Shown here piece by piece: positions 1-64,000 of a DNA stretch of 64,000 nt (the first letter of the stretch is position 1; each line of letters opens with the position of its first letter). The notes below the pieces were generated by a model, which searched no databases, was not told where the DNA came from, and was given only the letters and a program-made list of their open reading frames with translations. The translations under genes were made by a program, and so were the position numbers. The stretch is taken from the NCBI RefSeq assembly GCF_004965515.1, contig NZ_SSHH01000001.1:62001-126000 (forward strand), written 5' to 3'. The stretch is from Alteraurantiacibacter aquimixticola. Its GTDB lineage: Bacteria; Pseudomonadota; Alphaproteobacteria; Sphingomonadales; Sphingomonadaceae.

Positions 1-39
1 GCCGACGATCACGACCTGGGTTATCGGCTGTCCGCTCAT
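1..39 (-). CDS. Flavin-dependent tryptophan halogenase-like protein, N-terminus only
   Basis: The minus strand has an ATG at 39 reading MSGQPITQVVIVG before the window edge. This is the same start as the neighbouring halogenase (MNGNDITNVVIVG...), the beginning of an FAD-binding Rossmann fold. The ATG overlaps the TGA of the upstream halogenase gene in an ATGA arrangement, so the two are probably co-translated. Only 13 residues are visible, so the family call rests on this similarity and the gene order. Confidence 0.6.
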   Translation of the reverse strand, partial: MSGQPITQVVIVG

Positions 40-1592
40 GAGGGCGCCATCACGGATGCGGCCATGCCGGAGGCAGTCTCGTCGCCCACCCACGCGCCCG
101 CTTGGCGCAGGAACTGCTCCTGCGTCGGCAGCGCCTCGGCCGTGCGGCGATAGTCCGCGCGCATCTGCGCCATGGCGCCCGCGACCTTGTCGGGGTCGAG
201 CGTGTCGGCCATCGGATCGTGTCGCTGGGGCCAGATATTCTGTCCTAGCATCACCGCTATCCAGCTGGGCATGGCGAAAAGCTCCGCATTCTCGCGGAAG
301 ACGCGGCCATGCAGGCGCCACAGCTCCATCTTGCGCGTCAGGCTTTCGGGCGCGTCCATGTCGCGGACATAGCGCCAGAATGCCGTGTCGTCGCGCTGAG
401 TGGCCTTGTAGTGGAGGATGATGAAGTCGCGCACATCCTCGTAAAGCTCGCGCATGCCGCGATTATATTCGTCGCGCTCCGCCGGGCTGATCGCCTTGTC
501 GGGGAACAGGGCGAACAGGCGCTGGATGCCGTTCTGGATCAGGTGGATGCTGGTCGATTCCAGCGGCTCGATAAAGCCGGAGGACAGGCCGAGCGAGACC
601 ACATTGTGGTTCCACGCCTTGCTGCGCATGCCGGTGACGAAGCGCAATTCGCGCGGCTCCGCTTGCGGTTCGCCCTCGACATTGTCGAGCAGGATGCGCG
701 TCGCTTCCTCGCTGTCCATATACTGGCTGGAGAAGACATGGCCGTTGCCCATGCGGTGCTGCAGCGGGATGCGCCATTGCCAGCCCGCCCCATGCGCGGT
801 TGCGCGGGTAAAAGGCGGGGGCGATGCGGGAAGCGAGGTTGGCAGCGCGATGGCGCGGTCCATCGGCAGCCAGTGGCTCCAGTCCTCGTATCCGGTTTCC
901 AGCGCCTGCTCGATCAGCAGGCCGCGGAAGCCGGAGCAATCGATGAAGAGGTCGCCCGCGATCCGTTCGCCGCCTTCCAGCTCGATCGCGGTGACATCGC
1001 CGCTTTCGCTGTCGCGATGGACATGCGCGACCTTGCCTTCGCGGCGCACGGTGCCCTGCCCCTCGGCCACACCGCGCAGGAAACGGGCATAGAGTCCTGC
1101 GTCGAAATGAAAGGCGTAGAAGATCTGTGAGACCAGCGATTGCGCGCCGGGGGCCGGGCGGCCGAAACGCCCCATCATCGCCGCCATCGAGCTCATCGAA
1201 TATTCGTGGATGCCGCCCGCCTGCCCGCCGAGCGCCACTTCGCGCAACCATAGCTGGTGGAAACTGATGCCGTGCAAATCCTGCCCGTACTCGCCGAAAG
1301 GATGGAAGTAACGGTCACCCTGCTTCCCCCAATTCACGAATTCGATGCCGAGCTTGAAGGTGCCCTTGGTCTCCCGCAGGAACTTGTTTTCGTCGAGGCC
1401 GAGCATCTGGTTGAAGCTGCGGATCGGCGGGATCGTCGCCTCGCCCACGCCGACCGTGCCGATGGCATCGGATTCGACCAGCGTGAAGCGGCGCCGGCCA
1501 TCGGCCAGATATTTCGAGAGCGCGGCCGCGGCCATCCAGCCGGCAGTGCCGCCGCCAACGATGACCACATTCGTGATATCGTTACCATTCAT
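36..1592 (-). CDS. Flavin-dependent tryptophan halogenase family protein
   Basis: This 518-residue protein belongs to the tryptophan halogenase family (PF04820), which uses FADH2, O2 and halide to halogenate electron-rich aromatics. The FAD motif GGGTAG spans about residues 13-18. The conserved lysine in TFKLGIEF is about residue 80, and the family signature GWQWRIP is near residue 268, so it looks catalytically intact. I chose the ATG at 1592, preceded by an AAGGG-type ribosome site, over an in-frame GTG at 1613. It is divergent from a TonB receptor across an operator, and the next gene is another halogenase. In sphingomonads and xanthomonads such enzymes often sit beside TonB receptors, SapC and cupin genes. 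The natural substrate is unknown. Confidence 0.85.
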   Translation of the reverse strand: MNGNDITNVVIVGGGTAGWMAAAALSKYLADGRRRFTLVESDAIGTVGVGEATIPPIRSFNQMLGLDENKFLRETKGTFKLGIEFVNWGKQGDRYFHPFGEYGQDLHGISFHQLWLREVALGGQAGGIHEYSMSSMAAMMGRFGRPAPGAQSLVSQIFYAFHFDAGLYARFLRGVAEGQGTVRREGKVAHVHRDSESGDVTAIELEGGERIAGDLFIDCSGFRGLLIEQALETGYEDWSHWLPMDRAIALPTSLPASPPPFTRATAHGAGWQWRIPLQHRMGNGHVFSSQYMDSEEATRILLDNVEGEPQAEPRELRFVTGMRSKAWNHNVVSLGLSSGFIEPLESTSIHLIQNGIQRLFALFPDKAISPAERDEYNRGMRELYEDVRDFIILHYKATQRDDTAFWRYVRDMDAPESLTRKMELWRLHGRVFRENAELFAMPSWIAVMLGQNIWPQRHDPMADTLDPDKVAGAMAQMRADYRRTAEALPTQEQFLRQAGAWVGDETASGMAASVMAPS

Positions 1593-1740
1593 AACAGAAG
1601 CCCTTATCCCCACCCCTATACAGCGTATAAATCCGCCTTTTATTGCCTTTTCTTCCTAGTCTTGCCCGCACCCCCTTGCCAAGGCCGGATTGGCTGGATA
1701 TGAAAAGTGTCAATCAAAAGAAAAGCGCCATACCATTAAT

Positions 1741-1754
1741 TGGTAGCGCTAACA
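1741..1754 (+). promoter_or_regulatory. LacI-family operator before TonB receptor 1
   Basis: TGGTAGCGCTAACA is an imperfect dyad centred on AGCGCT. It lies 17 bp before the GTG start of the receptor gene and 149 bp from the divergent halogenase start. An extra overlapping dyad, TACCATTAATTGGTA (1731-1745), supplies a second TGGTA-type arm. The site resembles, from memory, the operator in the Caulobacter xylose promoter. Confidence 0.8.
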
Positions 1755-1771
1755 TGGGGAGGGGACGTCGG

Positions 1772-4700
1772 GTGACGAAAGCCAATGTGCTTCGTGGCGA
1801 CAATGGAATCGCCAGTTTTCGAATGATTCGCGGTGCATTGCGCACCAGTGCCTCGATGATGGCGCTGGGCGGAATGCTCATGTCGGGCGCTGCCATGGCG
1901 CAGGAAAGCGATGAGGCTGTCGACGAGGATACGATCCTCGTTACCGGCATCCGCCAGTCGCTGGCATCGGCGCAGAACATCAAACGCGATTCGGATACGG
2001 TGGTGGACGCCATCACCGCAGAGGATATCGGCGCCCTGCCAGACCGTTCGGTGACCGAGGCGCTGCAGCGCGTTCCGGGTATCGCCATCAACCGCTTTGC
2101 CGGTTCGAACGACCCCGATCACTTCTCGGTCGAAGGTTCGGGCGTGGTCATTCGCGGCCTCAACTTCGTTCGCTCCGAATTCAACGGCCGCACCGCTTTC
2201 GCAGCCGGTGTTAGCGGGCAGGCGCTTAATTTCGCCGATGTGCCGTCCGAACTGCTCGGCTCGGTGATCGTCAGCAAGAATGCCACGGCAGACATGATCG
2301 AAGGCGGCCTTGCCGGCACTGTCAATCTCAACACGCGCAAGCCGCTCGACCAGCACGGCCTGCGCCTGGGCTTCAGCGCCGAGGCGAACTACGGCGACTT
2401 CGCCAAGGAATGGACCCCGACCTTCTCGGGCCTGATCAGCAACACCTGGGAAACCGGTGCCGGTACGTTCGGCCTGCTGGTTTCCGGTTCCTATTCGCAG
2501 ATCCGCAGCCGTGCCGATGGCTTGCAGATTGCCAATTACCAGACGCGCGACGGCCAGCTGGTCGATGCCGCGAATACCGGTGACCGCCAGATCTGCCGCA
2601 ATCCCCTGCCTTCGGGAGAGGACAATTTCACCCTGCCGGTCGGCAATGCGCTGTGCGGCGATTTCGGCACGGCGGGTGCCGATGGCTTCGCCGACTATGC
2701 GGACTACCGCGTGGCTCCCGTCGGCGGCCAATTCCGCACGCAGGATTACAACCGCAAGCGTGACGGTATCGCCGTCTCCGCCCAGTATGAGACGCTGGAT
2801 GGCGGCACGACGATTACCGCCGAATTCATCCGCTCGCACTCCACCAATGCGTGGGGTGAGCACACCTATGAAACCGCGCCCGATTTGTCGGAATACTCGA
2901 CCTATCCGATCGGCTGCCTGCAGAACGGTGCGGGTCCGAACGTGGTCGACAGCAACGGCGTGATCGATCCCGACGATGAGACCCCGCCGCGCGCGCAATG
3001 TCCGGTGGGTGAGTTCACCGATTACCTCTATGACGGCAATGGCCTGTTCCAGTCAGGCTATATCGTCGATGCCAGCAATGGCTGGCGTGGCGCGCCGGGT
3101 GATGAGGCGTATTTCCCGATCGGCGGTTCGCAGTTCTCGCTCGCACGTCGCCAGGTGCACGATGAAATCACCAACAATGATTACAGCCTGAACCTGGACA
3201 GCCAGCTGACCAATCGCCTGCATCTGGGCATGGACCTGCATTATGCCACGTCGCGCAAGGAGAACCTGGACTTCAGCGTCTTCGGTTCGAACTTCGCCGA
3301 TCAGGAACTCGACATTTCCGGCGATGCGCCGGTCATCATCCCGCACAAGCCGCAATTCCTCGGCTATACTTGGTCCGGCGCCAGCGATGCGCTGACCAAT
3401 GCGACCGAGGCGGAATATTTCACCGATCCGCGCTTCCAGTTCTGGCGCGCGGCGATGGATCATGCGGAAGAAAGCACGGGTGACCAGTTCGCCATCCGCA
3501 CCGATCTCGAATATGAATTCGGCGACGAATCCTTCATCCGCAGCGTGAAGGGCGGCATCCGCTACCAGGATCGCGACCAGACGGTTCGCTATTCGACCTA
3601 TAACTGGGGCATGCTGTCCGAAACATGGTCGGGCGCCCGCCCGGTCAACTTTGCGGATACGGCCGGTGACGGCCAGCAGGAACGCTATGAGTTCGACAAC
3701 TTCTGGCGCGGTGATGTGCCGCCGCCTCCGGGTGCCTTCTACTATAGCGGAGACCTGATCGACGGTTACGACGAGTCGGTCGCCTATTTCCAGTCGATTC
3801 AGGGCTTCTATGCCAGCGAACTCGGCGGAAATGGCACCGACTGGCTGCCGCTGGCACAGCGTGAGGGCGCCATTGCCGGCACGCACTATCTCCCATCCGA
3901 TGTGCAGCAGGTCGGCCAGAACGATCTGGCGCTGTATGGCATGCTGCGTTTCGGCACGCCGGAATATACGGATGGCCTGCGGGTGTCGGGCAATATCGGG
4001 CTGCGCTGGGTGCGGACGCGGGTTGTGTCCTCCAGCTCGCGCGGTCCCGGCGCGCAGGGCGATCTGGGTATCGACCTGCCCTTTGCCGAACGTTGCGAGG
4101 AGCTGGAGATTCCGGCGGAAGCCGGTGGCGGCACCGCGTCGCCGGGCGGCATCTGCAATGTCGGCCAGGCCGCTTACGAGGAGCTGCAGGACTTCGTGGA
4201 TGGCAGCTTCACGCCGTCGGTGATCGAGCACGACTATGATTACTTCCTGCCGAGCATGAACGTGCGGTTCGGGCTGACGGACGACATCATCCTGCGCCTC
4301 GCCGGTTCCAAGGTGCTGACGCGGCCGGATAACGGCTATATCCGCAACTACTTCGTCTCGAGCATCGATACGTCGGGCAACTTCACCGGTACTGCTGGTG
4401 AACCGACCCTGCTGCCTGCCACGGCATGGCAGTTCGATGCCAGCGTGGAGTGGTATTTCGACACGGTCGGCTCGCTGACGCTCAATGGCTTCTACAAGAA
4501 GATCAATAACTTCTTCTTCCAGGAGGTGCGGCAGGACACGATTGCGAACGGTTCCGGCGCCACGCGCGAGGTGACCGTACGCGGCCCCGCCAACTTCGAC
4601 GGCACGGGCACGGTGAAGGGCTTCGAGGTCGCCTATCAGCAGACCTATGACTTCCTGCCGGGCCTGCTGAGCGGTCTGGGTGCTTCGGCGAACTACACCT

Positions 4701-5146
4701 ATATCGACAGTTCGGGCCTGCCCAACGCCTTCCTGAATGGCGGGAACGTGCCGAACGATTCCACCATTCCGCCGGGCAATTTGCCGCTGGAGCAGCTGTC
4801 GAAGCACAATATCAATGCGACCGTGTTCTATGAGCGCGGACCGCTGTCGATGCGCGCCGCCTATAACTGGCGCTCGCGCTTCCTGCTGACGGCATCGGAC
4901 GTGATCTTCCCGTATTACTCGATCTTCAATGACGATACGGGACAGCTCGACGCATCGATCTTCATCAACGCATCGGAGATCTTCGATCTTCCGGGCAATG
5001 TGCGTGTGGGTGTGCAGGGCGTGAACCTCCTCAACGAGGTAACGCGCACGCTGCAGGCCTATACCGGCGATCCGGACGATCTCGCGCCGCGTTCCTACTT
5101 CATGAATGACCGAAGGTTTTCCTTCATCATCCGCGGCCAGTTCTAA
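1772..5146 (+). CDS. TonB-dependent outer-membrane receptor, probable xylo-oligosaccharide importer
   Basis: This is a 1124-residue receptor. A signal peptide ends at GAAMAQ, followed by a TonB-box-like segment (EDTILVTG), a plug domain (DIGALPDRSVTEALQRVPGI; VVIRGLN) and a long beta-barrel ending in the aromatic FIIRGQF. I chose the GTG at 1772 because GGGGAGGGG lies just upstream and the operator at 1741-1754 would fall inside any longer version. It would carry oligosaccharides across the outer membrane using ExbBD-TonB energy. Substrate assignment to xylan fragments comes from the operator and the xylanase genes nearby, not from the protein itself. Confidence 0.9.
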   Translation: MTKANVLRGDNGIASFRMIRGALRTSASMMALGGMLMSGAAMAQESDEAVDEDTILVTGIRQSLASAQNIKRDSDTVVDAITAEDIGALPDRSVTEALQRVPGIAINRFAGSNDPDHFSVEGSGVVIRGLNFVRSEFNGRTAFAAGVSGQALNFADVPSELLGSVIVSKNATADMIEGGLAGTVNLNTRKPLDQHGLRLGFSAEANYGDFAKEWTPTFSGLISNTWETGAGTFGLLVSGSYSQIRSRADGLQIANYQTRDGQLVDAANTGDRQICRNPLPSGEDNFTLPVGNALCGDFGTAGADGFADYADYRVAPVGGQFRTQDYNRKRDGIAVSAQYETLDGGTTITAEFIRSHSTNAWGEHTYETAPDLSEYSTYPIGCLQNGAGPNVVDSNGVIDPDDETPPRAQCPVGEFTDYLYDGNGLFQSGYIVDASNGWRGAPGDEAYFPIGGSQFSLARRQVHDEITNNDYSLNLDSQLTNRLHLGMDLHYATSRKENLDFSVFGSNFADQELDISGDAPVIIPHKPQFLGYTWSGASDALTNATEAEYFTDPRFQFWRAAMDHAEESTGDQFAIRTDLEYEFGDESFIRSVKGGIRYQDRDQTVRYSTYNWGMLSETWSGARPVNFADTAGDGQQERYEFDNFWRGDVPPPPGAFYYSGDLIDGYDESVAYFQSIQGFYASELGGNGTDWLPLAQREGAIAGTHYLPSDVQQVGQNDLALYGMLRFGTPEYTDGLRVSGNIGLRWVRTRVVSSSSRGPGAQGDLGIDLPFAERCEELEIPAEAGGGTASPGGICNVGQAAYEELQDFVDGSFTPSVIEHDYDYFLPSMNVRFGLTDDIILRLAGSKVLTRPDNGYIRNYFVSSIDTSGNFTGTAGEPTLLPATAWQFDASVEWYFDTVGSLTLNGFYKKINNFFFQEVRQDTIANGSGATREVTVRGPANFDGTGTVKGFEVAYQQTYDFLPGLLSGLGASANYTYIDSSGLPNAFLNGGNVPNDSTIPPGNLPLEQLSKHNINATVFYERGPLSMRAAYNWRSRFLLTASDVIFPYYSIFNDDTGQLDASIFINASEIFDLPGNVRVGVQGVNLLNEVTRTLQAYTGDPDDLAPRSYFMNDRRFSFIIRGQF

Positions 5147-5163
5147 GCTCCTGGCCGACAATG

Positions 5164-5198
5164 AAAGGGCCGCCGGTCTCCCTCGGCGGCCCTTTTTT
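5164..5198 (+). terminator. Rho-independent terminator after TonB receptor 1
   Basis: AAAGGGCCGCC pairs with GGCGGCCCTTT around a short loop and is followed by a T-run. It starts 17 bp after the receptor stop codon. Confidence 0.85.
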
Positions 5199-5247
5199 GT
5201 GCCTGCAATCCGCGCGGACCGGCCTGACATCAGCAGGAAAACGCGCA

Positions 5248-5280
5248 AAGAAAAGGCCGGCAGTATCGCCGGCCTTTCCG
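5248..5280 (-). terminator. Terminator of the GH10/GH3/GH3 operon
   Basis: AAAGGCCGGC (5252-5261) pairs with GCCGGCCTTT (5268-5277). On the minus strand the stem is followed by TTTTCTTT, so it suits the minus-strand operon whose last gene ends at 5324. Confidence 0.7.
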
Positions 5281-5323
5281 GCAATCGGGGAGGATTGCCT
5301 GTAAGGAACCTGTCAGGGCCGCG

Positions 5324-6487
5324 TCAGGCGGCGGCCTCTTCCAGCGCGGTGGCGATCGCGTCGCGCATCGGCTTCCTCTGGTACTCGCTTGAATAGGGCG
5401 TGCCGCGCACCTCCATACCGTCGTCGCGCGGGGCGAAGCCCTGTAGCCAGTTGAACTGGTCCACCATGCCCCAGGCGAGGATGTCGGTCAGCTCGCCATA
5501 TTCGAGCATCACGTCGAAATAACGACGCGTGTAGTCGGCAATCTTGGCGTCGCGTTCGGCAATGTCGCTGGTGAGCGCCTTGTCCTTCACGTCGAACTCG
5601 GTGATCATCAGCTTGTAGCCCATGCCCACCGCCTCGTTCAGGAAGGCGCGCCATTCGGCTTCGCGATAGGGGCCGACGCCGGAAGCGGGGTCGATCGAGT
5701 AGATCTCGATATGCGACTGGATGCCCAGCGTATCGACCGGCACGCCGCGATTGCGGAAACCTTCGAGCAGGCGCAGCACCGCATTGCAGTGATCGGCGTG
5801 GTCGGGCTCCCAGCTCATGTAATCATTATAGACCAGCTCGCCATCGGGCAGCTGCTCGCGCGCTGTGTGGAAGGCGAGGTCGAGCACCGCCTCGGGGCTG
5901 CCCATCGCGCGGCTCATGCTGGTTTCCAGCGTTCCATCGGTATCGTGATCGATGGCTTCGTTGACCACGTCATAGCTGGTGATCTGGCCGCGATAGCGGT
6001 CGGTCACGGTGCGGATATGGTCCACGAGGATGCGTTCTGCCTCCTGCACCGGGTTGGCGCCGTAATCGTAATTGTTGAGCCAGTCGGGGAACCATTGCGG
6101 GCGGTGCCACAGCAGCGTGTGGCCGCGGAGCGCCTGCCCGTTGGCCATGGCCCAGGTGGCGATCGCGTCCATCCGCTCGAAGTCGTAGACATCGACCTCG
6201 GGGCGCGTGAACTGCCACTTCATCTCGTTTTCGGGCACCACGATGCCGCATTCGGCGTTCACGACCGCGGTATATTGCGGGTTCTGGATCGCGCCGCCGC
6301 TGGTGTCATTGCTCCAGCGGATCGCGCTGCCCCAGCGCCGCCCGCTCTTTTGCGCCGCGGTGTTGAGGCTATCCGATGCGGCGTCTTCGCCAGACAGGCT
6401 GACACCGCCGCAACCGATCAGCGGCAGCGAAGCGAGGCTGGCCAGCGCCCCTCGGCGCGACATGGGCAGGGCGTTGCGAAGGGTCAT
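5324..6487 (-). CDS. GH10 endo-1,4-beta-xylanase, lipoprotein
   Basis: This 387-residue GH10 enzyme cleaves internal beta-1,4-xylosidic bonds. The acid/base glutamate is about E177 in VVNEAID and the nucleophile about E297 in ITEFDV. The substrate-binding segment LRGHTLLWHRP is also clear. The N-terminus has a twin-arginine-like SRRGALASL followed by the lipobox LIGC (Cys about 26), so it is probably a membrane-anchored exported enzyme. It is the last gene of a three-gene operon, and its ATG overlaps the stop of the preceding GH3 gene (ATGA). Confidence 0.95.
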   Translation of the reverse strand: MTLRNALPMSRRGALASLASLPLIGCGGVSLSGEDAASDSLNTAAQKSGRRWGSAIRWSNDTSGGAIQNPQYTAVVNAECGIVVPENEMKWQFTRPEVDVYDFERMDAIATWAMANGQALRGHTLLWHRPQWFPDWLNNYDYGANPVQEAERILVDHIRTVTDRYRGQITSYDVVNEAIDHDTDGTLETSMSRAMGSPEAVLDLAFHTAREQLPDGELVYNDYMSWEPDHADHCNAVLRLLEGFRNRGVPVDTLGIQSHIEIYSIDPASGVGPYREAEWRAFLNEAVGMGYKLMITEFDVKDKALTSDIAERDAKIADYTRRYFDVMLEYGELTDILAWGMVDQFNWLQGFAPRDDGMEVRGTPYSSEYQRKPMRDAIATALEEAAA

Positions 6488-8901
6488 GCGATCGTGATCT
6501 CCGTTGTCTGCAGCGATGCGCTGCTATTGCCCGCGGACAGGGTGACCGGGCCGGGCTCGTTCACTTCCTCCATTGCGCGGTTCCAGAAGGAGAGCTGGCG
6601 CGGAGTGATGGTGAAGGACACGGAGGTGCGCTCACCCGGCTGCAGCGACACGCGCCGGAAGCCCTTCAGCTCCAGCACCGGCCGCGTCACCGAAACCTCG
6701 GTCCGGGTGATGTAGAGTTGCACGACCTCGTCGCCTGCCATGCTGCCGGTATTGGCGACCTCGACCGTGACCGGGATCTCCTCATCCGTGCCGAAGCGCG
6801 CCTTGCCCACGCGCGGGGCGGAGATGGCAAAGCTGGTGTATGAGAGGCCGTGCCCGAAGGCGAACAGCGGCCCCGCATCGTCGAACAGGTAGCCGCGCCG
6901 CGAACTCGGCTTGCGGTTGTAGAAGAGCGGCACCTGGCCCTCATTGCGCACCACGCTGACGGGCAGCTTGGCGCCGGGATTGTTGTGCCCCAGCAGCGTT
7001 TCCGCCATGGCGACGCCGCCTTCCTGCCCGGGATACCAGCATTCGAGCACGGCATCGGCCTTCTCGACCACATTGGGCCAGCTGGGCGGACGGCCATTGA
7101 TGGCGCAGACGATGAGCGGTTTGCCCAGCGCCGCCAGCGCATCGACCAGCGCGTTCTGCTCGCCGACGATATCGATATCGGTGCGATCGCCCAGGTGGTT
7201 GCGGGCAAAGCCCTCGCGGCTGGTCTGCTCGGTATCGCCGATGGCGAGCACGATGGTATCCGCCCCGCGTGCGACCCTGACCGCTTCCTCGATCAGTTCG
7301 AGGTTGCGGTCGCGCGGGGCGAGATAGATGAGATCCTGCGAGCGATCCTCGCTGGTCGTGATGAAGACGCCTTGCGCCGTTACAAAATCGGCACTGGGTG
7401 CAACCTGCCGCAAGCCTTCGATCAGGTTGATCGTCTGCTTGGGGACGGAGGAATAGCCGCCCAGCCGCGCAATCGCGTGGTTGGGGCCGATCACCGCGAC
7501 GCGGCCCATGCTCGCTTCGTTGAGCGGCAGCGCACCGTCCTTGTTGGTGAGCAGGCACATGCTCTTGCGCGCGGCTTCCAGCGCCAGCGCGCGCGCCTCG
7601 GCATTGCCGGTGATTTCGCGCGCCTTGTCCCAATCGCCATAGGGGTTTTCGAACAGGCCGGCGCGGAACTTGAAGGTCAGCATGCGCGCGCAGGCGCGGT
7701 CGATCAGTTCGACCGGGATGCGGCCGGCCTCGACCGCGTCCTGCAGCGTGGCGAAGGCCATGCCTTCGGGCAGCTCGCTGTCGACGCCCGCCAGCAGCGA
7801 CTGGTGCGCGGCGTCCTCCAGGCTCTCGGCCACCTTGTGCAGGGTGAAGAGCTCATGCACGCCGCCGTAATCGCTGGCGATGATTCCGTTGAAGCCCCAT
7901 TCGCCGCGTAGCACATCGCCCAGCAGCCAGGTATTGGCGTGGCTTGGGATGCCGTCGATCTCGTTATAGCTGGGCATGATGGCGCCCACGCTGGTGCGCT
8001 CGACGATTTCACGGAACGGGGTGAAGAAGTCCTCGCGCAGCTCGCGTTCGGAGATTTGCGCGGGGCTGATATTGTTGCCCGCCTCGGGCTGGCCGTGGCC
8101 GGTCATATGCTTGAGCGTGGCGAAGACCTTGTCTGGTCCCAGCCGCTCGAACTTGCCCGGACCCTGCAGGCCCTCCACCGCGGCGACGCCCATTTCGGCG
8201 CAGACATAGGGACATTCGCCCCAGGTCTCCTCGATCCGGCCCCAGCGCGGATCGCGCACCGTGTCGACCACGGGGGAGAGCACGTAATGCACGCCGCGCG
8301 AGCGCACTTCGCGCGCGATCACCGACTGCACGCGATGCATCAGGTCGGTGTCGAACGTGCCGGAGAGCGCGATGGCCTGCGGGAACATGGTCGCTTCGGT
8401 GGCCATATAGCCATGCAGCGATTCCTCGTGGACGAGGACGGGAATGCCGAGGCGCGTATCCTCCAGCGCCCAGCGCTGCAGCGCGTTGATGAATTCGACC
8501 GTCTGCTGCGGCGTGCGCCAGCGCGCGGCGGACCCGCCAGCAGCGCCGGTGATGCCGGGAACGCCGCGCTTGTCCGAAGGCCGGGTGACATGGCCGATCC
8601 CTTCAGGGAAGGCCGCGCTGGCCTTGGCCGGTTTGAACTCCAGCTCGTCGATCATGTCCGCCTTGCCCTGCCAAGCGGTGCGGATCTGCTGGACCTTTTC
8701 GGCCAGCGTCATGCGCGCCATCAGGTCGGCCACGCGCGCCGGGATGGGCGCGGCGGCATTCTTGTAGAGTGGTTCCCCGGCGGCAGGCAGGTCGGGCGAG
8801 ACGCAGGCGATGGCGAGGGCGGACATGCTGCCGCCTGCCAGAAGCCGCAGCATCCCGCGGCGGCTGGTGTTGAGCGCGGTCCCAGAGGTCTCCATGGTCA
8901 T
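6484..8901 (-). CDS. GH3 glycosidase (probable beta-xylosidase/beta-glucosidase), lipoprotein
   Basis: This 805-residue GH3 enzyme has an N-terminal barrel, an alpha/beta sandwich and a fibronectin-III-like C-terminal domain (DEVVQLYITR). The nucleophile is about D344 in IASDYGG. The HEESLHGY and KHMTGHGQPE motifs are typical of the long three-domain GH3 xylosidase/glucosidase group. A Tat-like SRRGMLRLLAGG and the lipobox LAIAC suggest export and lipidation. It overlaps both neighbours by 4 bp (ATGA). It is clearly a paralogue of the adjacent 8898-11312 gene, probably from a tandem duplication. Xylosidase versus glucosidase specificity cannot be read from sequence. Confidence 0.9.
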   Translation of the reverse strand: MTMETSGTALNTSRRGMLRLLAGGSMSALAIACVSPDLPAAGEPLYKNAAAPIPARVADLMARMTLAEKVQQIRTAWQGKADMIDELEFKPAKASAAFPEGIGHVTRPSDKRGVPGITGAAGGSAARWRTPQQTVEFINALQRWALEDTRLGIPVLVHEESLHGYMATEATMFPQAIALSGTFDTDLMHRVQSVIAREVRSRGVHYVLSPVVDTVRDPRWGRIEETWGECPYVCAEMGVAAVEGLQGPGKFERLGPDKVFATLKHMTGHGQPEAGNNISPAQISERELREDFFTPFREIVERTSVGAIMPSYNEIDGIPSHANTWLLGDVLRGEWGFNGIIASDYGGVHELFTLHKVAESLEDAAHQSLLAGVDSELPEGMAFATLQDAVEAGRIPVELIDRACARMLTFKFRAGLFENPYGDWDKAREITGNAEARALALEAARKSMCLLTNKDGALPLNEASMGRVAVIGPNHAIARLGGYSSVPKQTINLIEGLRQVAPSADFVTAQGVFITTSEDRSQDLIYLAPRDRNLELIEEAVRVARGADTIVLAIGDTEQTSREGFARNHLGDRTDIDIVGEQNALVDALAALGKPLIVCAINGRPPSWPNVVEKADAVLECWYPGQEGGVAMAETLLGHNNPGAKLPVSVVRNEGQVPLFYNRKPSSRRGYLFDDAGPLFAFGHGLSYTSFAISAPRVGKARFGTDEEIPVTVEVANTGSMAGDEVVQLYITRTEVSVTRPVLELKGFRRVSLQPGERTSVSFTITPRQLSFWNRAMEEVNEPGPVTLSAGNSSASLQTTEITIA

Positions 8902-11312
8902 TGCGCCACCGTCAGCGTGACCGGGGTCAGCTCCTCGGAATTCGGGCCGACCATGATGGTGAACTCACCGGGTTCCACCACGCGTTCCATCCCGCGGTTC
9001 CACAGCGCGAAGCTGTCCGGGCGGATGGCGATATCGACCGTGGTGCTTTCGCCGGGTTCAAGGCTCACGCGCTGGAAGCCGACCAGTTCCTTCACCGGGC
9101 GGGTGACGCTGCTGATCTCGTCCCGCAGATAGACCTGCACCACCTCGTCGCCCGCCATGTCGCCGCTATTGGTCAGCGGGACGCGCACGGTCACACCCTG
9201 GCCGGGCACGATCGTGTCGGCGCTGAGCGTCGGCGTGCCGAAGTCGAACGTCGTGTAGGAAAGGCCCCAGCCGAAGGGATAGAGCGGGCTGACCTCTGCA
9301 AACAGGTAGCCGCGCCGTGCGCTGGGCTTGTAATTGTAGAAGACGGGCACCTGCCCCACTTCTCGCGCCACCGTCACCGGCAGCTTGCCGCCCGGGTTGT
9401 TGAAGCCGAACAGCGTATTGGCAATCGCCGTGCCCTGCTGCTCTCCCGCATACCATGTCTCGAGGATCGCATCGGCGCCCTCGGCCACGGTCGGGTAGCT
9501 GGGCGGGCGGCCATTGACGAGCACCGCGACGATCGGCTTGCCCAGCTCCTTCAGCGCGAGGAACAGCTCGTTCTGTTCGCCGACAAGGTCGAGCTGGGTG
9601 GAATCGCCGAGGTGGCCGGTGGCCCAGCCCTCGCGGCTGGTCTTCTCGGTATCGCCGATGAAAAGCAGGATCGTGTCGGCATCGCGCGCGACCTCGACCG
9701 CTTCGGCAATGCGGCGGCGGTTCTCGGCGGGATCGCCGAGGATGACCTCGTCTTCCCACCAGTCGTCATCGCCCTGCGTGATCTCGACGCCCCAGCTATA
9801 GACCACGTCGGCGCGGTCGCCGACGAGGGTGCGGATGCCTTCGAGCGGGGTGATCGAAGCGCGCGGTTCGCCATAATAGCCGCCAAGGCGAGCGACGTCG
9901 GCATTGGGGCCGATCACCGCGATGGTCGGCCGGTCGGCCGCGCCCGCATCGGGAAGCGATAGCGGCAGAACGCCGTCATTCTTGAGCAGGACGAGCGAAT
10001 CCTCGGCTGCTTCCAGCGCTAGTGCCACGCCTTCCGGGCCGTTGGAGGTCAGCGACAGGGCAAGGTCCGGCCAGGGATCGTCGAACAGGCCGGCATTGAA
10101 CTTCATGGTCAGGAAGCGGGTGACCGCGCGATCGACATCGGCCATCGACACGCTGCCATCCTGGACGCTCTCGACGAGGTGCTCGAAGCCTGCGCCTTGC
10201 GGCAGGTCCACGTCCACGCCCGATTGCAGCGCCAGCTCGGCGGCGGCCTTGTAGTCGGGCACGATCTGGTGGAGCCGGGCCAGGTCCTCGATCGCGTAAT
10301 AGTCGGAAACGACCGCGCCGCGGAAACCCCATTCGCCGCGCAGCACATCGTTGAGTAGCCAGCTGTTCGAATGGCTGGGGATGCCGTCGATCTCGTTATA
10401 GCTCGCCATCACCGCATCGATGGCGGTGCGGCGCACCACCTGTTCGAAGGGCGGGAAGAACATCTCGCGCAGCGTGCGCTCCGAAATCTGTGCCGGGCCG
10501 ACATTGGTGCCGCTTTCGGGCTGGCCGTGGCCGGTCATGTGCTTGAGCGTGGCCATCACCTGCCCGTCGCGAAGCGTGCGGTCAGTGCCAAGGCCGGTCA
10601 GCCCCTCGACCGAGGCGACGCCCATCTCTCCGACAAGGAACGGGTCCTCGCCGAAGGTCTCCTCGATCCGGCCCCAGCGCGGGTCGCGCGCGACGTCCAC
10701 CACGGGGGAGAGGACGGAGTGCACGCCGCGCGCGCGGACCTCGGCGGCGATGAGGTCGTTGACCTCGCGCACAAGGTCCGGATCCCAGGTGGAAGCAAGT
10801 CCGATCGACTGCGGGAAGCTGGTGGCATCCTTTGCTGCGAAGCCATGCAGCGATTCTTCATGGAACAGGATCGGGATGCCGAGGCGCGTTTCCTCCATCG
10901 CCCAGCGCTGTGCGTCGAGCACGTACTGCACCGAATCCTCGATGCTCCGGCGCGGCGTGGTGCGCGGGCTGGCAGGGCCGCTGGTGTCGGAAGGGCGGGC
11001 GACCTGGCCGATGCCTTGCGGGTAGTTGGCGCTCGCCTCTGCCGGGCTGAAAGTGAAGTCATCCGCCTGGATATCGGCCTTGCCGTCCCAGATGGTGATG
11101 ATCTGCGCGACCTTTTCTTCCAGCGTCATGCGGGCGAGCAGGTCGGCCACGCGCTGTTCGGTAGGCAGCGAGGCATCCCAATAGGGCGCATCGGCCATCG
11201 GCCGGGTCACTTCGACAACCGGTTCCTGTGCAGCGAGCTGGCTGGACATCGGCCCTGCCAGCGCCATGATTCCGGCGGAAGCAACAAGGCTGGCACGCAG
11301 CAGGTGGCGCAT
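8898..11312 (-). CDS. GH3 glycosidase (probable beta-xylosidase/beta-glucosidase), secreted
   Basis: This 804-residue protein has the same domain order as its neighbour. The nucleophile is about D337 in VVSDYYA, and the FnIII-like tail contains DEVVQVYLRD. A cleavable signal peptide (MRHLLRASLVAS to LAAQ) replaces the lipobox of the neighbour. The ATG at 11312 is preceded by GGGAGAGGGG. Longer in-frame starts reach toward the operator and lack signal-peptide character. It is the first gene of the operon, controlled by the 11361-11374 operator. It would release xylose or glucose from the non-reducing ends of oligosaccharides in the periplasm. Confidence 0.9.
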   Translation of the reverse strand: MRHLLRASLVASAGIMALAGPMSSQLAAQEPVVEVTRPMADAPYWDASLPTEQRVADLLARMTLEEKVAQIITIWDGKADIQADDFTFSPAEASANYPQGIGQVARPSDTSGPASPRTTPRRSIEDSVQYVLDAQRWAMEETRLGIPILFHEESLHGFAAKDATSFPQSIGLASTWDPDLVREVNDLIAAEVRARGVHSVLSPVVDVARDPRWGRIEETFGEDPFLVGEMGVASVEGLTGLGTDRTLRDGQVMATLKHMTGHGQPESGTNVGPAQISERTLREMFFPPFEQVVRRTAIDAVMASYNEIDGIPSHSNSWLLNDVLRGEWGFRGAVVSDYYAIEDLARLHQIVPDYKAAAELALQSGVDVDLPQGAGFEHLVESVQDGSVSMADVDRAVTRFLTMKFNAGLFDDPWPDLALSLTSNGPEGVALALEAAEDSLVLLKNDGVLPLSLPDAGAADRPTIAVIGPNADVARLGGYYGEPRASITPLEGIRTLVGDRADVVYSWGVEITQGDDDWWEDEVILGDPAENRRRIAEAVEVARDADTILLFIGDTEKTSREGWATGHLGDSTQLDLVGEQNELFLALKELGKPIVAVLVNGRPPSYPTVAEGADAILETWYAGEQQGTAIANTLFGFNNPGGKLPVTVAREVGQVPVFYNYKPSARRGYLFAEVSPLYPFGWGLSYTTFDFGTPTLSADTIVPGQGVTVRVPLTNSGDMAGDEVVQVYLRDEISSVTRPVKELVGFQRVSLEPGESTTVDIAIRPDSFALWNRGMERVVEPGEFTIMVGPNSEELTPVTLTVAQ

Positions 11313-11360
11313 GGAAATTCCCCTCTCCCATTCGTCCCGCGGTTCGTCCGCGGCGACCTC

Positions 11361-11374
11361 TGTTAGCGCTACCA
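11361..11374 (-). promoter_or_regulatory. LacI-family operator before GH3 operon
   Basis: TGTTAGCGCTACCA is the reverse complement of the operator at 1741 exactly. It lies 48 bp from the GH3 start at 11312. Confidence 0.8.
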
Positions 11375-11443
11375 ATATTCCCGGTGCCAATCTTGTCAAT
11401 GGTCTTGCGGCAATTTGCGGGCGAGGTTTGGAGTGGCTCGAAT

Positions 11444-11457
11444 GTCACCGCTAACAT
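11444..11457 (+). promoter_or_regulatory. Degenerate LacI-type operator
   Basis: TGTCACCGCTAACA keeps the CGCTAACA half but has two mismatches in the other arm. It lies roughly midway between the two strong sites (starts at 11361, 11444, 11541) and may be an auxiliary site for looping. Chance similarity is possible. Confidence 0.35.
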
Positions 11458-11498
11458 TGGCGATGTAGTTTCTCACGTAAAGGAAACCCCTTGTCTTT

Positions 11499-11514
11499 TT
11501 GCAGTTGACTGCAA
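11499..11514 (+). promoter_or_regulatory. Perfect 7-2-7 dyad overlapping a possible -35 box
   Basis: TTGCAGTTGACTGCAA is a perfect inverted repeat with 7-bp arms and is unlike the LacI operator. It covers a TTGACT hexamer. A second regulator binding here is plausible but unproven. Confidence 0.4.
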
Positions 11515-11540
11515 GCCGCATCGTGATAACTATTCAGGAA

Positions 11541-11554
11541 TGGTAGCGCTATCA
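11541..11554 (+). promoter_or_regulatory. LacI-family operator before TonB receptor 2
   Basis: TGGTAGCGCTATCA lies 87 bp before the GTG start of receptor 2 and just downstream of the candidate promoter. That position suits repression by blocking initiation or early elongation. Confidence 0.8.
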
Positions 11555-11641
11555 TGACGCGCGAAACCAATAAACCGGCCAAAAGGGTCCGGAAAATAAC
11601 GGAAAACCGGCAGCAAATGCCGTATGAGGAGGGGAGTTGTC

Positions 11642-14600
11642 GTGAAGCATTCAAGCTATAGCCGTGCCTGCCGCAGTGGCGCATCGGGCCGTATCGGTCG
11701 CGCTGCGTTGTCCGCAGGCGTTTCCGCCTTGGCGCTGGGAGTCGCGGCTCCTGCAGCCTTCGCGCAGGAAGCCGGTGAGGCCGCCGAGGCCGACACCATC
11801 ATCGTCACCGGCGTGCGCGCCAGCCTTGAGCAGGCGATGGATCTCAAGCGCGAGGCTTTCGGCGTCGTCGATGCCGTTTCGTCGGAAGATATCGGCAAGT
11901 TCCCCGATACCAACCTCGCCGAATCGCTGCAGCGCATTCCCGGCGTGACGATCAGCCGCGTGAACGGTGAAGGTTCGCAGGTGACGGTGCGTGGTTTCGG
12001 CCCGGCCTTCAACCTGGTGACCGTGAACGGCCGCCAGATCGCCACTACTTTCGTCGATTCGGTCGGCGGCGACCAGAATGTCGACTTCAGCCGCGCTACC
12101 GGCCGTTCCTTCGACTTCAACAACCTTGCGTCGGAAGGCGTGCAGCGGCTGGAGGTCTACAAGACCGGCCGCGCCTCGATCCCTTCGGGCGGCATCGGTG
12201 CGGCGATCAATATCGTCACCCAGCGCCCGCTGGATTCGGCCGAGACGGGCTTCCGCGGCAGCGTGGGCGCCAAGGCGCTCTATGACCTCAGCAATGACGG
12301 TTTCCACATCGATCCGGAAGTCTCCGGCATTCTCAGCTGGTCGGACCTCGACGACACCTTCGGCATTTCGCTGTTCGGTGCGTACCAGGAACGCCAGAGC
12401 ACGGCGGCTTCGGCCACGTCCAATGCGTGGAACATCGCGCCTTTCTCCAGCTTCCCGGGGCAGGGTGACGACACCGTTGTGACCGGCGCGCCAGGCCCGG
12501 ACCAGCTGGTGGCGGTGCCGAATGACAGCCGTTACCACTTCTCCGAATTCGAGCGCGAGCGCATCAACCTTGCCGGTACGATGCAGTTCCGCCCGATCGA
12601 GACGCTGACCTTCACTGCCGATGCGATGTATGTGAACAACCAGCAGCAGGAACAGCGTTCGGACCAGACCAACTGGTTCAACCGTCCCTTCGACACGATC
12701 ACTTTCGATACCAGCGACGCGGTGCCGACTTCGGTCTTCATTTCCGAAGGATCGGGCTTCGGGACGAAGGATATCGGCTTCGAACAGCAGTTCCGTGCGA
12801 CCGAAACCGAGCTGCAGTCCTATGGCCTCAACGCCGAATGGGAAATCGGCAGCGGCTTCTTCCTGATGCTGGACGGTAACCACTCGATCTCGAACTCCAC
12901 GCCGAATGCCGCCAATGGCGCCAGCTCGACGCTGTTCGGCATGGGTGCGCCGGTGGTCGATGCGCACTCGGTGGACTTCTCCGGCGACGTGCCCAACCAG
13001 CTGTGGACGCTCAATGATGGCGGTGCGGGTACCGACGGGATCCTCGGCACGGCCGACGATCGCGGCAACAATAATGGCGTGCTCGATATCGGTGACCTCG
13101 GCACGCAGGTGCAGCGCACCAACGCGTCGCGCCAGCGCCACCGTGTCGACCAGTTCAGCGCCGGCCTGGTGTGGGAATTCGATGGCAATAGCAGCTTCGC
13201 CGTTGGCGGCAGCTACATCGACTCCAACATGACCAGCGCCCGCACGCAGACGCAGCAGACGCTGGGCGACTGGGGCATCAACAATGTCGGCGATGTCCAG
13301 GCGCTGGCAGGCGACCTGATCGAGGAGTTCTGCCTGTCGTGCCAGTTCGACAAGTACGACATCACCGATGCCGAAGTGGCCTTCCGCGGCAATGCGGTGG
13401 AACTGTTCGAGATCTTCGAGCCCTATTACGCAGGTCTCGGCAATCCCAACAACGTCACCGGCAACGAGTATGACGAGGTCGGCGAGGAAATCCTCTCCGC
13501 CTATGCCCAGCTCAACTGGGATGGTGACCTGGCTGGTCGTCCGGTGCAGGTGGTTGCCGGCGTGCGCTGGGAAAACACCAAGACCACGGCCTTCTCGCGC
13601 GTGGCGATCCCCGAGCGGATCGAGTGGGACTCGGATAACGACTTCACCCGCGTGGTCAGCGCCGATGTGGGTGAGATCGTCCGTACGGGCGAATACAACA
13701 AACTGCTGCCCTCGATCGACTTCCGTATCGAGCCGGTCGATGACGTCGTGGCACGCGTCTCCTACTCGAAGACGCTGGCGCGCCCCGACTATGGCAATTT
13801 GTTCGCCTCGCAGTCGGCCAACGGTCCCGACCGTCCGACCGCGCTTGGCGGCGTGGCGGCCGGTACGCAGGGCAACCCCAGCCTGCAGCCGCTGGTGTCG
13901 GAAAACTTCGACGTCTCGCTCGAATGGTATTTCGCACCCACCAGCTTCGTGTCGGCCGCCTTCTTCGTGAAGGACGTGTCCAACTTCGTGGGCGTGGGCC
14001 AGGTGGAACAGAACCTGTTCGGCCTGCGCGATCCCAGCACCGGGGCCGCAGGTTCGCGTTCGGGCGATGCGCTCGACGTGATCAACGACCTTGGCGCGGT
14101 GCTCAGCGATGTGAGCCTGTTCACCATGACCGCGCTGATCGACGCCAATGGCGGCGACGTTGCCGCGGCACAGGCGGAGTTCGAAGCGAACCTGCAGCCC
14201 AACGGGCAGCTCGACCAGACCTTCGTCGATACCGTTCTGGGCGAATATGACGTGATCGCCAACGACTCCGATCCGCTGTTCAACTTCCAGGTGTCGACGC
14301 CGATCAACAACCGTTCGGGCAACATCCACGGCTTCGAATTGCAGGGCCAGTACTTCCTCGGCACCACCGGCTTCGGCGTGTCGGGTTCGTTCACCAAGGT
14401 CTATGGCGATGTCGATGTCGATGTGCTGTCCGACCCGGGTACCGATGTGTTCGCGCTGGTCGGCCTGTCCGACAGCTTCAACATCACCGGTATCTATGAG
14501 AATGGCGGGATCTCGGCGCGTGTGGCGTATAACTGGCGCGACAAGTTCCTGTCCGGCGTGAACCGTGGCGGCAGCCGCAACCCGGTGTTCTTCGAACCTT

Positions 14601-14776
14601 TCGGGACCCTGGATGCGAGCGTCAGCTACGATTTCAACGAGAACCTGGCCTTCTCGCTGGAAGCGGTGAACATCCTCTCCGAACCGCTCCGTTCCTATGG
14701 GCGTGACGAGAACCAGCTGTTCTTCGCCCAGGAGCTGAAGCCGCGCGTCTTCGTGGGTGCCCGCTACCGCTTCTGA
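11642..14776 (+). CDS. TonB-dependent outer-membrane receptor, probable oligosaccharide importer
   Basis: This 1044-residue receptor has a signal peptide ending AAFAQ, a TonB-box-like DTIIVTG, a plug domain (DIGKFPDTNLAESLQRIPGV; VTVRGFGP) and a barrel ending VGARYRF. I chose the GTG at 11642 over the ATG at 11624 because the GAGGAGGGGA ribosome site lies between them, matching the GTG start of receptor 1. It heads a plus-strand run with SapC, cupin, halogenase, GH67, LacI and XylD, and has its own operator. It is distinct from receptor 1 in length and barrel sequence, so the two may import different xylan fragments. Confidence 0.9.
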   Translation: MKHSSYSRACRSGASGRIGRAALSAGVSALALGVAAPAAFAQEAGEAAEADTIIVTGVRASLEQAMDLKREAFGVVDAVSSEDIGKFPDTNLAESLQRIPGVTISRVNGEGSQVTVRGFGPAFNLVTVNGRQIATTFVDSVGGDQNVDFSRATGRSFDFNNLASEGVQRLEVYKTGRASIPSGGIGAAINIVTQRPLDSAETGFRGSVGAKALYDLSNDGFHIDPEVSGILSWSDLDDTFGISLFGAYQERQSTAASATSNAWNIAPFSSFPGQGDDTVVTGAPGPDQLVAVPNDSRYHFSEFERERINLAGTMQFRPIETLTFTADAMYVNNQQQEQRSDQTNWFNRPFDTITFDTSDAVPTSVFISEGSGFGTKDIGFEQQFRATETELQSYGLNAEWEIGSGFFLMLDGNHSISNSTPNAANGASSTLFGMGAPVVDAHSVDFSGDVPNQLWTLNDGGAGTDGILGTADDRGNNNGVLDIGDLGTQVQRTNASRQRHRVDQFSAGLVWEFDGNSSFAVGGSYIDSNMTSARTQTQQTLGDWGINNVGDVQALAGDLIEEFCLSCQFDKYDITDAEVAFRGNAVELFEIFEPYYAGLGNPNNVTGNEYDEVGEEILSAYAQLNWDGDLAGRPVQVVAGVRWENTKTTAFSRVAIPERIEWDSDNDFTRVVSADVGEIVRTGEYNKLLPSIDFRIEPVDDVVARVSYSKTLARPDYGNLFASQSANGPDRPTALGGVAAGTQGNPSLQPLVSENFDVSLEWYFAPTSFVSAAFFVKDVSNFVGVGQVEQNLFGLRDPSTGAAGSRSGDALDVINDLGAVLSDVSLFTMTALIDANGGDVAAAQAEFEANLQPNGQLDQTFVDTVLGEYDVIANDSDPLFNFQVSTPINNRSGNIHGFELQGQYFLGTTGFGVSGSFTKVYGDVDVDVLSDPGTDVFALVGLSDSFNITGIYENGGISARVAYNWRDKFLSGVNRGGSRNPVFFEPFGTLDASVSYDFNENLAFSLEAVNILSEPLRSYGRDENQLFFAQELKPRVFVGARYRF

Positions 14777-14804
14777 CGAGGCACGGCTCCACGCCCGAAA
14801 CAGC

Positions 14805-14842
14805 GGGGGAGGGGTGCCCAGCCGGGAACCCCTCCCCCTTGT
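14805..14842 (+). terminator. Intercistronic terminator-like hairpin after TonB receptor 2
   Basis: GGGGGAGGGGT (14805-14815) pairs perfectly with ACCCCTCCCCC (14828-14838) and is followed by TTGTT. It separates the receptor from the co-oriented SapC gene. It may partially terminate, giving more receptor than downstream message. Confidence 0.7.
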
Positions 14843-14913
14843 TCGTTGCGGCAGGCGGCGTTTGGCGGCAGGATCGCCGCCAGCGCCATCAAGCAAGCTT
14901 TATCCAGGAACCC

Positions 14914-15636
14914 ATGACCAGCGTCCTGCTCAACAATGTCGACCATCACGACCTGCGCATCATCACGCGCGGGGGGAGCGAGTTTGGTGACAGCGTGAAC
15001 CAGGTGATGGTCTTCCCGACCGAATTCGAACAGGTCCAGCGCGAATTCCCGATCGTCCTGCGCAAGGATGGCGAGGGGAAGCTCAGGCCCGTGGCGCTGC
15101 TGGGTCTTGATCGCGACGAGAACCTGTTCCTCGGCCCCGATGGTGGCTGGCTGTGCGAGAATGTGCCGGCCCTGTTGCAGCGCGGCCCTTTCTCGATCGC
15201 CGCACCCGGAGGTGGGCAAGGCGATCCGCAGATCATGATCGACCCCGATCATCCGCGCGTCTCGAAAAGCGAAGGCGAACCGATCTTCCTGGAGCATGGC
15301 GGCAATGCGCCGGTGCTGGAGAAGATGCTGGGCGTGCTGCGCGCGATCTATGTCGGCAACGGACTGCTCGATCCGATGGTGGAGGCGTTCGAAGCCGCGG
15401 GATTGCTGCGCCCCTTCAACCTGCAACTGCGCGTAGGGCCGGACAAGGCCTATGCGATATCCGATGCGGTGACGATCGACCGCGAGCGGCTGGCGGCGCT
15501 GGGTGGCGAGGACCTGGCTGCGCTGAACAAGTCCGGCTTCCTGCAGTCGGCTTTCCTCATCGCCGCATCGCTCGGCAACCTCCAGCGGCTGGTGGACCGC
15601 AAGGGCGCCCGCCTCGCCGCTGCCGGGGACGCATGA
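14914..15636 (+). CDS. SapC family protein
   Basis: This 240-residue protein matches the SapC family (PF07277) as I remember it (QVMVFPTEFEQVQREFPIVL; LLGLDRDENLFL; FLEHGGNAPVLEKML). The family was named after a Campylobacter S-layer locus but is common in Proteobacteria beside TonB receptors and halogenases, where its job is unknown. It has no signal peptide or membrane segment. I chose the ATG at 14914 because upstream residues from a longer start are low-complexity and overlap the terminator. Its stop overlaps the next start (ATGA), so it is translationally coupled to the cupin gene. Confidence 0.85.
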   Translation: MTSVLLNNVDHHDLRIITRGGSEFGDSVNQVMVFPTEFEQVQREFPIVLRKDGEGKLRPVALLGLDRDENLFLGPDGGWLCENVPALLQRGPFSIAAPGGGQGDPQIMIDPDHPRVSKSEGEPIFLEHGGNAPVLEKMLGVLRAIYVGNGLLDPMVEAFEAAGLLRPFNLQLRVGPDKAYAISDAVTIDRERLAALGGEDLAALNKSGFLQSAFLIAASLGNLQRLVDRKGARLAAAGDA

Positions 15637-16664
15637 GCGGCTGGGGTACAAAGGCTCACCGGATAGGCGGGGTCGATCCCGCCGCCATTCCCTTTGCCGA
15701 ACTGTTCGAACGCCAGGAACCGGTGGTGCTCGAAGGCCTCGCTGCCAACTGGCCCGTCGTGCGGGCGGGCCGCGAAGGCGCGGAACAGGCGGCGGAATAT
15801 CTGTGCGGTTTTTCCAATGAAGCGCCCGTGACCGTCTTCACCGGCCCGTCCGAAATCAACGGCCGCTTCCATTACAATGCGGACGTTTCGGGCTTCAATT
15901 TCACCTCCGGCCGCGCGCCTCTAAGCGAAATTCTCGACGGACTGCTCGCCAGCGTTGCCGATGGAGAGGCACCGGCGGTCTATGTCGGCTCGACCGATAT
16001 CGACCATTTCCTGCCCGGTTTCCGCGAGGCGAACGACCTTGCGCTCGATCACCCGGACTTCGCGCACAAGCCGGTGCTCGCCAGCATCTGGATCGGCAAT
16101 CGCACCACGGCGGCGGCGCATTACGATATCTCGCACAACCTTGCCTGCTGCCTTGTGGGGGAGCGGCGCTTCACCCTCTTCCCGCCCGACCAGATCGCCA
16201 ATCTCTATCCCGGCCCGCTGGAGCCGACACCCGGCGGGCAGGTGGTCACTATGGTCGATCTGCGCGAGCCGGACCTCGAGCGCTTCCCGCGCTTTGCCGA
16301 GGCGATGGAAGCGGCGATCGTGGCGGAGTTGCAGCCCGGCGACGTGCTCTATTACCCGGCCATGTGGTGGCACCAGGTCGATGCGCTTGCACCTTTCAAC
16401 ATGATGGCGAATTACTGGTGGAACCCGGTCCCCGCCTTCATCGACACGCCGCAGACGACGCTGCTCCATGCCCTCCTCAGCCTGCGCGCCAGGCCGGAAG
16501 GGGAGAAGGCCGCGTGGCGCGAGATCTTCGACTATTACATCTTCGGTGACGGCGCCGAGGCAGGCGCTCATTTGCCGGAAAATGCACGCGGGCCGCTCGG
16601 CCCGGTGGACGAGATGGCGGCGCGGCGATTGCGCGCGCAGGTCATGAAGCGGCTCAATCGCTAG
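15633..16664 (+). CDS. Cupin-like (JmjC-type) Fe(II)/2-oxoglutarate oxygenase-like protein
   Basis: This 343-residue Cupin_8-type protein shows the HxD...H iron triad as AAHYDISHN and, later, YYPAMWWHQV. Conserved elements such as VVLEGLAANWP at the start and GERRFTLFPPDQ also fit cupin-like hydroxylases related to human FIH. Family members hydroxylate protein side chains, but no substrate is known for this subgroup. It is coupled to SapC upstream and lies 22 bp before the halogenase. The trio beside a TonB receptor suggests a joint modification role, which is an inference. Confidence 0.85.
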   Translation: MSGWGTKAHRIGGVDPAAIPFAELFERQEPVVLEGLAANWPVVRAGREGAEQAAEYLCGFSNEAPVTVFTGPSEINGRFHYNADVSGFNFTSGRAPLSEILDGLLASVADGEAPAVYVGSTDIDHFLPGFREANDLALDHPDFAHKPVLASIWIGNRTTAAAHYDISHNLACCLVGERRFTLFPPDQIANLYPGPLEPTPGGQVVTMVDLREPDLERFPRFAEAMEAAIVAELQPGDVLYYPAMWWHQVDALAPFNMMANYWWNPVPAFIDTPQTTLLHALLSLRARPEGEKAAWREIFDYYIFGDGAEAGAHLPENARGPLGPVDEMAARRLRAQVMKRLNR

Positions 16665-16686
16665 AGGCTCGGGGAGAGAGGCGGCA

Positions 16687-18186
16687 ATGCAGGGCAGACC
16701 GGTCAGGAAAGTGGTCATCGCTGGCGGCGGCACTGCCGGCTGGACCGTGGCCGCAGCGCTCGCCAAGAACCTCGGCGAATTGATCGAGATCGTGCTGGTC
16801 GAATCCGATGCGATCGGCACGGTCGGCGTCGGCGAGAGCACCATTCCCACCGCGCGCCGCTTCCACGAATTGCTGGGGCTGGACGAGGCCCAATTCGTGC
16901 GTGCCACCGGCGCCAGCTTCAAGCTGGGCATTTCCTTCGAGAACTGGACCCGCGACGGGGAGCGTTACTTCCACTCCTTCGGCGTGACCGGCCGCTCCAC
17001 ATGGATGGCCGATTTCCAGCATATGTGGTTGGAAGCGCGCGCCATGGGCATTGCGGGCGACATCGGCGAATACAGCCTGGAAACGCAGGCGGCGATGGCG
17101 AACCGCTTCCGTACCGGCGGCGAAGTGCCGCTCAACTATGCCTATCACCTCGATGCGACCGCCTATGGCCTGTTCCTGCGCGAGTTTGCCGAGCCGCTGG
17201 GCGTTACGCGGATCGAGGGGCGTATTCGCGATGTGCGGAAACACGGCGAGAGCGGCGATATCGCGGCGCTGGAACTGGACTCGGGCGAAGTGGTCGGAGG
17301 CGACCTCTTCATCGATTGCACCGGTTTCCGCGGGCTGCTGATCGAGGATGCGCTGGAGACCGGTTTCGACGACTGGACGCATTGGCTCTCCACCGACCGT
17401 GCGCTGGCGGTGCAGACCAAGGCCGTCGGCCCCGCGCGCCCCTATACCCGCGCGATGGCGCATGAGGCGGGCTGGCAATGGCAGATCCCGCTGCAGCACC
17501 GCGTCGGCAACGGCCTGGTCTATTGCAGCGAGTTCATGTCCGATGACGAGGCGCGGGCGCGGCTGGAACAGCGGCTCGACGGCGAGATGCTGACCGAACC
17601 GCGCGTGATCCCCTTCCGCACCGGCACGCGGCGCAAGGCGTGGAACCGCAATTGCATCGCCATTGGCCTCTCCTCCGGCTTCGTCGAACCGCTCGAATCC
17701 ACCAGCATCCACCTGATCATGATCGCGGTGACGCGGCTGATGCAGCTCTTCCCCTTCGACGGGGTGAGCGATGCGCTGGCACAGCGCTTCAACGACCTGT
17801 CACGGACCGAGCTGGAAGGCATCCGCGACTTCATCATTCTGCACTACCATCTGAACAATCGCGAGGGCGAACCCTTCTGGGACCGCTGCCGCGCGCTCGA
17901 TATCCCGGACACGCTGGCGCAGCGCATCGCGCTCTTCCGCGAAAGCGCCACCGCCTACCAGGCGAGCGACGAGCTGTTCCGGATCGACTCCTGGGTTCAG
18001 GTGATGCTGGGACAGGGTTTGCAACCGCAATCGCACCATGCGCTAGGACGGATGATCGGGGCGGAGAAGCTGGGCGCATCGCTCGATACGCTGGCCTCCA
18101 ACTTGCGCCGCGCGGCGCAGAGCCTGCCGGAGCACCAGGCCTTCCTCGACCAATATGCCGGGAAGGCAGAGGCGGGCGCGGCATGA
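16687..18186 (+). CDS. Flavin-dependent tryptophan halogenase family protein
   Basis: This 499-residue halogenase is a paralogue of the 36-1592 protein. GGGTAG is at residues 13-18, the conserved lysine at about residue 79 in SFKLGISF, and the signature GWQWQIP near residue 262. The ribosome site GGGGAGAGAGG precedes the ATG. Its TGA overlaps the GH67 ATG, tying this putative aromatic halogenase to a xylan enzyme in one transcript. No dedicated flavin reductase is visible in the window, so reduced FAD would have to come from elsewhere. Confidence 0.85.
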   Translation: MQGRPVRKVVIAGGGTAGWTVAAALAKNLGELIEIVLVESDAIGTVGVGESTIPTARRFHELLGLDEAQFVRATGASFKLGISFENWTRDGERYFHSFGVTGRSTWMADFQHMWLEARAMGIAGDIGEYSLETQAAMANRFRTGGEVPLNYAYHLDATAYGLFLREFAEPLGVTRIEGRIRDVRKHGESGDIAALELDSGEVVGGDLFIDCTGFRGLLIEDALETGFDDWTHWLSTDRALAVQTKAVGPARPYTRAMAHEAGWQWQIPLQHRVGNGLVYCSEFMSDDEARARLEQRLDGEMLTEPRVIPFRTGTRRKAWNRNCIAIGLSSGFVEPLESTSIHLIMIAVTRLMQLFPFDGVSDALAQRFNDLSRTELEGIRDFIILHYHLNNREGEPFWDRCRALDIPDTLAQRIALFRESATAYQASDELFRIDSWVQVMLGQGLQPQSHHALGRMIGAEKLGASLDTLASNLRRAAQSLPEHQAFLDQYAGKAEAGAA

Positions 18187-20294
18187 GGGTTTTGCGGCAC
18201 TGGATGCGCGTGCTGGCGGCGGCCCTGCTTGCGTTGAGCGCGCAGGGAGTGCGAGCGGAGGACGGCTACGATTTGTGGCTGCGTTATGCCCCGCTTGAGG
18301 GCGAGGCGTTGGAGCGGCTGGAGACGCTATCTGCAATTGTTGCTGCGCCTTCGGATGATCCGACTGAAAGGCTCGCCGTTTCCGAGCTGATGAACGGCTT
18401 CCAGGCATTGCGGGGGCGGCCGGATGAGATCTGGCTGGGATTGCTAAGTCGGCCGCGCGATCCGGGGCCAGACTCCATCACCAATTCATTCGGGTTAGGT
18501 TGCTCAGACCAGAGCGTGGGAGGTGAAGGCGCCTTTCTCGTCCGCACTCAGGGGGACGCAATCTGGATTGCCGCCTCGTCTCCCATCGGCTGCCTATACG
18601 GCGCCTATGCCCTGCTGCGCGAACTCTCGCTCGGCGCGGACCCCGCCACAATCGACATCGCTTCCGCCCCTGCCATGCCGCTGCGCATGCTCAACCACTG
18701 GGACAATCCCGATGGTCATGTGGAGCGCGGTTATGCCGGGCGCTCGATCTTCGACTGGTGGCATTTGCCCGAGCGGCTGGACCAGCGGATGATCGATTAT
18801 GCCCGCGCCAATGCCAGCATCGGCATCAATGCGGTGGCGGTGAACAATGTGAATGCGCGCGCTTATATGCTGGAGCCGCGTTATATCGAGAAGGTCAAGC
18901 GGCTCGCCGATGCATGGCGGCCTTATGGCATTCGCGTCTTCCTCTCCGCCCGCTTTTCCGCGCCGCGCGATATTGGCGGGCTGGAGACGGCCGACCCGCT
19001 CGATCCGGATGTGCGGCGATGGTGGCAGGACAAGGCGGACGAGATCTATGCCGCGATCCCCGATTTCGGCGGCTTCCTCGTCAAGGCGAATAGCGAAGGC
19101 CAGCCCGGTCCGCAGGATTATGGCCGCACCCATGCCGATGGCGCGAACATGCTGGCGGAGGCTGTGGGAGACCGCGGCACGGTGATCTGGCGCGCCTTCG
19201 TCTATTCGGCCGAGGACGACACCGACCGGGCGATGCAGGCCTATAACGAATTCGTGCCGCTCGACGGGCAATTTGCCGACAATGTGATCGTGCAGGTGAA
19301 GAACGGCCCCATCGACTTCCAGCCGCGCGAGCCTTTCCACCCGATGTTCGGCGCCATGCCGAACACGAACCTCATGTTTGAAGCACAGATCACGAAGGAA
19401 TATCTCGGCTTTGCCAGCCACCTCGCCTTCCTCGCGCCCATGTGGGAGGAGGCACTGGATGCCGATACCGGCCATGGCGGGACCGTGGCCGATGTGATCG
19501 CGCCGGTGGGCATGGCGGGTGTTGCGAACACCGGATCGGACCGCAACTGGACCGGCTCCGATTTCGACCAGGCCAATTGGTATGCCTTCGGGCGGCTGGC
19601 ATGGGACCCGACGCTACCCAGCGAGCAAATCGCCCGCGAATGGGCCGCGCAGACCTTCAGCCGGGACGAGGACTTCATCGAGGCCACCGTGCCGATGATG
19701 ATGGAGAGCCGGGAGGCGGTGGTCGATTACATGACCCCTCTCGGCCTCGCGCACCTGATGGATACGGGGCACCATTACGGCCCCGGTCCGTGGGTGTGCG
19801 ACCTCGCGCGGCCCGAATGGAACCCGTGCTATTACCACCGCGCCGATGCGGACGGGATCGGCTTCGACCGCACGGAAAGCGGCAGCAATGCCCTCTCCCA
19901 ATACGCGCCCGAAGTGGCCGCGCAATGGAGCGATCCGGAGACGATCGATCCGGCCTTCCTGCTGTGGTTCCACCGTGTCGGCTGGGATCACCGAATGCCC
20001 TCCGGCCGCACGCTGTGGGAGGAGCTGGTCCACCGCTACGATACCGGCGTCGCGCAGGTGGATGGCATAGCCGCGACATGGGCCGAACTCGGCGAATATG
20101 TGGATGCAGAACGCTTCCGCGCGGTCTCCGAAAACCTCGCCATCCAGCAGCGTGAGGCACGCTGGTGGCGCGATGCGAGCCTTGCCTATTGGCAGTCGCT
20201 CAACGGCTTGGCGTTACCCGCCGGTGCCGACCCCGTCCCGGAGAGCCTCGAACACTACCGTTCGCTCTCCTTTCCTGAAGCTCCCGGCAACTGA
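18183..20294 (+). CDS. GH67 alpha-glucuronidase
   Basis: This 703-residue GH67 enzyme removes (4-O-methyl)-glucuronic acid from the non-reducing-end xylose of xylo-oligosaccharides. The putative acid is about E305 in KANSEGQPGP, and the Asp/Glu base pair lies in IDFQPREPFHP. The N-terminal region carries the family's alpha/beta domain, ending near LYGAYALLREL. A signal peptide (MRVLRHWMRVLAAALLALSAQGVRA) indicates a periplasmic site. This is the marker enzyme identifying the locus as a glucuronoxylan system. It supplies substrate to the UxaC/UxuB/ManD branch. It overlaps the halogenase stop by 4 bp. Confidence 0.95.
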   Translation: MRVLRHWMRVLAAALLALSAQGVRAEDGYDLWLRYAPLEGEALERLETLSAIVAAPSDDPTERLAVSELMNGFQALRGRPDEIWLGLLSRPRDPGPDSITNSFGLGCSDQSVGGEGAFLVRTQGDAIWIAASSPIGCLYGAYALLRELSLGADPATIDIASAPAMPLRMLNHWDNPDGHVERGYAGRSIFDWWHLPERLDQRMIDYARANASIGINAVAVNNVNARAYMLEPRYIEKVKRLADAWRPYGIRVFLSARFSAPRDIGGLETADPLDPDVRRWWQDKADEIYAAIPDFGGFLVKANSEGQPGPQDYGRTHADGANMLAEAVGDRGTVIWRAFVYSAEDDTDRAMQAYNEFVPLDGQFADNVIVQVKNGPIDFQPREPFHPMFGAMPNTNLMFEAQITKEYLGFASHLAFLAPMWEEALDADTGHGGTVADVIAPVGMAGVANTGSDRNWTGSDFDQANWYAFGRLAWDPTLPSEQIAREWAAQTFSRDEDFIEATVPMMMESREAVVDYMTPLGLAHLMDTGHHYGPGPWVCDLARPEWNPCYYHRADADGIGFDRTESGSNALSQYAPEVAAQWSDPETIDPAFLLWFHRVGWDHRMPSGRTLWEELVHRYDTGVAQVDGIAATWAELGEYVDAERFRAVSENLAIQQREARWWRDASLAYWQSLNGLALPAGADPVPESLEHYRSLSFPEAPGN

Positions 20295-20327
20295 CGCCGC
20301 GCTTGCTGACAGAGGGAAAGCAGGGCT

Positions 20328-21452
20328 ATGGCCGACCGGATGGGTAACGAGGGAAAACAGGGATTGACCCGCAAGACACGCGGTGCGCGCCGCCGCAATG
20401 GCGCACCGACAATTGCTGACGTCGCGCGCGAGGCGCATTGCTCGCCGATGACGGTCAGCCGCGTCATCAATGGCGAGGGCAATGTGCGCGATGCCACGCG
20501 CGAGCAGGTGATGGCCGCCATCGCCAAGCTCAACTACTCGCCCAACCGCGCGGCGCGTTCGCTGGCGGGCGGCGAGCATACGCGCGTGGCACTGCTGTTC
20601 GACAACCCCTCAGCTTCCTATCTCAGCGAATTCCTGATGGGCGCGCTGGAAGAGGCGAGCCGCCGCGATATCCATCTCGTGGTGCAGAGCTGCGATAATA
20701 CCGCCGATGCCAAGGCGCTGATGAAGAACCTTGCCGATGGCGGCATCCAGGGCTTCATCCTGCCGCCCCCCTTGTGCGACGACCAGAGCGTGCTGGACCT
20801 TGTGGCCGAACTCGATGCCATTGCCGTCGCCGTGGGGCCGGGCAAGGCGGAGGGCGCGCAGGGCGCCGTCCTGATCGACGATTTCCAGGCCGCCTATGAC
20901 ATGACCAAGCACATTATCGGGCTGGGCCATGAACGGATCGGCTTCATCATCGGCAACCCCGAACAGGTCGCCGCCGACCGCCGCCTCAACGGCTATCTCG
21001 AAGCCATGCGCGATGCCGGGCTGCCGATTGACGAGAAGCTGATCGTGCAGGGCCGCTTCACCTATCGCTCCGGCATGGACGGGGCGGAAAAGCTGCTTTC
21101 CGTCAGCCCGCGCCCGACCGCGATCTTCGCCTCGAATGACGACATGGCCGCCGCCACCGTCGCCGTGGCGCATCGCCGGCACCTCGACGTGCCGAACGAC
21201 ATCACCGTGTGCGGTTTCGACGATACCGACATGGCAAGCTCGATCTGGCCCGAACTTACCACCATCCGCCAGCCGATCCGCGAAATGACTGCATGGGCGG
21301 TCGATGCGATCACGCGGATGATCAAGGCCAAGCGTTCGGGCGACAAGGTGAAGCAGGAACAGAAGCACATGCCCTACACGCTGGTGCGCCGCGAATCCGA
21401 TGCGGCGCCGTCGCTCACTTCGCGCGGATCGCGGGTGAAGGACCCGTCATGA
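20328..21452 (+). CDS. LacI-family transcriptional regulator, probable xylose/xylan repressor
   Basis: This 374-residue regulator has an N-terminal LacI helix-turn-helix at about residues 27-75 (TIADVAREA, MTVSRVING, hinge-like NYSPNRAARSLAGG). A periplasmic-binding-protein-like sensor domain follows (VCGFDDTDMASSIWPELTTI). It is the only DNA-binding regulator in the window, so it is the natural partner of the AGCGCT-centred operators. The role and operator resemble Caulobacter XylR. No operator precedes this gene directly, though it lies downstream of operator-controlled receptor 2. Its stop overlaps the XylD start by 3 bases. The effector (xylose, xylonate or an oligosaccharide) cannot be told from sequence. 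Confidence 0.88.
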   Translation: MADRMGNEGKQGLTRKTRGARRRNGAPTIADVAREAHCSPMTVSRVINGEGNVRDATREQVMAAIAKLNYSPNRAARSLAGGEHTRVALLFDNPSASYLSEFLMGALEEASRRDIHLVVQSCDNTADAKALMKNLADGGIQGFILPPPLCDDQSVLDLVAELDAIAVAVGPGKAEGAQGAVLIDDFQAAYDMTKHIIGLGHERIGFIIGNPEQVAADRRLNGYLEAMRDAGLPIDEKLIVQGRFTYRSGMDGAEKLLSVSPRPTAIFASNDDMAAATVAVAHRRHLDVPNDITVCGFDDTDMASSIWPELTTIRQPIREMTAWAVDAITRMIKAKRSGDKVKQEQKHMPYTLVRRESDAAPSLTSRGSRVKDPS

Positions 21453-23230
21453 CCGACGGCACCCGTCGCTTGCGCAGCCGCGACTGGTTCGACAATCACG
21501 AACGCATGGACATGACTGCGCTCTATCTCGAGCGCTTCATGAATTACGGCGTCACGCCGGAAGAATTGCGCAGCGGCAAGCCGATCATCGGTATCGCCCA
21601 ATCGGGCAGCGACCTTTCGCCCTGCAACCGCATCCACATCGAACTCGCCAAGCGCACGCGTGACGGCATTCGCGATGCGGGCGGCATCCCGATCGAATTC
21701 CCGGTCCACCCGATCTTCGAGAATTGCCGCCGCCCCACCGCCGCTCTCGACCGCAATTTGCTCTATCTCGGGCTGGTCGAACTGCTGAACGGCTACCCGA
21801 TCGATGGCGTGGTGCTGACCACCGGCTGCGACAAGACCACGCCGAGCCAGATCATGGCGGCCTCCACCGTCGATATTCCGGCCATCGTCCTGTCGGGCGG
21901 GCCGATGCTCGATGGCTGGCACAATGGCGAGCTGGTGGGCAGCGGCACGGTGATCTGGCGCAGCCGCCGCAAGCTGGCAGCGGGCGAGATCGACGAGGAG
22001 ACTTTCCTCGACCGCGCCACCTCCAGCGCGCCGAGCGCCGGGCACTGCAATTCGATGGGTACGGCGAGCACCATGAACGCGGTGGCCGAGGCGATGGGCC
22101 TCTCGCTCACCGGCTGCGCGGCGATCCCCGCGCCCTATCGCGAGCGCGGGCAGATGGCCTACCGCACCGGCAAGCGCATCGTTGAAATGGTGCATGAGGA
22201 CCTGACGCCGTCCAGGATCCTCGACAAGGATGCCTTCCTCAACGCGATTGCCGTGGTCAGCGCTTGCGGAGGCTCCTCCAATGCCCAGCCGCATATCCAG
22301 GCCATGGCCGCCCATGCCGGCGTCGACCTGCCGCTTTCGGCCTGGCAGGAGCATGGCTATCGCCTGCCGCTGCTGCTCAACATGCAGCCTGCCGGCGAAT
22401 ATCTGGGTGAGCGTTTCCACCGCGCGGGAGGCGTCCCGGCGGTGCTGTGGGAACTCCACCAGGCGGGCAAGCTCAAGGGCGATTGCCTGACCTGCACCGG
22501 CAAGACCATGGCAGAGAATATCGAAGGGCGCGAAAGCCCCGACCGCAAAATGATCCGCCCCTATGCCGATCCGCTGATGGACAATGCGGGCTTCATGGTG
22601 CTCGGCGGAAACCTGTTCGATTTCGGCATCCTCAAGACCTCGGTCATCAGTGAGGAATTCCGCCAGCGCTACCTCTCCCGCCCCGGGGCCGAAGGCATGT
22701 TCGAAGCGCGTGCAATCGTGTTCGACGGGTCGGACGATTACCATCACCGCATCAACGATCCTGCGCTCGACATCGACGAGGACTGCATCCTCGTGATCCG
22801 CGGATCGGGCGTGCTCGGCTGGCCGGGCAGCGCGGAGGTGGTGAACATGCAGCCGCCGGATGCGATGATCCAGCGCGGCGTCTCATGGCTGCCGACGCTC
22901 GGCGACGGGCGGCAATCGGGCACCAGCGACAGCCCCTCCATCCTCAATACCTCGCCCGAAAGCGCGGCAGGCGGCGGACTGGCATGGCTGCGCACGGGCG
23001 ATGTGATCCGCGTCGATCTCAACAATGCCAGCTGCAATGCGCTGGTGGATGGGGCGGAGATCGCGCGCCGCCTGGCCGAGGAGCCCGCACCGCGGGTGCC
23101 GGAAAGCAATACGCCGTGGGAGGAGCTCTACCGCGAAAAGACCGGCCAGCTGGGCGAAGGCGGCGTGATGGAATTCGCGCTGAAATATCGCGGTACGGCC
23201 AAGAAGGGCCTGCCGCGGCATAATCACTAG
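21449..23230 (+). CDS. xylD: D-xylonate dehydratase (IlvD/Edd family)
   Basis: This 593-residue enzyme dehydrates D-xylonate to 2-keto-3-deoxy-D-xylonate, the third Weimberg step. Three cysteines expected to hold the iron-sulphur cluster are C59 (LSPCNR), C127 (TTGCDKTTPSQ) and C200 (AGHCNSMGTA), a spacing matching Caulobacter XylD. It follows the LacI gene in an ATGA arrangement, so regulator and dehydratase are coupled. The other four Weimberg genes are in the minus-strand operon to the right. A related sugar-acid dehydratase (arabinonate, gluconate) is the alternative, but the context favours xylonate. Confidence 0.9.
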   Translation: MTDGTRRLRSRDWFDNHERMDMTALYLERFMNYGVTPEELRSGKPIIGIAQSGSDLSPCNRIHIELAKRTRDGIRDAGGIPIEFPVHPIFENCRRPTAALDRNLLYLGLVELLNGYPIDGVVLTTGCDKTTPSQIMAASTVDIPAIVLSGGPMLDGWHNGELVGSGTVIWRSRRKLAAGEIDEETFLDRATSSAPSAGHCNSMGTASTMNAVAEAMGLSLTGCAAIPAPYRERGQMAYRTGKRIVEMVHEDLTPSRILDKDAFLNAIAVVSACGGSSNAQPHIQAMAAHAGVDLPLSAWQEHGYRLPLLLNMQPAGEYLGERFHRAGGVPAVLWELHQAGKLKGDCLTCTGKTMAENIEGRESPDRKMIRPYADPLMDNAGFMVLGGNLFDFGILKTSVISEEFRQRYLSRPGAEGMFEARAIVFDGSDDYHHRINDPALDIDEDCILVIRGSGVLGWPGSAEVVNMQPPDAMIQRGVSWLPTLGDGRQSGTSDSPSILNTSPESAAGGGLAWLRTGDVIRVDLNNASCNALVDGAEIARRLAEEPAPRVPESNTPWEELYREKTGQLGEGGVMEFALKYRGTAKKGLPRHNH

Positions 23231-23234
23231 TCCT

Positions 23235-23321
23235 CCGTCATTGCGAGGAGCGAAGCGACGAAGCAATCCAGAGCCTCGCGCCTGACGGCCTGGATTGCTT
23301 CGCTACGCCCGCAATGACGGG
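23235..23321 (+). repeat. Palindromic interspersed repeat, copy 1
   Basis: CGTCATTGCGAGGAGCGAAG begins a large imperfect hairpin whose other arm ends CGCCCGCAATGACG. It fills the gap between the convergent xylD and epimerase genes and may act as a bidirectional transcript end. A second copy is at 43534-43626. Confidence 0.8.
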
Positions 23322-23336
23322 CGGGGGTAGTGAGAG

Positions 23337-24236
23337 CTACTCCGCCGAAATCTCCATCTGCAGGCTGGCGCTGCATCCGGGCGGCAGGGACGTGATGCCG
23401 GCGGGATCCTGGTTGAGCGCATCCGGCATGTGACTGACGGGTTCGAGGCACAGCGCGCTGCCATCGGCCGGGGCGTAGACATGCAGGTATGGCGCGCCGG
23501 TCGCGGTCAGGGTGATGGTGCCGAGATCGTCCTTGATCCGCGCCACGCCGTCCCACAGCAGGTAGCAATGATCGATCGTCTCGGCGGGCAGCGGTGCTCC
23601 GCTCGCGAAGTCCGCGAACCGGTCCGAGGGAGCGATCTCGCCGGTCGGTATCTGCGCCTCGTCCACCATCCAGATGCCGTTGGAGCGGAAGGAGAGCCGC
23701 GTTTCCCGGCGGCGGCGGAAATAGGGGTGGAGGCCGAGTCCGGCGGGCATCGGCACGTTGGACCGGTTGGTGAGGTTGAGCGTAATCGCACAACCCTTCG
23801 GTCCCAGCCGGATGCGTTGCTGCGCGTGATAGGCCCAGGGCCAGCGATCGATCCCAGCCTTCCACGGGCGCGGGCCGAGGCCTTCCCACTCATGCACCAT
23901 CGCGCATTTGAACTCGCGCCCGGACACCACGCGCCACTCGCTCTTCCAGCCCATGCCGTGGATGCTGCAAGTCTCGGGCGCGAAATTGCGCGGCAGTTGC
24001 ACTGTGTCACCCAGCCAGCGAAAGGCACCGTCCGCAATGCGATTGGTATAGGGCACGAGCGGGAAGCAGGCCGCCTGCAGCGGCTCGCGCGATCCCGCTG
24101 GCATGGTCCGCAGCACTTCGGTGCCATTGCAGGTGAGCGAGGTGAGCCACCCGCCCATTTCGGGCAGCACGCCCGCCTGCCAGCCGCCGCCGGAAAGCTC
24201 GATCAGGCCGGACACGGCTCCGTCAGGCCCAGGCAC
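23337..24236 (-). CDS. Aldose 1-epimerase family protein
   Basis: This 299-residue GalM-like mutarotase interconverts alpha and beta anomers of sugars such as xylose. PYTNRIADG, the histidine motifs IHGMGW and GLGLHPYF, and the C-terminal glutamate in LEPVSHMPDALN correspond to the family's substrate and catalytic positions. There is no signal peptide, so it acts in the cytoplasm, probably feeding xylose dehydrogenase with the right anomer. It is the last gene of the minus-strand Weimberg operon. The chosen ATG overlaps the GH5 gene by 34 bp; a GTG at 24215 is an alternative start. Confidence 0.85.
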   Translation of the reverse strand: MPGPDGAVSGLIELSGGGWQAGVLPEMGGWLTSLTCNGTEVLRTMPAGSREPLQAACFPLVPYTNRIADGAFRWLGDTVQLPRNFAPETCSIHGMGWKSEWRVVSGREFKCAMVHEWEGLGPRPWKAGIDRWPWAYHAQQRIRLGPKGCAITLNLTNRSNVPMPAGLGLHPYFRRRRETRLSFRSNGIWMVDEAQIPTGEIAPSDRFADFASGAPLPAETIDHCYLLWDGVARIKDDLGTITLTATGAPYLHVYAPADGSALCLEPVSHMPDALNQDPAGITSLPPGCSASLQMEISAE

Positions 24237-25558
24237 TTGTTGTCGACATGGCCACGGATGAGGTTGAGCATCGCGGTGTCACTGTCGAAATTGCCATACC
24301 ATCCCTGCGGTTCGTGCGGAGGGTCACCCATATAGGCGCGGTCGCCATCCTGGAAGCGATAGTCCTCATGCGCGGCGCGCGCCTCGCCGTTCCAGGCCCA
24401 GAAGTTGCTGCCCTGCATCGGCCCGCCATCGCGCCAGCTGGCTTCGACCGCGTCGTAGATCGTATCGTAATAGAGCTGGCGGAACTGGGTGGTGGTGGAA
24501 GGATCATAGGTCTCCCCGTCGCGCGGGAAGCCGAATTCCTCGATCAGCAGCGGCTTGCCCATTTCCGTGGCGAGGCGGCTGTGCGTGGCGAGATAGTCCC
24601 TGACCAGCTGGCGGCCTGCAGGCCATGTGCCTTCAAGGTCCTTGCCATCGACCCAGCCCCAGTTGAGCGGCCAGATATGCGCGGTGACATAATCGACGTG
24701 GCTATGTGCGGCGGTGACCAGCTCCTCGCTGCCATTCGTTGCCTGCGTGCCTTCCTGCCCCAGCGAGACCATGTGGCTGGCATCGAGCGAGCGGATCAGC
24801 TCGGCGGTGGAGGCAATCCAGGCGAGATAGGCGTCGCGATTGCGGGCGATTGCCTCGTCGCTGCCGCCGGGGCGCGGTTCGTTGGCGAGCTGCCAGCTCA
24901 TCACCGCCGGGTCGTCGGCATAGGCCATGCCCGTGATCGAGTTGGTGCGGTCGACCATGGCGCGCACATGGTCGCGATAGAGGCTGACCGCTTGCTCATT
25001 CGCATAGATCTCGGATGTCGCATCGGCGAATTCGGGCCAGGGATGGGCGGGATCGCCCATGTCCATGTAATCGCCCGTCGCACGGTACAGCAGCGTCTGC
25101 AATCCGCCCGACCATTCCCAGAAATTGGAGAGGACGAGGACCGCGGTCATGCCGCGCTTGCCGATCTCCGCCATGGCGAAATCGAGGCCTTCGAACAGCG
25201 CGCCATTATTGCCCTCACCCGTGGTGAAGCCGGGCTTGATCGAATTGTTGAGCGGGCCTTCCTCTGCCGCAGCCATGATGCGCAAGTTATTGAGGCCGAG
25301 TTCCTGCAAGCGGTCGAGTTCGCGGGTGAGGCGCGCGCGGTCGCCATAGTCCGCATCGGCGCCAAGCCATGCGGCGTACCACATATTCGCGCCGACGATG
25401 CGATAGGGCGCGCCATCGCGCAGCAATTGCATGCCCTCGCGGGTGACGAAGCCGGGCGCGGAGCTTTCCTCTCCGCCCATGCTGCAAGCGGGAAGCCACA
25501 GGCTCGCCGCGCCGGCGGCACTTCCTGCCAGCAGGGTGCGCCGGTTCATGCGCATCAT
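24203..25558 (-). CDS. GH5-type glycosidase (mannanase-like), lipoprotein
   Basis: This 451-residue enzyme resembles the GH5 mannan endo-1,4-beta-mannosidase group. The acid/base glutamate is in QLANEPRPG and the nucleophile in LLIEEFGFPRD, with a conserved HIWPLNWGW segment between. A twin-arginine-like MNRRTLLAG and the lipobox LPAC suggest an exported lipoprotein. Its ATG overlaps the acetylesterase stop. It would broaden the locus to mannan or glucomannan side substrates, but activity on another beta-1,4-linked hemicellulose is possible because GH5 specificities vary widely. Confidence 0.8.
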   Translation of the reverse strand: MMRMNRRTLLAGSAAGAASLWLPACSMGGEESSAPGFVTREGMQLLRDGAPYRIVGANMWYAAWLGADADYGDRARLTRELDRLQELGLNNLRIMAAAEEGPLNNSIKPGFTTGEGNNGALFEGLDFAMAEIGKRGMTAVLVLSNFWEWSGGLQTLLYRATGDYMDMGDPAHPWPEFADATSEIYANEQAVSLYRDHVRAMVDRTNSITGMAYADDPAVMSWQLANEPRPGGSDEAIARNRDAYLAWIASTAELIRSLDASHMVSLGQEGTQATNGSEELVTAAHSHVDYVTAHIWPLNWGWVDGKDLEGTWPAGRQLVRDYLATHSRLATEMGKPLLIEEFGFPRDGETYDPSTTTQFRQLYYDTIYDAVEASWRDGGPMQGSNFWAWNGEARAAHEDYRFQDGDRAYMGDPPHEPQGWYGNFDSDTAMLNLIRGHVDNKCLGLTEPCPA

Positions 25559-27447
25559 TCGATCTCCAGTTCGAAACCGGGCACGGCGATGTCGCGCCCG
25601 TCATATAGGTTGACTACCGGCGCATCGGACCAGGCATAGCGAACGCGCGTGGCGGGCTCGCCATCGAGCGGGATGAGCAGGCTCGATCCATGCACCACGG
25701 CCGACGCGTAGCGGCAGCTCCCCGGCGCATCGCCGCACAGTTCCACGCCCAGCGGATAGGGTCCACCATAGGCGGTGAGCCCACCCTCTACGCCGGTAAA
25801 AGTCACCGCCACCGCATTGCCGCCGCGTTGCGCGCGATCGGGCATGGGCAGTGCCTCGCCCCGCGCCGCCATGGCGAGGCGCAGGCCCAGCACATTCTTG
25901 TTGGCGGGGTGGATGTCGGACGGTTCGCCCAAGTCGATCGCGGTGACGAGCGCGGCATTGCCGTCCGCCAGTACGCCCTGCCGCTGTTCCTCACGCAAAT
26001 CGGCCCAGCCGCTCTCGACCGGCTGGCTCACGCGCTGGCCGTAGTCGGCGAGCTGGACGACCAGCATGCGTGCCTGCTCGCCAAACTGTTCGCGCCATCC
26101 GGCAAACAGCGTGGCGAGCTTGTCGTCATAGCCCTCCGGCCCGACATCGCTTTCGCCCTGGTACCAGGCGACGCCCGCCAGCCGCATCGGGCCGATGGGC
26201 GCGATCATGTAATTGTGCATGACGCCAAGTCCCGCAATCGCATCCCACGGTGCGCGCGGCGGCATCTCGCTGATCGCGCCGACCGAATACTCCCAGTCCT
26301 CCGCCAGCGGCACCGTGTCGCCATTGCCGGTGGTGACGAAGAGGCGGTCCGGCGTGCCGTAGAAGCCGCCCGTATCCCAATTGTTGCTGGCGGCGATCAG
26401 CACTTCGTTCTCGCCTTCGCGCAGGTATGCTGCAGGCACGTGGTAAGTCCGCTCCACGCCCCAGCCGAACGTGTAGCCGACCGGATTGCCGTTGACCCAG
26501 GTGAGGTCGATATCGTCGATCGCGCCGATGGAGACTGTGCCGTCGCCCGCTGCCTGTTCGGCGGTAAGGGTAAAGCTCTGGCGGAAGAAGATGTTCGCTT
26601 CGGGAGCAGTGTCGAGGCCGGTGCCTTCCCACTCGTTCCAGAAGGAGAATTTGGGGATCACCTGCCAGTCGAGGCTGTCCGTATCGGCCCATGGCTCGCT
26701 GCCGCCGGTCCCCTCGCGCCACCAGTCATACCATTGCGGCACGAAGGCCTGCGCTGCGGCGAAAGGATCGCTGTCATAGAGCTGCAGCTGGTCGATCGCC
26801 GCCTGGCCATAGGTTTCGCGCACGCCATCCGGCGTGAACCAGGCGCTGACGGCGGAGCCGCCCCAGTTGGAGTGGATCAGGCCCACCGGCACGCCGGTGT
26901 CGGCGCGCAATTTCTTGCCCATATAGAAGCAGGCGGCGGAGAAGGGCTCGACCGTGTCGGGTGTCGCATGCGCCCACTCCACGGGTTCGCCGAATGCGCG
27001 TTGCGGCGCGGCGGCGGTGTGCTTAGGCACCATGAACAGGCGCATCTCGTCATCGGCGGACATGCGCAGCTCGTTCCAGGTATTGAGCGCGCGGGCGACC
27101 GAAAGCTCCATGTTCGACTGGCCCGAACAGAGCCAGACATCGCCGATCAGGAGGTCGGAGAGCGTGGTTTCGCCGTCGCTGTCGGAAAGCGTCAGCGTGA
27201 GCGGATCGGACGAAGCCTCACGCGCGGCGAAGGTCAGGCGGAAAACGCCGTCGCGATCGGCCGTGGCACTCGCCCTCTCGCTGCCGAGCGCGCCGGTCAC
27301 CGTGGCGCCCGGCGCGCTGGTGCCTTCTACGATGATCGGCTGTCCGCGCTGGAAGACCATGTGGTCGCCATAGGCGGCGCCCGGTTCGGGGGCGGCGCTT
27401 GCGGCACTCGCCGCCATTAGAACGCCGAGTGCTGCAAGCTTCTTCAT
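25555..27447 (-). CDS. SGNH/sialate O-acetylesterase family carbohydrate esterase
   Basis: This 630-residue secreted esterase has a signal peptide ending SAASA. The nucleophile serine lies in LCSGQSNMEL and the catalytic Asp-x-x-His in SDIHPANK. An inserted galactose-binding-like domain is visible around WVNGNPVGYTFGWGVERTY. Members of this family (PF03629) remove O-acetyl groups from glycans. In a xylan locus the likely substrate is acetylated xylo-oligosaccharide, though this is an inference. It overlaps genes on both sides by 4 bp in the minus-strand operon. Confidence 0.85.
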   Translation of the reverse strand: MKKLAALGVLMAASAASAAPEPGAAYGDHMVFQRGQPIIVEGTSAPGATVTGALGSERASATADRDGVFRLTFAAREASSDPLTLTLSDSDGETTLSDLLIGDVWLCSGQSNMELSVARALNTWNELRMSADDEMRLFMVPKHTAAAPQRAFGEPVEWAHATPDTVEPFSAACFYMGKKLRADTGVPVGLIHSNWGGSAVSAWFTPDGVRETYGQAAIDQLQLYDSDPFAAAQAFVPQWYDWWREGTGGSEPWADTDSLDWQVIPKFSFWNEWEGTGLDTAPEANIFFRQSFTLTAEQAAGDGTVSIGAIDDIDLTWVNGNPVGYTFGWGVERTYHVPAAYLREGENEVLIAASNNWDTGGFYGTPDRLFVTTGNGDTVPLAEDWEYSVGAISEMPPRAPWDAIAGLGVMHNYMIAPIGPMRLAGVAWYQGESDVGPEGYDDKLATLFAGWREQFGEQARMLVVQLADYGQRVSQPVESGWADLREEQRQGVLADGNAALVTAIDLGEPSDIHPANKNVLGLRLAMAARGEALPMPDRAQRGGNAVAVTFTGVEGGLTAYGGPYPLGVELCGDAPGSCRYASAVVHGSSLLIPLDGEPATRVRYAWSDAPVVNLYDGRDIAVPGFELEIE

Positions 27448-28328
27448 CCCAACCTCACCCTTGCCTGTTCGAAGCCGGCCACCGGCGCATCGAAGCCCAG
27501 CAGGCTGCCCGCATGCGGGTATTCGGCGAATTGTTCCGGTTCAAGATTCTTGGTCGCGGTGGTGACGTAGCCGGTGCGGAAATCGGGGCCGCCCAGGCAC
27601 ATCTTGGTCACGTCGCGCGCATCGAACTCTATCTCGGCAACCAGTTCGCCATCAGGAGAGAAGCGGGCGACGCGGCTGCCGAGATAGAGACCCGTCCAGA
27701 CATGATCGTCGGCGTCGACGATGGGGCCGTCCGGATAGGCTTCGGGAAACAGCGCGCCGGTATCGACGAAAGGCCGCGCCTCGGACACGCCCGTGGGCGA
27801 GAGGTCGGCCACCATGATCTTTTGCGCTGTCGTGTCGGTGAAATAGATGCGGTCGCCCTGCGCGGAGACGGCAGGACCGTTGGTGATGGTGATGCCGGCG
27901 GGACCGGCGGGACGGATCTCGCCCTGGTCGAAGACGTAGAAGCGGCCCGAAGCCTCCTCCTCCGCATCGTCCATCGATCCGAACCACACGCGGCCCCAGG
28001 GATCGGTGCAGGCATCGTTGAGGCGGTTATGCGCGGGCTCTCCCGGCACTTGCATGTATTCCTCGAAGGTCTGCGTGGCGGGATCGAACAGATAGAGCCC
28101 GTCCTGCAAACCGCACAGCAGCAACCCGTTATCGGCAGGCAGCGCCCAGCCGATCTGGCCTGGAGCTTCCGCCATGGCGTTGCTGCCCGTCGCCGGATCG
28201 TAATGCCACAACCTGTGCTGCTTGATATCGACGAACCAGACGACCTTGCGCTCGGCATCCCACAGCACGCCTTCGCCCAGCTTGCTGCCCACATCGAGCA
28301 GTTGGCGGGTGGGGATGTTCAGCGCCAT
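27444..28328 (-). CDS. xylC: Xylono-lactonase (SMP-30/gluconolactonase family)
   Basis: This 294-residue six-bladed beta-propeller hydrolyses xylonolactone to xylonate, the second Weimberg step. SKLGEGVLWD supplies the N-terminal metal-binding glutamate, NRLNDACTDPWGR the asparagine, and DGPIVDADDHVW the aspartate. There is no signal peptide, which fits cytoplasmic action next to xylose dehydrogenase. I chose the ATG at 28328; an upstream in-frame start at 28343 adds only five residues and overlaps the previous gene further. Confidence 0.88.
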   Translation of the reverse strand: MALNIPTRQLLDVGSKLGEGVLWDAERKVVWFVDIKQHRLWHYDPATGSNAMAEAPGQIGWALPADNGLLLCGLQDGLYLFDPATQTFEEYMQVPGEPAHNRLNDACTDPWGRVWFGSMDDAEEEASGRFYVFDQGEIRPAGPAGITITNGPAVSAQGDRIYFTDTTAQKIMVADLSPTGVSEARPFVDTGALFPEAYPDGPIVDADDHVWTGLYLGSRVARFSPDGELVAEIEFDARDVTKMCLGGPDFRTGYVTTATKNLEPEQFAEYPHAGSLLGFDAPVAGFEQARVRLG

Positions 28329-29104
28329 CCCGCATCCACCCAATAATTATGCGCGGTGCAGAAGCGGGCATTGTCGCTGGCGAGGAACATTGCCATGGCG
28401 GCGATATCGGCCGGCTGGATGCGCCCGTCGAGGCATTGTGCGGCGACGATCTCGGCCTCGCCTTCGGGCGTGTACCACTTCATCTGGCGCGGGGTCTGGA
28501 CATTGCCGGGGATGATCGTGTTGACGCGGATGCCGTCGCGGCCCAGCTCGCGCGCCAGGCTGCGGGTGAGGCCTTCGATGGCGGCCTTGGCGGTCTGGTA
28601 GATCGCCAGATCCTCCAGCCCCAGATGCCAGCTGATCGAGCCGAGATTGACGATCGAGCCGCCGCCCGTCGTCCTCATCGCCGGGATCACCGCCTTGGCG
28701 GCGAAGAACTGGTGCTTCAGATTCACCGCCATCCGCTCGTCCCAATATTCGGGCGTGACGTCCTCCATCTTGTGGCGGTCGTCATTGGCGGCATTGTTGA
28801 TCAGGACGTCGCAGCCGCCCAGCTTGGCAATCATCTTTTCGATCTTGGCGCCGTAGTCCACGCAATCGGTGATGTCGCAATGGACGAAATGCGGCGCGAT
28901 GGCCGTATCGGCCAGCCGCGACACCAGTGCTTCGCTGGGCGCTTCCTGCACGTCGACGAAGGCCACCGCCGCGCCCTGGCGCACGAAGCCTTCGACAATC
29001 CCTTCGCCGATGCCCGAACCGCCGCCGCTGACAATAACTTTCTTCCCGGCCAGGCTGGGGTAGATCGCCCCCTTTGCTTCCGGCCGCAAAATACTCTCCG
29101 ACAT
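28319..29104 (-). CDS. xylB: D-xylose 1-dehydrogenase (short-chain dehydrogenase)
   Basis: This 261-residue SDR oxidises D-xylose to xylonolactone with NAD+, the first Weimberg step. The nucleotide motif GGGSGIG is at about residues 27-33, the catalytic serine in NLGSISW (about 156/158), and Tyr169/Lys173 in YQTAK. Long stretches, including NDDRHK, GSISWHLGLEDL and KWYTPEGEAEIVAAQCL, match what I remember of Caulobacter XylB. That makes the specificity call stronger than usual for an SDR. It lies 5 bp after the aldehyde dehydrogenase gene and overlaps xylC. Confidence 0.93.
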   Translation of the reverse strand: MSESILRPEAKGAIYPSLAGKKVIVSGGGSGIGEGIVEGFVRQGAAVAFVDVQEAPSEALVSRLADTAIAPHFVHCDITDCVDYGAKIEKMIAKLGGCDVLINNAANDDRHKMEDVTPEYWDERMAVNLKHQFFAAKAVIPAMRTTGGGSIVNLGSISWHLGLEDLAIYQTAKAAIEGLTRSLARELGRDGIRVNTIIPGNVQTPRQMKWYTPEGEAEIVAAQCLDGRIQPADIAAMAMFLASDNARFCTAHNYWVDAGWR

Positions 29105-29109
29105 CGACG

Positions 29110-30549
29110 TCAGTCCCCCGTGTAAACCGTCTTGACCTGGGTGTAGAATTCCACCGCGGCAAATCCCTGTTCGCGCGGGCCGTAGCTCGATCCGCGCGTG
29201 CCGCCGAAGGGCACGTGGTAATCCACGCCCGCCGTCGGCAGGTTCACCATCACCATGCCCGCCTTCACATGCTTGCGGAAATGCCGCGCCTTGCTGAGCG
29301 AGTTGGTGACGATGCCCGAGGAGAGGCCGAAATTGCCGCGATTGGCGAGTGCCAGCGCCTCCTCGTAATCCTTCACCCGCACGGTAGAGACCACTGGGCC
29401 GAAAACCTCTTCATTGTTGATGCGCATGTCGGGCGCGGTGTCGGCGATCACGGTGGGCTGCATGAAATAGCCATCGGTTGCGCAAGCCACCTTGTCGCCG
29501 CCGCCGGCCAGTCGCCCGCCTTCGTCGCAGGCGATGCCGACATAGCGGAAGTTCTGCTCGAACTGGTCGGCGCTCGCTGCCGGGCCGACCTGGCTCGACG
29601 GATCGAGCGCCGCGCCTACCTTCAGGCTCTTCGCCTTTTCGCACAGCGCGGCCACGAAAGCGTCGTGGATGCCGTCTTCCACGATCACGCGGCTGGAGGC
29701 GGTGCAGCGCTGGCCGGTCTGGAAGAAGCCGCCATCCGCCGCGATCGCCACCGCCTTGTCGAGATCGGCATCGTTCAGCACCACGAGCGGGTTCTTGCCG
29801 CCCATTTCCATCTGCACCCTCGCGCCGCGCTTCATCGCGTTGAGGCCGACCTGGCCGCCGACCTGCTGGCTGCCGGTGAAGCTGATCGCATCGACATCGG
29901 CATGATCGACCAGCGCGCGGCCCACATCGCCGCGGCCAAGCACCAGGTTGAACACGCCGGCGGGAATGCCCGCCTCATGGATCGCCTCGGCCAGCGCATA
30001 GGCCACAGTCGGCGTGACGTTGGCGCATTTCAGCACCACCGAATTGCCGAAAGCCATGGCAGGCGCGGCCTTCCATGCGGGGATGGCGATGGGGAAGTTC
30101 CACGGCGTGATGAGGCCGACAACGCCCAGCGCCTCGCGATAGGTGGCAACGTCGAGGCCGGGGCGCGTGGATTCGAGTGTCAGCCCGTGGCGGCGCAAAG
30201 CCTCGCCGCTGAAATAGCGGAAGATGCGCGCGGCGCGCAGCGTCTCACCCATGCCTTCGCCGCGCAGCTTGCCTTCCTCGCGCGCGAGCAGTTCGCCCAG
30301 TTCCTCCGCGCGGGTGAAGAGGATGGTGGCGACCTTTTCGAGCAGGTCGGAGCGGACCTCGGGCGAGGCATCGGCCCAGCCGGACTGCGCCGCGCGGGCA
30401 GCGGCCACGGCGGCATCGACATCGGCGGCGGTGCCATCGGGAAAGCGGGCGACGATGTCGCTGGTATCGGACGGGTTCACGCTTTCCAGCGCGTCGCTCG
30501 CGCCGGTAAACTCGCCGCCGATGTAATGCGATAGGGTTCTATTGGTCAT
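29110..30549 (-). CDS. xylA: 2-ketoglutarate semialdehyde dehydrogenase (Weimberg last step)
   Basis: This 479-residue aldehyde dehydrogenase would oxidise alpha-ketoglutarate semialdehyde to alpha-ketoglutarate. The catalytic cysteine is C282 (TGQRCTAS) and the general base E248 (EMGGKN). The nucleotide-binding segment ITPWNFPIAIP is intact. It lies between xylX and xylB in the minus-strand operon, the expected place for the last Weimberg enzyme. The symbol follows Caulobacter usage, where xylA is this dehydrogenase and not xylose isomerase. Confidence 0.9.
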   Translation of the reverse strand: MTNRTLSHYIGGEFTGASDALESVNPSDTSDIVARFPDGTAADVDAAVAAARAAQSGWADASPEVRSDLLEKVATILFTRAEELGELLAREEGKLRGEGMGETLRAARIFRYFSGEALRRHGLTLESTRPGLDVATYREALGVVGLITPWNFPIAIPAWKAAPAMAFGNSVVLKCANVTPTVAYALAEAIHEAGIPAGVFNLVLGRGDVGRALVDHADVDAISFTGSQQVGGQVGLNAMKRGARVQMEMGGKNPLVVLNDADLDKAVAIAADGGFFQTGQRCTASSRVIVEDGIHDAFVAALCEKAKSLKVGAALDPSSQVGPAASADQFEQNFRYVGIACDEGGRLAGGGDKVACATDGYFMQPTVIADTAPDMRINNEEVFGPVVSTVRVKDYEEALALANRGNFGLSSGIVTNSLSKARHFRKHVKAGMVMVNLPTAGVDYHVPFGGTRGSSYGPREQGFAAVEFYTQVKTVYTGD

Positions 30550-30558
30550 GGGGGTCCT

Positions 30559-31680
30559 TCAGATCCTGTCGATGAGGCCGCGCTGGGCCAGGTTGCGCAC
30601 GAATTCGCCAATGCCCACGGTCCAGGGCGGCGCATCGCGCGATGTGGAGACTGTGTTGGAAAGTGTGCCGATCCTCTGCGAAGCGATGGTGACGACATCG
30701 CCCACCTTGTGGGTGAAGCCCGCGCCCGGCTCGTCGCGATCCTGCGTCGGCGCGAACAACGTGCCGCAGAACAGCACGAAGCCATCGGGATAGTGATGTT
30801 CGGACAGGCACTGGCTGACCAGGTCGGCCGGATCGCGGCTGATCTGGCCCATGTCGTTCGTGCCTTCGAGGCGGTAGCCCTCCGGACCGTCAATGGTCAG
30901 GTCGACATTGGCCTTGCGCACATCGTCCATGGTGAAGCCGTCGTCGAACAGGCGGATCAGCGGGCCGATGGCGCAGCTGGCGGTGTTGTCCTTCGCCTTG
31001 GAAAGCAGCAGCGCGCTGCGCCCTTCGAAATCGCGCAGGTTCACGTCATTGCCGAGTGTCGCGCCGACCACTTCGCCATGCGCATCGCACACCAGCACCA
31101 CTTCGGGTTCGGGATTGTTCCAACTCGAATCCGAACGTACGCCGATGGTCGCGCCCGCGCCGACGCTGGAGAGCACCGGGGACTTGGAGAAGATCTCCGC
31201 ATCCGGGCCGATCGCGACTTCGAGATATTGCGACCACATGCCTTCTTCGATCAGCAGCGCCTTCAATTGCGCGGCTTCGGCGCTGCCGGGTACCACGTCG
31301 CGAATGCCGCCGACCTTGTCTTCCAGCGCCTGGCGGATCGCGGCGGCCTTGGCGGCATCGCCGCGTGCGCGCTCCTCGATCACCCGCTCGATGGCGGAAA
31401 GGGCGAAGGTGACGCCCGCCGCCTTGATGCATTGCAGGTCGATCGGGGAGAGCAGGCTCCAGCCTGCGGGCAGGCTATCCTCGACCGCGCCGATATCCTC
31501 GCCGCCAGAAAACACCTTGCGCGCGACCGCGCCAGAAGAGGTGGCGACTAGCTGTGTCAGGTCGAAGATGCGGCCCTCACGCAGGGCGATAATGCGCGGC
31601 CCTTCCGGCGATTGCGCACGTCCGATGAAATGGCCCGCGGCATAGTCCGCAGGCAATAGATTTACGAGTTCGGCAACCAT
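30559..31680 (-). CDS. xylX: 2-keto-3-deoxy-D-xylonate dehydratase (fumarylacetoacetate hydrolase fold)
   Basis: This 373-residue FAH-fold enzyme converts 2-keto-3-deoxyxylonate to alpha-ketoglutarate semialdehyde. LQCIKAAGVTFALS, IERVIEERARGDA, SSWNNPEPEVVLV and GNDVNLRDFEGRSALLLSKAKDN match Caulobacter XylX as I remember it. The acidic metal ligands of the family lie in the NNPEPE region. I chose the ATG at 31680 because a longer in-frame version would run through the operator at 31705-31718. It is the first gene of the seven-gene minus-strand operon ending at 23337. Confidence 0.92.
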   Translation of the reverse strand: MVAELVNLLPADYAAGHFIGRAQSPEGPRIIALREGRIFDLTQLVATSSGAVARKVFSGGEDIGAVEDSLPAGWSLLSPIDLQCIKAAGVTFALSAIERVIEERARGDAAKAAAIRQALEDKVGGIRDVVPGSAEAAQLKALLIEEGMWSQYLEVAIGPDAEIFSKSPVLSSVGAGATIGVRSDSSWNNPEPEVVLVCDAHGEVVGATLGNDVNLRDFEGRSALLLSKAKDNTASCAIGPLIRLFDDGFTMDDVRKANVDLTIDGPEGYRLEGTNDMGQISRDPADLVSQCLSEHHYPDGFVLFCGTLFAPTQDRDEPGAGFTHKVGDVVTIASQRIGTLSNTVSTSRDAPPWTVGIGEFVRNLAQRGLIDRI

Positions 31681-31704
31681 GGCCGTGACAATACCCTCTC
31701 CCAT

Positions 31705-31718
31705 TGATAGCGCTACCA
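31705..31718 (-). promoter_or_regulatory. LacI-family operator between xylX operon and GH43 gene
   Basis: TGATAGCGCTACCA lies 24 bp from the xylX start and 59 bp from the GH43 start. One site probably controls both divergent units. Confidence 0.8.
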
Positions 31719-31777
31719 TAAAGAGGCTATCGGAGTCGGGCAAGGGCAAAGACCCTTAGTTTTTGGGGAGGAATGCG

Positions 31778-33466
31778 ATGGTGGGGAAGCAGTTGGCCGG
31801 ATTGGCCCTTTCGGCGGTGCTGCTGGCAGGATGCGCGGGCGATGCGCAGCCTGTGGCGAAGTTCGACTACATGGAATACCGCGCTACCGGAGAGGAGCGG
31901 GCGACACCCGACGGTCAGTTCCGCAATCCGGTGCTCCCCGGCTTCCATCCCGATCCCTCGCTGGTGCGCGTGGGGGAGGATTTCTACCTCGTCACCTCGA
32001 CCTTCGCCTGGTTTCCCGGCCTGCCGATCTTCCACAGCCGCGACCTGGTGAACTGGCAGCTGGTCGGCCATGCGATCGACCGCGAGGGGCAGGTCGATTT
32101 TACCGGCCTCGGCATCAATCGCGGTCTGTTCGCCCCCGCTATCACGCATGACGGGGAGAAGTTCTGGATCCTCAACACCTGCATCGAATGCGGCGACAAC
32201 TTCGCGATCACGGCCGAGGATCCGGCGGGGCCGTGGAGCGATCCCGCATGGCTCCCCTTCGGCGGTATCGACCCTTCGCTGTTCTTCGACGCTGAAGAGT
32301 CGGGCGGGGATGGCAGCGCGTGGATCGTCTACAATGACGCGCCTCCCGGAGAGCCGCTCTATGACGGTCACCGCGCGCTGTGGCTCCAGCGTTTCGATCC
32401 CGAAGCCAAGGCGCTGGTGGGGGAGCCGATCCTGTTGGTGAATGGGGGCGTGAACCTCGCCGAGCAGCCGGTCTGGGCGGAAGGCCCGCATATCTACAAA
32501 CTCGATGGCTGGTATTATCTGCTTGCGGCGGAAGGCGGCACGGCGGACCAGCATTCGCAGACGATCTATCGCTCGCGCGACGTCACCGGCCCCTACGAGC
32601 CCGGCCCGATCAACCCGATCCTCACCCAGCGCGACATGCCCGCCGACCGGCCCGACCGGGTGGAGGCAACTGGCCATGCCGATATCGTCCAGCTCGATGA
32701 CGGGACATGGTGGGGCACCTTCCTCGCCACGCGGCCCTTCGAAGGGCAATCGACGCTGATGGGGCGCGAGACCTTCCTGCTGCCGGTCCGCTGGGAAAAT
32801 GGCTGGCCGCTCTTCCTCAATGCGGGAGAGGCAGTGCCGCCGCTGGTGGACAGGCCGAACCTGCCCGCCTCCCCCGGCACGGACTGGCGCCAATTCCGCG
32901 ACGACTTCGATGGCGAAGAGATGCTGCCCGATTGGATCGGCCTGCGCACGCCGGGGCCTTGGTCGGTGCTCGAACTGAACGGCGCGGGCGAGCTTGAGGT
33001 AATGCCAGGCGCGGATACTGCGGGCAGCCTCGGCCAGCCCGCCTTCACCGGCATTCGCCTGCGCCACCACGACGCGGAAGTGACCACGCAGCTCGACTTC
33101 GCGCCCGAAGGCGAGGGCGATTTCGCCGGCCTGCTCGCCTTCATGGATGAGGCGCATTTCCTCGCCTTCGGGATCGAGGGAACGGGCGCGGGCCGCGATA
33201 TCGTGGCACGCTTGCGGAGCGATGCGGAGCAGGACGATCGCGGCGAAGTCGTCGCGCGCACCACGCTGGAAGGCGAGGGCGCAGTGGAGCTGCGGCTGGC
33301 GATCCGCTCGGGCGTGGCGGAGCTCGCCTATCGCGCCGCCGGTTCGCAGGGCTGGCTGGAGCTGGCGCTCGGCATGAATGTCGAGCCGCTGGCTTCGGTT
33401 CATGCGGGCCTGTTCACCGGCGTGGTGATCGGACCCTATGCGGTGCGGGGTGAGGGCCCGAACTGA
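31778..33466 (+). CDS. GH43 beta-xylosidase/alpha-L-arabinofuranosidase, lipoprotein
   Basis: This 562-residue protein has a five-bladed GH43 propeller at about residues 45-350, with Asp in GFHPDPS, Asp in GGIDPSLF and Glu in WAEGPHIY. A C-terminal beta-sandwich (about 365-560) is typical of GH43 xylosidases that use the extra domain to shape the active site. The signal peptide ends with the lipobox LAGC. I chose the ATG at 31778 with GGGGAGGA upstream over a TTG at 31763. Xylosidase and arabinofuranosidase activity cannot be separated by eye. It converges on the next GH3 gene with one base between stops. Confidence 0.9.
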   Translation: MVGKQLAGLALSAVLLAGCAGDAQPVAKFDYMEYRATGEERATPDGQFRNPVLPGFHPDPSLVRVGEDFYLVTSTFAWFPGLPIFHSRDLVNWQLVGHAIDREGQVDFTGLGINRGLFAPAITHDGEKFWILNTCIECGDNFAITAEDPAGPWSDPAWLPFGGIDPSLFFDAEESGGDGSAWIVYNDAPPGEPLYDGHRALWLQRFDPEAKALVGEPILLVNGGVNLAEQPVWAEGPHIYKLDGWYYLLAAEGGTADQHSQTIYRSRDVTGPYEPGPINPILTQRDMPADRPDRVEATGHADIVQLDDGTWWGTFLATRPFEGQSTLMGRETFLLPVRWENGWPLFLNAGEAVPPLVDRPNLPASPGTDWRQFRDDFDGEEMLPDWIGLRTPGPWSVLELNGAGELEVMPGADTAGSLGQPAFTGIRLRHHDAEVTTQLDFAPEGEGDFAGLLAFMDEAHFLAFGIEGTGAGRDIVARLRSDAEQDDRGEVVARTTLEGEGAVELRLAIRSGVAELAYRAAGSQGWLELALGMNVEPLASVHAGLFTGVVIGPYAVRGEGPN

Positions 33467-33467
33467 C

Positions 33468-36011
33468 TCACGAACAGGGCAGGATCACCTCCGCATCCAT
33501 GCCGAGGCGCACTTCGGCGAGCGAGATGTCGCCGCCGCCTTCTGTCGCCAGGATGAAGGGGGCCGATACGGCGGACATGTCGATGCCCTTGTCGGCCAGG
33601 CAGGACAGCTCGATGCCATAGCGGGTGAAGGCGCCGTTTGCGGGCAGCAGTGCGGTGCTCACCTGCATGTCTCCGCCCGCGCCGCGCATGGCGATGCCGG
33701 TCCATTCGGGCGCCTCGTCCACGCGCACGGTGAACAGCAGCATGATATCGGCATTGGTCTCACGCGTCAGGTCCAGTGGCTCGAAGCTGGAGACCGAGAT
33801 CGCCGCTTCGCCCGAGGCGATGTCGAAACGCCGTGCGCCTTCCTGCACCACGTGATTGACCGCAGTGATCTGCGCGCGGCCATCCAGCGCCTCTGCCGGC
33901 GTGGTGGTGATGCGCGTCTGGCTGCCCGGCTGGCTGGGATCGACGATGTGGAGCGACCATGCGGCGGCGGGCACGCCATCGGCGAACCACACGCGGCTGT
34001 CCGCGGCATTGCCGGTCTCGACCAGCGGCAGGTCGGTCCAGGCGACGGGGGCGCTCGCATAGCTGAGCCCGTCTCCGAAGTTCCACAGCGCGCCGTCCGC
34101 CATGTCGGGCGTCATCGGCCAGTCGGCAGGCAGCCGGCCGGTGAAATCGTGGCGTGCAGCGCCCGCGCCATCACCCACCAGCACGTCCGCCACGCCCGCG
34201 CCTTCGCTGCCGGGAAGCCAGGCGACGACGAAAGCATCCGAATTGTTCAGCGCCTCGTTCACATAGAGCGGACGCCCGGTGATCATCACCGCGACCACGG
34301 GAATGCCCTGCTCGCGCAGTGACTGCATCGTGGCATAGGGGCCGGTGAGCGCGCTATCGAGCGCGAGCGTGGCGCGGTCGCCCTGGAACTCGGCATAGGG
34401 TTGCTCTCCGAAGACCACCACGGCGGCGTCGGGGCGCTGGTAGAAGCTGCCGTCCTCGGACAGCTCGGCACTGCCGCCGCCAGCCTCCACCGCATCGCGC
34501 AAGCCGTCCCAGATCGAGCTGCCATTGGGGAAGTGATCATTGGTGAGGCCGGTGCCCTGCCATGTCAGGGTCCATCCGCCGGACTGGCGGGCGATATCGT
34601 CCGCTCCGTCTCCGGCCACCAGCAGGCGGCCACCCGGCGCGATCGGCAGCACGCCATCATTGCGCAGCAGGACGAGCGATTTGCGCACCGCCTCACGGGC
34701 CAGCGCGCGGTGCTCGGGCGCTCCCAGCACATCGTATTCGCCCGAAAGCAGGCGTTCGGACGGGCGCGGCGCATCGAGCAGACCGAGGCGCGCCTTGACG
34801 ACAAGGATATTGGTCACTGCCTCGTCGATCCGGCTCATCGGAATCTCGCCACGCTGCGCGCGGAAGAGCAGGTCTTCATAGATCGGGCGCCACGTATCGG
34901 GCGCCATATACATGTCGATCCCGGCCATCAGCGCCTGCGGGCAGCTTTCATTGGTGCAGCCGGCGACCTGGCCATGCGCGTTCCAGTCGGAGACGGTGAA
35001 GCCGCCGAAATCCATTCGCTCTTTCAGCACTTCGGTCAGCAGGCTGTGATTGCCGGTCATCTTCACGCCCTGCCAGCTGGAGAAGCTCGCCATGACCGTG
35101 GCGACGCCTTCCGCGATCGCCGGGCCATAGGGCGCGCCATGGATGTCGCGCAGTTCCTCTTCGCTGACCGAGCTGTCGCCCTGGTCGGTCCCGCCATCGG
35201 TGCCGCCATCGGCGAGGTAGTGCTTGGTGGAAGCGATGACATAGGGACCGGAGAGCAGGTCGTGATTGTCCGGCCCGCCCTGCAGCCCGCGCACCATCGC
35301 GCCGACATAGGACGAGACGAGCGCGGGATCGGAGGAATAGCCTTCATAGGCGCGGCCCCAGCGGAAATCCTGCGGCACGGCCACTGTCGGGGCGAAGGTC
35401 CATTCCTGCCCGGTCACGCGGATTTCGCGCGCGGTGGCTGCGCCGATCCGTTCGATCACGTCCACATCGCGCATCGCGCCAAGGCCGATATTGTGCGGAA
35501 AGATCGTCGCGCCGATAATGTTGGAATGGCCGTGCACTGCGTCGGTGCCCCAGACCACGGGGACGCCCACGCCGCCATCCTCGGTATAGGTGGAGGCTTC
35601 CCAGAACTCGTCCGCCAGCTTCAGCCAGTCCGATGCGGGTGCGAGGTCGTTGCCATAAGGGCCGGAATTGCCGCCATTGAGCACCGAGCCAAGGTTGTAT
35701 TCGCGCACTTCGCCCGGCGTGACGCAGCAGATATCGGCCTGCACCAGCTGGCCGATCTTCTCCTCCAGCGTCATGCGGGCAAGGATTGCCGCGACGCGCG
35801 CTTCGACGGCGGGCGCGGTTGCGACCGGATAGTCATAGGCGGGCCAGATTTCGGGATGGGCGGTGCCGGGTGCGTCGGCGGCGACAGGAGCTGTCGCAGC
35901 AGTGGTTGCGGAGGTTTCCGCATTTGCGATGTCGCCCATCGGGGCGGTGGCGCAGGCGGTAAGCAGAACAGTGGCCAGCCCGGTCGAGGCAGCCTTCCCT
36001 AGACGCGACAT
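33468..36011 (-). CDS. GH3 exo-beta-glucosidase (ExoP-like) with C-terminal extension, lipoprotein
   Basis: This 847-residue GH3 enzyme resembles the cereal ExoI/bacterial ExoP group. The nucleophile is about D342 in TVSDWNAH, with KHYLADGGTDGGTDQG and GTDAVHGHSNI motifs. About 200 extra C-terminal residues after GDGLSYAS probably form a beta-sandwich, binding-like domain. The lipobox is LLTAC. The ATG at 36011 follows GGGAGGGAAA. It diverges from another GH3 gene across a shared operator. Family activity is on beta-1,3/1,4-glucans, so it may extend the locus to mixed-linkage glucan or cello-oligosaccharides. Confidence 0.9.
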   Translation of the reverse strand: MSRLGKAASTGLATVLLTACATAPMGDIANAETSATTAATAPVAADAPGTAHPEIWPAYDYPVATAPAVEARVAAILARMTLEEKIGQLVQADICCVTPGEVREYNLGSVLNGGNSGPYGNDLAPASDWLKLADEFWEASTYTEDGGVGVPVVWGTDAVHGHSNIIGATIFPHNIGLGAMRDVDVIERIGAATAREIRVTGQEWTFAPTVAVPQDFRWGRAYEGYSSDPALVSSYVGAMVRGLQGGPDNHDLLSGPYVIASTKHYLADGGTDGGTDQGDSSVSEEELRDIHGAPYGPAIAEGVATVMASFSSWQGVKMTGNHSLLTEVLKERMDFGGFTVSDWNAHGQVAGCTNESCPQALMAGIDMYMAPDTWRPIYEDLLFRAQRGEIPMSRIDEAVTNILVVKARLGLLDAPRPSERLLSGEYDVLGAPEHRALAREAVRKSLVLLRNDGVLPIAPGGRLLVAGDGADDIARQSGGWTLTWQGTGLTNDHFPNGSSIWDGLRDAVEAGGGSAELSEDGSFYQRPDAAVVVFGEQPYAEFQGDRATLALDSALTGPYATMQSLREQGIPVVAVMITGRPLYVNEALNNSDAFVVAWLPGSEGAGVADVLVGDGAGAARHDFTGRLPADWPMTPDMADGALWNFGDGLSYASAPVAWTDLPLVETGNAADSRVWFADGVPAAAWSLHIVDPSQPGSQTRITTTPAEALDGRAQITAVNHVVQEGARRFDIASGEAAISVSSFEPLDLTRETNADIMLLFTVRVDEAPEWTGIAMRGAGGDMQVSTALLPANGAFTRYGIELSCLADKGIDMSAVSAPFILATEGGGDISLAEVRLGMDAEVILPCS

Positions 36012-36054
36012 TTTCCCTCCCAATTCCTCGCAACCCGTGCGTGAATCTTGACTA

Positions 36055-36068
36055 TGTGAGCGCTACCA
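36055..36068 (-). promoter_or_regulatory. LacI-family operator between two GH3 genes
   Basis: TGTGAGCGCTACCA keeps the invariant AGCGCTACCA half, with one change in the other arm. It lies 43 bp from the minus-strand GH3 start and 56 bp from the plus-strand one. Confidence 0.7.
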
Positions 36069-36124
36069 TTGTAGCTCTGCAGCCGAAAGTCAAAGGCATT
36101 TTGAAAGCCTGGCGGGGAGGGGAC

Positions 36125-38431
36125 ATGATCGACGCGACACTGCACAAGCCCGTGGGACATTGGCTGCTGGCACTGATGGCCGTGCTGCTGGCGGCGGCCT
36201 TGCTGGTCCGCCCGGCGGAAGGGCAGGAGCGCTCTTCCGTCGAGGTGGAAGCGCTGCTGGCGCGCATGACTCTGGATGAAAAGATCGGCCAGCTGGTGCA
36301 GCGCATGGGCGGGCGGTCCAAGGCGCTCAATTCGCGGCTGGGGCCGGAGGAGCTGGAGCGCGTGCGGCGCGGCGAAGTCGGCTCCTACCTCCATGTCGCG
36401 GGCGCCGCTGAATTGCGCGAATTGCAGCGTGTTGCAGTGGAGGAAAGCCGGTTGGGCATCCCGCTGCTCTTCTCAATGGACGTGGTCCATGGCTATCGCA
36501 CGATCTTCCCGGTGCCGCTGGCGATGGCGGCGAGCTGGGACGAGGATGCGGCGATGAGCCATGCCCGCATCGCCGCGCGCGAGGCGAGCGCATCGGGCCT
36601 GCACTGGACCTTCGCGCCGATGGTGGACATCGCCCGCGATGCACGCTGGGGCCGCATCGTCGAAGGCGCGGGCGAGGACGCCTATCTCGGCAGCCGCATG
36701 GCCGCAGCGCAAGTGCGCGGCTTCCAGGGCGACGACCTTGCCGCAGGTGATACGATCATGGCGGGCACCAAGCATTTCGGCGCCTATGGCGCGGCAGAGG
36801 GCGGGCGCGATTATGCCGGGGCGGAGCTGTCCGAGAGGGCGATGCGCGAGGTCTATCTCGCCCCGTTCCGTGCTGCGGCGGAGGCGGAAACGGCGAGCTA
36901 TATGACCGCCTTCAACGCGGTGGGCGGCGTGCCGACCACGGGCAATGAAGCGCTGCTGCGCGGCATCTTGCGCGAGGAATGGGGCTGGGACGGGCTGCTC
37001 TTGTCCGACTGGCGCGCGGTCGAGGAACTGATGGCGCATGGCGTGGCGGAAACCCGCTCCGACGCCGCCGCGCTGGCGCTGCGGGCGAGCGTGGATATGG
37101 ACATGGTCGCGGACGTCTATGCCGACGATCTGCGCGCTGCGATTGCCGACGATCCCTCGCTGGAGGCGCTACTCGACGAGGCGGTACTGCGGATCCTGCG
37201 AGTGAAGCAGCGGCTCGGCCTGTTCGATGATCCTTACGTCTATCACGACACTGCGCGCGAAGCTGCGGTGCTGCTCTCGCCACAGCATCGCGCCGAAGCG
37301 CGGCGGATCGCCGAACGCTCGATCGTGCTGCTGAAGAACGAGGGCGGCGTGCTCCCGCTGGCGCGCGGTGCGGGCAATGTGGCGCTGATCGGCGCGCTCG
37401 CCGACGATGCACTGTCTCAGCTCGGCAGCTGGCGCGCGCAGGGTCGCGAGGAGGATGTGGTGACCTTGCGCAGCGCGCTCGAAGCGGCGCTGCCGGACGT
37501 CACCTATGTTGCGGGCGCGGATAGCCGGAGCGACGATGCGAGCGGCATTCCCGCCGCCGTCGCCGCCGCCGAAGCCGCCGATCTCGTGGTGCTGGCCATC
37601 GGCGAGGATTACGACTGGTCGGGCGAGGCGCGCAGCCGCTCCAGCCTCGAATTGCCCGGCCGCCAGCGCGAATTGCTCGAAGCCGTCGCCGCGACCGGCA
37701 AGCCGCTGGTGGTGGTGCTGATGGGCGGTCGCCCGATGGCGATTCCCGAAGTGGACGAAGCGGCGGACGCGGTGCTCGGGACCTGGCTGCTCGGCATCGA
37801 GGCGGGCCCCGCGATCACCCGCACATTGCTGGGTGAGGCCAATCCCGGCGGCAAGCTGCCCGCCACCTTCCCGCGCGCGACGGGGCAGGTGCCTTTCACC
37901 TACGATACGCTACCGAGCGGCCGGCCCGCCGATCCCGATCTGAGCAAGGACACGGCGCGTTACATGGACCTGCCGATCACCCCGCTCTACGCTTTCGGCC
38001 ATGGGTTGAGCTATACGAGCTTCGACTATGGCGAGATCGCGTTAGACACGTCTTCTGTCGCCGCAGAGGGTGGTTCGGTCACGCTCACCATTCCGGTCAC
38101 CAACAGCGGCAGCGTGGTAGGGGACGAGGTGGTGCAACTCTATATGCGCGATCCTGTCGCCAGCGTCTCGCGCCCGGTGATGCAGCTGCGCGGCTTCCGC
38201 CGGGTCAGCCTTGCACCGGGCGAGACGCGCGAGGTTTCCTTCACGCCGACCGCCGACCAGTTCGCCCTCTGGGGGCTCCAAGGCGGCTGGGTGATCGAGC
38301 CGGGCAGGATCGAACTGCTGATCGGCAGTGCGTCCGACGATATCCGCGCCAGCACGCAAGTGGAGGTGACCGGCACTGCCACAGGCACCATCACGCCCGC
38401 CGCGATCCCGACGCGTGTGACGGTGCGCTAG
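36125..38431 (+). CDS. GH3 beta-glucosidase/beta-xylosidase (BglX-like), secreted
   Basis: This 768-residue enzyme has the BglX domain order. It begins with a signal-anchor-like hydrophobic segment ending RPAEGQ, then a barrel with the nucleophile at about D295 (LLSDWRA), KHFGAYGAAEGGRDYA, and a C-terminal FnIII-like domain (DEVVQLYMRDP). GGGGAGGGGAC precedes the ATG. A longer in-frame start would place the operator inside the gene. It converges with manD, the stops lying 4 bp apart. It is the fourth GH3 gene in the window and a different subgroup from the others. Confidence 0.9.
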   Translation: MIDATLHKPVGHWLLALMAVLLAAALLVRPAEGQERSSVEVEALLARMTLDEKIGQLVQRMGGRSKALNSRLGPEELERVRRGEVGSYLHVAGAAELRELQRVAVEESRLGIPLLFSMDVVHGYRTIFPVPLAMAASWDEDAAMSHARIAAREASASGLHWTFAPMVDIARDARWGRIVEGAGEDAYLGSRMAAAQVRGFQGDDLAAGDTIMAGTKHFGAYGAAEGGRDYAGAELSERAMREVYLAPFRAAAEAETASYMTAFNAVGGVPTTGNEALLRGILREEWGWDGLLLSDWRAVEELMAHGVAETRSDAAALALRASVDMDMVADVYADDLRAAIADDPSLEALLDEAVLRILRVKQRLGLFDDPYVYHDTAREAAVLLSPQHRAEARRIAERSIVLLKNEGGVLPLARGAGNVALIGALADDALSQLGSWRAQGREEDVVTLRSALEAALPDVTYVAGADSRSDDASGIPAAVAAAEAADLVVLAIGEDYDWSGEARSRSSLELPGRQRELLEAVAATGKPLVVVLMGGRPMAIPEVDEAADAVLGTWLLGIEAGPAITRTLLGEANPGGKLPATFPRATGQVPFTYDTLPSGRPADPDLSKDTARYMDLPITPLYAFGHGLSYTSFDYGEIALDTSSVAAEGGSVTLTIPVTNSGSVVGDEVVQLYMRDPVASVSRPVMQLRGFRRVSLAPGETREVSFTPTADQFALWGLQGGWVIEPGRIELLIGSASDDIRASTQVEVTGTATGTITPAAIPTRVTVR

Positions 38432-38435
38432 GCGG

Positions 38436-39644
38436 TCACCAGCTCCACATCGTCCCGTCTTCCAGCCGCGCCACAGGCAATTGGGCGGGGCTGTAGGGGT
38501 ATTTGGCCGCCAGCTCCTCATCGATCGTCACGCCGTGGCCAGGCGTCTCCCCGCAATGGAGGAAGCCGTCGGCGAAGTGGTAGTCATGCGGGAAGACAGC
38601 GTCGGTCTCGTCGGAATGGCGCATATATTCCTGGATGCCGAAATTGGGCACCCAGGTATCGAAATGCAGCGCCGCGCCCATGGTGACGGGGGAGAGGTCG
38701 GTCGCCCCGTGGCTGCCGGTGCGGATCTGGTAGAGGCTCGCGAGGTCGGCGATCCGCCGCAGATGCGTGATCCCCCCTGCGCGCAGCACGGTGGTGCGGA
38801 TATAGTCGATCAACTGGTTCTCGATCAGCTCCTTCGCATCCCAGATCGTGTTGAAGATCTCTCCCACCGCGATCGGCGTAGTGGTGCGTTCACGGATAAG
38901 GCGGAAGGCCTGCTGGTTTTCCGCCGGCGTCGGGTCCTCCATCCAGAACAGGCGATAGTCTTCCAGCGACTTGCCGAGCTGCGCCGCCTCGTTCGGAGTC
39001 AGCCGGTGATGCACGTCATGGAGCAGTTCCGGCTCCTCGCCATATTCCTTGCGCAAGGCCTCGAACAGCTTGGGTGCAAAGCGGAGATATTTGGGCGTGT
39101 CCCACACGGTTTCCGTGGGGAGCGCCGCATCGGCAGGCTCGTAATGTAGAGTGCCGCGCGCCACGCCATAGGCCTTCTCGATCCCCGGAATGCCGCTTTG
39201 CGCGCGGATCGCCTTGTAGCCCATGTCGATATAGCGGCCGACGGCTTCCACCGTCTCTTCCAGCGTGCCTCCATTGGCATGGCCGTAGACGAGCACGCGC
39301 TCGCGGCTCTTGCCACCCAGCAGCTGGTAGAGCGGCATGCCGGCCATCTTGGCCTTGATGTCCCACAAGGCGGTATCGACGGCGGAGACGGCGGACAATT
39401 GCACAGGCCCGCGCCGCCAGTAGCTGCCGCGATAGAGGAACTGCCACATATCCTCGATCCGGCTCGGATCGCGGCCAATGAGGTTGGGGATGACGTGGTC
39501 GGTAAGATAGCTGGCGACGGCCAGCTCGCGCCCGTTCAGCGTGGCATCGCCGATACCGGTAACGCCCTGGTCGGTCTCGACCAGCAGCGTCACGAAATTG
39601 CGGCCCGGACAGCAGACAAGGACCCTTGCAGCGGTGATCTTCAT
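38436..39644 (-). CDS. manD: D-mannonate dehydratase, enolase superfamily
   Basis: This 402-residue enzyme dehydrates D-mannonate to 2-keto-3-deoxygluconate. It is the enolase-superfamily (ManD) type, not UxuA. Metal- and substrate-site motifs [29 protein letters not shown] and [14 protein letters not shown] are present. Its length and long identical stretches match the Novosphingobium ManD as I remember it. A TTG-initiated version three residues longer is possible, but the ATG at 39644 follows GGGAGGGG and gives the family length. It links UxuB to KdgK in the hexuronate branch. Confidence 0.92.
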
Positions 39645-39660
39645 GCGCGACAACCCCTCC

Positions 39661-39674
39661 CGTTAGCGCTACCA
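39661..39674 (-). promoter_or_regulatory. LacI-family operator between manD and uxaC
   Basis: CGTTAGCGCTACCA differs from the common form only at its first base. It lies 16 bp from the manD start and 42 bp from the uxaC start, so it probably serves both. Confidence 0.75.
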
Positions 39675-39716
39675 TTGCCATAACACGCGTTTGGGGAAAA
39701 GCGAGAGGAGACGGGC

Positions 39717-41117
39717 TTGGCGAAGCCATTGTCGCTGGATGAGGACCGGTTGTTCCCGGCCGAGCCGCGCGTGCGCGATATCGCGCGCGCGCTCTATCAT
39801 GAGGTGCGCGACCTGCCGATCGTCAGCCCGCACGGCCATACCGATCCATCCTGGTTTGCGCTAAACGAGCCCTTCGGAAATGCCGCCGAATTGCTGCTGC
39901 AGCCCGACCATTACCTGTTCCGCATGCTCCATTCGCAAGGCATTCCGCTGGAGGCGCTGGGCGTAAAAGAAGGTGCGGCCGATCCGCGCGAGGCGTGGCG
40001 GCTGCTGGCGGCGAATTACCACCTCTTTCGCGGCACCCCGTCGCGCATCTGGTGCGACTGGGTGTTCTCCAAAGTCTTCGGGCTGGACGTGCGGCTGGAG
40101 GCGGAGACTGCCGACCTCTATTACGACACGATCACCTCTGCCTTGGCGACCGACGCCTTCCGCCCGCGCGCGCTGTTCGAGCGGTTCAATATCGAGGTGA
40201 TCGCCACCACCGAGGCGCCGCTCGACACGCTGGAGTATCATGCGACGATCCGCGAATCGGATTGGCAAGGACGCGTCATCACTGCCTATCGCCCCGACCC
40301 GGTGGTCGATCCCGAATTCGAAGGCTTTGCCGAGAACCTCGCCGCGCTCTCCCAGCTGACCGGCGAGGATTGCCTCGACTGGCAGGGATACCTTGCCGCA
40401 CACCGCCAGCGTCGCGCCTTCTTCAAGCAGATGGGAGCCACCTCGACCGATCATGGCCACCCGACCGCGCAGACGGCGGACCTGGCCCCGGATGAGGCCG
40501 AGCGGCTGTTCAACCGCATCAAGCGCGGCGGCGCGCTGCCCGAGGACGCCGAGCTGTTCCGCGCGCAGATGCTCACCGAAATGGCGCGCATGAGCCTCGA
40601 CGATGGCCTCGTCATGCAGCTGCATCCGGGCAGCTTCCGCAATCACAATGCCGCGCTTTTCGCCCGCTATGGGCGCGATGTCGGCGCCGATATTCCGCTC
40701 GCCACCGACTACGTCCATGGCTTGAAGCCGTTGCTCGACCGCTTCGGAAACGAGGCGGGGTTCTCCCTCATCCTCTTCACGCTGGACGAGACTGCCTATG
40801 CGCGCGAGCTGGCCCCGCTGGCCGGGCATTATCCGTGCCTCAAGCTCGGCCCGGCATGGTGGTTCCATGACAGCCCCGAGGGCATGCGCCGCTTCCGCCG
40901 CATGACCACGGAGACGGCGGGCTTCTACAACACGGTCGGCTTCAATGACGATACGCGCGCCTTCCTTTCCATCCCCGCGCGGCATGACCTCGCCCGGCGG
41001 ATCGACTGCGGCTTCCTCGCCGAGCTGGTGGCCGAACACCGGCTGGAGGAGGACGAGGCGCATGAGCTGGCCGCAGACCTCGCCTACAATCTCGCCAAGG
41101 CGGCCTACCGGCTGTGA
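39717..41117 (+). CDS. uxaC: Glucuronate isomerase (uronate isomerase)
   Basis: This 466-residue amidohydrolase-superfamily enzyme isomerises D-glucuronate to D-fructuronate. The metal-binding SPHGHTDPSWF is near the N-terminus, with LHPGSFRNHN and GPAWWFHDSPEGMRRF later. The length matches E. coli UxaC (about 470). The start is a TTG at 39717 preceded by AGAGGAG. It uses glucuronate released by GH67. Its stop overlaps the uxuB start as GTGA. Confidence 0.93.
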   Translation: MAKPLSLDEDRLFPAEPRVRDIARALYHEVRDLPIVSPHGHTDPSWFALNEPFGNAAELLLQPDHYLFRMLHSQGIPLEALGVKEGAADPREAWRLLAANYHLFRGTPSRIWCDWVFSKVFGLDVRLEAETADLYYDTITSALATDAFRPRALFERFNIEVIATTEAPLDTLEYHATIRESDWQGRVITAYRPDPVVDPEFEGFAENLAALSQLTGEDCLDWQGYLAAHRQRRAFFKQMGATSTDHGHPTAQTADLAPDEAERLFNRIKRGGALPEDAELFRAQMLTEMARMSLDDGLVMQLHPGSFRNHNAALFARYGRDVGADIPLATDYVHGLKPLLDRFGNEAGFSLILFTLDETAYARELAPLAGHYPCLKLGPAWWFHDSPEGMRRFRRMTTETAGFYNTVGFNDDTRAFLSIPARHDLARRIDCGFLAELVAEHRLEEDEAHELAADLAYNLAKAAYRL

Positions 41118-42493
41118 GGCTGTCGCGATCCCAATTGCCCGGCCTGCCGCTGGACGTGATCAGGCCGACCTATGATCGCGACATGCAGGAGGTGGGAATC
41201 GTCCATTTCGGCCTCGGCGCTTTCGCACGCGCGCATCTGGCCGCTTACAATGATGCCGCCATGGCAACGGGCGAGACCGGGTGGATGATCGCGGGCGTCT
41301 CGCTGCGGTCCGACAGGGTGGCGCGCCAGCTCAACCCGCAGGCCGGGCTCTATACGCTGACCGAGCGTAGCGGCGAGGGGCAGGCGACGCGCGTCATCGG
41401 CTCCCTGCGCGAGGTGCTGGTGAAAGGCCGCGATTGCGCGAAGATCGTTGCCCGCCTCGCCTCGCCCGAATGCCATGTGGTCAGCTTCACCGTGACCGAA
41501 AAAGGTTATTGCCGAGACGCTGTGGGCGGGCTGGACCACGCAATAGCGGTGGAGAGCTTCTACCCGCTCCTTACGCAGGGGCTGGGCTGGCGCATGGCGG
41601 CGGGCATGCCGGGCTTGACGCTGATGAGTTGCGACAACTTGCCCGAGAACGGAAGAGTGCTCGCCCGCCTGCTGGGTTCGTGGCTGGAGCGCGACAATCC
41701 CGCGCTGGCGGCATGGGTGCGCGAGAACTGCACATTCCCCTCCACCATGGTCGACCGCATCGTGCCCGCCACCAGCGATACGGACCGCGCGACCCTGGCC
41801 GCGAGGCTGGGGGTGGTGGACGAGGGCGCGGTGGTGACCGAGCGGTTCAGCCAATGGGTGATCGAGGACAGCTTCGCCGGTCAGCGCCCGAATTGGGAGG
41901 CGCATGGGGCCGAGATCGTCACCGATGTCGCGCCTTACGAGGCGGCCAAGCTGCGCATGCTCAATGGTGCGCATTCGCTGCTCGCCTATGCCGGCCTCGC
42001 CGCCGGGCATATCTTCGTGCACGAGGCGATGCGGGATGAGCGGATTCGTCCGCTGGTGGAGGTGTTGATGCGGCAGGAGGCCGCGCCTACGGTCACCGGC
42101 CTCGATGGGGGATTCCTGTCCGATTACGCCACCCAGCTGATCGCGCGTTTCGACAATCCGGCGCTTGACCACCGGCTGGCGCAGATCGCGATGGATGGCA
42201 GCCAGAAGGTCCCGCAGCGCTGGCTGGCGACGCTCGCCGACGCGCGCGGCCATTGCATTGCGATCCTGACGGGCATTGCGGCCTGGCTGCTGCATATCGC
42301 CCGCGGCCGCCATTTGGACGACCCGCTTGCTGAGGAGCTGCGCGATGCGATCTCCGCAGGCGATGTCTCGGCGCAACTGGAGCGCCTCTTCGGTCCGCGC
42401 GGCCTGCTCAAGTCGGGCTGGGTGCCGGGGCCGGAGGAGGTCGCATTCATCGCCGAACAACGGCGGATCGTGAGAACTTGGGGAGGGGAATAA
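41114..42493 (+). CDS. uxuB: D-fructuronate reductase (mannitol dehydrogenase family)
   Basis: This 459-residue polyol dehydrogenase reduces D-fructuronate to D-mannonate with NADH. The nucleotide-binding VHFGLGAFARAH lies near residue 30. The family motifs CDNLPENG, ending before FPSTMVDRI, and the active-site region KLRMLNGAHSLLAY are intact. It starts with GTG overlapping the uxaC stop. Related mannitol or tagaturonate enzymes are alternatives, but position between UxaC and ManD makes fructuronate the likely substrate. Confidence 0.9.
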   Translation: MRLSRSQLPGLPLDVIRPTYDRDMQEVGIVHFGLGAFARAHLAAYNDAAMATGETGWMIAGVSLRSDRVARQLNPQAGLYTLTERSGEGQATRVIGSLREVLVKGRDCAKIVARLASPECHVVSFTVTEKGYCRDAVGGLDHAIAVESFYPLLTQGLGWRMAAGMPGLTLMSCDNLPENGRVLARLLGSWLERDNPALAAWVRENCTFPSTMVDRIVPATSDTDRATLAARLGVVDEGAVVTERFSQWVIEDSFAGQRPNWEAHGAEIVTDVAPYEAAKLRMLNGAHSLLAYAGLAAGHIFVHEAMRDERIRPLVEVLMRQEAAPTVTGLDGGFLSDYATQLIARFDNPALDHRLAQIAMDGSQKVPQRWLATLADARGHCIAILTGIAAWLLHIARGRHLDDPLAEELRDAISAGDVSAQLERLFGPRGLLKSGWVPGPEEVAFIAEQRRIVRTWGGE

Positions 42494-42495
42494 TC

Positions 42496-43515
42496 ATGAG
42501 GTTCATTCGGCACATCTGTGCGGGGCTGGCCCTGCTGGCGCTCGCCGCCTGCACGCCGGCCGAAGGGGCCGGGAGCGAGGCGCAGGCCGTATCGGCTCCG
42601 GAGGGCACACCCGTCGCCCGCCACGGCGCGCTGTCCATTACCGATGGCAAGGTGGTGGACGCGCATGGCGAGCCCGTGACCCTGCGCGGCATGAGCCTGT
42701 TCTGGTCGCAATGGGGCCCGCAATATTACACGCGCGAAACGGTGGACTGGCTGGTCTCGGACTGGAAGGTCACCGCCATCCGCGCCTCCATCGCGGCGGA
42801 GGGCGATGACAGCGCGCTCCAGCATTTCGACCGCGAGATCGCCAAGGCAGCGACGGTGATAGAGGCCGCGGAAGCTAACGGTATCTATGTGCTGGTCGAC
42901 TGGCACGCCCATCGCGACCATGCGGATGAGGCGGAGGCCTTCCTCACCGAAATCGCCCGCCGATATGGCCATTTGCCGAACCTGATCTACGAGCCGTTCA
43001 ACGAGCCCTTGCGCGAGGGCGTGGACTGGAGCCGGGACGTGAAGCCCTATCACGAGCGGATGATCGCCGCGATCCGCGCGCATGATCCGGACAACCTTAT
43101 CATCGTCGGCTCACCCAGCTGGAGCCAGGATGTCGACATCGCTGCGACCGATCCGCTGGAAGGCGAGAATATCGGCTACACGCTCCATTACTACGCCGCC
43201 ACGCACAAGCAGGACTTGCGCGACAAGGGCGATGCGGCGCTGGAAGCAGGCCTGGCGCTGATGATCACCGAATTCGGCATTGTCGAGGCAACCGGCGACG
43301 GGCCGATCGACATGGAAAGCTCCAACGCCTGGTGGGACTGGGCCGAGGCGAACGGCATCAGCTGGCTCAACTGGTCGATCACCGACCGCGACGAGAGCAG
43401 CGCGGCGCTGAAGCCCGGAACGCCTCCAGCCGGGTGGAGCGATGAAGACCTGACCGAATCGGGCCGCATATTGCGCGCCCGCCTGCGCGCTGCCGCGGAA
43501 GCCGAGGGGTATTGA
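42496..43515 (+). CDS. GH5 cellulase-type endoglucanase, lipoprotein
   Basis: This 339-residue protein has the GH5 (subfamily 2-like) fold: LRGMSLFWSQWG, the acid/base Glu in IYEPFNEPL, the HYYAATH loop and the nucleophile in MITEFGI. The lipobox is LAAC in a short signal peptide. GGGAGGGG lies just before the ATG. It is the third gene of the uxaC-uxuB operon, so its expression follows uronate use. It would cut cellulose or beta-glucan chains next to xylan. Confidence 0.88.
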   Translation: MRFIRHICAGLALLALAACTPAEGAGSEAQAVSAPEGTPVARHGALSITDGKVVDAHGEPVTLRGMSLFWSQWGPQYYTRETVDWLVSDWKVTAIRASIAAEGDDSALQHFDREIAKAATVIEAAEANGIYVLVDWHAHRDHADEAEAFLTEIARRYGHLPNLIYEPFNEPLREGVDWSRDVKPYHERMIAAIRAHDPDNLIIVGSPSWSQDVDIAATDPLEGENIGYTLHYYAATHKQDLRDKGDAALEAGLALMITEFGIVEATGDGPIDMESSNAWWDWAEANGISWLNWSITDRDESSAALKPGTPPAGWSDEDLTESGRILRARLRAAAEAEGY

Positions 43516-43533
43516 AGGCGGCTGCTCCTCCAT

Positions 43534-43626
43534 CGTCATTGCGAGGAGCGTAGCGACGAAGCAATCCAGGGCGGTCCTGCGTGACGCTCTGGATTGCCGC
43601 GCTCCCTTCGGTCGCTCGCAATGACG
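43534..43626 (+). repeat. Palindromic interspersed repeat, copy 2
   Basis: It starts CGTCATTGCGAGGAGCGTAG and ends CTCGCAATGACG, with CAATCCAG and CTGGATTG inner arms as in copy 1 (23235-23321). It lies between the GH5 and ExuT-like genes, before the operator. The two copies are in the same orientation. Confidence 0.8.
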
Positions 43627-43679
43627 AGGAATTGGAGACTTATTTCCAAACCGCTTGCCGCCATGCCTGCGCTTCCATA

Positions 43680-43693
43680 TGGTAGCGCTATCA
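43680..43693 (+). promoter_or_regulatory. LacI-family operator before exuT-like gene
   Basis: TGGTAGCGCTATCA is identical to the site at 11541. It ends 18 bp before the ATG, overlapping the region where the ribosome site begins. Confidence 0.8.
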
Positions 43694-43711
43694 GGGAGAG
43701 GGGAACGCGAG

Positions 43712-45067
43712 ATGTCCCAAGGGAATGAGGCCGGCATGGCGCCGGGTGCGAATGCGTCCGGAAGCGTGACGGCAGGGCTGGCCAAGCCGCGCGGGAAATA
43801 CCGCTGGGGGATCTGCGCGATCCTCTTCTTCGTCATTACGATCAATTATATCGACCGGCAGGTCATCGGTGTCCTGAAGCCGATCATCCAGGAGGACCTG
43901 GGCTGGAGCGAGGTCGATTACGGCAATATCGTCACTGCCTTCCAGGCCAGCTACGGCATCGGCCTGCTGGTGGTAGGCCGATGGCTCGACCGGGTGGGGA
44001 CACGCAAGGGCATGGCCATCGCCATCGCCCTGTGGAGCATCGCCGCCTGCTTCCACGCCTTTGCGCGCAGCGTGCTCGCCTTCATCCTGGCCCGCGTGGC
44101 GCTGGGCGTGGCCGAAAGCGCGGCCTATCCCGGCGCGGTCAAATCGGTGGCCGAATGGTTCCCCAAGCGCGAGCGGGCGCTGGGCGTCGGCATCCTCAAT
44201 GCGGGGGCCAATATCGCGGTCATCCTGACGCCCATCCTGGGCATCGGCATTGCCGGTTTGTATGGCTGGGAAGCGGCCTTCCTTGTCACCGGCGCGCTAG
44301 GCTTCATCGTGCTGTGGGCCTGGCTGCGCTTCTTCCGCCAGCCCGACGATCACGAAAAGGTGACGGCGGAAGAACGCGAATGGATCACGCAGGATGGCGA
44401 GGACGTCGCGGGCAAGCCCCTCGGCTGGGGCGCGGCGATCCGCCAGCGGCAGGCCTGGTTCTTCATTTGCGGCAAGTTCTTCACCGATCCGGTGTGGTAT
44501 CTCTTCCTCTTCTGGCTGCCCGATTTCCTCGCCCGCACGCAGGGGATGGAGCTGTTCCCGACCGGCGATAGCGGCGTGCTCGCCACCATCGGTCCGGCGC
44601 TGATCGGCGTGTACCTGCTGGCCGATGTCGGCTCGATCGCGGGCGGCTGGCTGTCCTCGCACCTGATCGGCCGCGGATGGTCGGTGAACCGGGCGCGCAA
44701 GACCACGCTCTTCATCGCCGCGCTTTTCGCCCTGCCTATGGTGACGGTGACCTATGCCCCCAGCCCGCTGGTGGCGGTGCTGCTGATCGGCATGGGCACG
44801 GCGGCGCACCAGGCCTTCAGCTCCAACATCTTCACGATGATTTCGGACCTCTATCCGCGCCGCGCGGTGGCGACGATCGCCGGCATGGGCGGCGCAGCAG
44901 GCGCGGTGGGCGGCATATTGATCGCGCAGGCGACTGGCTGGACGCTGGAGCTGACCGGCTCCTATACTCCCATCGTGATCTATGCCGGGCTGGGCTATGT
45001 GATCGCCTTCGTGGTCATCCATTTCCTGGTGCCGCGCATGGTCCCGGCCAAGCTGCCGCAGGAGTAA
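43712..45067 (+). CDS. MFS hexuronate transporter (ExuT-like, ACS family)
   Basis: This 451-residue carrier has about 12 hydrophobic segments. The N-terminal signature ITINYIDRQVIGVLKP and the loop GRWLDRVGTRKG are typical of the anion:cation symporter family. It probably moves glucuronate (or the methylated form) from periplasm to cytoplasm. The ATG at 43712 follows GGGAGAGGGG; a longer version would read through the operator. kdgK follows after 4 bp. Confidence 0.88.
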   Translation: MSQGNEAGMAPGANASGSVTAGLAKPRGKYRWGICAILFFVITINYIDRQVIGVLKPIIQEDLGWSEVDYGNIVTAFQASYGIGLLVVGRWLDRVGTRKGMAIAIALWSIAACFHAFARSVLAFILARVALGVAESAAYPGAVKSVAEWFPKRERALGVGILNAGANIAVILTPILGIGIAGLYGWEAAFLVTGALGFIVLWAWLRFFRQPDDHEKVTAEEREWITQDGEDVAGKPLGWGAAIRQRQAWFFICGKFFTDPVWYLFLFWLPDFLARTQGMELFPTGDSGVLATIGPALIGVYLLADVGSIAGGWLSSHLIGRGWSVNRARKTTLFIAALFALPMVTVTYAPSPLVAVLLIGMGTAAHQAFSSNIFTMISDLYPRRAVATIAGMGGAAGAVGGILIAQATGWTLELTGSYTPIVIYAGLGYVIAFVVIHFLVPRMVPAKLPQE

Positions 45068-45071
45068 TCGC

Positions 45072-46064
45072 ATGGCCCGTATCGCCTGTTTCGGGGAAGT
45101 TCTGCTGAGACTCGCCCCGCAGCAAGGCGTGTCCCTGCGCCGCGCGAGCGGGCTGGACGTGCATGTCGGCGGGGCGGAGGCGAATGTCGCCGTGGGCCTT
45201 GCGCAGCTGGGCCATCAGGCGCGGGTGATTTCGGTCCTGCCGGATAACGACCTTGGCGCGCTGGCCCGGCGCAGGCTGGCGAGCGAGGGGCTCGACCTCG
45301 CCTTCCTCGGCACGGGACCGGGGCGCATGGGCCTCTATTTCCACGATCCTGTCGCAGGGCCGCGCGGCGGCGGCGTCACCTATGACCGGGTGGGGAGCGC
45401 TTTCGCGCTGGCTTCCTCTGCATCTTACGATGCCACTGCGGCGCTGGAGGGGGTGGAGCATCTCCACGTCTCGGGCATCTCGCCTGCCGTCAGTGAGGCG
45501 GGGGCGGAGGCGACCTTGGCGCTGGTGAAGGCGGCCAAGGCGAAGGGCTGCACGATCTCCTTCGACGGCAATTTCCGCTCGCAATTATGGGCTGGCGGCA
45601 CGCGCGATCCGCGCAAGGTTCTCGCCCCGGTGGTTGCAGAGGCGGACCTGATGTTCGGCAACTACCGCGATGCCGGGCTGCTGCTGGGAAGCGACATGGC
45701 GGGGTCCAGTTCGCGCGATGCGGCAGAGGCGATGTTCGCCGCTTTCCCTAAGCTGCAAGCCATGGTCTCGACCCAGCGCGAAGTCTCGCCCGAAGGCCTC
45801 CATTTCGTCGCCGCGCGTTTCGATGCGCGCGATAGCTGGGAGGAGGCGGACGAGATCCCGCTCCCTTCCAATATCGAGCGGATCGGTACCGGCGATGCCT
45901 TCGCCACCGGCGTGCTCCATCGCTGGCTAGCGGACCGCGAGGATGCCGAGAATGCACTAAGAGCTGGCCAGCGCCTGATGGCGATCAAGCAGGCGACGCC
46001 GGGCGATTTGCCCGATCACTCGCCCGCCGATCTTGAAGGCACGATTGGCGATATCAGGCGCTAG
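45072..46064 (+). CDS. kdgK: 2-keto-3-deoxygluconate kinase (PfkB family)
   Basis: This 330-residue ribokinase-family enzyme phosphorylates KDG to KDPG. The substrate-side motif VHVGGAEANVAVGLAQLG and the C-terminal GTGDAFATG with the catalytic Asp are intact. It lies with the uronate carrier. No KDPG aldolase is in the window, so that last step must be encoded elsewhere. Its TAG shares bases with the stop of the opposing gene in the palindrome CTAG. Confidence 0.88.
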   Translation: MARIACFGEVLLRLAPQQGVSLRRASGLDVHVGGAEANVAVGLAQLGHQARVISVLPDNDLGALARRRLASEGLDLAFLGTGPGRMGLYFHDPVAGPRGGGVTYDRVGSAFALASSASYDATAALEGVEHLHVSGISPAVSEAGAEATLALVKAAKAKGCTISFDGNFRSQLWAGGTRDPRKVLAPVVAEADLMFGNYRDAGLLLGSDMAGSSSRDAAEAMFAAFPKLQAMVSTQREVSPEGLHFVAARFDARDSWEEADEIPLPSNIERIGTGDAFATGVLHRWLADREDAENALRAGQRLMAIKQATPGDLPDHSPADLEGTIGDIRR

Positions 46065-47245
46065 ACCGGGATATCGACCTCGACCACCGCGCCGCCCTGG
46101 TCGGCGCTGGCATAGAGCGCTTCAATCAACCGCATGTCGCGCAGGCCCATCGCACCGGGCGTGCGGTGCGGCGTGTTGGTCCGCGCGGCTTGTGAGAAGC
46201 CGTCGAGCTGGGCGGAGAACTGGCTGATCGGGTTGCCCGCACGGAATGTGCGCGGTGCTCCGCCAGCTTCCAGTTCTATGCTGTTGTCATAATAGGTCGT
46301 CGCCGGCCGCATCTCGATACTGCCGGTCGATCCGAAATAGCGCTGGCGAGAGACATAGGGGCTGTAGCAATAGGAGGACGAACCCTGAATGCTGATGCCG
46401 CTCGCCATGCGCAGCCTGTATTCGATGGCGCCCTCTACCTCGGTGAAGCGATCATCGCCTGCGGGTGTGGAGTAGGTACCCGAGACTGAAACGACCCGGT
46501 CGCCCGGCAGCATCATCAGCGAGGTGTTCATGCCGTAAATGCCAATATCGAACATCGACCCGCCGCCTGCCAGCAGCTTCTCCAGCCGCCATTTATGCGG
46601 CGGCCAGTTCGGATCGGCGGAAAAGCCGTGATCGGCGGAGATAAAGCGCATCGTGCCCAGCTCTCCGGCTGCGATGCGGCGCTGTGCGTCGAGATTGTTG
46701 GGCTCGAAATGCACGCGATAGGCCACGCCCAGCTGGCGGTTCGCCGCCTCGGCCGCGGCGACCATCGCCTCTGCCTCTTCCACCGTGTTGCACATGGGCT
46801 TTTCGCACAGCACATGCTTGCCCGCTTCCAGCGCGCGGATCGTGTATTCGGCATGGAGGCCCACGGGCAGGACGATATAGACGCAGTCGATCTCGTCATC
46901 CTGCGCGATGTCGTCGAAATTCTCGTAATCGTAGAAGCGCGAGACGCCGTATCGCGCGCCCAGGTCGCGCGCCTTTTCCGGATTGCCGGAGACGAAGGCG
47001 GTCATGCGCGAATGGCGCGCATCGGCGAAACCGGGGATCACCTGCCCGACGGCGAATGTACCAAGGCCCACGATCGCCCAGCGCATTCGCTGGCCGGGCA
47101 CTTCGGGCAGGGCCGGATCGCCCAAAAGCGGTTGTCCCTCGGCTTGTTGCGCCAGCGCCTCTGCTGCCGATGCCGCACCTGCGGCGGCCATCCCTGCCGC
47201 CAGAACCTCACGCCGCGACATGGCAGCCCTTTCTTCCTCGCTCAT
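46061..47245 (-). CDS. Tat-exported Gfo/Idh/MocA oxidoreductase, glucose-fructose/aldose-aldose oxidoreductase-like
   Basis: This 394-residue protein has a twin-arginine signal (MSRREVLAAGMAAAG...AEALAQ). A GFOR-like catalytic part follows: AIVGLGTFAVGQVIPGF, the CEKP lysine motif, GGGSMFDIGIYGMN and a C-terminal QFSAQLDGF region. Zymomonas GFOR and the Caulobacter aldose-aldose oxidoreductase are periplasmic relatives with tightly bound NADP that oxidise one sugar while reducing another. Here it may oxidise xylose or an oligosaccharide in the periplasm. The ATG at 47245 follows GGAGGTGGGG. It diverges from the lactonase-like lipoprotein across an operator 16 bp away. Confidence 0.85.
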   Translation of the reverse strand: MSEEERAAMSRREVLAAGMAAAGAASAAEALAQQAEGQPLLGDPALPEVPGQRMRWAIVGLGTFAVGQVIPGFADARHSRMTAFVSGNPEKARDLGARYGVSRFYDYENFDDIAQDDEIDCVYIVLPVGLHAEYTIRALEAGKHVLCEKPMCNTVEEAEAMVAAAEAANRQLGVAYRVHFEPNNLDAQRRIAAGELGTMRFISADHGFSADPNWPPHKWRLEKLLAGGGSMFDIGIYGMNTSLMMLPGDRVVSVSGTYSTPAGDDRFTEVEGAIEYRLRMASGISIQGSSSYCYSPYVSRQRYFGSTGSIEMRPATTYYDNSIELEAGGAPRTFRAGNPISQFSAQLDGFSQAARTNTPHRTPGAMGLRDMRLIEALYASADQGGAVVEVDIPV

Positions 47246-47261
47246 CCCCACCTCCCATAAA

Positions 47262-47275
47262 TGGTAGCGCTCACT
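47262..47275 (+). promoter_or_regulatory. LacI-family operator (half-site conserved) between GFOR-like and lactonase-like genes
   Basis: TGGTAGCGCTCACT keeps the invariant TGGTAGCGCT half, but the other arm is weak. It lies 16 bp before the oxidoreductase start and 103 bp before the lipoprotein gene. Confidence 0.65.
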
Positions 47276-47378
47276 TTTTCATATGAGGCGCTCGCTGGCA
47301 ATGGGGCCTTTTCACTTCGGTCCAGCGCCCTATGATGCGCGGCTCGCGTCGGGGAAGGCGCAAGGGGAGAGGATGATG

Positions 47379-48341
47379 ATGAAACGGGGAATGCCCGCGC
47401 TGGCTCTGCTGGCTGTGCTGGGTGCATGCGCGCAAGGATCGGACGAAGCGGTTGCGGAGGCGCCTCCGCCCGAGATCGTGATGGAGGGCGAACGGCTCTT
47501 CCCCGAAAGCATCACCTCGGACGCGGTCGGCAATATCTATATCGGCAGCAATCCCGGCATGATTTTCCGCACGAGCGCGGGCAGCGATAGCGCGCCGGTG
47601 TGGATCGCTCCCGATGAAGAGAACGGCCTGATGTCCGTCTTCGGCGTGCTGGCCGACGATGCGCGCGGGCTCTTGTGGGTTTGCACCAATCCCAACACGC
47701 TGGTGCAGCCGCCGCAGGAAGGTGCGCCTTCGATCAAGACCTTCAGCCTCGCGGATGGGAGCCTGCAGGCGACCTATCCCTTCCCGACAGACGGCCCCGC
47801 CATGTGCAACGACATGGCGATTGCCGCGAATGGCGATGTCTATGCCAGCGAAATGCTCGGTGGCCGCATCCTGCGCCTGCCAAATGGCGGAGATGCGTGG
47901 GAAGTCTTCGCCGTGGATGAGGAATTCGGCACGATCGACGGCATCGCCATTGGCGAGGACGGCACGCTCTACGCCAATGCCATCCAGCGCAACACGCTGC
48001 TGCGCGTGAATGTGGATGAGGCGGGCGGTTTCACCGATGTCACGGTGCTCACCCCCTCGCGCGAGATGGGCGGACCGGACGGGCTGCGCCCGATCGGCGG
48101 CAACCGCTTCCTGCAGAGCGAGGGCAATTCGGGCATGATCACGCTGGTCACCATCGAGGGTGATAATGCGCAGATCGAGGTGCTGGCCGAAGGTATCGAC
48201 TATGCCAGCTCGGTGACCGCAGTGGATGGCCGCGCCTTCTATCCCGAAGGCAAGCTGTCCTTCCTCTTCGATCCGAACAAGCAGATGCAGGACCCGGGCG
48301 AGTTCCGCGTGTTCAACGTCGAAATCCCGGGCGCCGAGTGA
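47379..48341 (+). CDS. SMP-30/gluconolactonase-like beta-propeller lipoprotein
   Basis: This protein of about 320 residues has a lipobox signal (LAVLGAC) and a six-bladed propeller: FPESITSDAVGNIYIG, MCNDMAIAANGDVYASE, IDGIAIGEDGTLYAN, GPDGLRPIGGN. Glu, Asn and Asp appear at the positions where SMP-30 lactonases bind metal. Three consecutive ATGs (47373, 47376, 47379) follow AAGGGGAGAGG; the last has the best spacing. As a periplasmic lipoprotein it could open lactones made by the divergent GFOR-like enzyme, an inference. The first SnoaL gene overlaps its stop. Confidence 0.75.
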   Translation: MKRGMPALALLAVLGACAQGSDEAVAEAPPPEIVMEGERLFPESITSDAVGNIYIGSNPGMIFRTSAGSDSAPVWIAPDEENGLMSVFGVLADDARGLLWVCTNPNTLVQPPQEGAPSIKTFSLADGSLQATYPFPTDGPAMCNDMAIAANGDVYASEMLGGRILRLPNGGDAWEVFAVDEEFGTIDGIAIGEDGTLYANAIQRNTLLRVNVDEAGGFTDVTVLTPSREMGGPDGLRPIGGNRFLQSEGNSGMITLVTIEGDNAQIEVLAEGIDYASSVTAVDGRAFYPEGKLSFLFDPNKQMQDPGEFRVFNVEIPGAE

Positions 48342-49036
48342 TGCGCCGCCTTGCCCTTGCTGCTGCGCTGGTGGCGCTGCCGCTGCCAGTCCAGGCGCAA
48401 ATGTCCGATGCGGAGATCCGCGCCGAGGCTGCTGAGCTGACCGCCCGCGTCGAACGCCTCGAAGGCGTGCGTGCGATCAAGAACCTGCAGCGCGCCTTCG
48501 CCTATTACGTCGATCGCGGGTTGTGGCAGCAGGCCGCCGACCTCTTCACCGACGATGGCAGCTTCACCATGGGTGTGGACGGCACCTATGTCGGGCGCGA
48601 GCGGATCGCGGAGTACCTTCGCCGCCTCCATGGTGGGCAGGAGGGGCTGATCTACGGCCAGCTCAACGAATGGGTCACGCTGCAGCCGGCGATCACCATG
48701 GCGGACGATGCGACCAGCGCCACCGCACGCTGGCGCGATCTCGGCATGCTGGGCCAGTACAAGCAACATGCCGAGTGGCGCGATGGCGTCTACGAGAATG
48801 CCTATGTGCGCGAGGGCGGCGTGTGGAAGATCGCCAACCTCCACCTCTATGTGAATTTCGTCGCCCCCTATGCCGATGGCTGGGCGCGGCTGGGTGAAGG
48901 CGAGGGGTTGGCGCGCAGTCAGGCTTCCATCGACTTCCCCCCAGATATCGCGCCCGAGGATATCGAGGCCTTCCCGGAGGTGCAGATCCCGCCCTTCCAG
49001 GCCCCGCATCCTGTTACCGGGAGGGAGGTCGAATGA
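48341..49036 (+). CDS. Secreted SnoaL/NTF2-fold protein 1
   Basis: This 231-residue protein has a signal peptide ending VQAQ. A SnoaL_4-type cone-shaped domain follows (RVERLEGVRAIKNLQRAFAYY, DLFTDDGSFTM, YVGRERIAEYL, VWKIANLHLY). It ends with PFQAPHPVTGREVE, a tail motif shared with the next two proteins. SnoaL-fold enzymes include cyclases, dehydratases and sphingomonad lignin-dimer lyases. Which reaction applies here cannot be told. Its start overlaps the lactonase-like stop, and its stop overlaps the next start (ATGA). Confidence 0.8.
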   Translation: MRRLALAAALVALPLPVQAQMSDAEIRAEAAELTARVERLEGVRAIKNLQRAFAYYVDRGLWQQAADLFTDDGSFTMGVDGTYVGRERIAEYLRRLHGGQEGLIYGQLNEWVTLQPAITMADDATSATARWRDLGMLGQYKQHAEWRDGVYENAYVREGGVWKIANLHLYVNFVAPYADGWARLGEGEGLARSQASIDFPPDIAPEDIEAFPEVQIPPFQAPHPVTGREVE

Positions 49037-49743
49037 TGATCCGTCTCGCAATCACCGCTGCCTTGGCGCTCGGCCTGTCCACACCCGCCATCGCGCAATC
49101 CGCAGAGGAACGCCTCGCCTCCTTCCGCGACCGCGTCGAACGGCTCGAAGACCAGCACGATATCGAAGTGCTGCAGGCCACCTATGGCTATTATTTCGAC
49201 AAGGGCATGTGGCCCGAAGTGGCTGACCTCTTCGCCCGCAATGGCCGCTTCGAATATGGCGCGCGCGGCGTCTATATCGGCCGCGACCGGATCGAGCGGG
49301 CGCTGCTGCTGTTCGGCCCCGAACGGCTCGCACCCGGCCATCTCAACAACCACATGCAGCTGCAGGCGGTGATCCGCGTGGCCGAGGATGGCCAGACCGC
49401 CACCGCCCGCTGGCAGGGCATGATCATGCTGTCCGAACCGGGCGCCAACGGCATCTGGGGCGTGGGACTGTATGAGAATGAATATGTGAAGGAAGGCGGC
49501 ACCTGGAAGATCGCCGACCTGCATTTCTACGTCACCGGCATGACCGATTACGATGCCGGCTGGATGCGCAGCGCGATCCCGATGGAAGGCATGAGCGCGA
49601 TCTTTCCGCCCGACGAACCGCCGAGCGAACGCTATCGCGCTTTCCCGTCCAACTACATCCCGCCCTTCAGCTTCCCGCATCCGGTGACGGGCGAGCCGAT
49701 CGAGGTGGTGCAGCCGCGCGATGATCTTTCGGGGAGGGAATGA
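49033..49743 (+). CDS. Secreted SnoaL/NTF2-fold protein 2
   Basis: This 236-residue paralogue of the preceding gene has a signal peptide ending PAIAQ and the same core (RVERLEDQHDIEVLQATYGYY, DLFARNGRFEYG, YIGRDRIERAL, NNHMQLQAVI, WKIADLHFY). Its tail is IPPFSFPHPVTGEPIEVV. The HMQLQ histidine and the DLF aspartate are candidates for the active cavity. It overlaps the next gene as ATGA. The three paralogues are diverged enough for different substrates or a hetero-oligomer. Confidence 0.8.
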   Translation: MMIRLAITAALALGLSTPAIAQSAEERLASFRDRVERLEDQHDIEVLQATYGYYFDKGMWPEVADLFARNGRFEYGARGVYIGRDRIERALLLFGPERLAPGHLNNHMQLQAVIRVAEDGQTATARWQGMIMLSEPGANGIWGVGLYENEYVKEGGTWKIADLHFYVTGMTDYDAGWMRSAIPMEGMSAIFPPDEPPSERYRAFPSNYIPPFSFPHPVTGEPIEVVQPRDDLSGRE

Positions 49744-50648
49744 TGGGGATTTTCACTTCGGAACAGACCCCCGTTCGTGCTGAGCCTGTCGAAGCACGCG
49801 CGCCATATTTTGTGCGCCCTTCGACAGGCCCGGGGCGAGCGGAGGTGGGGCGCACCATAGTTGCACGAACGGGGGCCTTCGCCGCCTTGGCAATTACCCT
49901 CTCCACCCCCGCTATCGCCCAGGAGCAGGGCACGGACGCCCTCCTCGACCAGCTCGATGCGCGCATCACCCGGCTCGAGGACATGAACGATATCGAGCGT
50001 GTCCAGCGCACCTATGGCTATTTCGTCGACAAGGGCCAGTGGACGCATTTGAGCGACCTCTTCACCGAGGATGCCACGCTGGAGATCGGCGGCAAGGGCA
50101 TATTCGTGGGCCGCGATCGCGTGCTCGAATATATGCAGACCGCCTTCGGTCCCGATGGCGCGAATATCGGCATGATCACCAACCACATGCAGTTCCAGCC
50201 CATCGTGAACGTTTCGCCCGATGGCGAGACTGGCTGGATCCGCAGCCGTGCCTGGGTGATGGCGTCGAGCGGCTGGGGCCTGCCGCTTTACGAAGATGCC
50301 TTCGAAAAGGGCGAGGACGGCGTCTGGCGGATGAGCCGGCTGACCGGGCCCTTCACCATGTATTCGAGCTGGGCGGGCTGGGGCGAGAATGCGCTCAACA
50401 ATACCTGGCCGGACAAGTTCGACCCGCCGCCGGACCTGCCGCCCAGCACGGTCTACCTGACCTATCCCGCCTACTACATCATCCCCTTCCACTATCCGAA
50501 CCCGGTGACGGGAGAGGCCTTCGCGCCCGATGTCGCGACGGTTGGCGCCTATCACCGCCCGCCTGGCACGCCGGAGCAGGCGGAGAGCCTGACGGTGGGC
50601 AGGCAGGCGGACGGTACGCAACCGATCGCGCTGCCGCCGAAGGATTGA
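49740..50648 (+). CDS. Secreted SnoaL/NTF2-fold protein 3, N-terminus extended by a repeat element
   Basis: This 302-residue member of the triplet has the core ARITRLEDMNDIERVQRTYGYF, DLFTEDATLEIG, FVGRDRVLEYM and NHMQFQPIV. The tail motif is IIPFHYPNPVTGEAF, followed by about 40 extra residues. A 108-bp palindromic element (49768-49875) encodes about residues 10-45, just before the hydrophobic signal segment (FAALAITLSTPAIAQ). Because 108 is divisible by three, the frame survives. Whether the long n-region still permits export is unclear. The start is set by the ATGA overlap with the previous gene, and no better in-frame start exists after the element. Confidence 0.75.
   Translation: MMGIFTSEQTPVRAEPVEARAPYFVRPSTGPGRAEVGRTIVARTGAFAALAITLSTPAIAQEQGTDALLDQLDARITRLEDMNDIERVQRTYGYFVDKGQWTHLSDLFTEDATLEIGGKGIFVGRDRVLEYMQTAFGPDGANIGMITNHMQFQPIVNVSPDGETGWIRSRAWVMASSGWGLPLYEDAFEKGEDGVWRMSRLTGPFTMYSSWAGWGENALNNTWPDKFDPPPDLPPSTVYLTYPAYYIIPFHYPNPVTGEAFAPDVATVGAYHRPPGTPEQAESLTVGRQADGTQPIALPPKD
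49768..49875 (+). repeat. 108-bp palindromic element with 13-bp perfect terminal inverted repeats
   Basis: The ends are CCCCCGTTCGTGC (49768-49780) and GCACGAACGGGGG (49863-49875), exact inverse complements. Internal arms CCTGTCGAAG and CTTCGACAGG add a second hairpin. The core resembles the REP-like palindromes common in sphingomonads. It sits inside the coding start of the third SnoaL gene. I saw no clear target-site duplication. Confidence 0.85.
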
Positions 50649-50794
50649 CGGAGACGCGCTTTCCTACACGGCTTGTGGTGGGCTTGGCGGAAAGCAGGAT
50701 TGTGAATTGAGGAACCGAGACGCGTTCGGACCGCCGGATCGCCGAAGGTTACACGCACAGGACATGGAATTAGATGCAAATTGCTGGAATTGAG

Positions 50795-52927
50795 ATGAAA
50801 TCTGCCACGGGCCGCCTCCACAAAAAGCGGCTTTTGTGTTCCATCGCATCGACTTTCGCGCTGGCGCTTGCCAGTTGCACCACCGCTGGTGGCGAGAGCG
50901 CCCCGGTCGGGGCCATTGCCGCCAGTGCGGACCCGCTCGCCAATCCGGCGGCGGGCGAATGGACCAGTGACGGGCGCGACTATACCGCGCAACGCTTCAG
51001 CCCGCTGACGCAGGTGAATGCGCAGAACGTCAGCCAGCTGGGCCTCGCCTGGTATGCCGATCTCGACACCTATCGCGGGGTGGAGGCGACGCCGCTCTAT
51101 GCCGATGGCGTGCTTTACAACACGCTGAGCTGGAACATCACCACCGCCTATGACGCGAAGACGGGCGCGGTGCTGTGGACCTACGATCCCAAGACCCCGC
51201 GCGAGTTCGGCCGCTATGCCTGTTGCGAGCCGGTCAGCCGCGGCCTCGCCATGTCGGGCGACAAGGTGATCATCGCCACGCTCGATGGCCGCCTGATCGC
51301 GCTGAACAAGGATACGGGCGCGGAGCTGTGGAACACCCGCACCTTCGAACTCGACAGCGGCTATGCCTACTCCATCACCGGCGCGCCGCGCGTGTTTGGG
51401 GACAAGGTGGTGGTCGGCCAGTCTGGTGGCGACCTGGGCGTGCGCGGCTTTGCCTCCGCTTATGACGTGGAGACGGGCGAGGAGGTGTGGAAGTTCTACC
51501 TCACTCCCAATCCGGACGACATGCCCGATGGCGAGGCTTCGGACAGCGCGAACGCCATGATGCGCGCGACATGGTCGGATGAAGGCATGTGGCGGCAGCT
51601 GGGCGGCGGGGCCAATCCGTGGGACGCCATCGCCTACGATCCGGAGCTGAACCTCGTCTATGTCGGCACGGGCAATTCCGTCCCGCATGCGCGCTATTAC
51701 CGCTCCAACAATGAGGGCGACAACCTGTTCGTCTGCTCAATCGTCGCGCTCGACGCCGACAGCGGCGAGTATCGCTGGCACTACCAGATGAACCCGGGCG
51801 AGGAGTGGGACTGGACCTGCACCGCCAGCATGATCAGCGCCGATCTGGAGATCGAGGGTGAGACGCGGCAGGTGCTGATGCAGGCACCGAAGAACGGCTT
51901 CTTCTACGTGCTCGACCGCGCAACGGGCGAGTTCATCAGCGCCGGTGCGCATGTGTTCCAGAACTGGAACGAGGGTTTCGATGCCAATGGCCGCCCGATC
52001 ACCAGTGACGCGGTGCGTTATGACGAGACGCCCAAGCTGGTCGCACCGGGGCCGGGCGGGGCGCATAACTGGTTCCCCATGGCCTTCAGCCCGCGCACGG
52101 GGCTCGCCTACTTCCCGGCCTACCAGTCGGCCTTCGTCTATGCGTTGCAGCCGGGATGGGAGCCGCAGCCCATGCGGTCGAACAGCGGCTGGGGCGGCTA
52201 TACGGGAGAGGCCGGGCGCATCCGCGGCGAGCTGATGGCGGAGGCCAATGCGGTTGAGGCTGCATGGCTCGCGGCATGGGACCCGGTGAAGCAGGAGCTC
52301 GCCTGGAAGGTCGAGCTGCCGCGCCACGGCAATGGCGGGGTCATGGTCACGGCCTCGGACCTCGTCTTCGAAGGCACCACGAAGCAGACCTTCGCTGCCT
52401 TCAACGCGCATGACGGTTCGCTGCTGTGGGAGTATCCGACGCAGAGCGCGCCGGTCGCGGGCGCGATAACCTATGAAATCGACGGCGAGCAATATATCGC
52501 GATCAATGCCGGCTGGGGCGGCGGCGCGGCGCAGATCGAGCGCGGCGCGGGCATCGAGATGCCGCGTGCGCCTGCCCGCCTGCTGGTGTTCAAGCTGGGC
52601 GGCAACCTGACGCTGCCGCCGCTGCCCGAGAACGCTGCGGCCCCGCCCGAACCGCCGCGTCTTGCCGCTTCGGAAGAGAGGGTGGCGCACGGGCAGCTGC
52701 TGTTCCAGCAGACCTGCGCGGTGTGTCACGGCCAGAACGCCATCGGCGGCGTAAAGGACCTGCGCCACATGGACCGCGACACGCATGGCAAGTTCGACCA
52801 GATCGTGCTGGAGGGCCTCTATCTCGACAAGGGCATGGCGAACTTCTCCGACATCCTCAGCCAGGAGGATGCCGATGCGATCCATGCTTATGTGATCGCC
52901 CGCGCGAACGAGGACTGGGGACGGTAG
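50795..52927 (+). CDS. PQQ-dependent quinohaemoprotein dehydrogenase with C-terminal cytochrome c, lipoprotein
   Basis: This protein of about 710 residues has an eight-bladed PQQ propeller with W-motif repeats (AYDAKTGAVLWTYD). It has the vicinal disulphide CC in RYACCEPVSRG and catalytic-site segments VGTGNSVPH and GEEWDWTCTASM. A C-terminal haem domain carries CAVCH, and KGMANFSD is the probable Met ligand. The lipobox is LASC. It would oxidise an alcohol or sugar in the periplasm and pass electrons to its own haem. A start 21 bp upstream is equally plausible. The gene follows the SnoaL triplet by 146 bp without an operator. The substrate is unknown. Confidence 0.88.
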   Translation: MKSATGRLHKKRLLCSIASTFALALASCTTAGGESAPVGAIAASADPLANPAAGEWTSDGRDYTAQRFSPLTQVNAQNVSQLGLAWYADLDTYRGVEATPLYADGVLYNTLSWNITTAYDAKTGAVLWTYDPKTPREFGRYACCEPVSRGLAMSGDKVIIATLDGRLIALNKDTGAELWNTRTFELDSGYAYSITGAPRVFGDKVVVGQSGGDLGVRGFASAYDVETGEEVWKFYLTPNPDDMPDGEASDSANAMMRATWSDEGMWRQLGGGANPWDAIAYDPELNLVYVGTGNSVPHARYYRSNNEGDNLFVCSIVALDADSGEYRWHYQMNPGEEWDWTCTASMISADLEIEGETRQVLMQAPKNGFFYVLDRATGEFISAGAHVFQNWNEGFDANGRPITSDAVRYDETPKLVAPGPGGAHNWFPMAFSPRTGLAYFPAYQSAFVYALQPGWEPQPMRSNSGWGGYTGEAGRIRGELMAEANAVEAAWLAAWDPVKQELAWKVELPRHGNGGVMVTASDLVFEGTTKQTFAAFNAHDGSLLWEYPTQSAPVAGAITYEIDGEQYIAINAGWGGGAAQIERGAGIEMPRAPARLLVFKLGGNLTLPPLPENAAAPPEPPRLAASEERVAHGQLLFQQTCAVCHGQNAIGGVKDLRHMDRDTHGKFDQIVLEGLYLDKGMANFSDILSQEDADAIHAYVIARANEDWGR

Positions 52928-52939
52928 GGCGCTTCGAGG

Positions 52940-53863
52940 TCAGAGGCCCAGCGCCTCTGCCGCCGCGCGTAATTGCCCTTCCGCCTGCGGGTTGGCTTCC
53001 AGCGCGTGCGCGTAGGCATCGCGTGCCTGTCCGGTGCGGCCCAAGGTCTGGTAGCTGCGCATCAGCATGATCCACCCGTCGACATTGGCGGGGTCCCCTT
53101 CCAGCCGCGCGGCGAGGCGGCTGACCATGTCCTCGGCCATGTCCTGCTGCTGTCCCGGCGACATGCCGGCTGCTGCCGCCATCTGGTCCTGCGTGGGGCC
53201 GGGAATGCCGCCGGTGGCAGAGGCCGGGAGGATGTCGCGCGTCGCCATCGCCTGTTCGATACGCGGCTGCAAATCGATCTCCTCGCGCTGGCCCACCTGG
53301 CTGATCGTGCGGATGAGGTCGGTCTCCCACGGCGCGCCGGGCGGCGTATCGGCGAGCAGCGCCAACCAGTCCGCGATCGCGCCGTCATTGTCGCCCGAAA
53401 GGTCTCTCTGCACGGCGAGGAAATAGCGAGCGCGCGGATTGCCGGGATCGAGCGCGACCGAGCGGCGGAACGCTTCCAGCGCGGCGGGCGGCATGGGATC
53501 GCTCTCATCGGCATAGATGCGTGCTTCGCCAAGGGCGGACCACAGATCGGCGCTGTCGGGCGCGCGCTCCACCGCCTCTTCATAGGCTTCGGCCGCTTCG
53601 GGATACATGTTGGCGCTGAAATGGGCGAAGCCGAGCCGCTGCCACGGCACCGGATCGCCGCCCGCCTGCTCGGCCAGTTCGCGCATCTCCTCGAAGCTTT
53701 GCGGTGCGGCTTCTTCGACAGTGGAGACAGGCGCCGCATCGGCGCCCTCACTCGCCGTACCGACCAGCCGCCATGTCAGCGCTGCAGCCAGAATAGCCAC
53801 CGCAATCAATGCGATGATCGCCCCTTTCGGAAAACCACTTGTCGTGCTGTTGTCCAAGATCAC
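52940..53863 (-). CDS. TPR protein resembling CcmI/NrfG cytochrome c biogenesis factors
   Basis: This protein of about 307 residues has one N-terminal membrane helix (GAIIALIAVAILAAALTW) and periplasmic TPR units (WQRLGFAHFSANMYPEAAEAYEEAVERAPDS in part; YQTLGRTGQARDAYAHALEANP). This is the layout of the periplasmic part of CcmI/CcmH, which presents apocytochrome c for haem attachment. It lacks the usual second membrane segment. The start is uncertain among GTG 53869, GTG 53863 and TTG 53857. It diverges from a multihaem cytochrome operon, so a dedicated maturation role is plausible. Confidence 0.7.
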   Translation of the reverse strand: MILDNSTTSGFPKGAIIALIAVAILAAALTWRLVGTASEGADAAPVSTVEEAAPQSFEEMRELAEQAGGDPVPWQRLGFAHFSANMYPEAAEAYEEAVERAPDSADLWSALGEARIYADESDPMPPAALEAFRRSVALDPGNPRARYFLAVQRDLSGDNDGAIADWLALLADTPPGAPWETDLIRTISQVGQREEIDLQPRIEQAMATRDILPASATGGIPGPTQDQMAAAAGMSPGQQQDMAEDMVSRLAARLEGDPANVDGWIMLMRSYQTLGRTGQARDAYAHALEANPQAEGQLRAAAEALGL

Positions 53864-53954
53864 CCCCACCCTCGATACTTGCTAAAAAAGCACCGTCCTC
53901 AACGGTTTTCAATGCGCCTTCTTTGCGGCATAAGAATTTGCAGGGGGGACGGGA

Positions 53955-56405
53955 ATGACATCAGGTCAAGACCGTGTGCAAGTTGCGATCGTCGGTTCTG
54001 GGCCTGCGGGTCTCAGTGCCGCGGCGCATGCCGCGCATCTGGGGATGAGCCATGTGCTCATCGAAAAGACCGACCACCTCTCCGACACGATCTTCAAATA
54101 CCAGAAGGGCAAGCATGTGATGGCGACACCATCCAACCTTGTCCTGCGATCGGACCTCGATTTCGATGCCGGCAGCCGCGAGGAAATCCTCGGCATCTGG
54201 GACCGGCAGATCGCCGAGGGTAAGGTCAATGTCCGCTACAATGCGGAAGTAACCGCGATCACCGGCGACAAGGGAGCCTATGTGATCGAGGTGAAGGGTG
54301 GCGCGCCGATCCACGCCGAGAACGTCGTGCTGGCCATCGGCACGCAGGGCAATCCCAACCTCTTGCGCATTCCCGGTGCGGAGATGCCGCATATCCAGTA
54401 CCAGCTGGACGATCCGGGCGAATATTTCGACGAGCATATCACCGTGATCGGTTCGGGCGATGCGGGGATCGAGAATGCGCTCGGCCTCGCCGCCGATCCG
54501 GCACAGCGCAATACCGTCACCATCCTCAATCGCCGCAACAGCTTTGCCCGCGCCAAGGGCGCCAACGTCAAGCTGCTGGAGGAAGCGGAAGCCGATGGCC
54601 GCATCTCGGTGCGCCGCGAAACCTCCCCGCAGGAAGTGCGCCCGGGAGAGCTGGTGCTCGATACGCGCGATGGTGAGGAAGTGATCCGCTGTGACCGCAT
54701 CATCGCGCGCACCGGCTCCAAGCCGCCGCGCGATTTCGTCGAGGCGATCGGCGTGCAGTTCGCCAGCGAGGAGCGCGACGCCTTCCCGCAGCTGACCCCG
54801 ACTTTCGAGACGACCAAGAACGGCGTGCATGTAATCGGCGCGCTGGCGGGATATCCGCTCATCAAGCACTGCATGAACCAGGGCTATGACGTGATCGAGT
54901 TCCTCAATGGGAACACCGATCTCAAGCCCGCCGACCAGCCGATTCTTGAAGAGAAGTTCGCCAAGCTTCCGGACCGGTATCCGGTCGAACACTGGCTGGA
55001 CGTGATCGGCAGCAATGTCGCCATCTTCCGCGAGCTTTCGCCGCTGCAATTGCGCGAGCTGCTGCTCGATTCCACCGTGGAGGCTTTCGCGCCGGGTGAG
55101 GCGGTGTTCATCCGCAATGAGCCGGGTTCCTCCATGTTCGCCATCGCGCAGGGCTCGGTCGCGGTGGAGGTCAATCCGAACGATCCTTCGGTCACAGTGC
55201 CTATCGAGGAAGGCTCGATCTTCGGCGAGGTCGGCCTCATTTCCGGACGCCGCCGCGGCGCGACGATCCGCGCGGCCGAGCCGCTGGTGGTGGTCGAATT
55301 GTCGCGCAATGCCGCGCTGAAACTCATCGCCACCGTGCCCAGCGCCGGCAGGGTGGTGAACCAGATCAGCATCGAGCGGCAATTGCTGCAGATGTTCGGA
55401 TCGGGCCTGACGCGCGAGGATGTCGCCGCGCTGGTCCAGCAGGCCGAAGTGGTGGACGTGCGCGCGGGCCAGAAGGTGATCGAGGAAGGGGCGGAGGACA
55501 GGGACATCTACGTCATCCGCCGCGGGTCGATGATCGTGGAGAAGGATATTGGCGGCAAGCCGGTCTTCCTCTCCTACCTCCCCGCCGGATCCTATTTCGG
55601 CGAAATGGCGGTGATCGACGGATCGAAGCGCACCGCCACGGTGAAGGCCGCGATCAAGAGCGAGGTCGTGCGCTTCCCGGGCGAGGCGTTCAACGCACTG
55701 CTCGATGCCAAGCCCCGCCTGCGCGAAAAGGCGCTGGAGGAAATGGCCGGCCGCCGCGAAGTCACCGCTTTCGTCGAAGCGCGCAAGGACAGCTTCGGCT
55801 CGGCGGCGGACATGTATTCGGAAACCGCGCAATTCCTCGTCGATAACGGCATTGGCGAGGCGACCGACGTGTTGCTTATTGACGAGACGCTCTGCGTCGG
55901 CTGCGACAATTGCGAGAAGGCCTGTGCCGATAGTCACGAGGGTCTAAGCCGCCTCGACCGCGAGGCTGGACGGACCTACGCCCACCTCCACGTGCCGACG
56001 TCATGCCGCCATTGCGAGCATCCGCATTGCATGGCCGATTGCCCGCCCAATGCGATCAAGCGCGGCCCCGATGGCGAGGTCTTCATCGACGACACTTGCA
56101 TCGGCTGCGGCAATTGCCAGCGCAACTGCCCCTATGGCGTGATCCGCATGGATGCGGTGCCGCCCGAAAAGCCCGGCCTGCTCAGCTGGCTGCTGTTCGG
56201 CAAGGGGCCGGGACCGGGCGAGGCGAGCTATAGCTGGCGCAAGGAGCATTCGGGCGAGGGTCAGGCCAAGCTCGCGATCAAATGCGACATGTGCCTCGGC
56301 ATTGATGGCGGTCCTGCCTGCGTGCGCGCCTGTCCCACAGGTGCCGCGATCCGCGTCGCGCCGGAGAAGTTCCTCTCGGTGACAAGGGAAGGGGGGCTCG
56401 ACTGA
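53955..56405 (+). CDS. FAD oxidoreductase - double cyclic-nucleotide-binding - 4x[4Fe-4S] ferredoxin fusion
   Basis: This 816-residue cytoplasmic protein has three parts. Residues 1-340 are an FAD/NAD(P) domain with GSGPAG near residue 14 and GSGDAG near 166; it is YpdA-like, without a CxxC. Residues about 355-595 are two cNMP-binding domains. Their phosphate cassettes are FGEVGLI..RRGATI (about 422) and the fully canonical FGEMAVI..KRTATV (about 548). Residues about 640-800 hold 16 cysteines in four 4Fe-4S motifs (CVGCDNC, CRHCEHPHC, CIGCGNC, CDMC...CVRAC), as in DmsB/HycB-type subunits. It probably moves electrons from NAD(P)H to the membrane cytochrome b, gated by cyclic nucleotide. The stop overlaps the next start. 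Confidence 0.88.
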   Translation: MTSGQDRVQVAIVGSGPAGLSAAAHAAHLGMSHVLIEKTDHLSDTIFKYQKGKHVMATPSNLVLRSDLDFDAGSREEILGIWDRQIAEGKVNVRYNAEVTAITGDKGAYVIEVKGGAPIHAENVVLAIGTQGNPNLLRIPGAEMPHIQYQLDDPGEYFDEHITVIGSGDAGIENALGLAADPAQRNTVTILNRRNSFARAKGANVKLLEEAEADGRISVRRETSPQEVRPGELVLDTRDGEEVIRCDRIIARTGSKPPRDFVEAIGVQFASEERDAFPQLTPTFETTKNGVHVIGALAGYPLIKHCMNQGYDVIEFLNGNTDLKPADQPILEEKFAKLPDRYPVEHWLDVIGSNVAIFRELSPLQLRELLLDSTVEAFAPGEAVFIRNEPGSSMFAIAQGSVAVEVNPNDPSVTVPIEEGSIFGEVGLISGRRRGATIRAAEPLVVVELSRNAALKLIATVPSAGRVVNQISIERQLLQMFGSGLTREDVAALVQQAEVVDVRAGQKVIEEGAEDRDIYVIRRGSMIVEKDIGGKPVFLSYLPAGSYFGEMAVIDGSKRTATVKAAIKSEVVRFPGEAFNALLDAKPRLREKALEEMAGRREVTAFVEARKDSFGSAADMYSETAQFLVDNGIGEATDVLLIDETLCVGCDNCEKACADSHEGLSRLDREAGRTYAHLHVPTSCRHCEHPHCMADCPPNAIKRGPDGEVFIDDTCIGCGNCQRNCPYGVIRMDAVPPEKPGLLSWLLFGKGPGPGEASYSWRKEHSGEGQAKLAIKCDMCLGIDGGPACVRACPTGAAIRVAPEKFLSVTREGGLD

Positions 56406-57265
56406 TGGCGACTGTCGCCGAAGACGAAAGCCCGCGCCGCGAGCGGCAGAGCGATCACGAGGGTTTCCTCGCGCATAAGCGCATGCGCTGGCTCAAGATC
56501 GCACTGCTCGCCAGCCTGGTGGCGATCCTCTCCTATGCGCTGGTCGACGTCACTCCGCGCCATAATGGCGGCAGCTGGTACGGCTATACGCTCGGCACGA
56601 TCGGCGCGCTGCTGATCGTCTGGCTGGCATTGCTCGGCATCCGCAAGCGCAAGATGACCGAGGGCAAGTGGTCGCTGAAGGCCTGGACCTCGGCCCACGT
56701 CTATCTCGGCCTTTCGCTCATCGTCATCGCCACGCTGCACACCGGCTTCCAGTTCGGCTGGAACGTCCATACGCTCGCCTATGCGCTGATGATGCTGGTG
56801 ATCCTGTCGGGGATATACGGCATCGCGGTCTATGCGACGCTGCCCGCGCAGCTGTCCAACAACCGGCGCGAGATGACCAAGGGGCAGATGCTCGACGCGC
56901 TCGATGCGATCGACCGCCAGCTGGAAAATGCCGCGCAGCCTTTGGGCCGGGCCGAGAGCGACCTGGTGATCGGCGCGCTGGAGCAGGATCCCTTTGCGGG
57001 CGGCATCGGCGCGCGCCTGACCGGCCGCTATCCCGATTGCCGCACGGTCGAGGCGCTTGACGCGATGGCGCATCTCGATGGCGATGCGGCCTCGGGCAAG
57101 GTCCTCTCCCTGCTTCGCAAGCGCAAGGCGCAGCTCGACCAGATCCGCCGCCACATGCGCATTCGCGCCATGCTGGAAGTGTGGCTCTATATCCATGTGC
57201 CGGTCACCATCGCGCTCATCGCCGCGCTGACCGCGCATATCGTCAGCGTCTTCTATTATTGGTGA
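56405..57265 (+). CDS. Membrane cytochrome b-like subunit
   Basis: This 286-residue protein has about five membrane helices: near residues 30-49, 58-79, 91-113, 118-140 and 259-286. Histidines sit in helix 3 (SAHVYLGLSLIVIATLHTGF) and the last helix (IHVPVTIALIAALTAHIV), the pattern of bis-His haem b ligation. A cytoplasmic segment with charged helices lies between helices 4 and 5. It overlaps the fusion gene by one base and precedes the decahaem gene by 8 bp. It is best read as the link between the cytoplasmic iron-sulphur protein and periplasmic haems. I do not recognise a named family. Confidence 0.75.
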   Translation: MATVAEDESPRRERQSDHEGFLAHKRMRWLKIALLASLVAILSYALVDVTPRHNGGSWYGYTLGTIGALLIVWLALLGIRKRKMTEGKWSLKAWTSAHVYLGLSLIVIATLHTGFQFGWNVHTLAYALMMLVILSGIYGIAVYATLPAQLSNNRREMTKGQMLDALDAIDRQLENAAQPLGRAESDLVIGALEQDPFAGGIGARLTGRYPDCRTVEALDAMAHLDGDAASGKVLSLLRKRKAQLDQIRRHMRIRAMLEVWLYIHVPVTIALIAALTAHIVSVFYYW

Positions 57266-57273
57266 GGGGACGC

Positions 57274-59025
57274 ATGCAGTTTCGCCTACGCAGTATCGAT
57301 GTCACCGCCGCCGGTCGAGAGATCGTGCGCGAGCGCGAGCTTGCCGCCGAGAGCATCGTCATCGGCCGCGACGCCGCCAATGCCATCCACCTGCCGGACC
57401 TGGCGGTGGAGCAGCAACATATCCGCCTTACTCCCGCGCCGGGAGGGACCCTGCGCGCCGAAGCCTTGGGATCGCTCGGTTTCACGCTCGACGGGCGCAA
57501 CGTCCAGTCGGGTGCGATCGATCCGGCCAAGGGGGCGGAGATCGGTGTCGGCTCCTACCGCCTCGACTTCTCGACCGGTGAGGATGGTGCGACCGTCATC
57601 ACCACCCGCCAGCGGGCGGAGGATGAGGGCGGCGGCAAGGAGCGCCTGCGCGGCTTCACCCTTGCCAGCGCGCTGCCGGGCAAAAGGACCATGGCCTGGG
57701 CCGGCTCCATCGTCATCCTCCTCGCCTTCCTCGCCATCCCGATCTTTTCCCACCTCACGCGTGAGCAGGTGGAACCGCAGCTGACCGGCGAAGGCGTGGT
57801 GCTGATGGATGCGAGCTGGAGCACCGGCGCGCTCTCCTCGGTCCACCATGGCCTCGAGAACAATTGCGAGGCCTGCCATGTCGAGCCTTTCGTGGCGGTG
57901 CGCGACCAGACATGCCTGACCTGTCACGAGGGCATTGCCGACCACGCGCTGGCGGATCGCATGTCCACCGGCCGGCCGCAGGCCGAGGGCGGCGAGGCGC
58001 TGCTGTGGAGCGTCGCCCATGCCTTCAACAAGCCCGGCCCCGGCGCTTGCACCGACTGCCATACCGAGCATGAAGGCGCGGGGCGGATGGAGCCGACTAG
58101 GCAGCAATTCTGCGCCGATTGTCACGACACGCTGGATTCGCGGCTGTCCTACACGACGCTGGGCAATGCAGCCGATTTCGGCGAGGCGCATCCGGAGTTC
58201 AAGGTGGCGGTGCTGGCCGAACAGGGCGCGAGCGAACGACGCCGCCTCTCGCTTGCCTCGCATCCGAAGGACTGGAACGGGCTGCGCTTCCCGCACGATA
58301 TCCACCTCGATCCCACCAGCGGCGTGACGCAGATGGCGCGGCGGCTGGGCGCGGATGCCGGCTATGGCGACGGGCTCGAATGCGCCAGCTGCCATACGCC
58401 CACCGCCGATGGCGTGCGCTTCCTGCCGGTGGACATGGAGACCAATTGCGAGACCTGCCACAGCCTCGTCTATGACCGCGTCGGATCGACCTTCCGCACG
58501 CTGCGCCATGGCGACGTGGCGCAGGTGGAGGCGGACCTGCTCGCCGCCGATCGCAGCCCGCGCCGCCCGGTAATGACCGGCAGGCGACGACCGGGCGACT
58601 ATGCCGAAGGCGGCATCTATTACGGCAATTTCAGCCGCGTCGCCCCTTCGGTCCTGCGCGCCAGCGCGATGGATAGCGATGGGCTGTGCGGCGAGTGCCA
58701 CCTTCCCGGCGATGCCGCCACGGGCGTGCTCTCGGTCGCGCCGGTCAGGCAGCACGCGCGCTTCATGATGAATGGCTGGTTCGACCATGATGCGCACACG
58801 CAGGAGGACTGCGCGACCTGCCACGCGGCGGATACGTCCAACGCGGCGAGCGACCTGTTGCTGCCCGATCTCGCCTCCTGCCGCGATTGCCATGAGGGCG
58901 AGGCTGCGCTCAGCGCCGAAGTCCCTTCAAGCTGCGCCATGTGCCATTCCTATCACCCGCGCGAAGGGGCCGCCGCTGCTCCGCCACGCATTGCGGGCCT
59001 GTCCGGCGCAAGGATCAAGCCATGA
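57274..59025 (+). CDS. FHA domain - transmembrane helix - decahaem cytochrome c
   Basis: This 583-residue protein starts with a forkhead-associated domain (about 8-100) with the canonical IGRDAANAIHLPDLAVEQQHIRL pattern in parts. One helix follows (about 142-162, MAWAGSIVILLAFLAIPIF). Then come ten CxxCH haem sites from about residue 198 to 554: CEACH, CLTCH, CTDCH, CADCH, CASCH, CETCH, CGECH, CATCH, CRDCH, CAMCH. The topology puts the phosphothreonine-binding FHA in the cytoplasm and the haems in the periplasm. The ATG at 57274 follows GAGGGGACGC. I know of no characterised protein with this architecture. Its stop overlaps the phosphodiesterase start (ATGA). Confidence 0.88.
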   Translation: MQFRLRSIDVTAAGREIVRERELAAESIVIGRDAANAIHLPDLAVEQQHIRLTPAPGGTLRAEALGSLGFTLDGRNVQSGAIDPAKGAEIGVGSYRLDFSTGEDGATVITTRQRAEDEGGGKERLRGFTLASALPGKRTMAWAGSIVILLAFLAIPIFSHLTREQVEPQLTGEGVVLMDASWSTGALSSVHHGLENNCEACHVEPFVAVRDQTCLTCHEGIADHALADRMSTGRPQAEGGEALLWSVAHAFNKPGPGACTDCHTEHEGAGRMEPTRQQFCADCHDTLDSRLSYTTLGNAADFGEAHPEFKVAVLAEQGASERRRLSLASHPKDWNGLRFPHDIHLDPTSGVTQMARRLGADAGYGDGLECASCHTPTADGVRFLPVDMETNCETCHSLVYDRVGSTFRTLRHGDVAQVEADLLAADRSPRRPVMTGRRRPGDYAEGGIYYGNFSRVAPSVLRASAMDSDGLCGECHLPGDAATGVLSVAPVRQHARFMMNGWFDHDAHTQEDCATCHAADTSNAASDLLLPDLASCRDCHEGEAALSAEVPSSCAMCHSYHPREGAAAAPPRIAGLSGARIKP

Positions 59026-59873
59026 TCATCGCGCAGCTGACCGATATCCATATCGGCTTCGAGCCGGAGGCGCGGCCAGAGGAACTGAACGGCCAGCGCT
59101 TCCGCGCCACGCTCGATCGGCTGCTGAAACAGCCCAACACGCCCGACATGCTGATCTGTTCGGGCGACATCACCGATCGCGGCGATGAGGAGAGCTTCCG
59201 CAAGACGGCCGAGCTGCTGGCCGAATGCCCCTTCCCGGTGCACATGATGGTGGGCAATCATGACTGCCGTGAAGGGCTGCTGGCGGCCTTTCCCGATACG
59301 CTGCGCGGCGAGGATGGCTTCATCCATTCCGCCGTCGAGCATCAGGGACTGCTGGTTGTGCAGCTCGATACGCTGGAACCGGGCCGCCATGGCGGGGCCT
59401 TCTGCACCGGGCGCCGCGACTGGCTGCGCGCGCAGCTGGAAGCGCATCGGGATACGCCCACGGTGATCTTCATGCACCACCCGCCGGTCGTCTCCGGCAT
59501 CAAATGGATGGACCCGCGCGCGGACGAGCAATGGATACTCAACCTGGCCGCCGCGCTCGAGGGGATGAGCCAGGTGCAGGCGATCCATTGCGGGCATCTC
59601 CACCGCCAGATCGTCACCGACTTCTGCGGTATTCCCTTGAGCGTCACGCCCTCGGTCGCGCCGCTGGTGGCGATGGACATGCGCCCGATCTCACCGGACA
59701 AGCCCGACGGCCGCCCGCTCATCACCACCGAACCGCCGCGCTATGCGCTGCACCATTGGGACGGCGAACGGCTCGTCTCGCACTACGAGACCGTCAGCGA
59801 CTGGGAGGTGCTCGCCTTCTACGGCCCGCACCTCCAGCCGATGATCCGCGATATGGAGCGGGAGAAGGGGTAG
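59022..59873 (+). CDS. Class III cyclic-nucleotide phosphodiesterase-like metallophosphoesterase
   Basis: This 283-residue calcineurin-like enzyme has all the metal motifs: DIH (LTDIHIG), SGDITDRG, VGNHDCR, FMHHPPV and CGHLHRQ. The layout matches CpdA/GpdQ, which hydrolyse cAMP or related phosphodiesters. It has no signal peptide. It is the last gene of the FAD-cNMP / cytochrome b / FHA-decahaem operon and overlaps the preceding stop. A role in clearing the nucleotide sensed by the fusion protein is attractive but inferred; glycerophosphodiesterase activity is the main alternative. Confidence 0.85.
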   Translation: MIIAQLTDIHIGFEPEARPEELNGQRFRATLDRLLKQPNTPDMLICSGDITDRGDEESFRKTAELLAECPFPVHMMVGNHDCREGLLAAFPDTLRGEDGFIHSAVEHQGLLVVQLDTLEPGRHGGAFCTGRRDWLRAQLEAHRDTPTVIFMHHPPVVSGIKWMDPRADEQWILNLAAALEGMSQVQAIHCGHLHRQIVTDFCGIPLSVTPSVAPLVAMDMRPISPDKPDGRPLITTEPPRYALHHWDGERLVSHYETVSDWEVLAFYGPHLQPMIRDMEREKG

Positions 59874-59927
59874 GGTTAGCCGTACGGCCTCCTCCCAGCA
59901 CTTCGCCCGGAAGATGCCGTAATAGGC

Positions 59928-60950
59928 CTATTCGTCTACCTTTGTGGTATCCGTCTTCGCATATTCCTGGAGGGCTTCGATGCTCTCGGGAAGTTTCACG
60001 CCGCGAATGACAAAGTTCTTCGTCTTCCCGCGTTCATGCTCCCCCGCGATCGGACGGGGAGCGCCCGCGCCGATCAACTGCACCGTATCCAGACCATAGG
60101 TGCGCAGAGACATTTCAACCTGCAGCGGATAAAACGCCCGTTCCATGGCAACGCCGTAATTGGGGTGGATCGGAGGGATGCCGGGACGATGCGGGCGTTC
60201 GATGAAAACACCTTCATCCAGCGCACGCCGGACGGTTTCGATCAAACGGTCCCCATGGAGGCCAGCCGTATTGTGGGCGTAATACTCCAGCTTCTCCTGG
60301 TCCAGTTTACGTTCCTTGAAGGCCCGACGAAGGGTGACGAAGCGCTTTTTCTCGTAGTTCGATTCCCCGAACTCTTTGGAATGGCCACCATCCCACAAAG
60401 AGTACCAGTCAATAAGGTCCATCCGCGTCTTCAGGTGGGAGTAGTTATTCCCGTCTGAAATGACTATTTCCCCTCCTTCTTTCAATACGCGAGAGCACTC
60501 GGAATAAAAATTCTCTACAAGGCTGGGGTTGATATGGCTGATAACCTCATTAACAAGAATAAAATCAACGGAATTCGATTCGATGTCCAGATAGCAATCA
60601 TCAGATTTAAAGTAGGTGCTATTGTACTTCTCGCCAATGAACTTGGCTCCATCGCTCAAATATTCATCGTCCACATCAACGCTGATGACGTTCTTCGCGC
60701 CGCGCTCCATCAAGATCGGGGTCAAGTGACCGAACTTGCATCCGTAATCGAGGAATGTGCCGCCAGTAACTGGCCGGGAAAAAAGGCGAAGCCTGAGAAG
60801 AATTCTCTCCCACATACCATCCTTGTATCGTTCGGACATGCGCTCGAATTTGCGTCCAGCTTCACGATCAATAGCGTCCTGATAAATTTCATTATATGCT
60901 TTTGCCAGAGATTCACGGCTTTCATCGGAAATATCACTATGGAGCGTCAT
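59928..60950 (-). CDS. SAM-dependent methyltransferase, probably acquired
   Basis: This 340-residue class I methyltransferase has motif I FLDYGCKFGH near residue 67, an acidic motif II (VISVDVDDEYL) and VDFILVNEVISHINP. It has a long C-terminal region of unknown role. The ATG at 60950 follows AAGGAA. The gene is visibly richer in A/T and uses codons such as AAA, AAT and ATA that neighbours avoid, a sign of recent transfer. It sits between two convergent cytochrome-related units. The substrate is unknown; its C-terminal part is reminiscent of glycan or surface-polymer methyltransferases only in a vague way. Confidence 0.75.
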   Translation of the reverse strand: MTLHSDISDESRESLAKAYNEIYQDAIDREAGRKFERMSERYKDGMWERILLRLRLFSRPVTGGTFLDYGCKFGHLTPILMERGAKNVISVDVDDEYLSDGAKFIGEKYNSTYFKSDDCYLDIESNSVDFILVNEVISHINPSLVENFYSECSRVLKEGGEIVISDGNNYSHLKTRMDLIDWYSLWDGGHSKEFGESNYEKKRFVTLRRAFKERKLDQEKLEYYAHNTAGLHGDRLIETVRRALDEGVFIERPHRPGIPPIHPNYGVAMERAFYPLQVEMSLRTYGLDTVQLIGAGAPRPIAGEHERGKTKNFVIRGVKLPESIEALQEYAKTDTTKVDE

Positions 60951-61260
60951 GTAATTCCTTCTCCTTCTGGTCCGCATTTCTAAAGCTGGGGGCGGTAACG
61001 TTTAATGCTGGATGGAGGTTACTCTCGGATCCAGGATAACAGGTGCCGAATTTCTATGAAGAATCCAATCCGGATTTCTAATCCATTGAAGACGCCTGAA
61101 AATTTTTGGACGCCATAAAGCGCTCGACGGGGACGGTCTAGTTGGGAGCGGCGACGAATGTCAAACATCGAACTGCGACCGTGCGTCTGGCTGTGGAAAG
61201 CGCGTTCGCCGTATCGGGAATGCCACCAATCGGGCCGCTAGTGCCCGTCAAGCTACTTGC
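60951..61260 (+). other. Intergenic region of low GC without recognisable gene
   Basis: This 310-bp stretch contains the promoter side of the methyltransferase gene and AT-rich sequence to about 61120. High-GC sequence then returns up to the stop of the multihaem gene. I see no RNA gene, terminator or conserved coding sequence; the composition change near 61120 may mark an insertion edge. Confidence 0.5.
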
Positions 61261-64000
61261 TCACCGCCCTGCCAGGACTGGCCCCCGACCCGGTACCCAC
61301 GCCGCCATGTCCACCGCGTCGCTCACCCGCCATGGCACTCCGGCATCGGTGAGAAACAGCTCGTCCATCTCGGCGCGGGTGAAGGGCCGGGAGCCGAGGC
61401 GGCCGAAAATGGCGATCTGGCCGCCCGTTTCGTCCACGGCGCGATCGCGGTCGAGGCCCTTGGACATGGATAAGGCGGGCGAGGGCGTTTTCGCCCAGGC
61501 GATCAGCTCGGGCATCGGCGCAGGGCTGAAGCCGTAGAAATTGCGCTGGCTGTCCGGGCTGGTCAGCTGGAGCACTTTCACCCCGTTCACCCCGTCCGCG
61601 ACATAGGCGAAGAGCGAGGCATTGGTGGAGCCGACCACCACGTCCTCCACATCGGTCATGGTGCCGCCCAAGGTCTCGCGGGCGTAGACTTGCGGCGCGA
61701 GCGGGCGGGTCACGTCCACGATCACCAGCCCCTCCTGCTTGCCCGCGACATAGGCATAGGTGCGGGCGACATAGATGCGGCGGGCGTCCTGCATCGGCAC
61801 CGTCCCCTCTGGGCGCAGAACGGGGTTGCGCAGTTTGGTGACGTCGAACAGCTTCAGCCCCTCGGCATCGCTGACCCAAAGGTAGCGGAACTGGATCGCT
61901 GAGGCGCGGGCATCAGCCATCTCGCGCACGGCGGAGACTTGCGGGCTTTCGGGATTGGAGAGGTCCACCACCACCAGGCCCACATCGGCGGTGATATAGG
62001 CCACCTCGCCCGCCAGCGTGATGTGGCGCGCACCGGCGAGTACATTGTCCGGGTTCCACGCATCGCTGCCATCGGTGAAGGTCAGCCGGTCGATATCGTT
62101 ATTGCGCAGCTCGCCATCGGCGAAGGTGTCGACATTGACGAGGAGCAGGCCCTCCTCCGCGTCGGTGACCACCGCATAGTGGTAGATCGGCAGGAAGGCC
62201 TGCTCCTGGTTCATTTCGCGCATTTCGGCGGTGTTGCGCGTGGGCGCGATCGCCTGGTTGGTGGGCAGCGCCATGCAGGTGGCATTCTCGCTGCCGACAT
62301 GGGCGTCATGGCCGAGGGGCGAGAAGGGCGCGGTGATGATCCGCTCCGAGAAGCCTTTGTTGGCGATGCTGGCAATGTCATAGACGCGGAAGCCGCCCTT
62401 GCCTTCCGCCACGAACATGTATTCGCCGCGCATCTGCAGGCAGCGCACGGCATCGGGCGTGCCTTCCACGACATTGGCGAATTGCTCCAGCGCCTTGGTC
62501 TCGCCCGACACGTCGCCATCGAAGACCTCGCCGCGGGTCCAGTCCTTCAGCTCGCGATCATTGTCCTCCACATGCATGCGCCAATAATCGGGATAGGCAT
62601 AGCGATGGAGGTAGGAGCCGAGCACCGCCTGCGGCTCGTCCCATTCGGTGACGCGGGTGGCCTGGAAACCAGCCTCCAGACCCGTCCATGCGTTCATCCC
62701 CACGAAGTTCACGTAATTGGTGCCGAGCAGCAGCAGCTGCGCCATGATCGCGTTGTTGTCCTCTGCTTCGGAGAGGTGGCAGTCCGAGCAGGTTTTGGTC
62801 TCGGTCAGCCGAACCGTATGCGGGAAATGCGGCGCGAAGGCCTGGCTGGAAAAGCCCGCCGAGCTGATCGGCGGCTGCTGGATATAGATCCGCTCCCGAT
62901 TGATATTCGTGGAGGAGAGCACCAGCGCGCTGGAGGAGCGGACGGGCGCGACCTCGTTGCCCTTGGTGGTCTGGTGTACGCCCAGCTGGAACATCTGGTC
63001 GCGCGCCACCTGCGGATTGTAGGTGGCGAAGTTGCGCGTGGTCTCCCCGTCATAACGATGCACCTCGCTCTGCCAGTTCGCCTCGATCGGCAGGTGGCAG
63101 CCGCCGCAGCTGGTGGTCCAGCTGAGGTGGCAGGTGAAGCAGGCCATGTCGTCATCGCCATGCGCGCGGTTTTCCGGAGCGATTCCGGGGCCAAACTCAA
63201 AGTTGCCCGTTTCCGCGCCATCGCGGCTCATCAGCTTGGCGCGGGCCGACTTGCCGTTGAAGTTGGGGCTGGCGGGATCGACGCTATCCCTGACGAGACT
63301 GACTTCCCATTCAAGCTCGGGATCGACGATGCTGCGCTGGATCAGCTTGCGGCGTCCACCTTCTTCATCCACCCATTCGAAGCGGCGGCGGCCGTCCGGG
63401 TTGCGGATAACGGCAAGGTTGTGCCCGTCGGGCGGGGCGGCGGGGCCGGAGGTGCGCAAGGTCGGATATTCGTCCGCCGTGCCGTGGCAATCCTTGCAGC
63501 CGATCTCGATCGCATTGGCGACTTCGCCATAGATCAGGCCGTTGCCATGCGCGTCCTGCGAGAAGTGGCAATCGGCGCATTGCATGCCGACCTCGGCATG
63601 GATGCTCATCATGTGCACAGCCTTGCCGGGATTGGTGCCGGGCTCGACGAATTCGCCTTCGCCCTCGCGTCGCCAGATTTCCGGATCGTCGGGGTCGAGG
63701 ATATTTCCGTCGGCGTCGAGGAGATTTCCCTCGCGGTCGCGCTTGAAGATCGCGCGGAAGTTCCAGCCATGGCCGTGATAGTCGCCGAACTGCGTGTCTT
63801 TCAGCTCCGGGTTGAGCGAATAGACTTCGCGCAGGAAATCGACATCGGCCCACAGCCCGCGCGGGGCGGCGCCTTCGGGATTGCGGTCCAGCACCGCGCG
63901 CACTTCCTCCGCCGTGGGATATTGCTGCGTGAGGTAGGTGGCCGCGTAATCCTCGTCGCTCATGCCTTCGGGGCGCGGGGTGCGGTTTTCCGGGCCGGGC
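61261..64000 (-). CDS. Multihaem cytochrome c with C-terminal LVIVD-repeat propeller, 5' truncated
   Basis: At least 900 residues are visible. Five CxxCH sites lie in the first half (CADCH, CKDCH, CFTCH, CGGCH, CSDCH). The second half repeats LVIVD-type blades (GLVVVDLSNPESP, GLKLFDVTKLRNP, GLVIVDVTRPLAP, GVKVLQL). The reading frame stays open upstream of the ATG at 63963 to the window edge (PGPENRTPRPEG before it). The visible N-terminus lacks a signal peptide, so the true start lies beyond the window. It is probably a periplasmic or surface electron-transfer partner of the decahaem system. An ALSMSKGLDRDR segment near 61470 resembles repeat-derived coding. Confidence 0.82.
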   Translation of the reverse strand, partial: PGPENRTPRPEGMSDEDYAATYLTQQYPTAEEVRAVLDRNPEGAAPRGLWADVDFLREVYSLNPELKDTQFGDYHGHGWNFRAIFKRDREGNLLDADGNILDPDDPEIWRREGEGEFVEPGTNPGKAVHMMSIHAEVGMQCADCHFSQDAHGNGLIYGEVANAIEIGCKDCHGTADEYPTLRTSGPAAPPDGHNLAVIRNPDGRRRFEWVDEEGGRRKLIQRSIVDPELEWEVSLVRDSVDPASPNFNGKSARAKLMSRDGAETGNFEFGPGIAPENRAHGDDDMACFTCHLSWTTSCGGCHLPIEANWQSEVHRYDGETTRNFATYNPQVARDQMFQLGVHQTTKGNEVAPVRSSSALVLSSTNINRERIYIQQPPISSAGFSSQAFAPHFPHTVRLTETKTCSDCHLSEAEDNNAIMAQLLLLGTNYVNFVGMNAWTGLEAGFQATRVTEWDEPQAVLGSYLHRYAYPDYWRMHVEDNDRELKDWTRGEVFDGDVSGETKALEQFANVVEGTPDAVRCLQMRGEYMFVAEGKGGFRVYDIASIANKGFSERIITAPFSPLGHDAHVGSENATCMALPTNQAIAPTRNTAEMREMNQEQAFLPIYHYAVVTDAEEGLLLVNVDTFADGELRNNDIDRLTFTDGSDAWNPDNVLAGARHITLAGEVAYITADVGLVVVDLSNPESPQVSAVREMADARASAIQFRYLWVSDAEGLKLFDVTKLRNPVLRPEGTVPMQDARRIYVARTYAYVAGKQEGLVIVDVTRPLAPQVYARETLGGTMTDVEDVVVGSTNASLFAYVADGVNGVKVLQLTSPDSQRNFYGFSPAPMPELIAWAKTPSPALSMSKGLDRDRAVDETGGQIAIFGRLGSRPFTRAEMDELFLTDAGVPWRVSDAVDMAAWVPGRGPVLAGR

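Follow-up and report, generated by a model that had tools for sequence, protein, structure and literature searches.

A conserved gene set for a cyclic nucleotide-binding flavin/ferredoxin fusion, a cytochrome b, and a decahaem cytochrome is related to PCC4 clusters and may form the inner half of a gated electron conduit

Four consecutive genes in the DNA analysed here (the window, a stretch of 64,000 nucleotides from Alteraurantiacibacter aquimixticola) belong to a widespread and little studied gene set in which sensors for signalling molecules are built into a chain of iron cofactors. They raise the questions of whether this set is related to a known system, how far it extends, and in which direction and under what control electrons would pass along it. 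A preliminary description had placed genes for a fusion protein (FUS), a cytochrome b (CYB), an FHA/TM/decahaem protein (FHA10), and a metallophosphoesterase (PDE) in this order at 53955-59873; we found the order, the coordinates, and the common plus strand to be correct, with FHA10 starting at ATG 57274 and not at GTG 57181. The features of the locus are as follows:

52940-53869, minus strand: CcmI/CycH-like TPR protein (Pfam TPR_CcmH_CycH), divergent neighbour
53955-56405, plus strand: FUS, 816 aa
FUS residues about 9-310: FAD/NAD(P)H oxidoreductase domain, YpdA/thioredoxin-reductase-like (Pfam Pyr_redox_3/2)
FUS pockets 423-438 and 548-563: two cNMP-binding domains (Pfam cNMP_binding, two stretches)
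FUS residues about 640-805: four-cluster ferredoxin domain (Pfam Fer4 families)
56405-57265, plus strand: CYB, 286 aa, start overlapping the FUS stop by 1 base
57274-59025, plus strand: FHA10, 583 aa, 8 bases after CYB; N-terminal FHA fold, one TM helix at about 137-161, C-terminal decahaem cytochrome c
59022-59873, plus strand: PDE, 283 aa, ATG start, 4-base overlap with FHA10
61261-64000, minus strand: f3, truncated at the window end; full gene to 65412, 1383 aa

The domain assignments of FUS agree with a profile search of the PDB, which returned PKG/PKA regulatory parts, YpdA, and 4Fe-4S subunits, and all 16 cysteines of its ferredoxin domain are invariant in the 20 sequences of alignment A2 (partial proteins and distant PCC4-type proteins were excluded from the alignments of FUS, CYB, and FHA10). 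While YpdA and thioredoxin reductase have a conserved redox-active cysteine, A2 contains no invariant or nearly invariant cysteine upstream of FUS residue 647, and we therefore set aside a role of FUS in reducing disulfides of thioredoxin or bacillithiol. The decahaem part of FHA10 matches Pfam cytochrome c7/c3 families; its 10 CXXCH motifs and 9 more histidines are invariant in 23 of 23 aligned sequences, and one further histidine is nearly so. For CYB, hydropathy is consistent with five TM helices, and the protein contains two WX3HX13H motifs (W94/H98/H112 and W260/H264/H278) and one SGXXG motif (S135-G139); all three motifs are found in 26 of 27 aligned sequences, and H98, H112, H122, H264, and H278 are invariant in all 27, giving predicted sites for two b haems. 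Assignment of CYB to a known cytochrome b family was dropped, as it was supported neither by Pfam (E 0.001) and NCBIfam searches, in which no family matched, nor by a PDB profile search (nothing meaningful; best E 0.049, to ATP synthase subunit b), nor by a Foldseek search at E 0.001 with its helical structure model (pLDDT 78.5). The kind of protein that CYB represents was settled instead because its motifs could be compared with the signature given by He et al. (2017, Front Microbiol 8:1584, PMC5566968) for the inner-membrane protein of PCC4, a putative extracellular-electron-transfer gene cluster; this signature comprises SGXXG and a pair of WX3HX13H motifs in a protein with five TM helices, and the window CYB agrees with it in its motifs and in its hydropathy. 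The invariance of the cysteine, CXXCH, and histidine ligands across the aligned families is more than chance. The parts of an electron-transfer chain that had been read from this DNA, i.e., sites for NAD(P)H/FAD, four [4Fe-4S] clusters, b haem, and ten c haems, are thus present in an inner-membrane module with conserved ligand residues.

The relationship to PCC4 extends beyond CYB, and the earlier statement that no system with this set has been described does not stand. In PCC4 Subgroup II, the gene for an Fe-S protein (pfam13247) lies upstream of the inner-membrane gene (PMC5566968), and FUS, which matches PF13247 above the cut-off (6.3e-11), likewise directly precedes CYB. Nine PCC4-type loci (L093, L095-L101, and L214) were found among the loci compared here; all nine carry a decahaem gene, CYB, and the tetrahaem cluster f13, seven carry the pentahaem cluster f14, and six a putative porin (f17). 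The FUS protein of these loci is only about 27% identical to window-type FUS (L093) and carries cNMP domains; in L093 and L099, whose FUS was scanned, it lacks an FAD domain, while a flavin/NAD/2Fe-2S reductase (f18, domains scanned in L093) is encoded by a separate gene in all nine. This parallels the published PCC4, in which a separate redox gene lies upstream of the tetrahaem cytochrome (PMC5566968); in the window type FUS itself contains the FAD/NAD(P)H domain as a fusion. Two further loci (L074 and L084) are hybrids in which f14 and f17 accompany an inner module of the window type. Within the PCC4-like kind, the window type stands apart as a variant of its own.

To what extent the gene set is conserved beyond close relatives had been named beforehand as a check. 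A GTDB scan with CYB gave at least 581 confirmed matching stretches, a count that includes duplicates and in which a single gene may match both search patterns; the best 80 of these matches are from Sphingomonadales or unplaced Alphaproteobacteria. These carriers are mostly treated as plain aerobic heterotrophs. Among loci with room on both sides, the order FUS-CYB-FHA10 holds for all 15 from the genus, for 72 of 72 from the best 80 of the at least 581 GTDB matches (some records are common to these two sets), for 19 of 21 from the class, and for 7 of 8 chosen at the phylum level. CYB without an upstream FUS was seen in class loci L079, L082, and L085 and in phylum-level locus L210, and in L213 CYB and the decahaem gene are about 860 bases apart. 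Conservation of this core at the class and phylum level rules out a chance assembly of genes limited to close relatives. On one plasmid with RefSeq annotation, the conduit parts are labelled as hypothetical or after a single domain. The CcmI/CycH-like neighbour, a protein of the cytochrome c maturation type, belongs to a family (f6) that recurs upstream in 62 of 148 loci, and it has a supporting role at most.

While the four genes and their domains are real, the preliminary description of a four-gene set was too wide at one end and too narrow at the other. The fourth gene, PDE, lies outside the wide core: it adjoins the core in 74 of 75 loci with room from the best 80 of the at least 581 GTDB matches, but at the class level it does so in a single locus of 22 (L069) and at the phylum level in a single locus of 7 (L217), both from the window's own family; in L215, from a different family, a PDE match lies 6.6 kb downstream. 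PDE is therefore a lineage-specific, family-level add-on, and its proposed role as an off-switch within the system was downgraded on these presence counts. By sequence it is a CpdA/SpdA-like protein (Pfam Metallophos); among NCBIfam models it scores best with SpdA, a 2',3'-cNMP enzyme, though below the cut-off (140.4 bits against 400), and it does not reach the cut-off of the equivalog for CpdA, the 3',5'-cAMP phosphodiesterase (74.2 bits against 225). On the other side, four genes are not the whole set: an outer module begins at 61261 and continues past the window end, so that the outer half of the system had been left out.

The outer module consists of f3 (decahaem/LVIVD), f5 (a putative outer-membrane barrel), f9 (an HbpS-like lipoprotein), and f16 (a tetrahaem cytochrome). 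Its genes adjoin the inner genes on the opposite strand, with f3 first; in other families, the module comes directly downstream of the core. The whole f3 gene, as seen in L204, encodes a signal-peptide-like start (judged by eye), 10 CXXCH motifs, and LVIVD repeats, and all 13 genus loci that extend about 7.5 kb beyond CYB on its downstream side contain f3. Sequences of f5 have 19 alternating strands (10.9 +- 2.7 in shuffles) and end in Tyr/Phe in 13 of 13 members; among porin Pfam families, only Alginate_exp matched, in 1 of the 13 members, with nothing else at E 1, and no solved relative of f5 was found among structures. f5 is accordingly a putative outer-membrane barrel, which may house haems. 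f5 and CYB occur in exactly the same 19 of 37 genus genomes, and of 279 class genomes 18 have f5, each of them among the 25 of 289 with a strong CYB. Seven of these 25 genomes gave no f5 match (G109, G117, G159, G174, G271, G301, and G084, the last of which is perhaps absent from the class sample searched for f5).

Alternatively to a surface conduit, the core could act as a periplasmic reductase or an NADPH-oxidase-like enzyme, with electrons ending in the periplasm or forming superoxide there, and f5, f9, and f3 could accompany it with a separate uptake or adhesion function. Two loci (L086 and L087) that show only the tetrahaem f16 near the core in the fetched stretch, and whose genomes (G301 and G109) are not among the f5-bearing class genomes, are in line with this explanation, as is the fact that f5 is a putative rather than an established barrel. 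However, f5 never occurs without CYB in the 37 genus and 279 class genomes, and it is present even when apart from the core, as 16 of 17 tested genomes without f5 at the core locus carry it elsewhere, outside the fetched stretch. In addition, L085, like the hybrids L074 and L084, bears the PCC4 pentahaem and putative porin instead of f5. We thus consider a periplasmic end point improbable.

The core is, with moderate probability in our judgement, the inner-membrane half of a PCC4-like trans-envelope conduit that is driven by NAD(P)H, runs outward, and is gated by cyclic nucleotides. In such a conduit, cytosolic FUS would pass electrons from NAD(P)H, preferably NADPH, through FAD to the four [4Fe-4S] clusters; CYB would carry them across the inner membrane via two b haems; the membrane-anchored decahaem FHA10 would hand them onward into the periplasm; and f16, f5, f3, and f9 would deliver them to the outer membrane or through it. 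The step from flavin to clusters would most likely be opened or closed when the cNMP domains bind cAMP or cGMP. By general bioenergetics, electrons leaving NADPH for the outside move downhill in chemical terms and also along the membrane potential, and a gate makes sense for this reason.

An inward conduit would instead lead electrons from an extracellular donor, e.g., Fe(II)/Mn(II), through the outer module, FHA10, and CYB to the quinone pool, and FUS would form a side branch leading to NAD(P)+. For PCC3 and PCC4, inward flow is what was drawn by He et al., who model the inner-membrane protein as quinone-active, with electron flow in PCC4 to the quinone pool, and whose PCC4 sources are iron-oxidising Zetaproteobacteria and a Hyphomicrobium of a pyrite-oxidising enrichment; a Mn(II)-oxidising Erythrobacter is listed as a PCC3 carrier (PMC5566968). 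In the 20 aligned window-type FUS, by contrast, the input subunit itself includes a fused NAD(P)H-flavin domain, with which an internal donor fits, and the absence of an FAD domain from PCC4-type FUS, together with the separate f18 gene in 9 of 9 loci, also supports NAD(P)H input. To our knowledge, the named carriers of the window type, which are Sphingomonadales, are mostly not known as iron oxidisers, and reduction of NAD(P)+ by high-potential donors across the membrane in this way would run uphill both chemically and against the membrane potential. Inward flow therefore appears unlikely, and we retain outward flow from NADPH as the probable direction.

With regard to gating, the pocket residues of both cNMP domains of FUS are intact: the pocket Glu and Arg, which we take to belong to the phosphate-binding cassette of a cNMP-binding domain in agreement with the PKG/PKA profile matches, do not vary in either domain across the 20 sequences of A2. 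A single canonical pocket by pattern was seen in 3 of 72 FUS from the best 80 of the at least 581 GTDB matches and in 2 of 19 class-locus FUS, both of which keep Glu and Arg and have one extra residue. It is conceivable that the conduit operates ungated, with the cNMP domains as structural or assembly modules and with regulation at the transcriptional level only. The loss of the second pocket in PCC4-type proteins, where this domain is degenerate, speaks for such an arrangement, since it means that the fold can persist without binding. On the other hand, the first PCC4-type domain retains pocket Glu/Arg in 9 of 9 proteins despite the low identity between the two types, the best solved relatives of the region include the regulatory parts of cGMP- and cAMP-dependent kinases, and the host genome has two class III nucleotide cyclase matches, both above the family cut-off. 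An ungated conduit thus seems doubtful to us, although less so than inward flow or a periplasmic end point.

A second signalling input, by phosphothreonine at FHA10, had also been suggested, and the host genome has two protein kinase matches above the family cut-off. The FHA fold itself is supported: while the Pfam match of the window FHA10 is weak (E 0.0026, under the curated cut-off), 18 of 23 aligned members match at E 0.01, and in an AlphaFold2 model residues 1-110 reach a pLDDT of about 82-94 per block, with FHA domains heading the Foldseek matches of this part in the PDB (E 8.7e-6); over the decahaem region the model is poor. However, of the Arg, Ser, and Asn that we take to form the usual phosphothreonine site of FHA domains, only Arg is kept in 23 of 23 members, with Gly-Arg as the sole invariant part of the site, while Ser is kept in 3 and Asn in 13 of the 23, and the window protein has Glu46 and Asp73 at these positions. 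FHA10 was consequently downgraded from a proven phosphothreonine reader, and a phosphothreonine input is weakly suggested.

If the outward, gated reading is taken to its full extent, the system would resemble a bacterial NADPH oxidase that is extended by a trans-envelope wire and gated by a second messenger, in which cAMP or cGMP directly switches an NADPH-fed conduit to the cell surface; we put this forward as a tentative idea. Aerobic Sphingomonadales and other Proteobacteria would then reduce extracellular metals, humics, or oxygen (to superoxide), and bacteria not regarded as electroactive would possess a post-translational on/off switch inside an extracellular electron-transfer machine. 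Outward flow would amount to a controllable dumping of NADPH electrons on surfaces, minerals, or oxygen, and would bear on extracellular superoxide and on manganese and iron cycling. We know of no earlier protein-level handle for switching such a wire, and the cNMP domains would be the first. PCC4, predicted since 2017, gains candidate inputs and testable parts.

Comparison with known systems places the window type closest to PCC4, with 10-haem and 4-haem cytochromes and a putative outer-membrane barrel in both; while PCC4 has three periplasmic multihaem cytochromes with 4, 5, and 10 haems (PMC5566968), in the window genome the decahaem FHA10 and the tetrahaem f16 are joined by another 10-haem protein, f3, with LVIVD repeats. 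No member of the pentahaem cluster f14 occurs within 36 kb downstream in the window genome (L204, L205). PCC4-type decahaem proteins carry a Cys-rich cytosolic part where FHA10 has its FHA domain, and the outer module of f5, f3, and f9 differs from the outer parts of PCC4 and is unrelated to them: f5 and f17, taken as the PCC4 porin, form separate blast clusters without profile similarity (hhalign probability 0.2%), and f17 has weaker strands (8 against 4.8 +- 2.0 in shuffles), with a C-terminal aromatic residue in 8 of 9 members. The terms "cyclic nucleotide", "cNMP", and "FHA" are absent from the main text of the PCC4 paper (PMC5566968), and none of the matches listed for open-licence PubMed Central links cNMP domains to electron transfer by multihaem proteins. 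PCC3 has an inner-membrane protein with the same motif signature (PMC5566968) and very large haem counts; distant CYB relatives lie beside 33- and 21-haem proteins, a ferredoxin-FAD fusion, and an ankyrin/Sel1 protein in L038, and beside 21-haem and cut 13-haem proteins in L094, and no cNMP-FAD fusion was found there. NADPH oxidases and ferric reductases (FRD, PF01794), with which the HX13H spacing of the inner-membrane protein has been compared (PMC5566968), would be alike if flow is outward, as they link NADPH, FAD, and two bis-His b haems across one membrane; they differ in that CYB has no Pfam match, and four Fe-S clusters lie between flavin and haem in the window type, with ten c haems following. 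With MtrCAB, PioAB, and MtoAB, the window type has in common the general plan of multihaem cytochromes and an outer-membrane barrel; f5 has no MtrB/PioB-type Pfam match, and the inner-membrane entry is a flavin/Fe-S/cytochrome b unit instead of a CymA/NapC-type quinol dehydrogenase. Finally, FUS resembles PKA and PKG in having two consecutive cNMP domains with canonical pocket residues, but while these domains are on a kinase in PKA and PKG, those of FUS are located inside a redox protein, between its flavin and iron-sulfur domains.

The four genes that the preliminary description assigned to a cyclic-nucleotide-gated electron-transfer module were all found where it had placed them.

53955-56405, + strand: FUS, in which two cNMP domains lie between a FAD/NAD(P)H domain and a four-cluster ferredoxin domain, all of them present as described
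56405-57265, + strand: CYB, a cytochrome b, with no family match in Pfam or NCBIfam
57274-59025, + strand: FHA10, with an FHA domain, a TM helix and a decahaem cytochrome c
59022-59873, + strand: phosphoesterase

Spacing of the four genes is operon-like (in order, a 1-base overlap, an 8-base gap before the decahaem gene start at 57274, and a 4-base overlap). FHA10 and the phosphoesterase each matched the expected families; for the FHA domain itself the Pfam signal was weak, and a structure model and fold search recovered it clearly. Upstream, beside a divergent CcmI-like gene, lies a further gene with a match in only one of 52 related loci (L022).

50774-52927, + strand: PQQ-dependent methanol/ethanol-family dehydrogenase with a C-terminal cytochrome c domain, above the NCBIfam subfamily cut-off

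Gene order beyond close relatives, which the preliminary description had named as its own test, was kept for FUS-CYB-FHA10 at genus, GTDB, class and phylum level. Of the 37 genomes of the genus, 19 have CYB, and so, at E <1e-50, do 25 of 289 class genomes (44 at E 0.001), the genome under study being counted in both; the other 24 genomes of the order gave two matches, both weak. A CYB profile matched 15 of 397 phylum genomes at E <1e-60 (29 at E 0.001), five of these 15 being from other classes, and a GTDB scan with CYB returned at least 581 matching stretches, duplicates not merged. Among loci with room on both sides, and with gaps of up to 1 kb accepted, the three genes stood in order in 15/15 genus loci (17 in the set), in 72/72 of the closest 80 GTDB loci among the matches listed, some of which are the same records as genus loci, and in 19/21 class loci (24 in the set). 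The closest 80 comprised 5 titled only Alphaproteobacteria, the remainder carrying Sphingomonadales names. At phylum level the order was seen in 7 of 8 loci, a sample drawn from 13 strong matches that exclude the genome under study and G198; in L213, about 860 bases separate CYB from the decahaem gene. FUS was present in 19 of the 22 class loci with upstream room, and CYB lacked an upstream FUS in L079, L082 and L085 and, likewise, in phylum-level L210. CYB and the decahaem gene are both there in L082, L085 and L210, and the decahaem gene is cut in L079, a short contig; in L079 and L085 the gene for f13, a tetrahaem protein, occupies the place of FUS, suggesting a further variant. FUS also occurs over 99% of its length in twelve Sphingobium plasmid records; L202 and L203 are Sphingobium replicons near 1 Mb, and L202 carries, besides FUS, CYB, FHA10, a phosphoesterase, the TPR gene and f3, f5 and f9.

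The phosphoesterase belongs to this set only in part: it follows the core in 74 of the 75 loci with room among the closest 80 GTDB loci listed, and in few at greater distance (1/22 class loci, L069; 1/7 phylum-level loci, L217), both in the same family as the genome under study.

Conserved residues are consistent with the predicted cofactors. Among 20 aligned FUS proteins, the 16 Cys of the ferredoxin part and the pocket Glu and Arg of both cNMP domains are invariant; by pattern, both pockets were canonical in 14/14 genus, 69/72 GTDB, 17/19 class and 7/7 phylum-level proteins, counts that leave out loci without a full FUS frame (3, 8, 5 and 1, respectively). After the second Rossmann motif comes N-R-x-x-x-F-x-R-x-K, in which Asn, Phe and Lys never vary and each Arg is kept in 19/20; the analogy with thioredoxin reductase points to NADPH as the probable donor. 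A conserved Cys was sought in the flavin part of FUS and none was found. Five His are invariant in 27 CYB proteins. The 23 aligned decahaem proteins share all ten CXXCH and nine additional invariant His, plus one nearly invariant His, a number that fits ten bis-His haems.

Neighbour clustering and gene maps showed that f9, f5 and f3 come after FUS-CYB-FHA10 in several other families; here, these outer-module genes lie just downstream, on the opposite strand to the core.

From 61261, opposite strand: f3, ten CXXCH and LVIVD repeats
Past the window end, opposite strand: f5, barrel-like, no family
Past the window end, opposite strand: f9, HbpS-like match, lipoprotein-like start by eye
Past the window end, opposite strand: f16, tetrahaem cytochrome c554-like
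59928-60977, - strand: methyltransferase gene, between the phosphoesterase and f3

The methyltransferase gene looks like a local insertion, since it lies in a low-G+C stretch (0.572 at 60001-62000), gave no blast match in the related loci compared, and in some loci of the genus, L025 and L030 among them, f3 directly follows the phosphoesterase. With 19 alternating strands (10.9 ± 2.7 in shuffles), a C-terminal Tyr or Phe in 13/13 members and an Alginate_exp match in one of the 13, f5 looks like a putative outer-membrane barrel; a relative of solved structure was sought and none was found. Within the genus, the 19 genomes (of 37) that have f5 are precisely those that have CYB, although shared ancestry means that these are not independent events. 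In the class, all 18 f5 genomes (of 279) fall within the 25 strong-CYB genomes (of 289), draws that differ in size; f5 was not found in seven of the 25, including G084, which was perhaps not drawn, and three of the seven (G117, G159 and G174) have f14 and f17 rather than f5 (L074, L084 and L085). Of 21 GTDB loci with room and no f3, f5 or f9 beside the core, the genomes of 17 were searched, and f5 was found elsewhere in 16, the sole miss being the MAG of L158; both positive controls were found. That f5 accompanies CYB even at a distance from the core is the best indication that the inner and outer halves may work together. Near the core, f8 (24 loci) and f10 (23 loci) represent a ShlB/FhaC-type two-partner secretion transporter and a large neighbour protein, which may be a secreted surface partner; domains were scanned in L030, where the neighbour had no Pfam family.

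L030:2807-4657 and 3-3014: secretion transporter and large neighbour

A second, distant type was found at nine loci (L093, L095-L101 and L214). Its cNMP-ferredoxin protein (558-607 aa) lacks the FAD domain, and its first cNMP pocket is intact in 9/9 and its second degenerate. All nine have CYB, a decahaem protein, f18 (a flavin/NAD/2Fe-2S reductase) and f13 (three CXXCH counted in L214); pentahaem f14 is present in 7/9 (cut in L095) and barrel-like f17 in 6/9. The barrel pattern of f17 is weaker than that of f5 (8 strands versus 4.8 ± 2.0; C-terminal aromatic residue in 8/9), and the two share no profile similarity. Where the window type has FHA before the TM helix, the second-type decahaem protein has a Cys-rich part (0/9 match FHA, and this part has no Pfam match); it is repeated, spans about 100 residues, and is possibly a metal- or redox-sensing input. 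L074, L084 and L085 are mixed: in these, f14 and f17 occur together with CYB and FHA10 of the window type, and L085 lacks FUS. Relatives of CYB also occur in two PCC3-like clusters, with a ferredoxin-FAD fusion and an ankyrin/Sel1 protein in L038 and a CcmF gene in L094.

L038:2705-13218: cytochrome b relative beside 33- and 21-haem proteins
L094:1-9350: cytochrome b relative beside 21-haem and cut 13-haem proteins

The gene set is real, widespread and coherent. Electrons would most likely pass from NADPH to FAD, the four clusters, the two b haems and the ten c haems, and from there to a tetrahaem protein and the outer module. He et al. (2017, PMC5566968) drew the flow in PCC4 clusters inward; outward flow is favoured here because an NAD(P)H domain is fused into FUS, because the second type swaps this domain for another NAD-type flavoprotein, and on energetic considerations. 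The cNMP domains separate the donor domain from the cluster domain, and the first of them is retained across the deepest split in this comparison, so a gate would be their simplest role; the host genome has two class III cyclase and two protein kinase matches. An NADPH-fed, putatively cNMP-gated outward conduit via the outer module is, on balance, a moderately probable explanation, made slightly less secure by the weaker f17 signal and by the failure to find f5 in seven class genomes.

The claim that no such system had been described is wrong for the core class, which is related to PCC4 as the main text of He et al. describes it: a putative porin is accompanied by periplasmic cytochromes with 10, 5 and 4 haems, the inner-membrane protein has five TM helices and carries SGXXG and two WX3HX13H motifs, and Subgroup II has an Fe-S (pfam13247) gene upstream. 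Cyclic nucleotides, cNMP and FHA go unmentioned in that main text, and among the search results covered, the longer lists in part, there was no paper that connects cNMP domains to multihaem electron transfer. To judge by that description, the second type matches PCC4, and CYB of the window has the features of the PCC4 inner-membrane protein, which are present in 26 of the 27 aligned sequences in all. The window type differs in its fused FAD domain, two intact cNMP pockets, FHA domain and outer module, and appears, from its sequences, to be a variant of the PCC4 kind with putative built-in sensing of the cyclic-nucleotide type.
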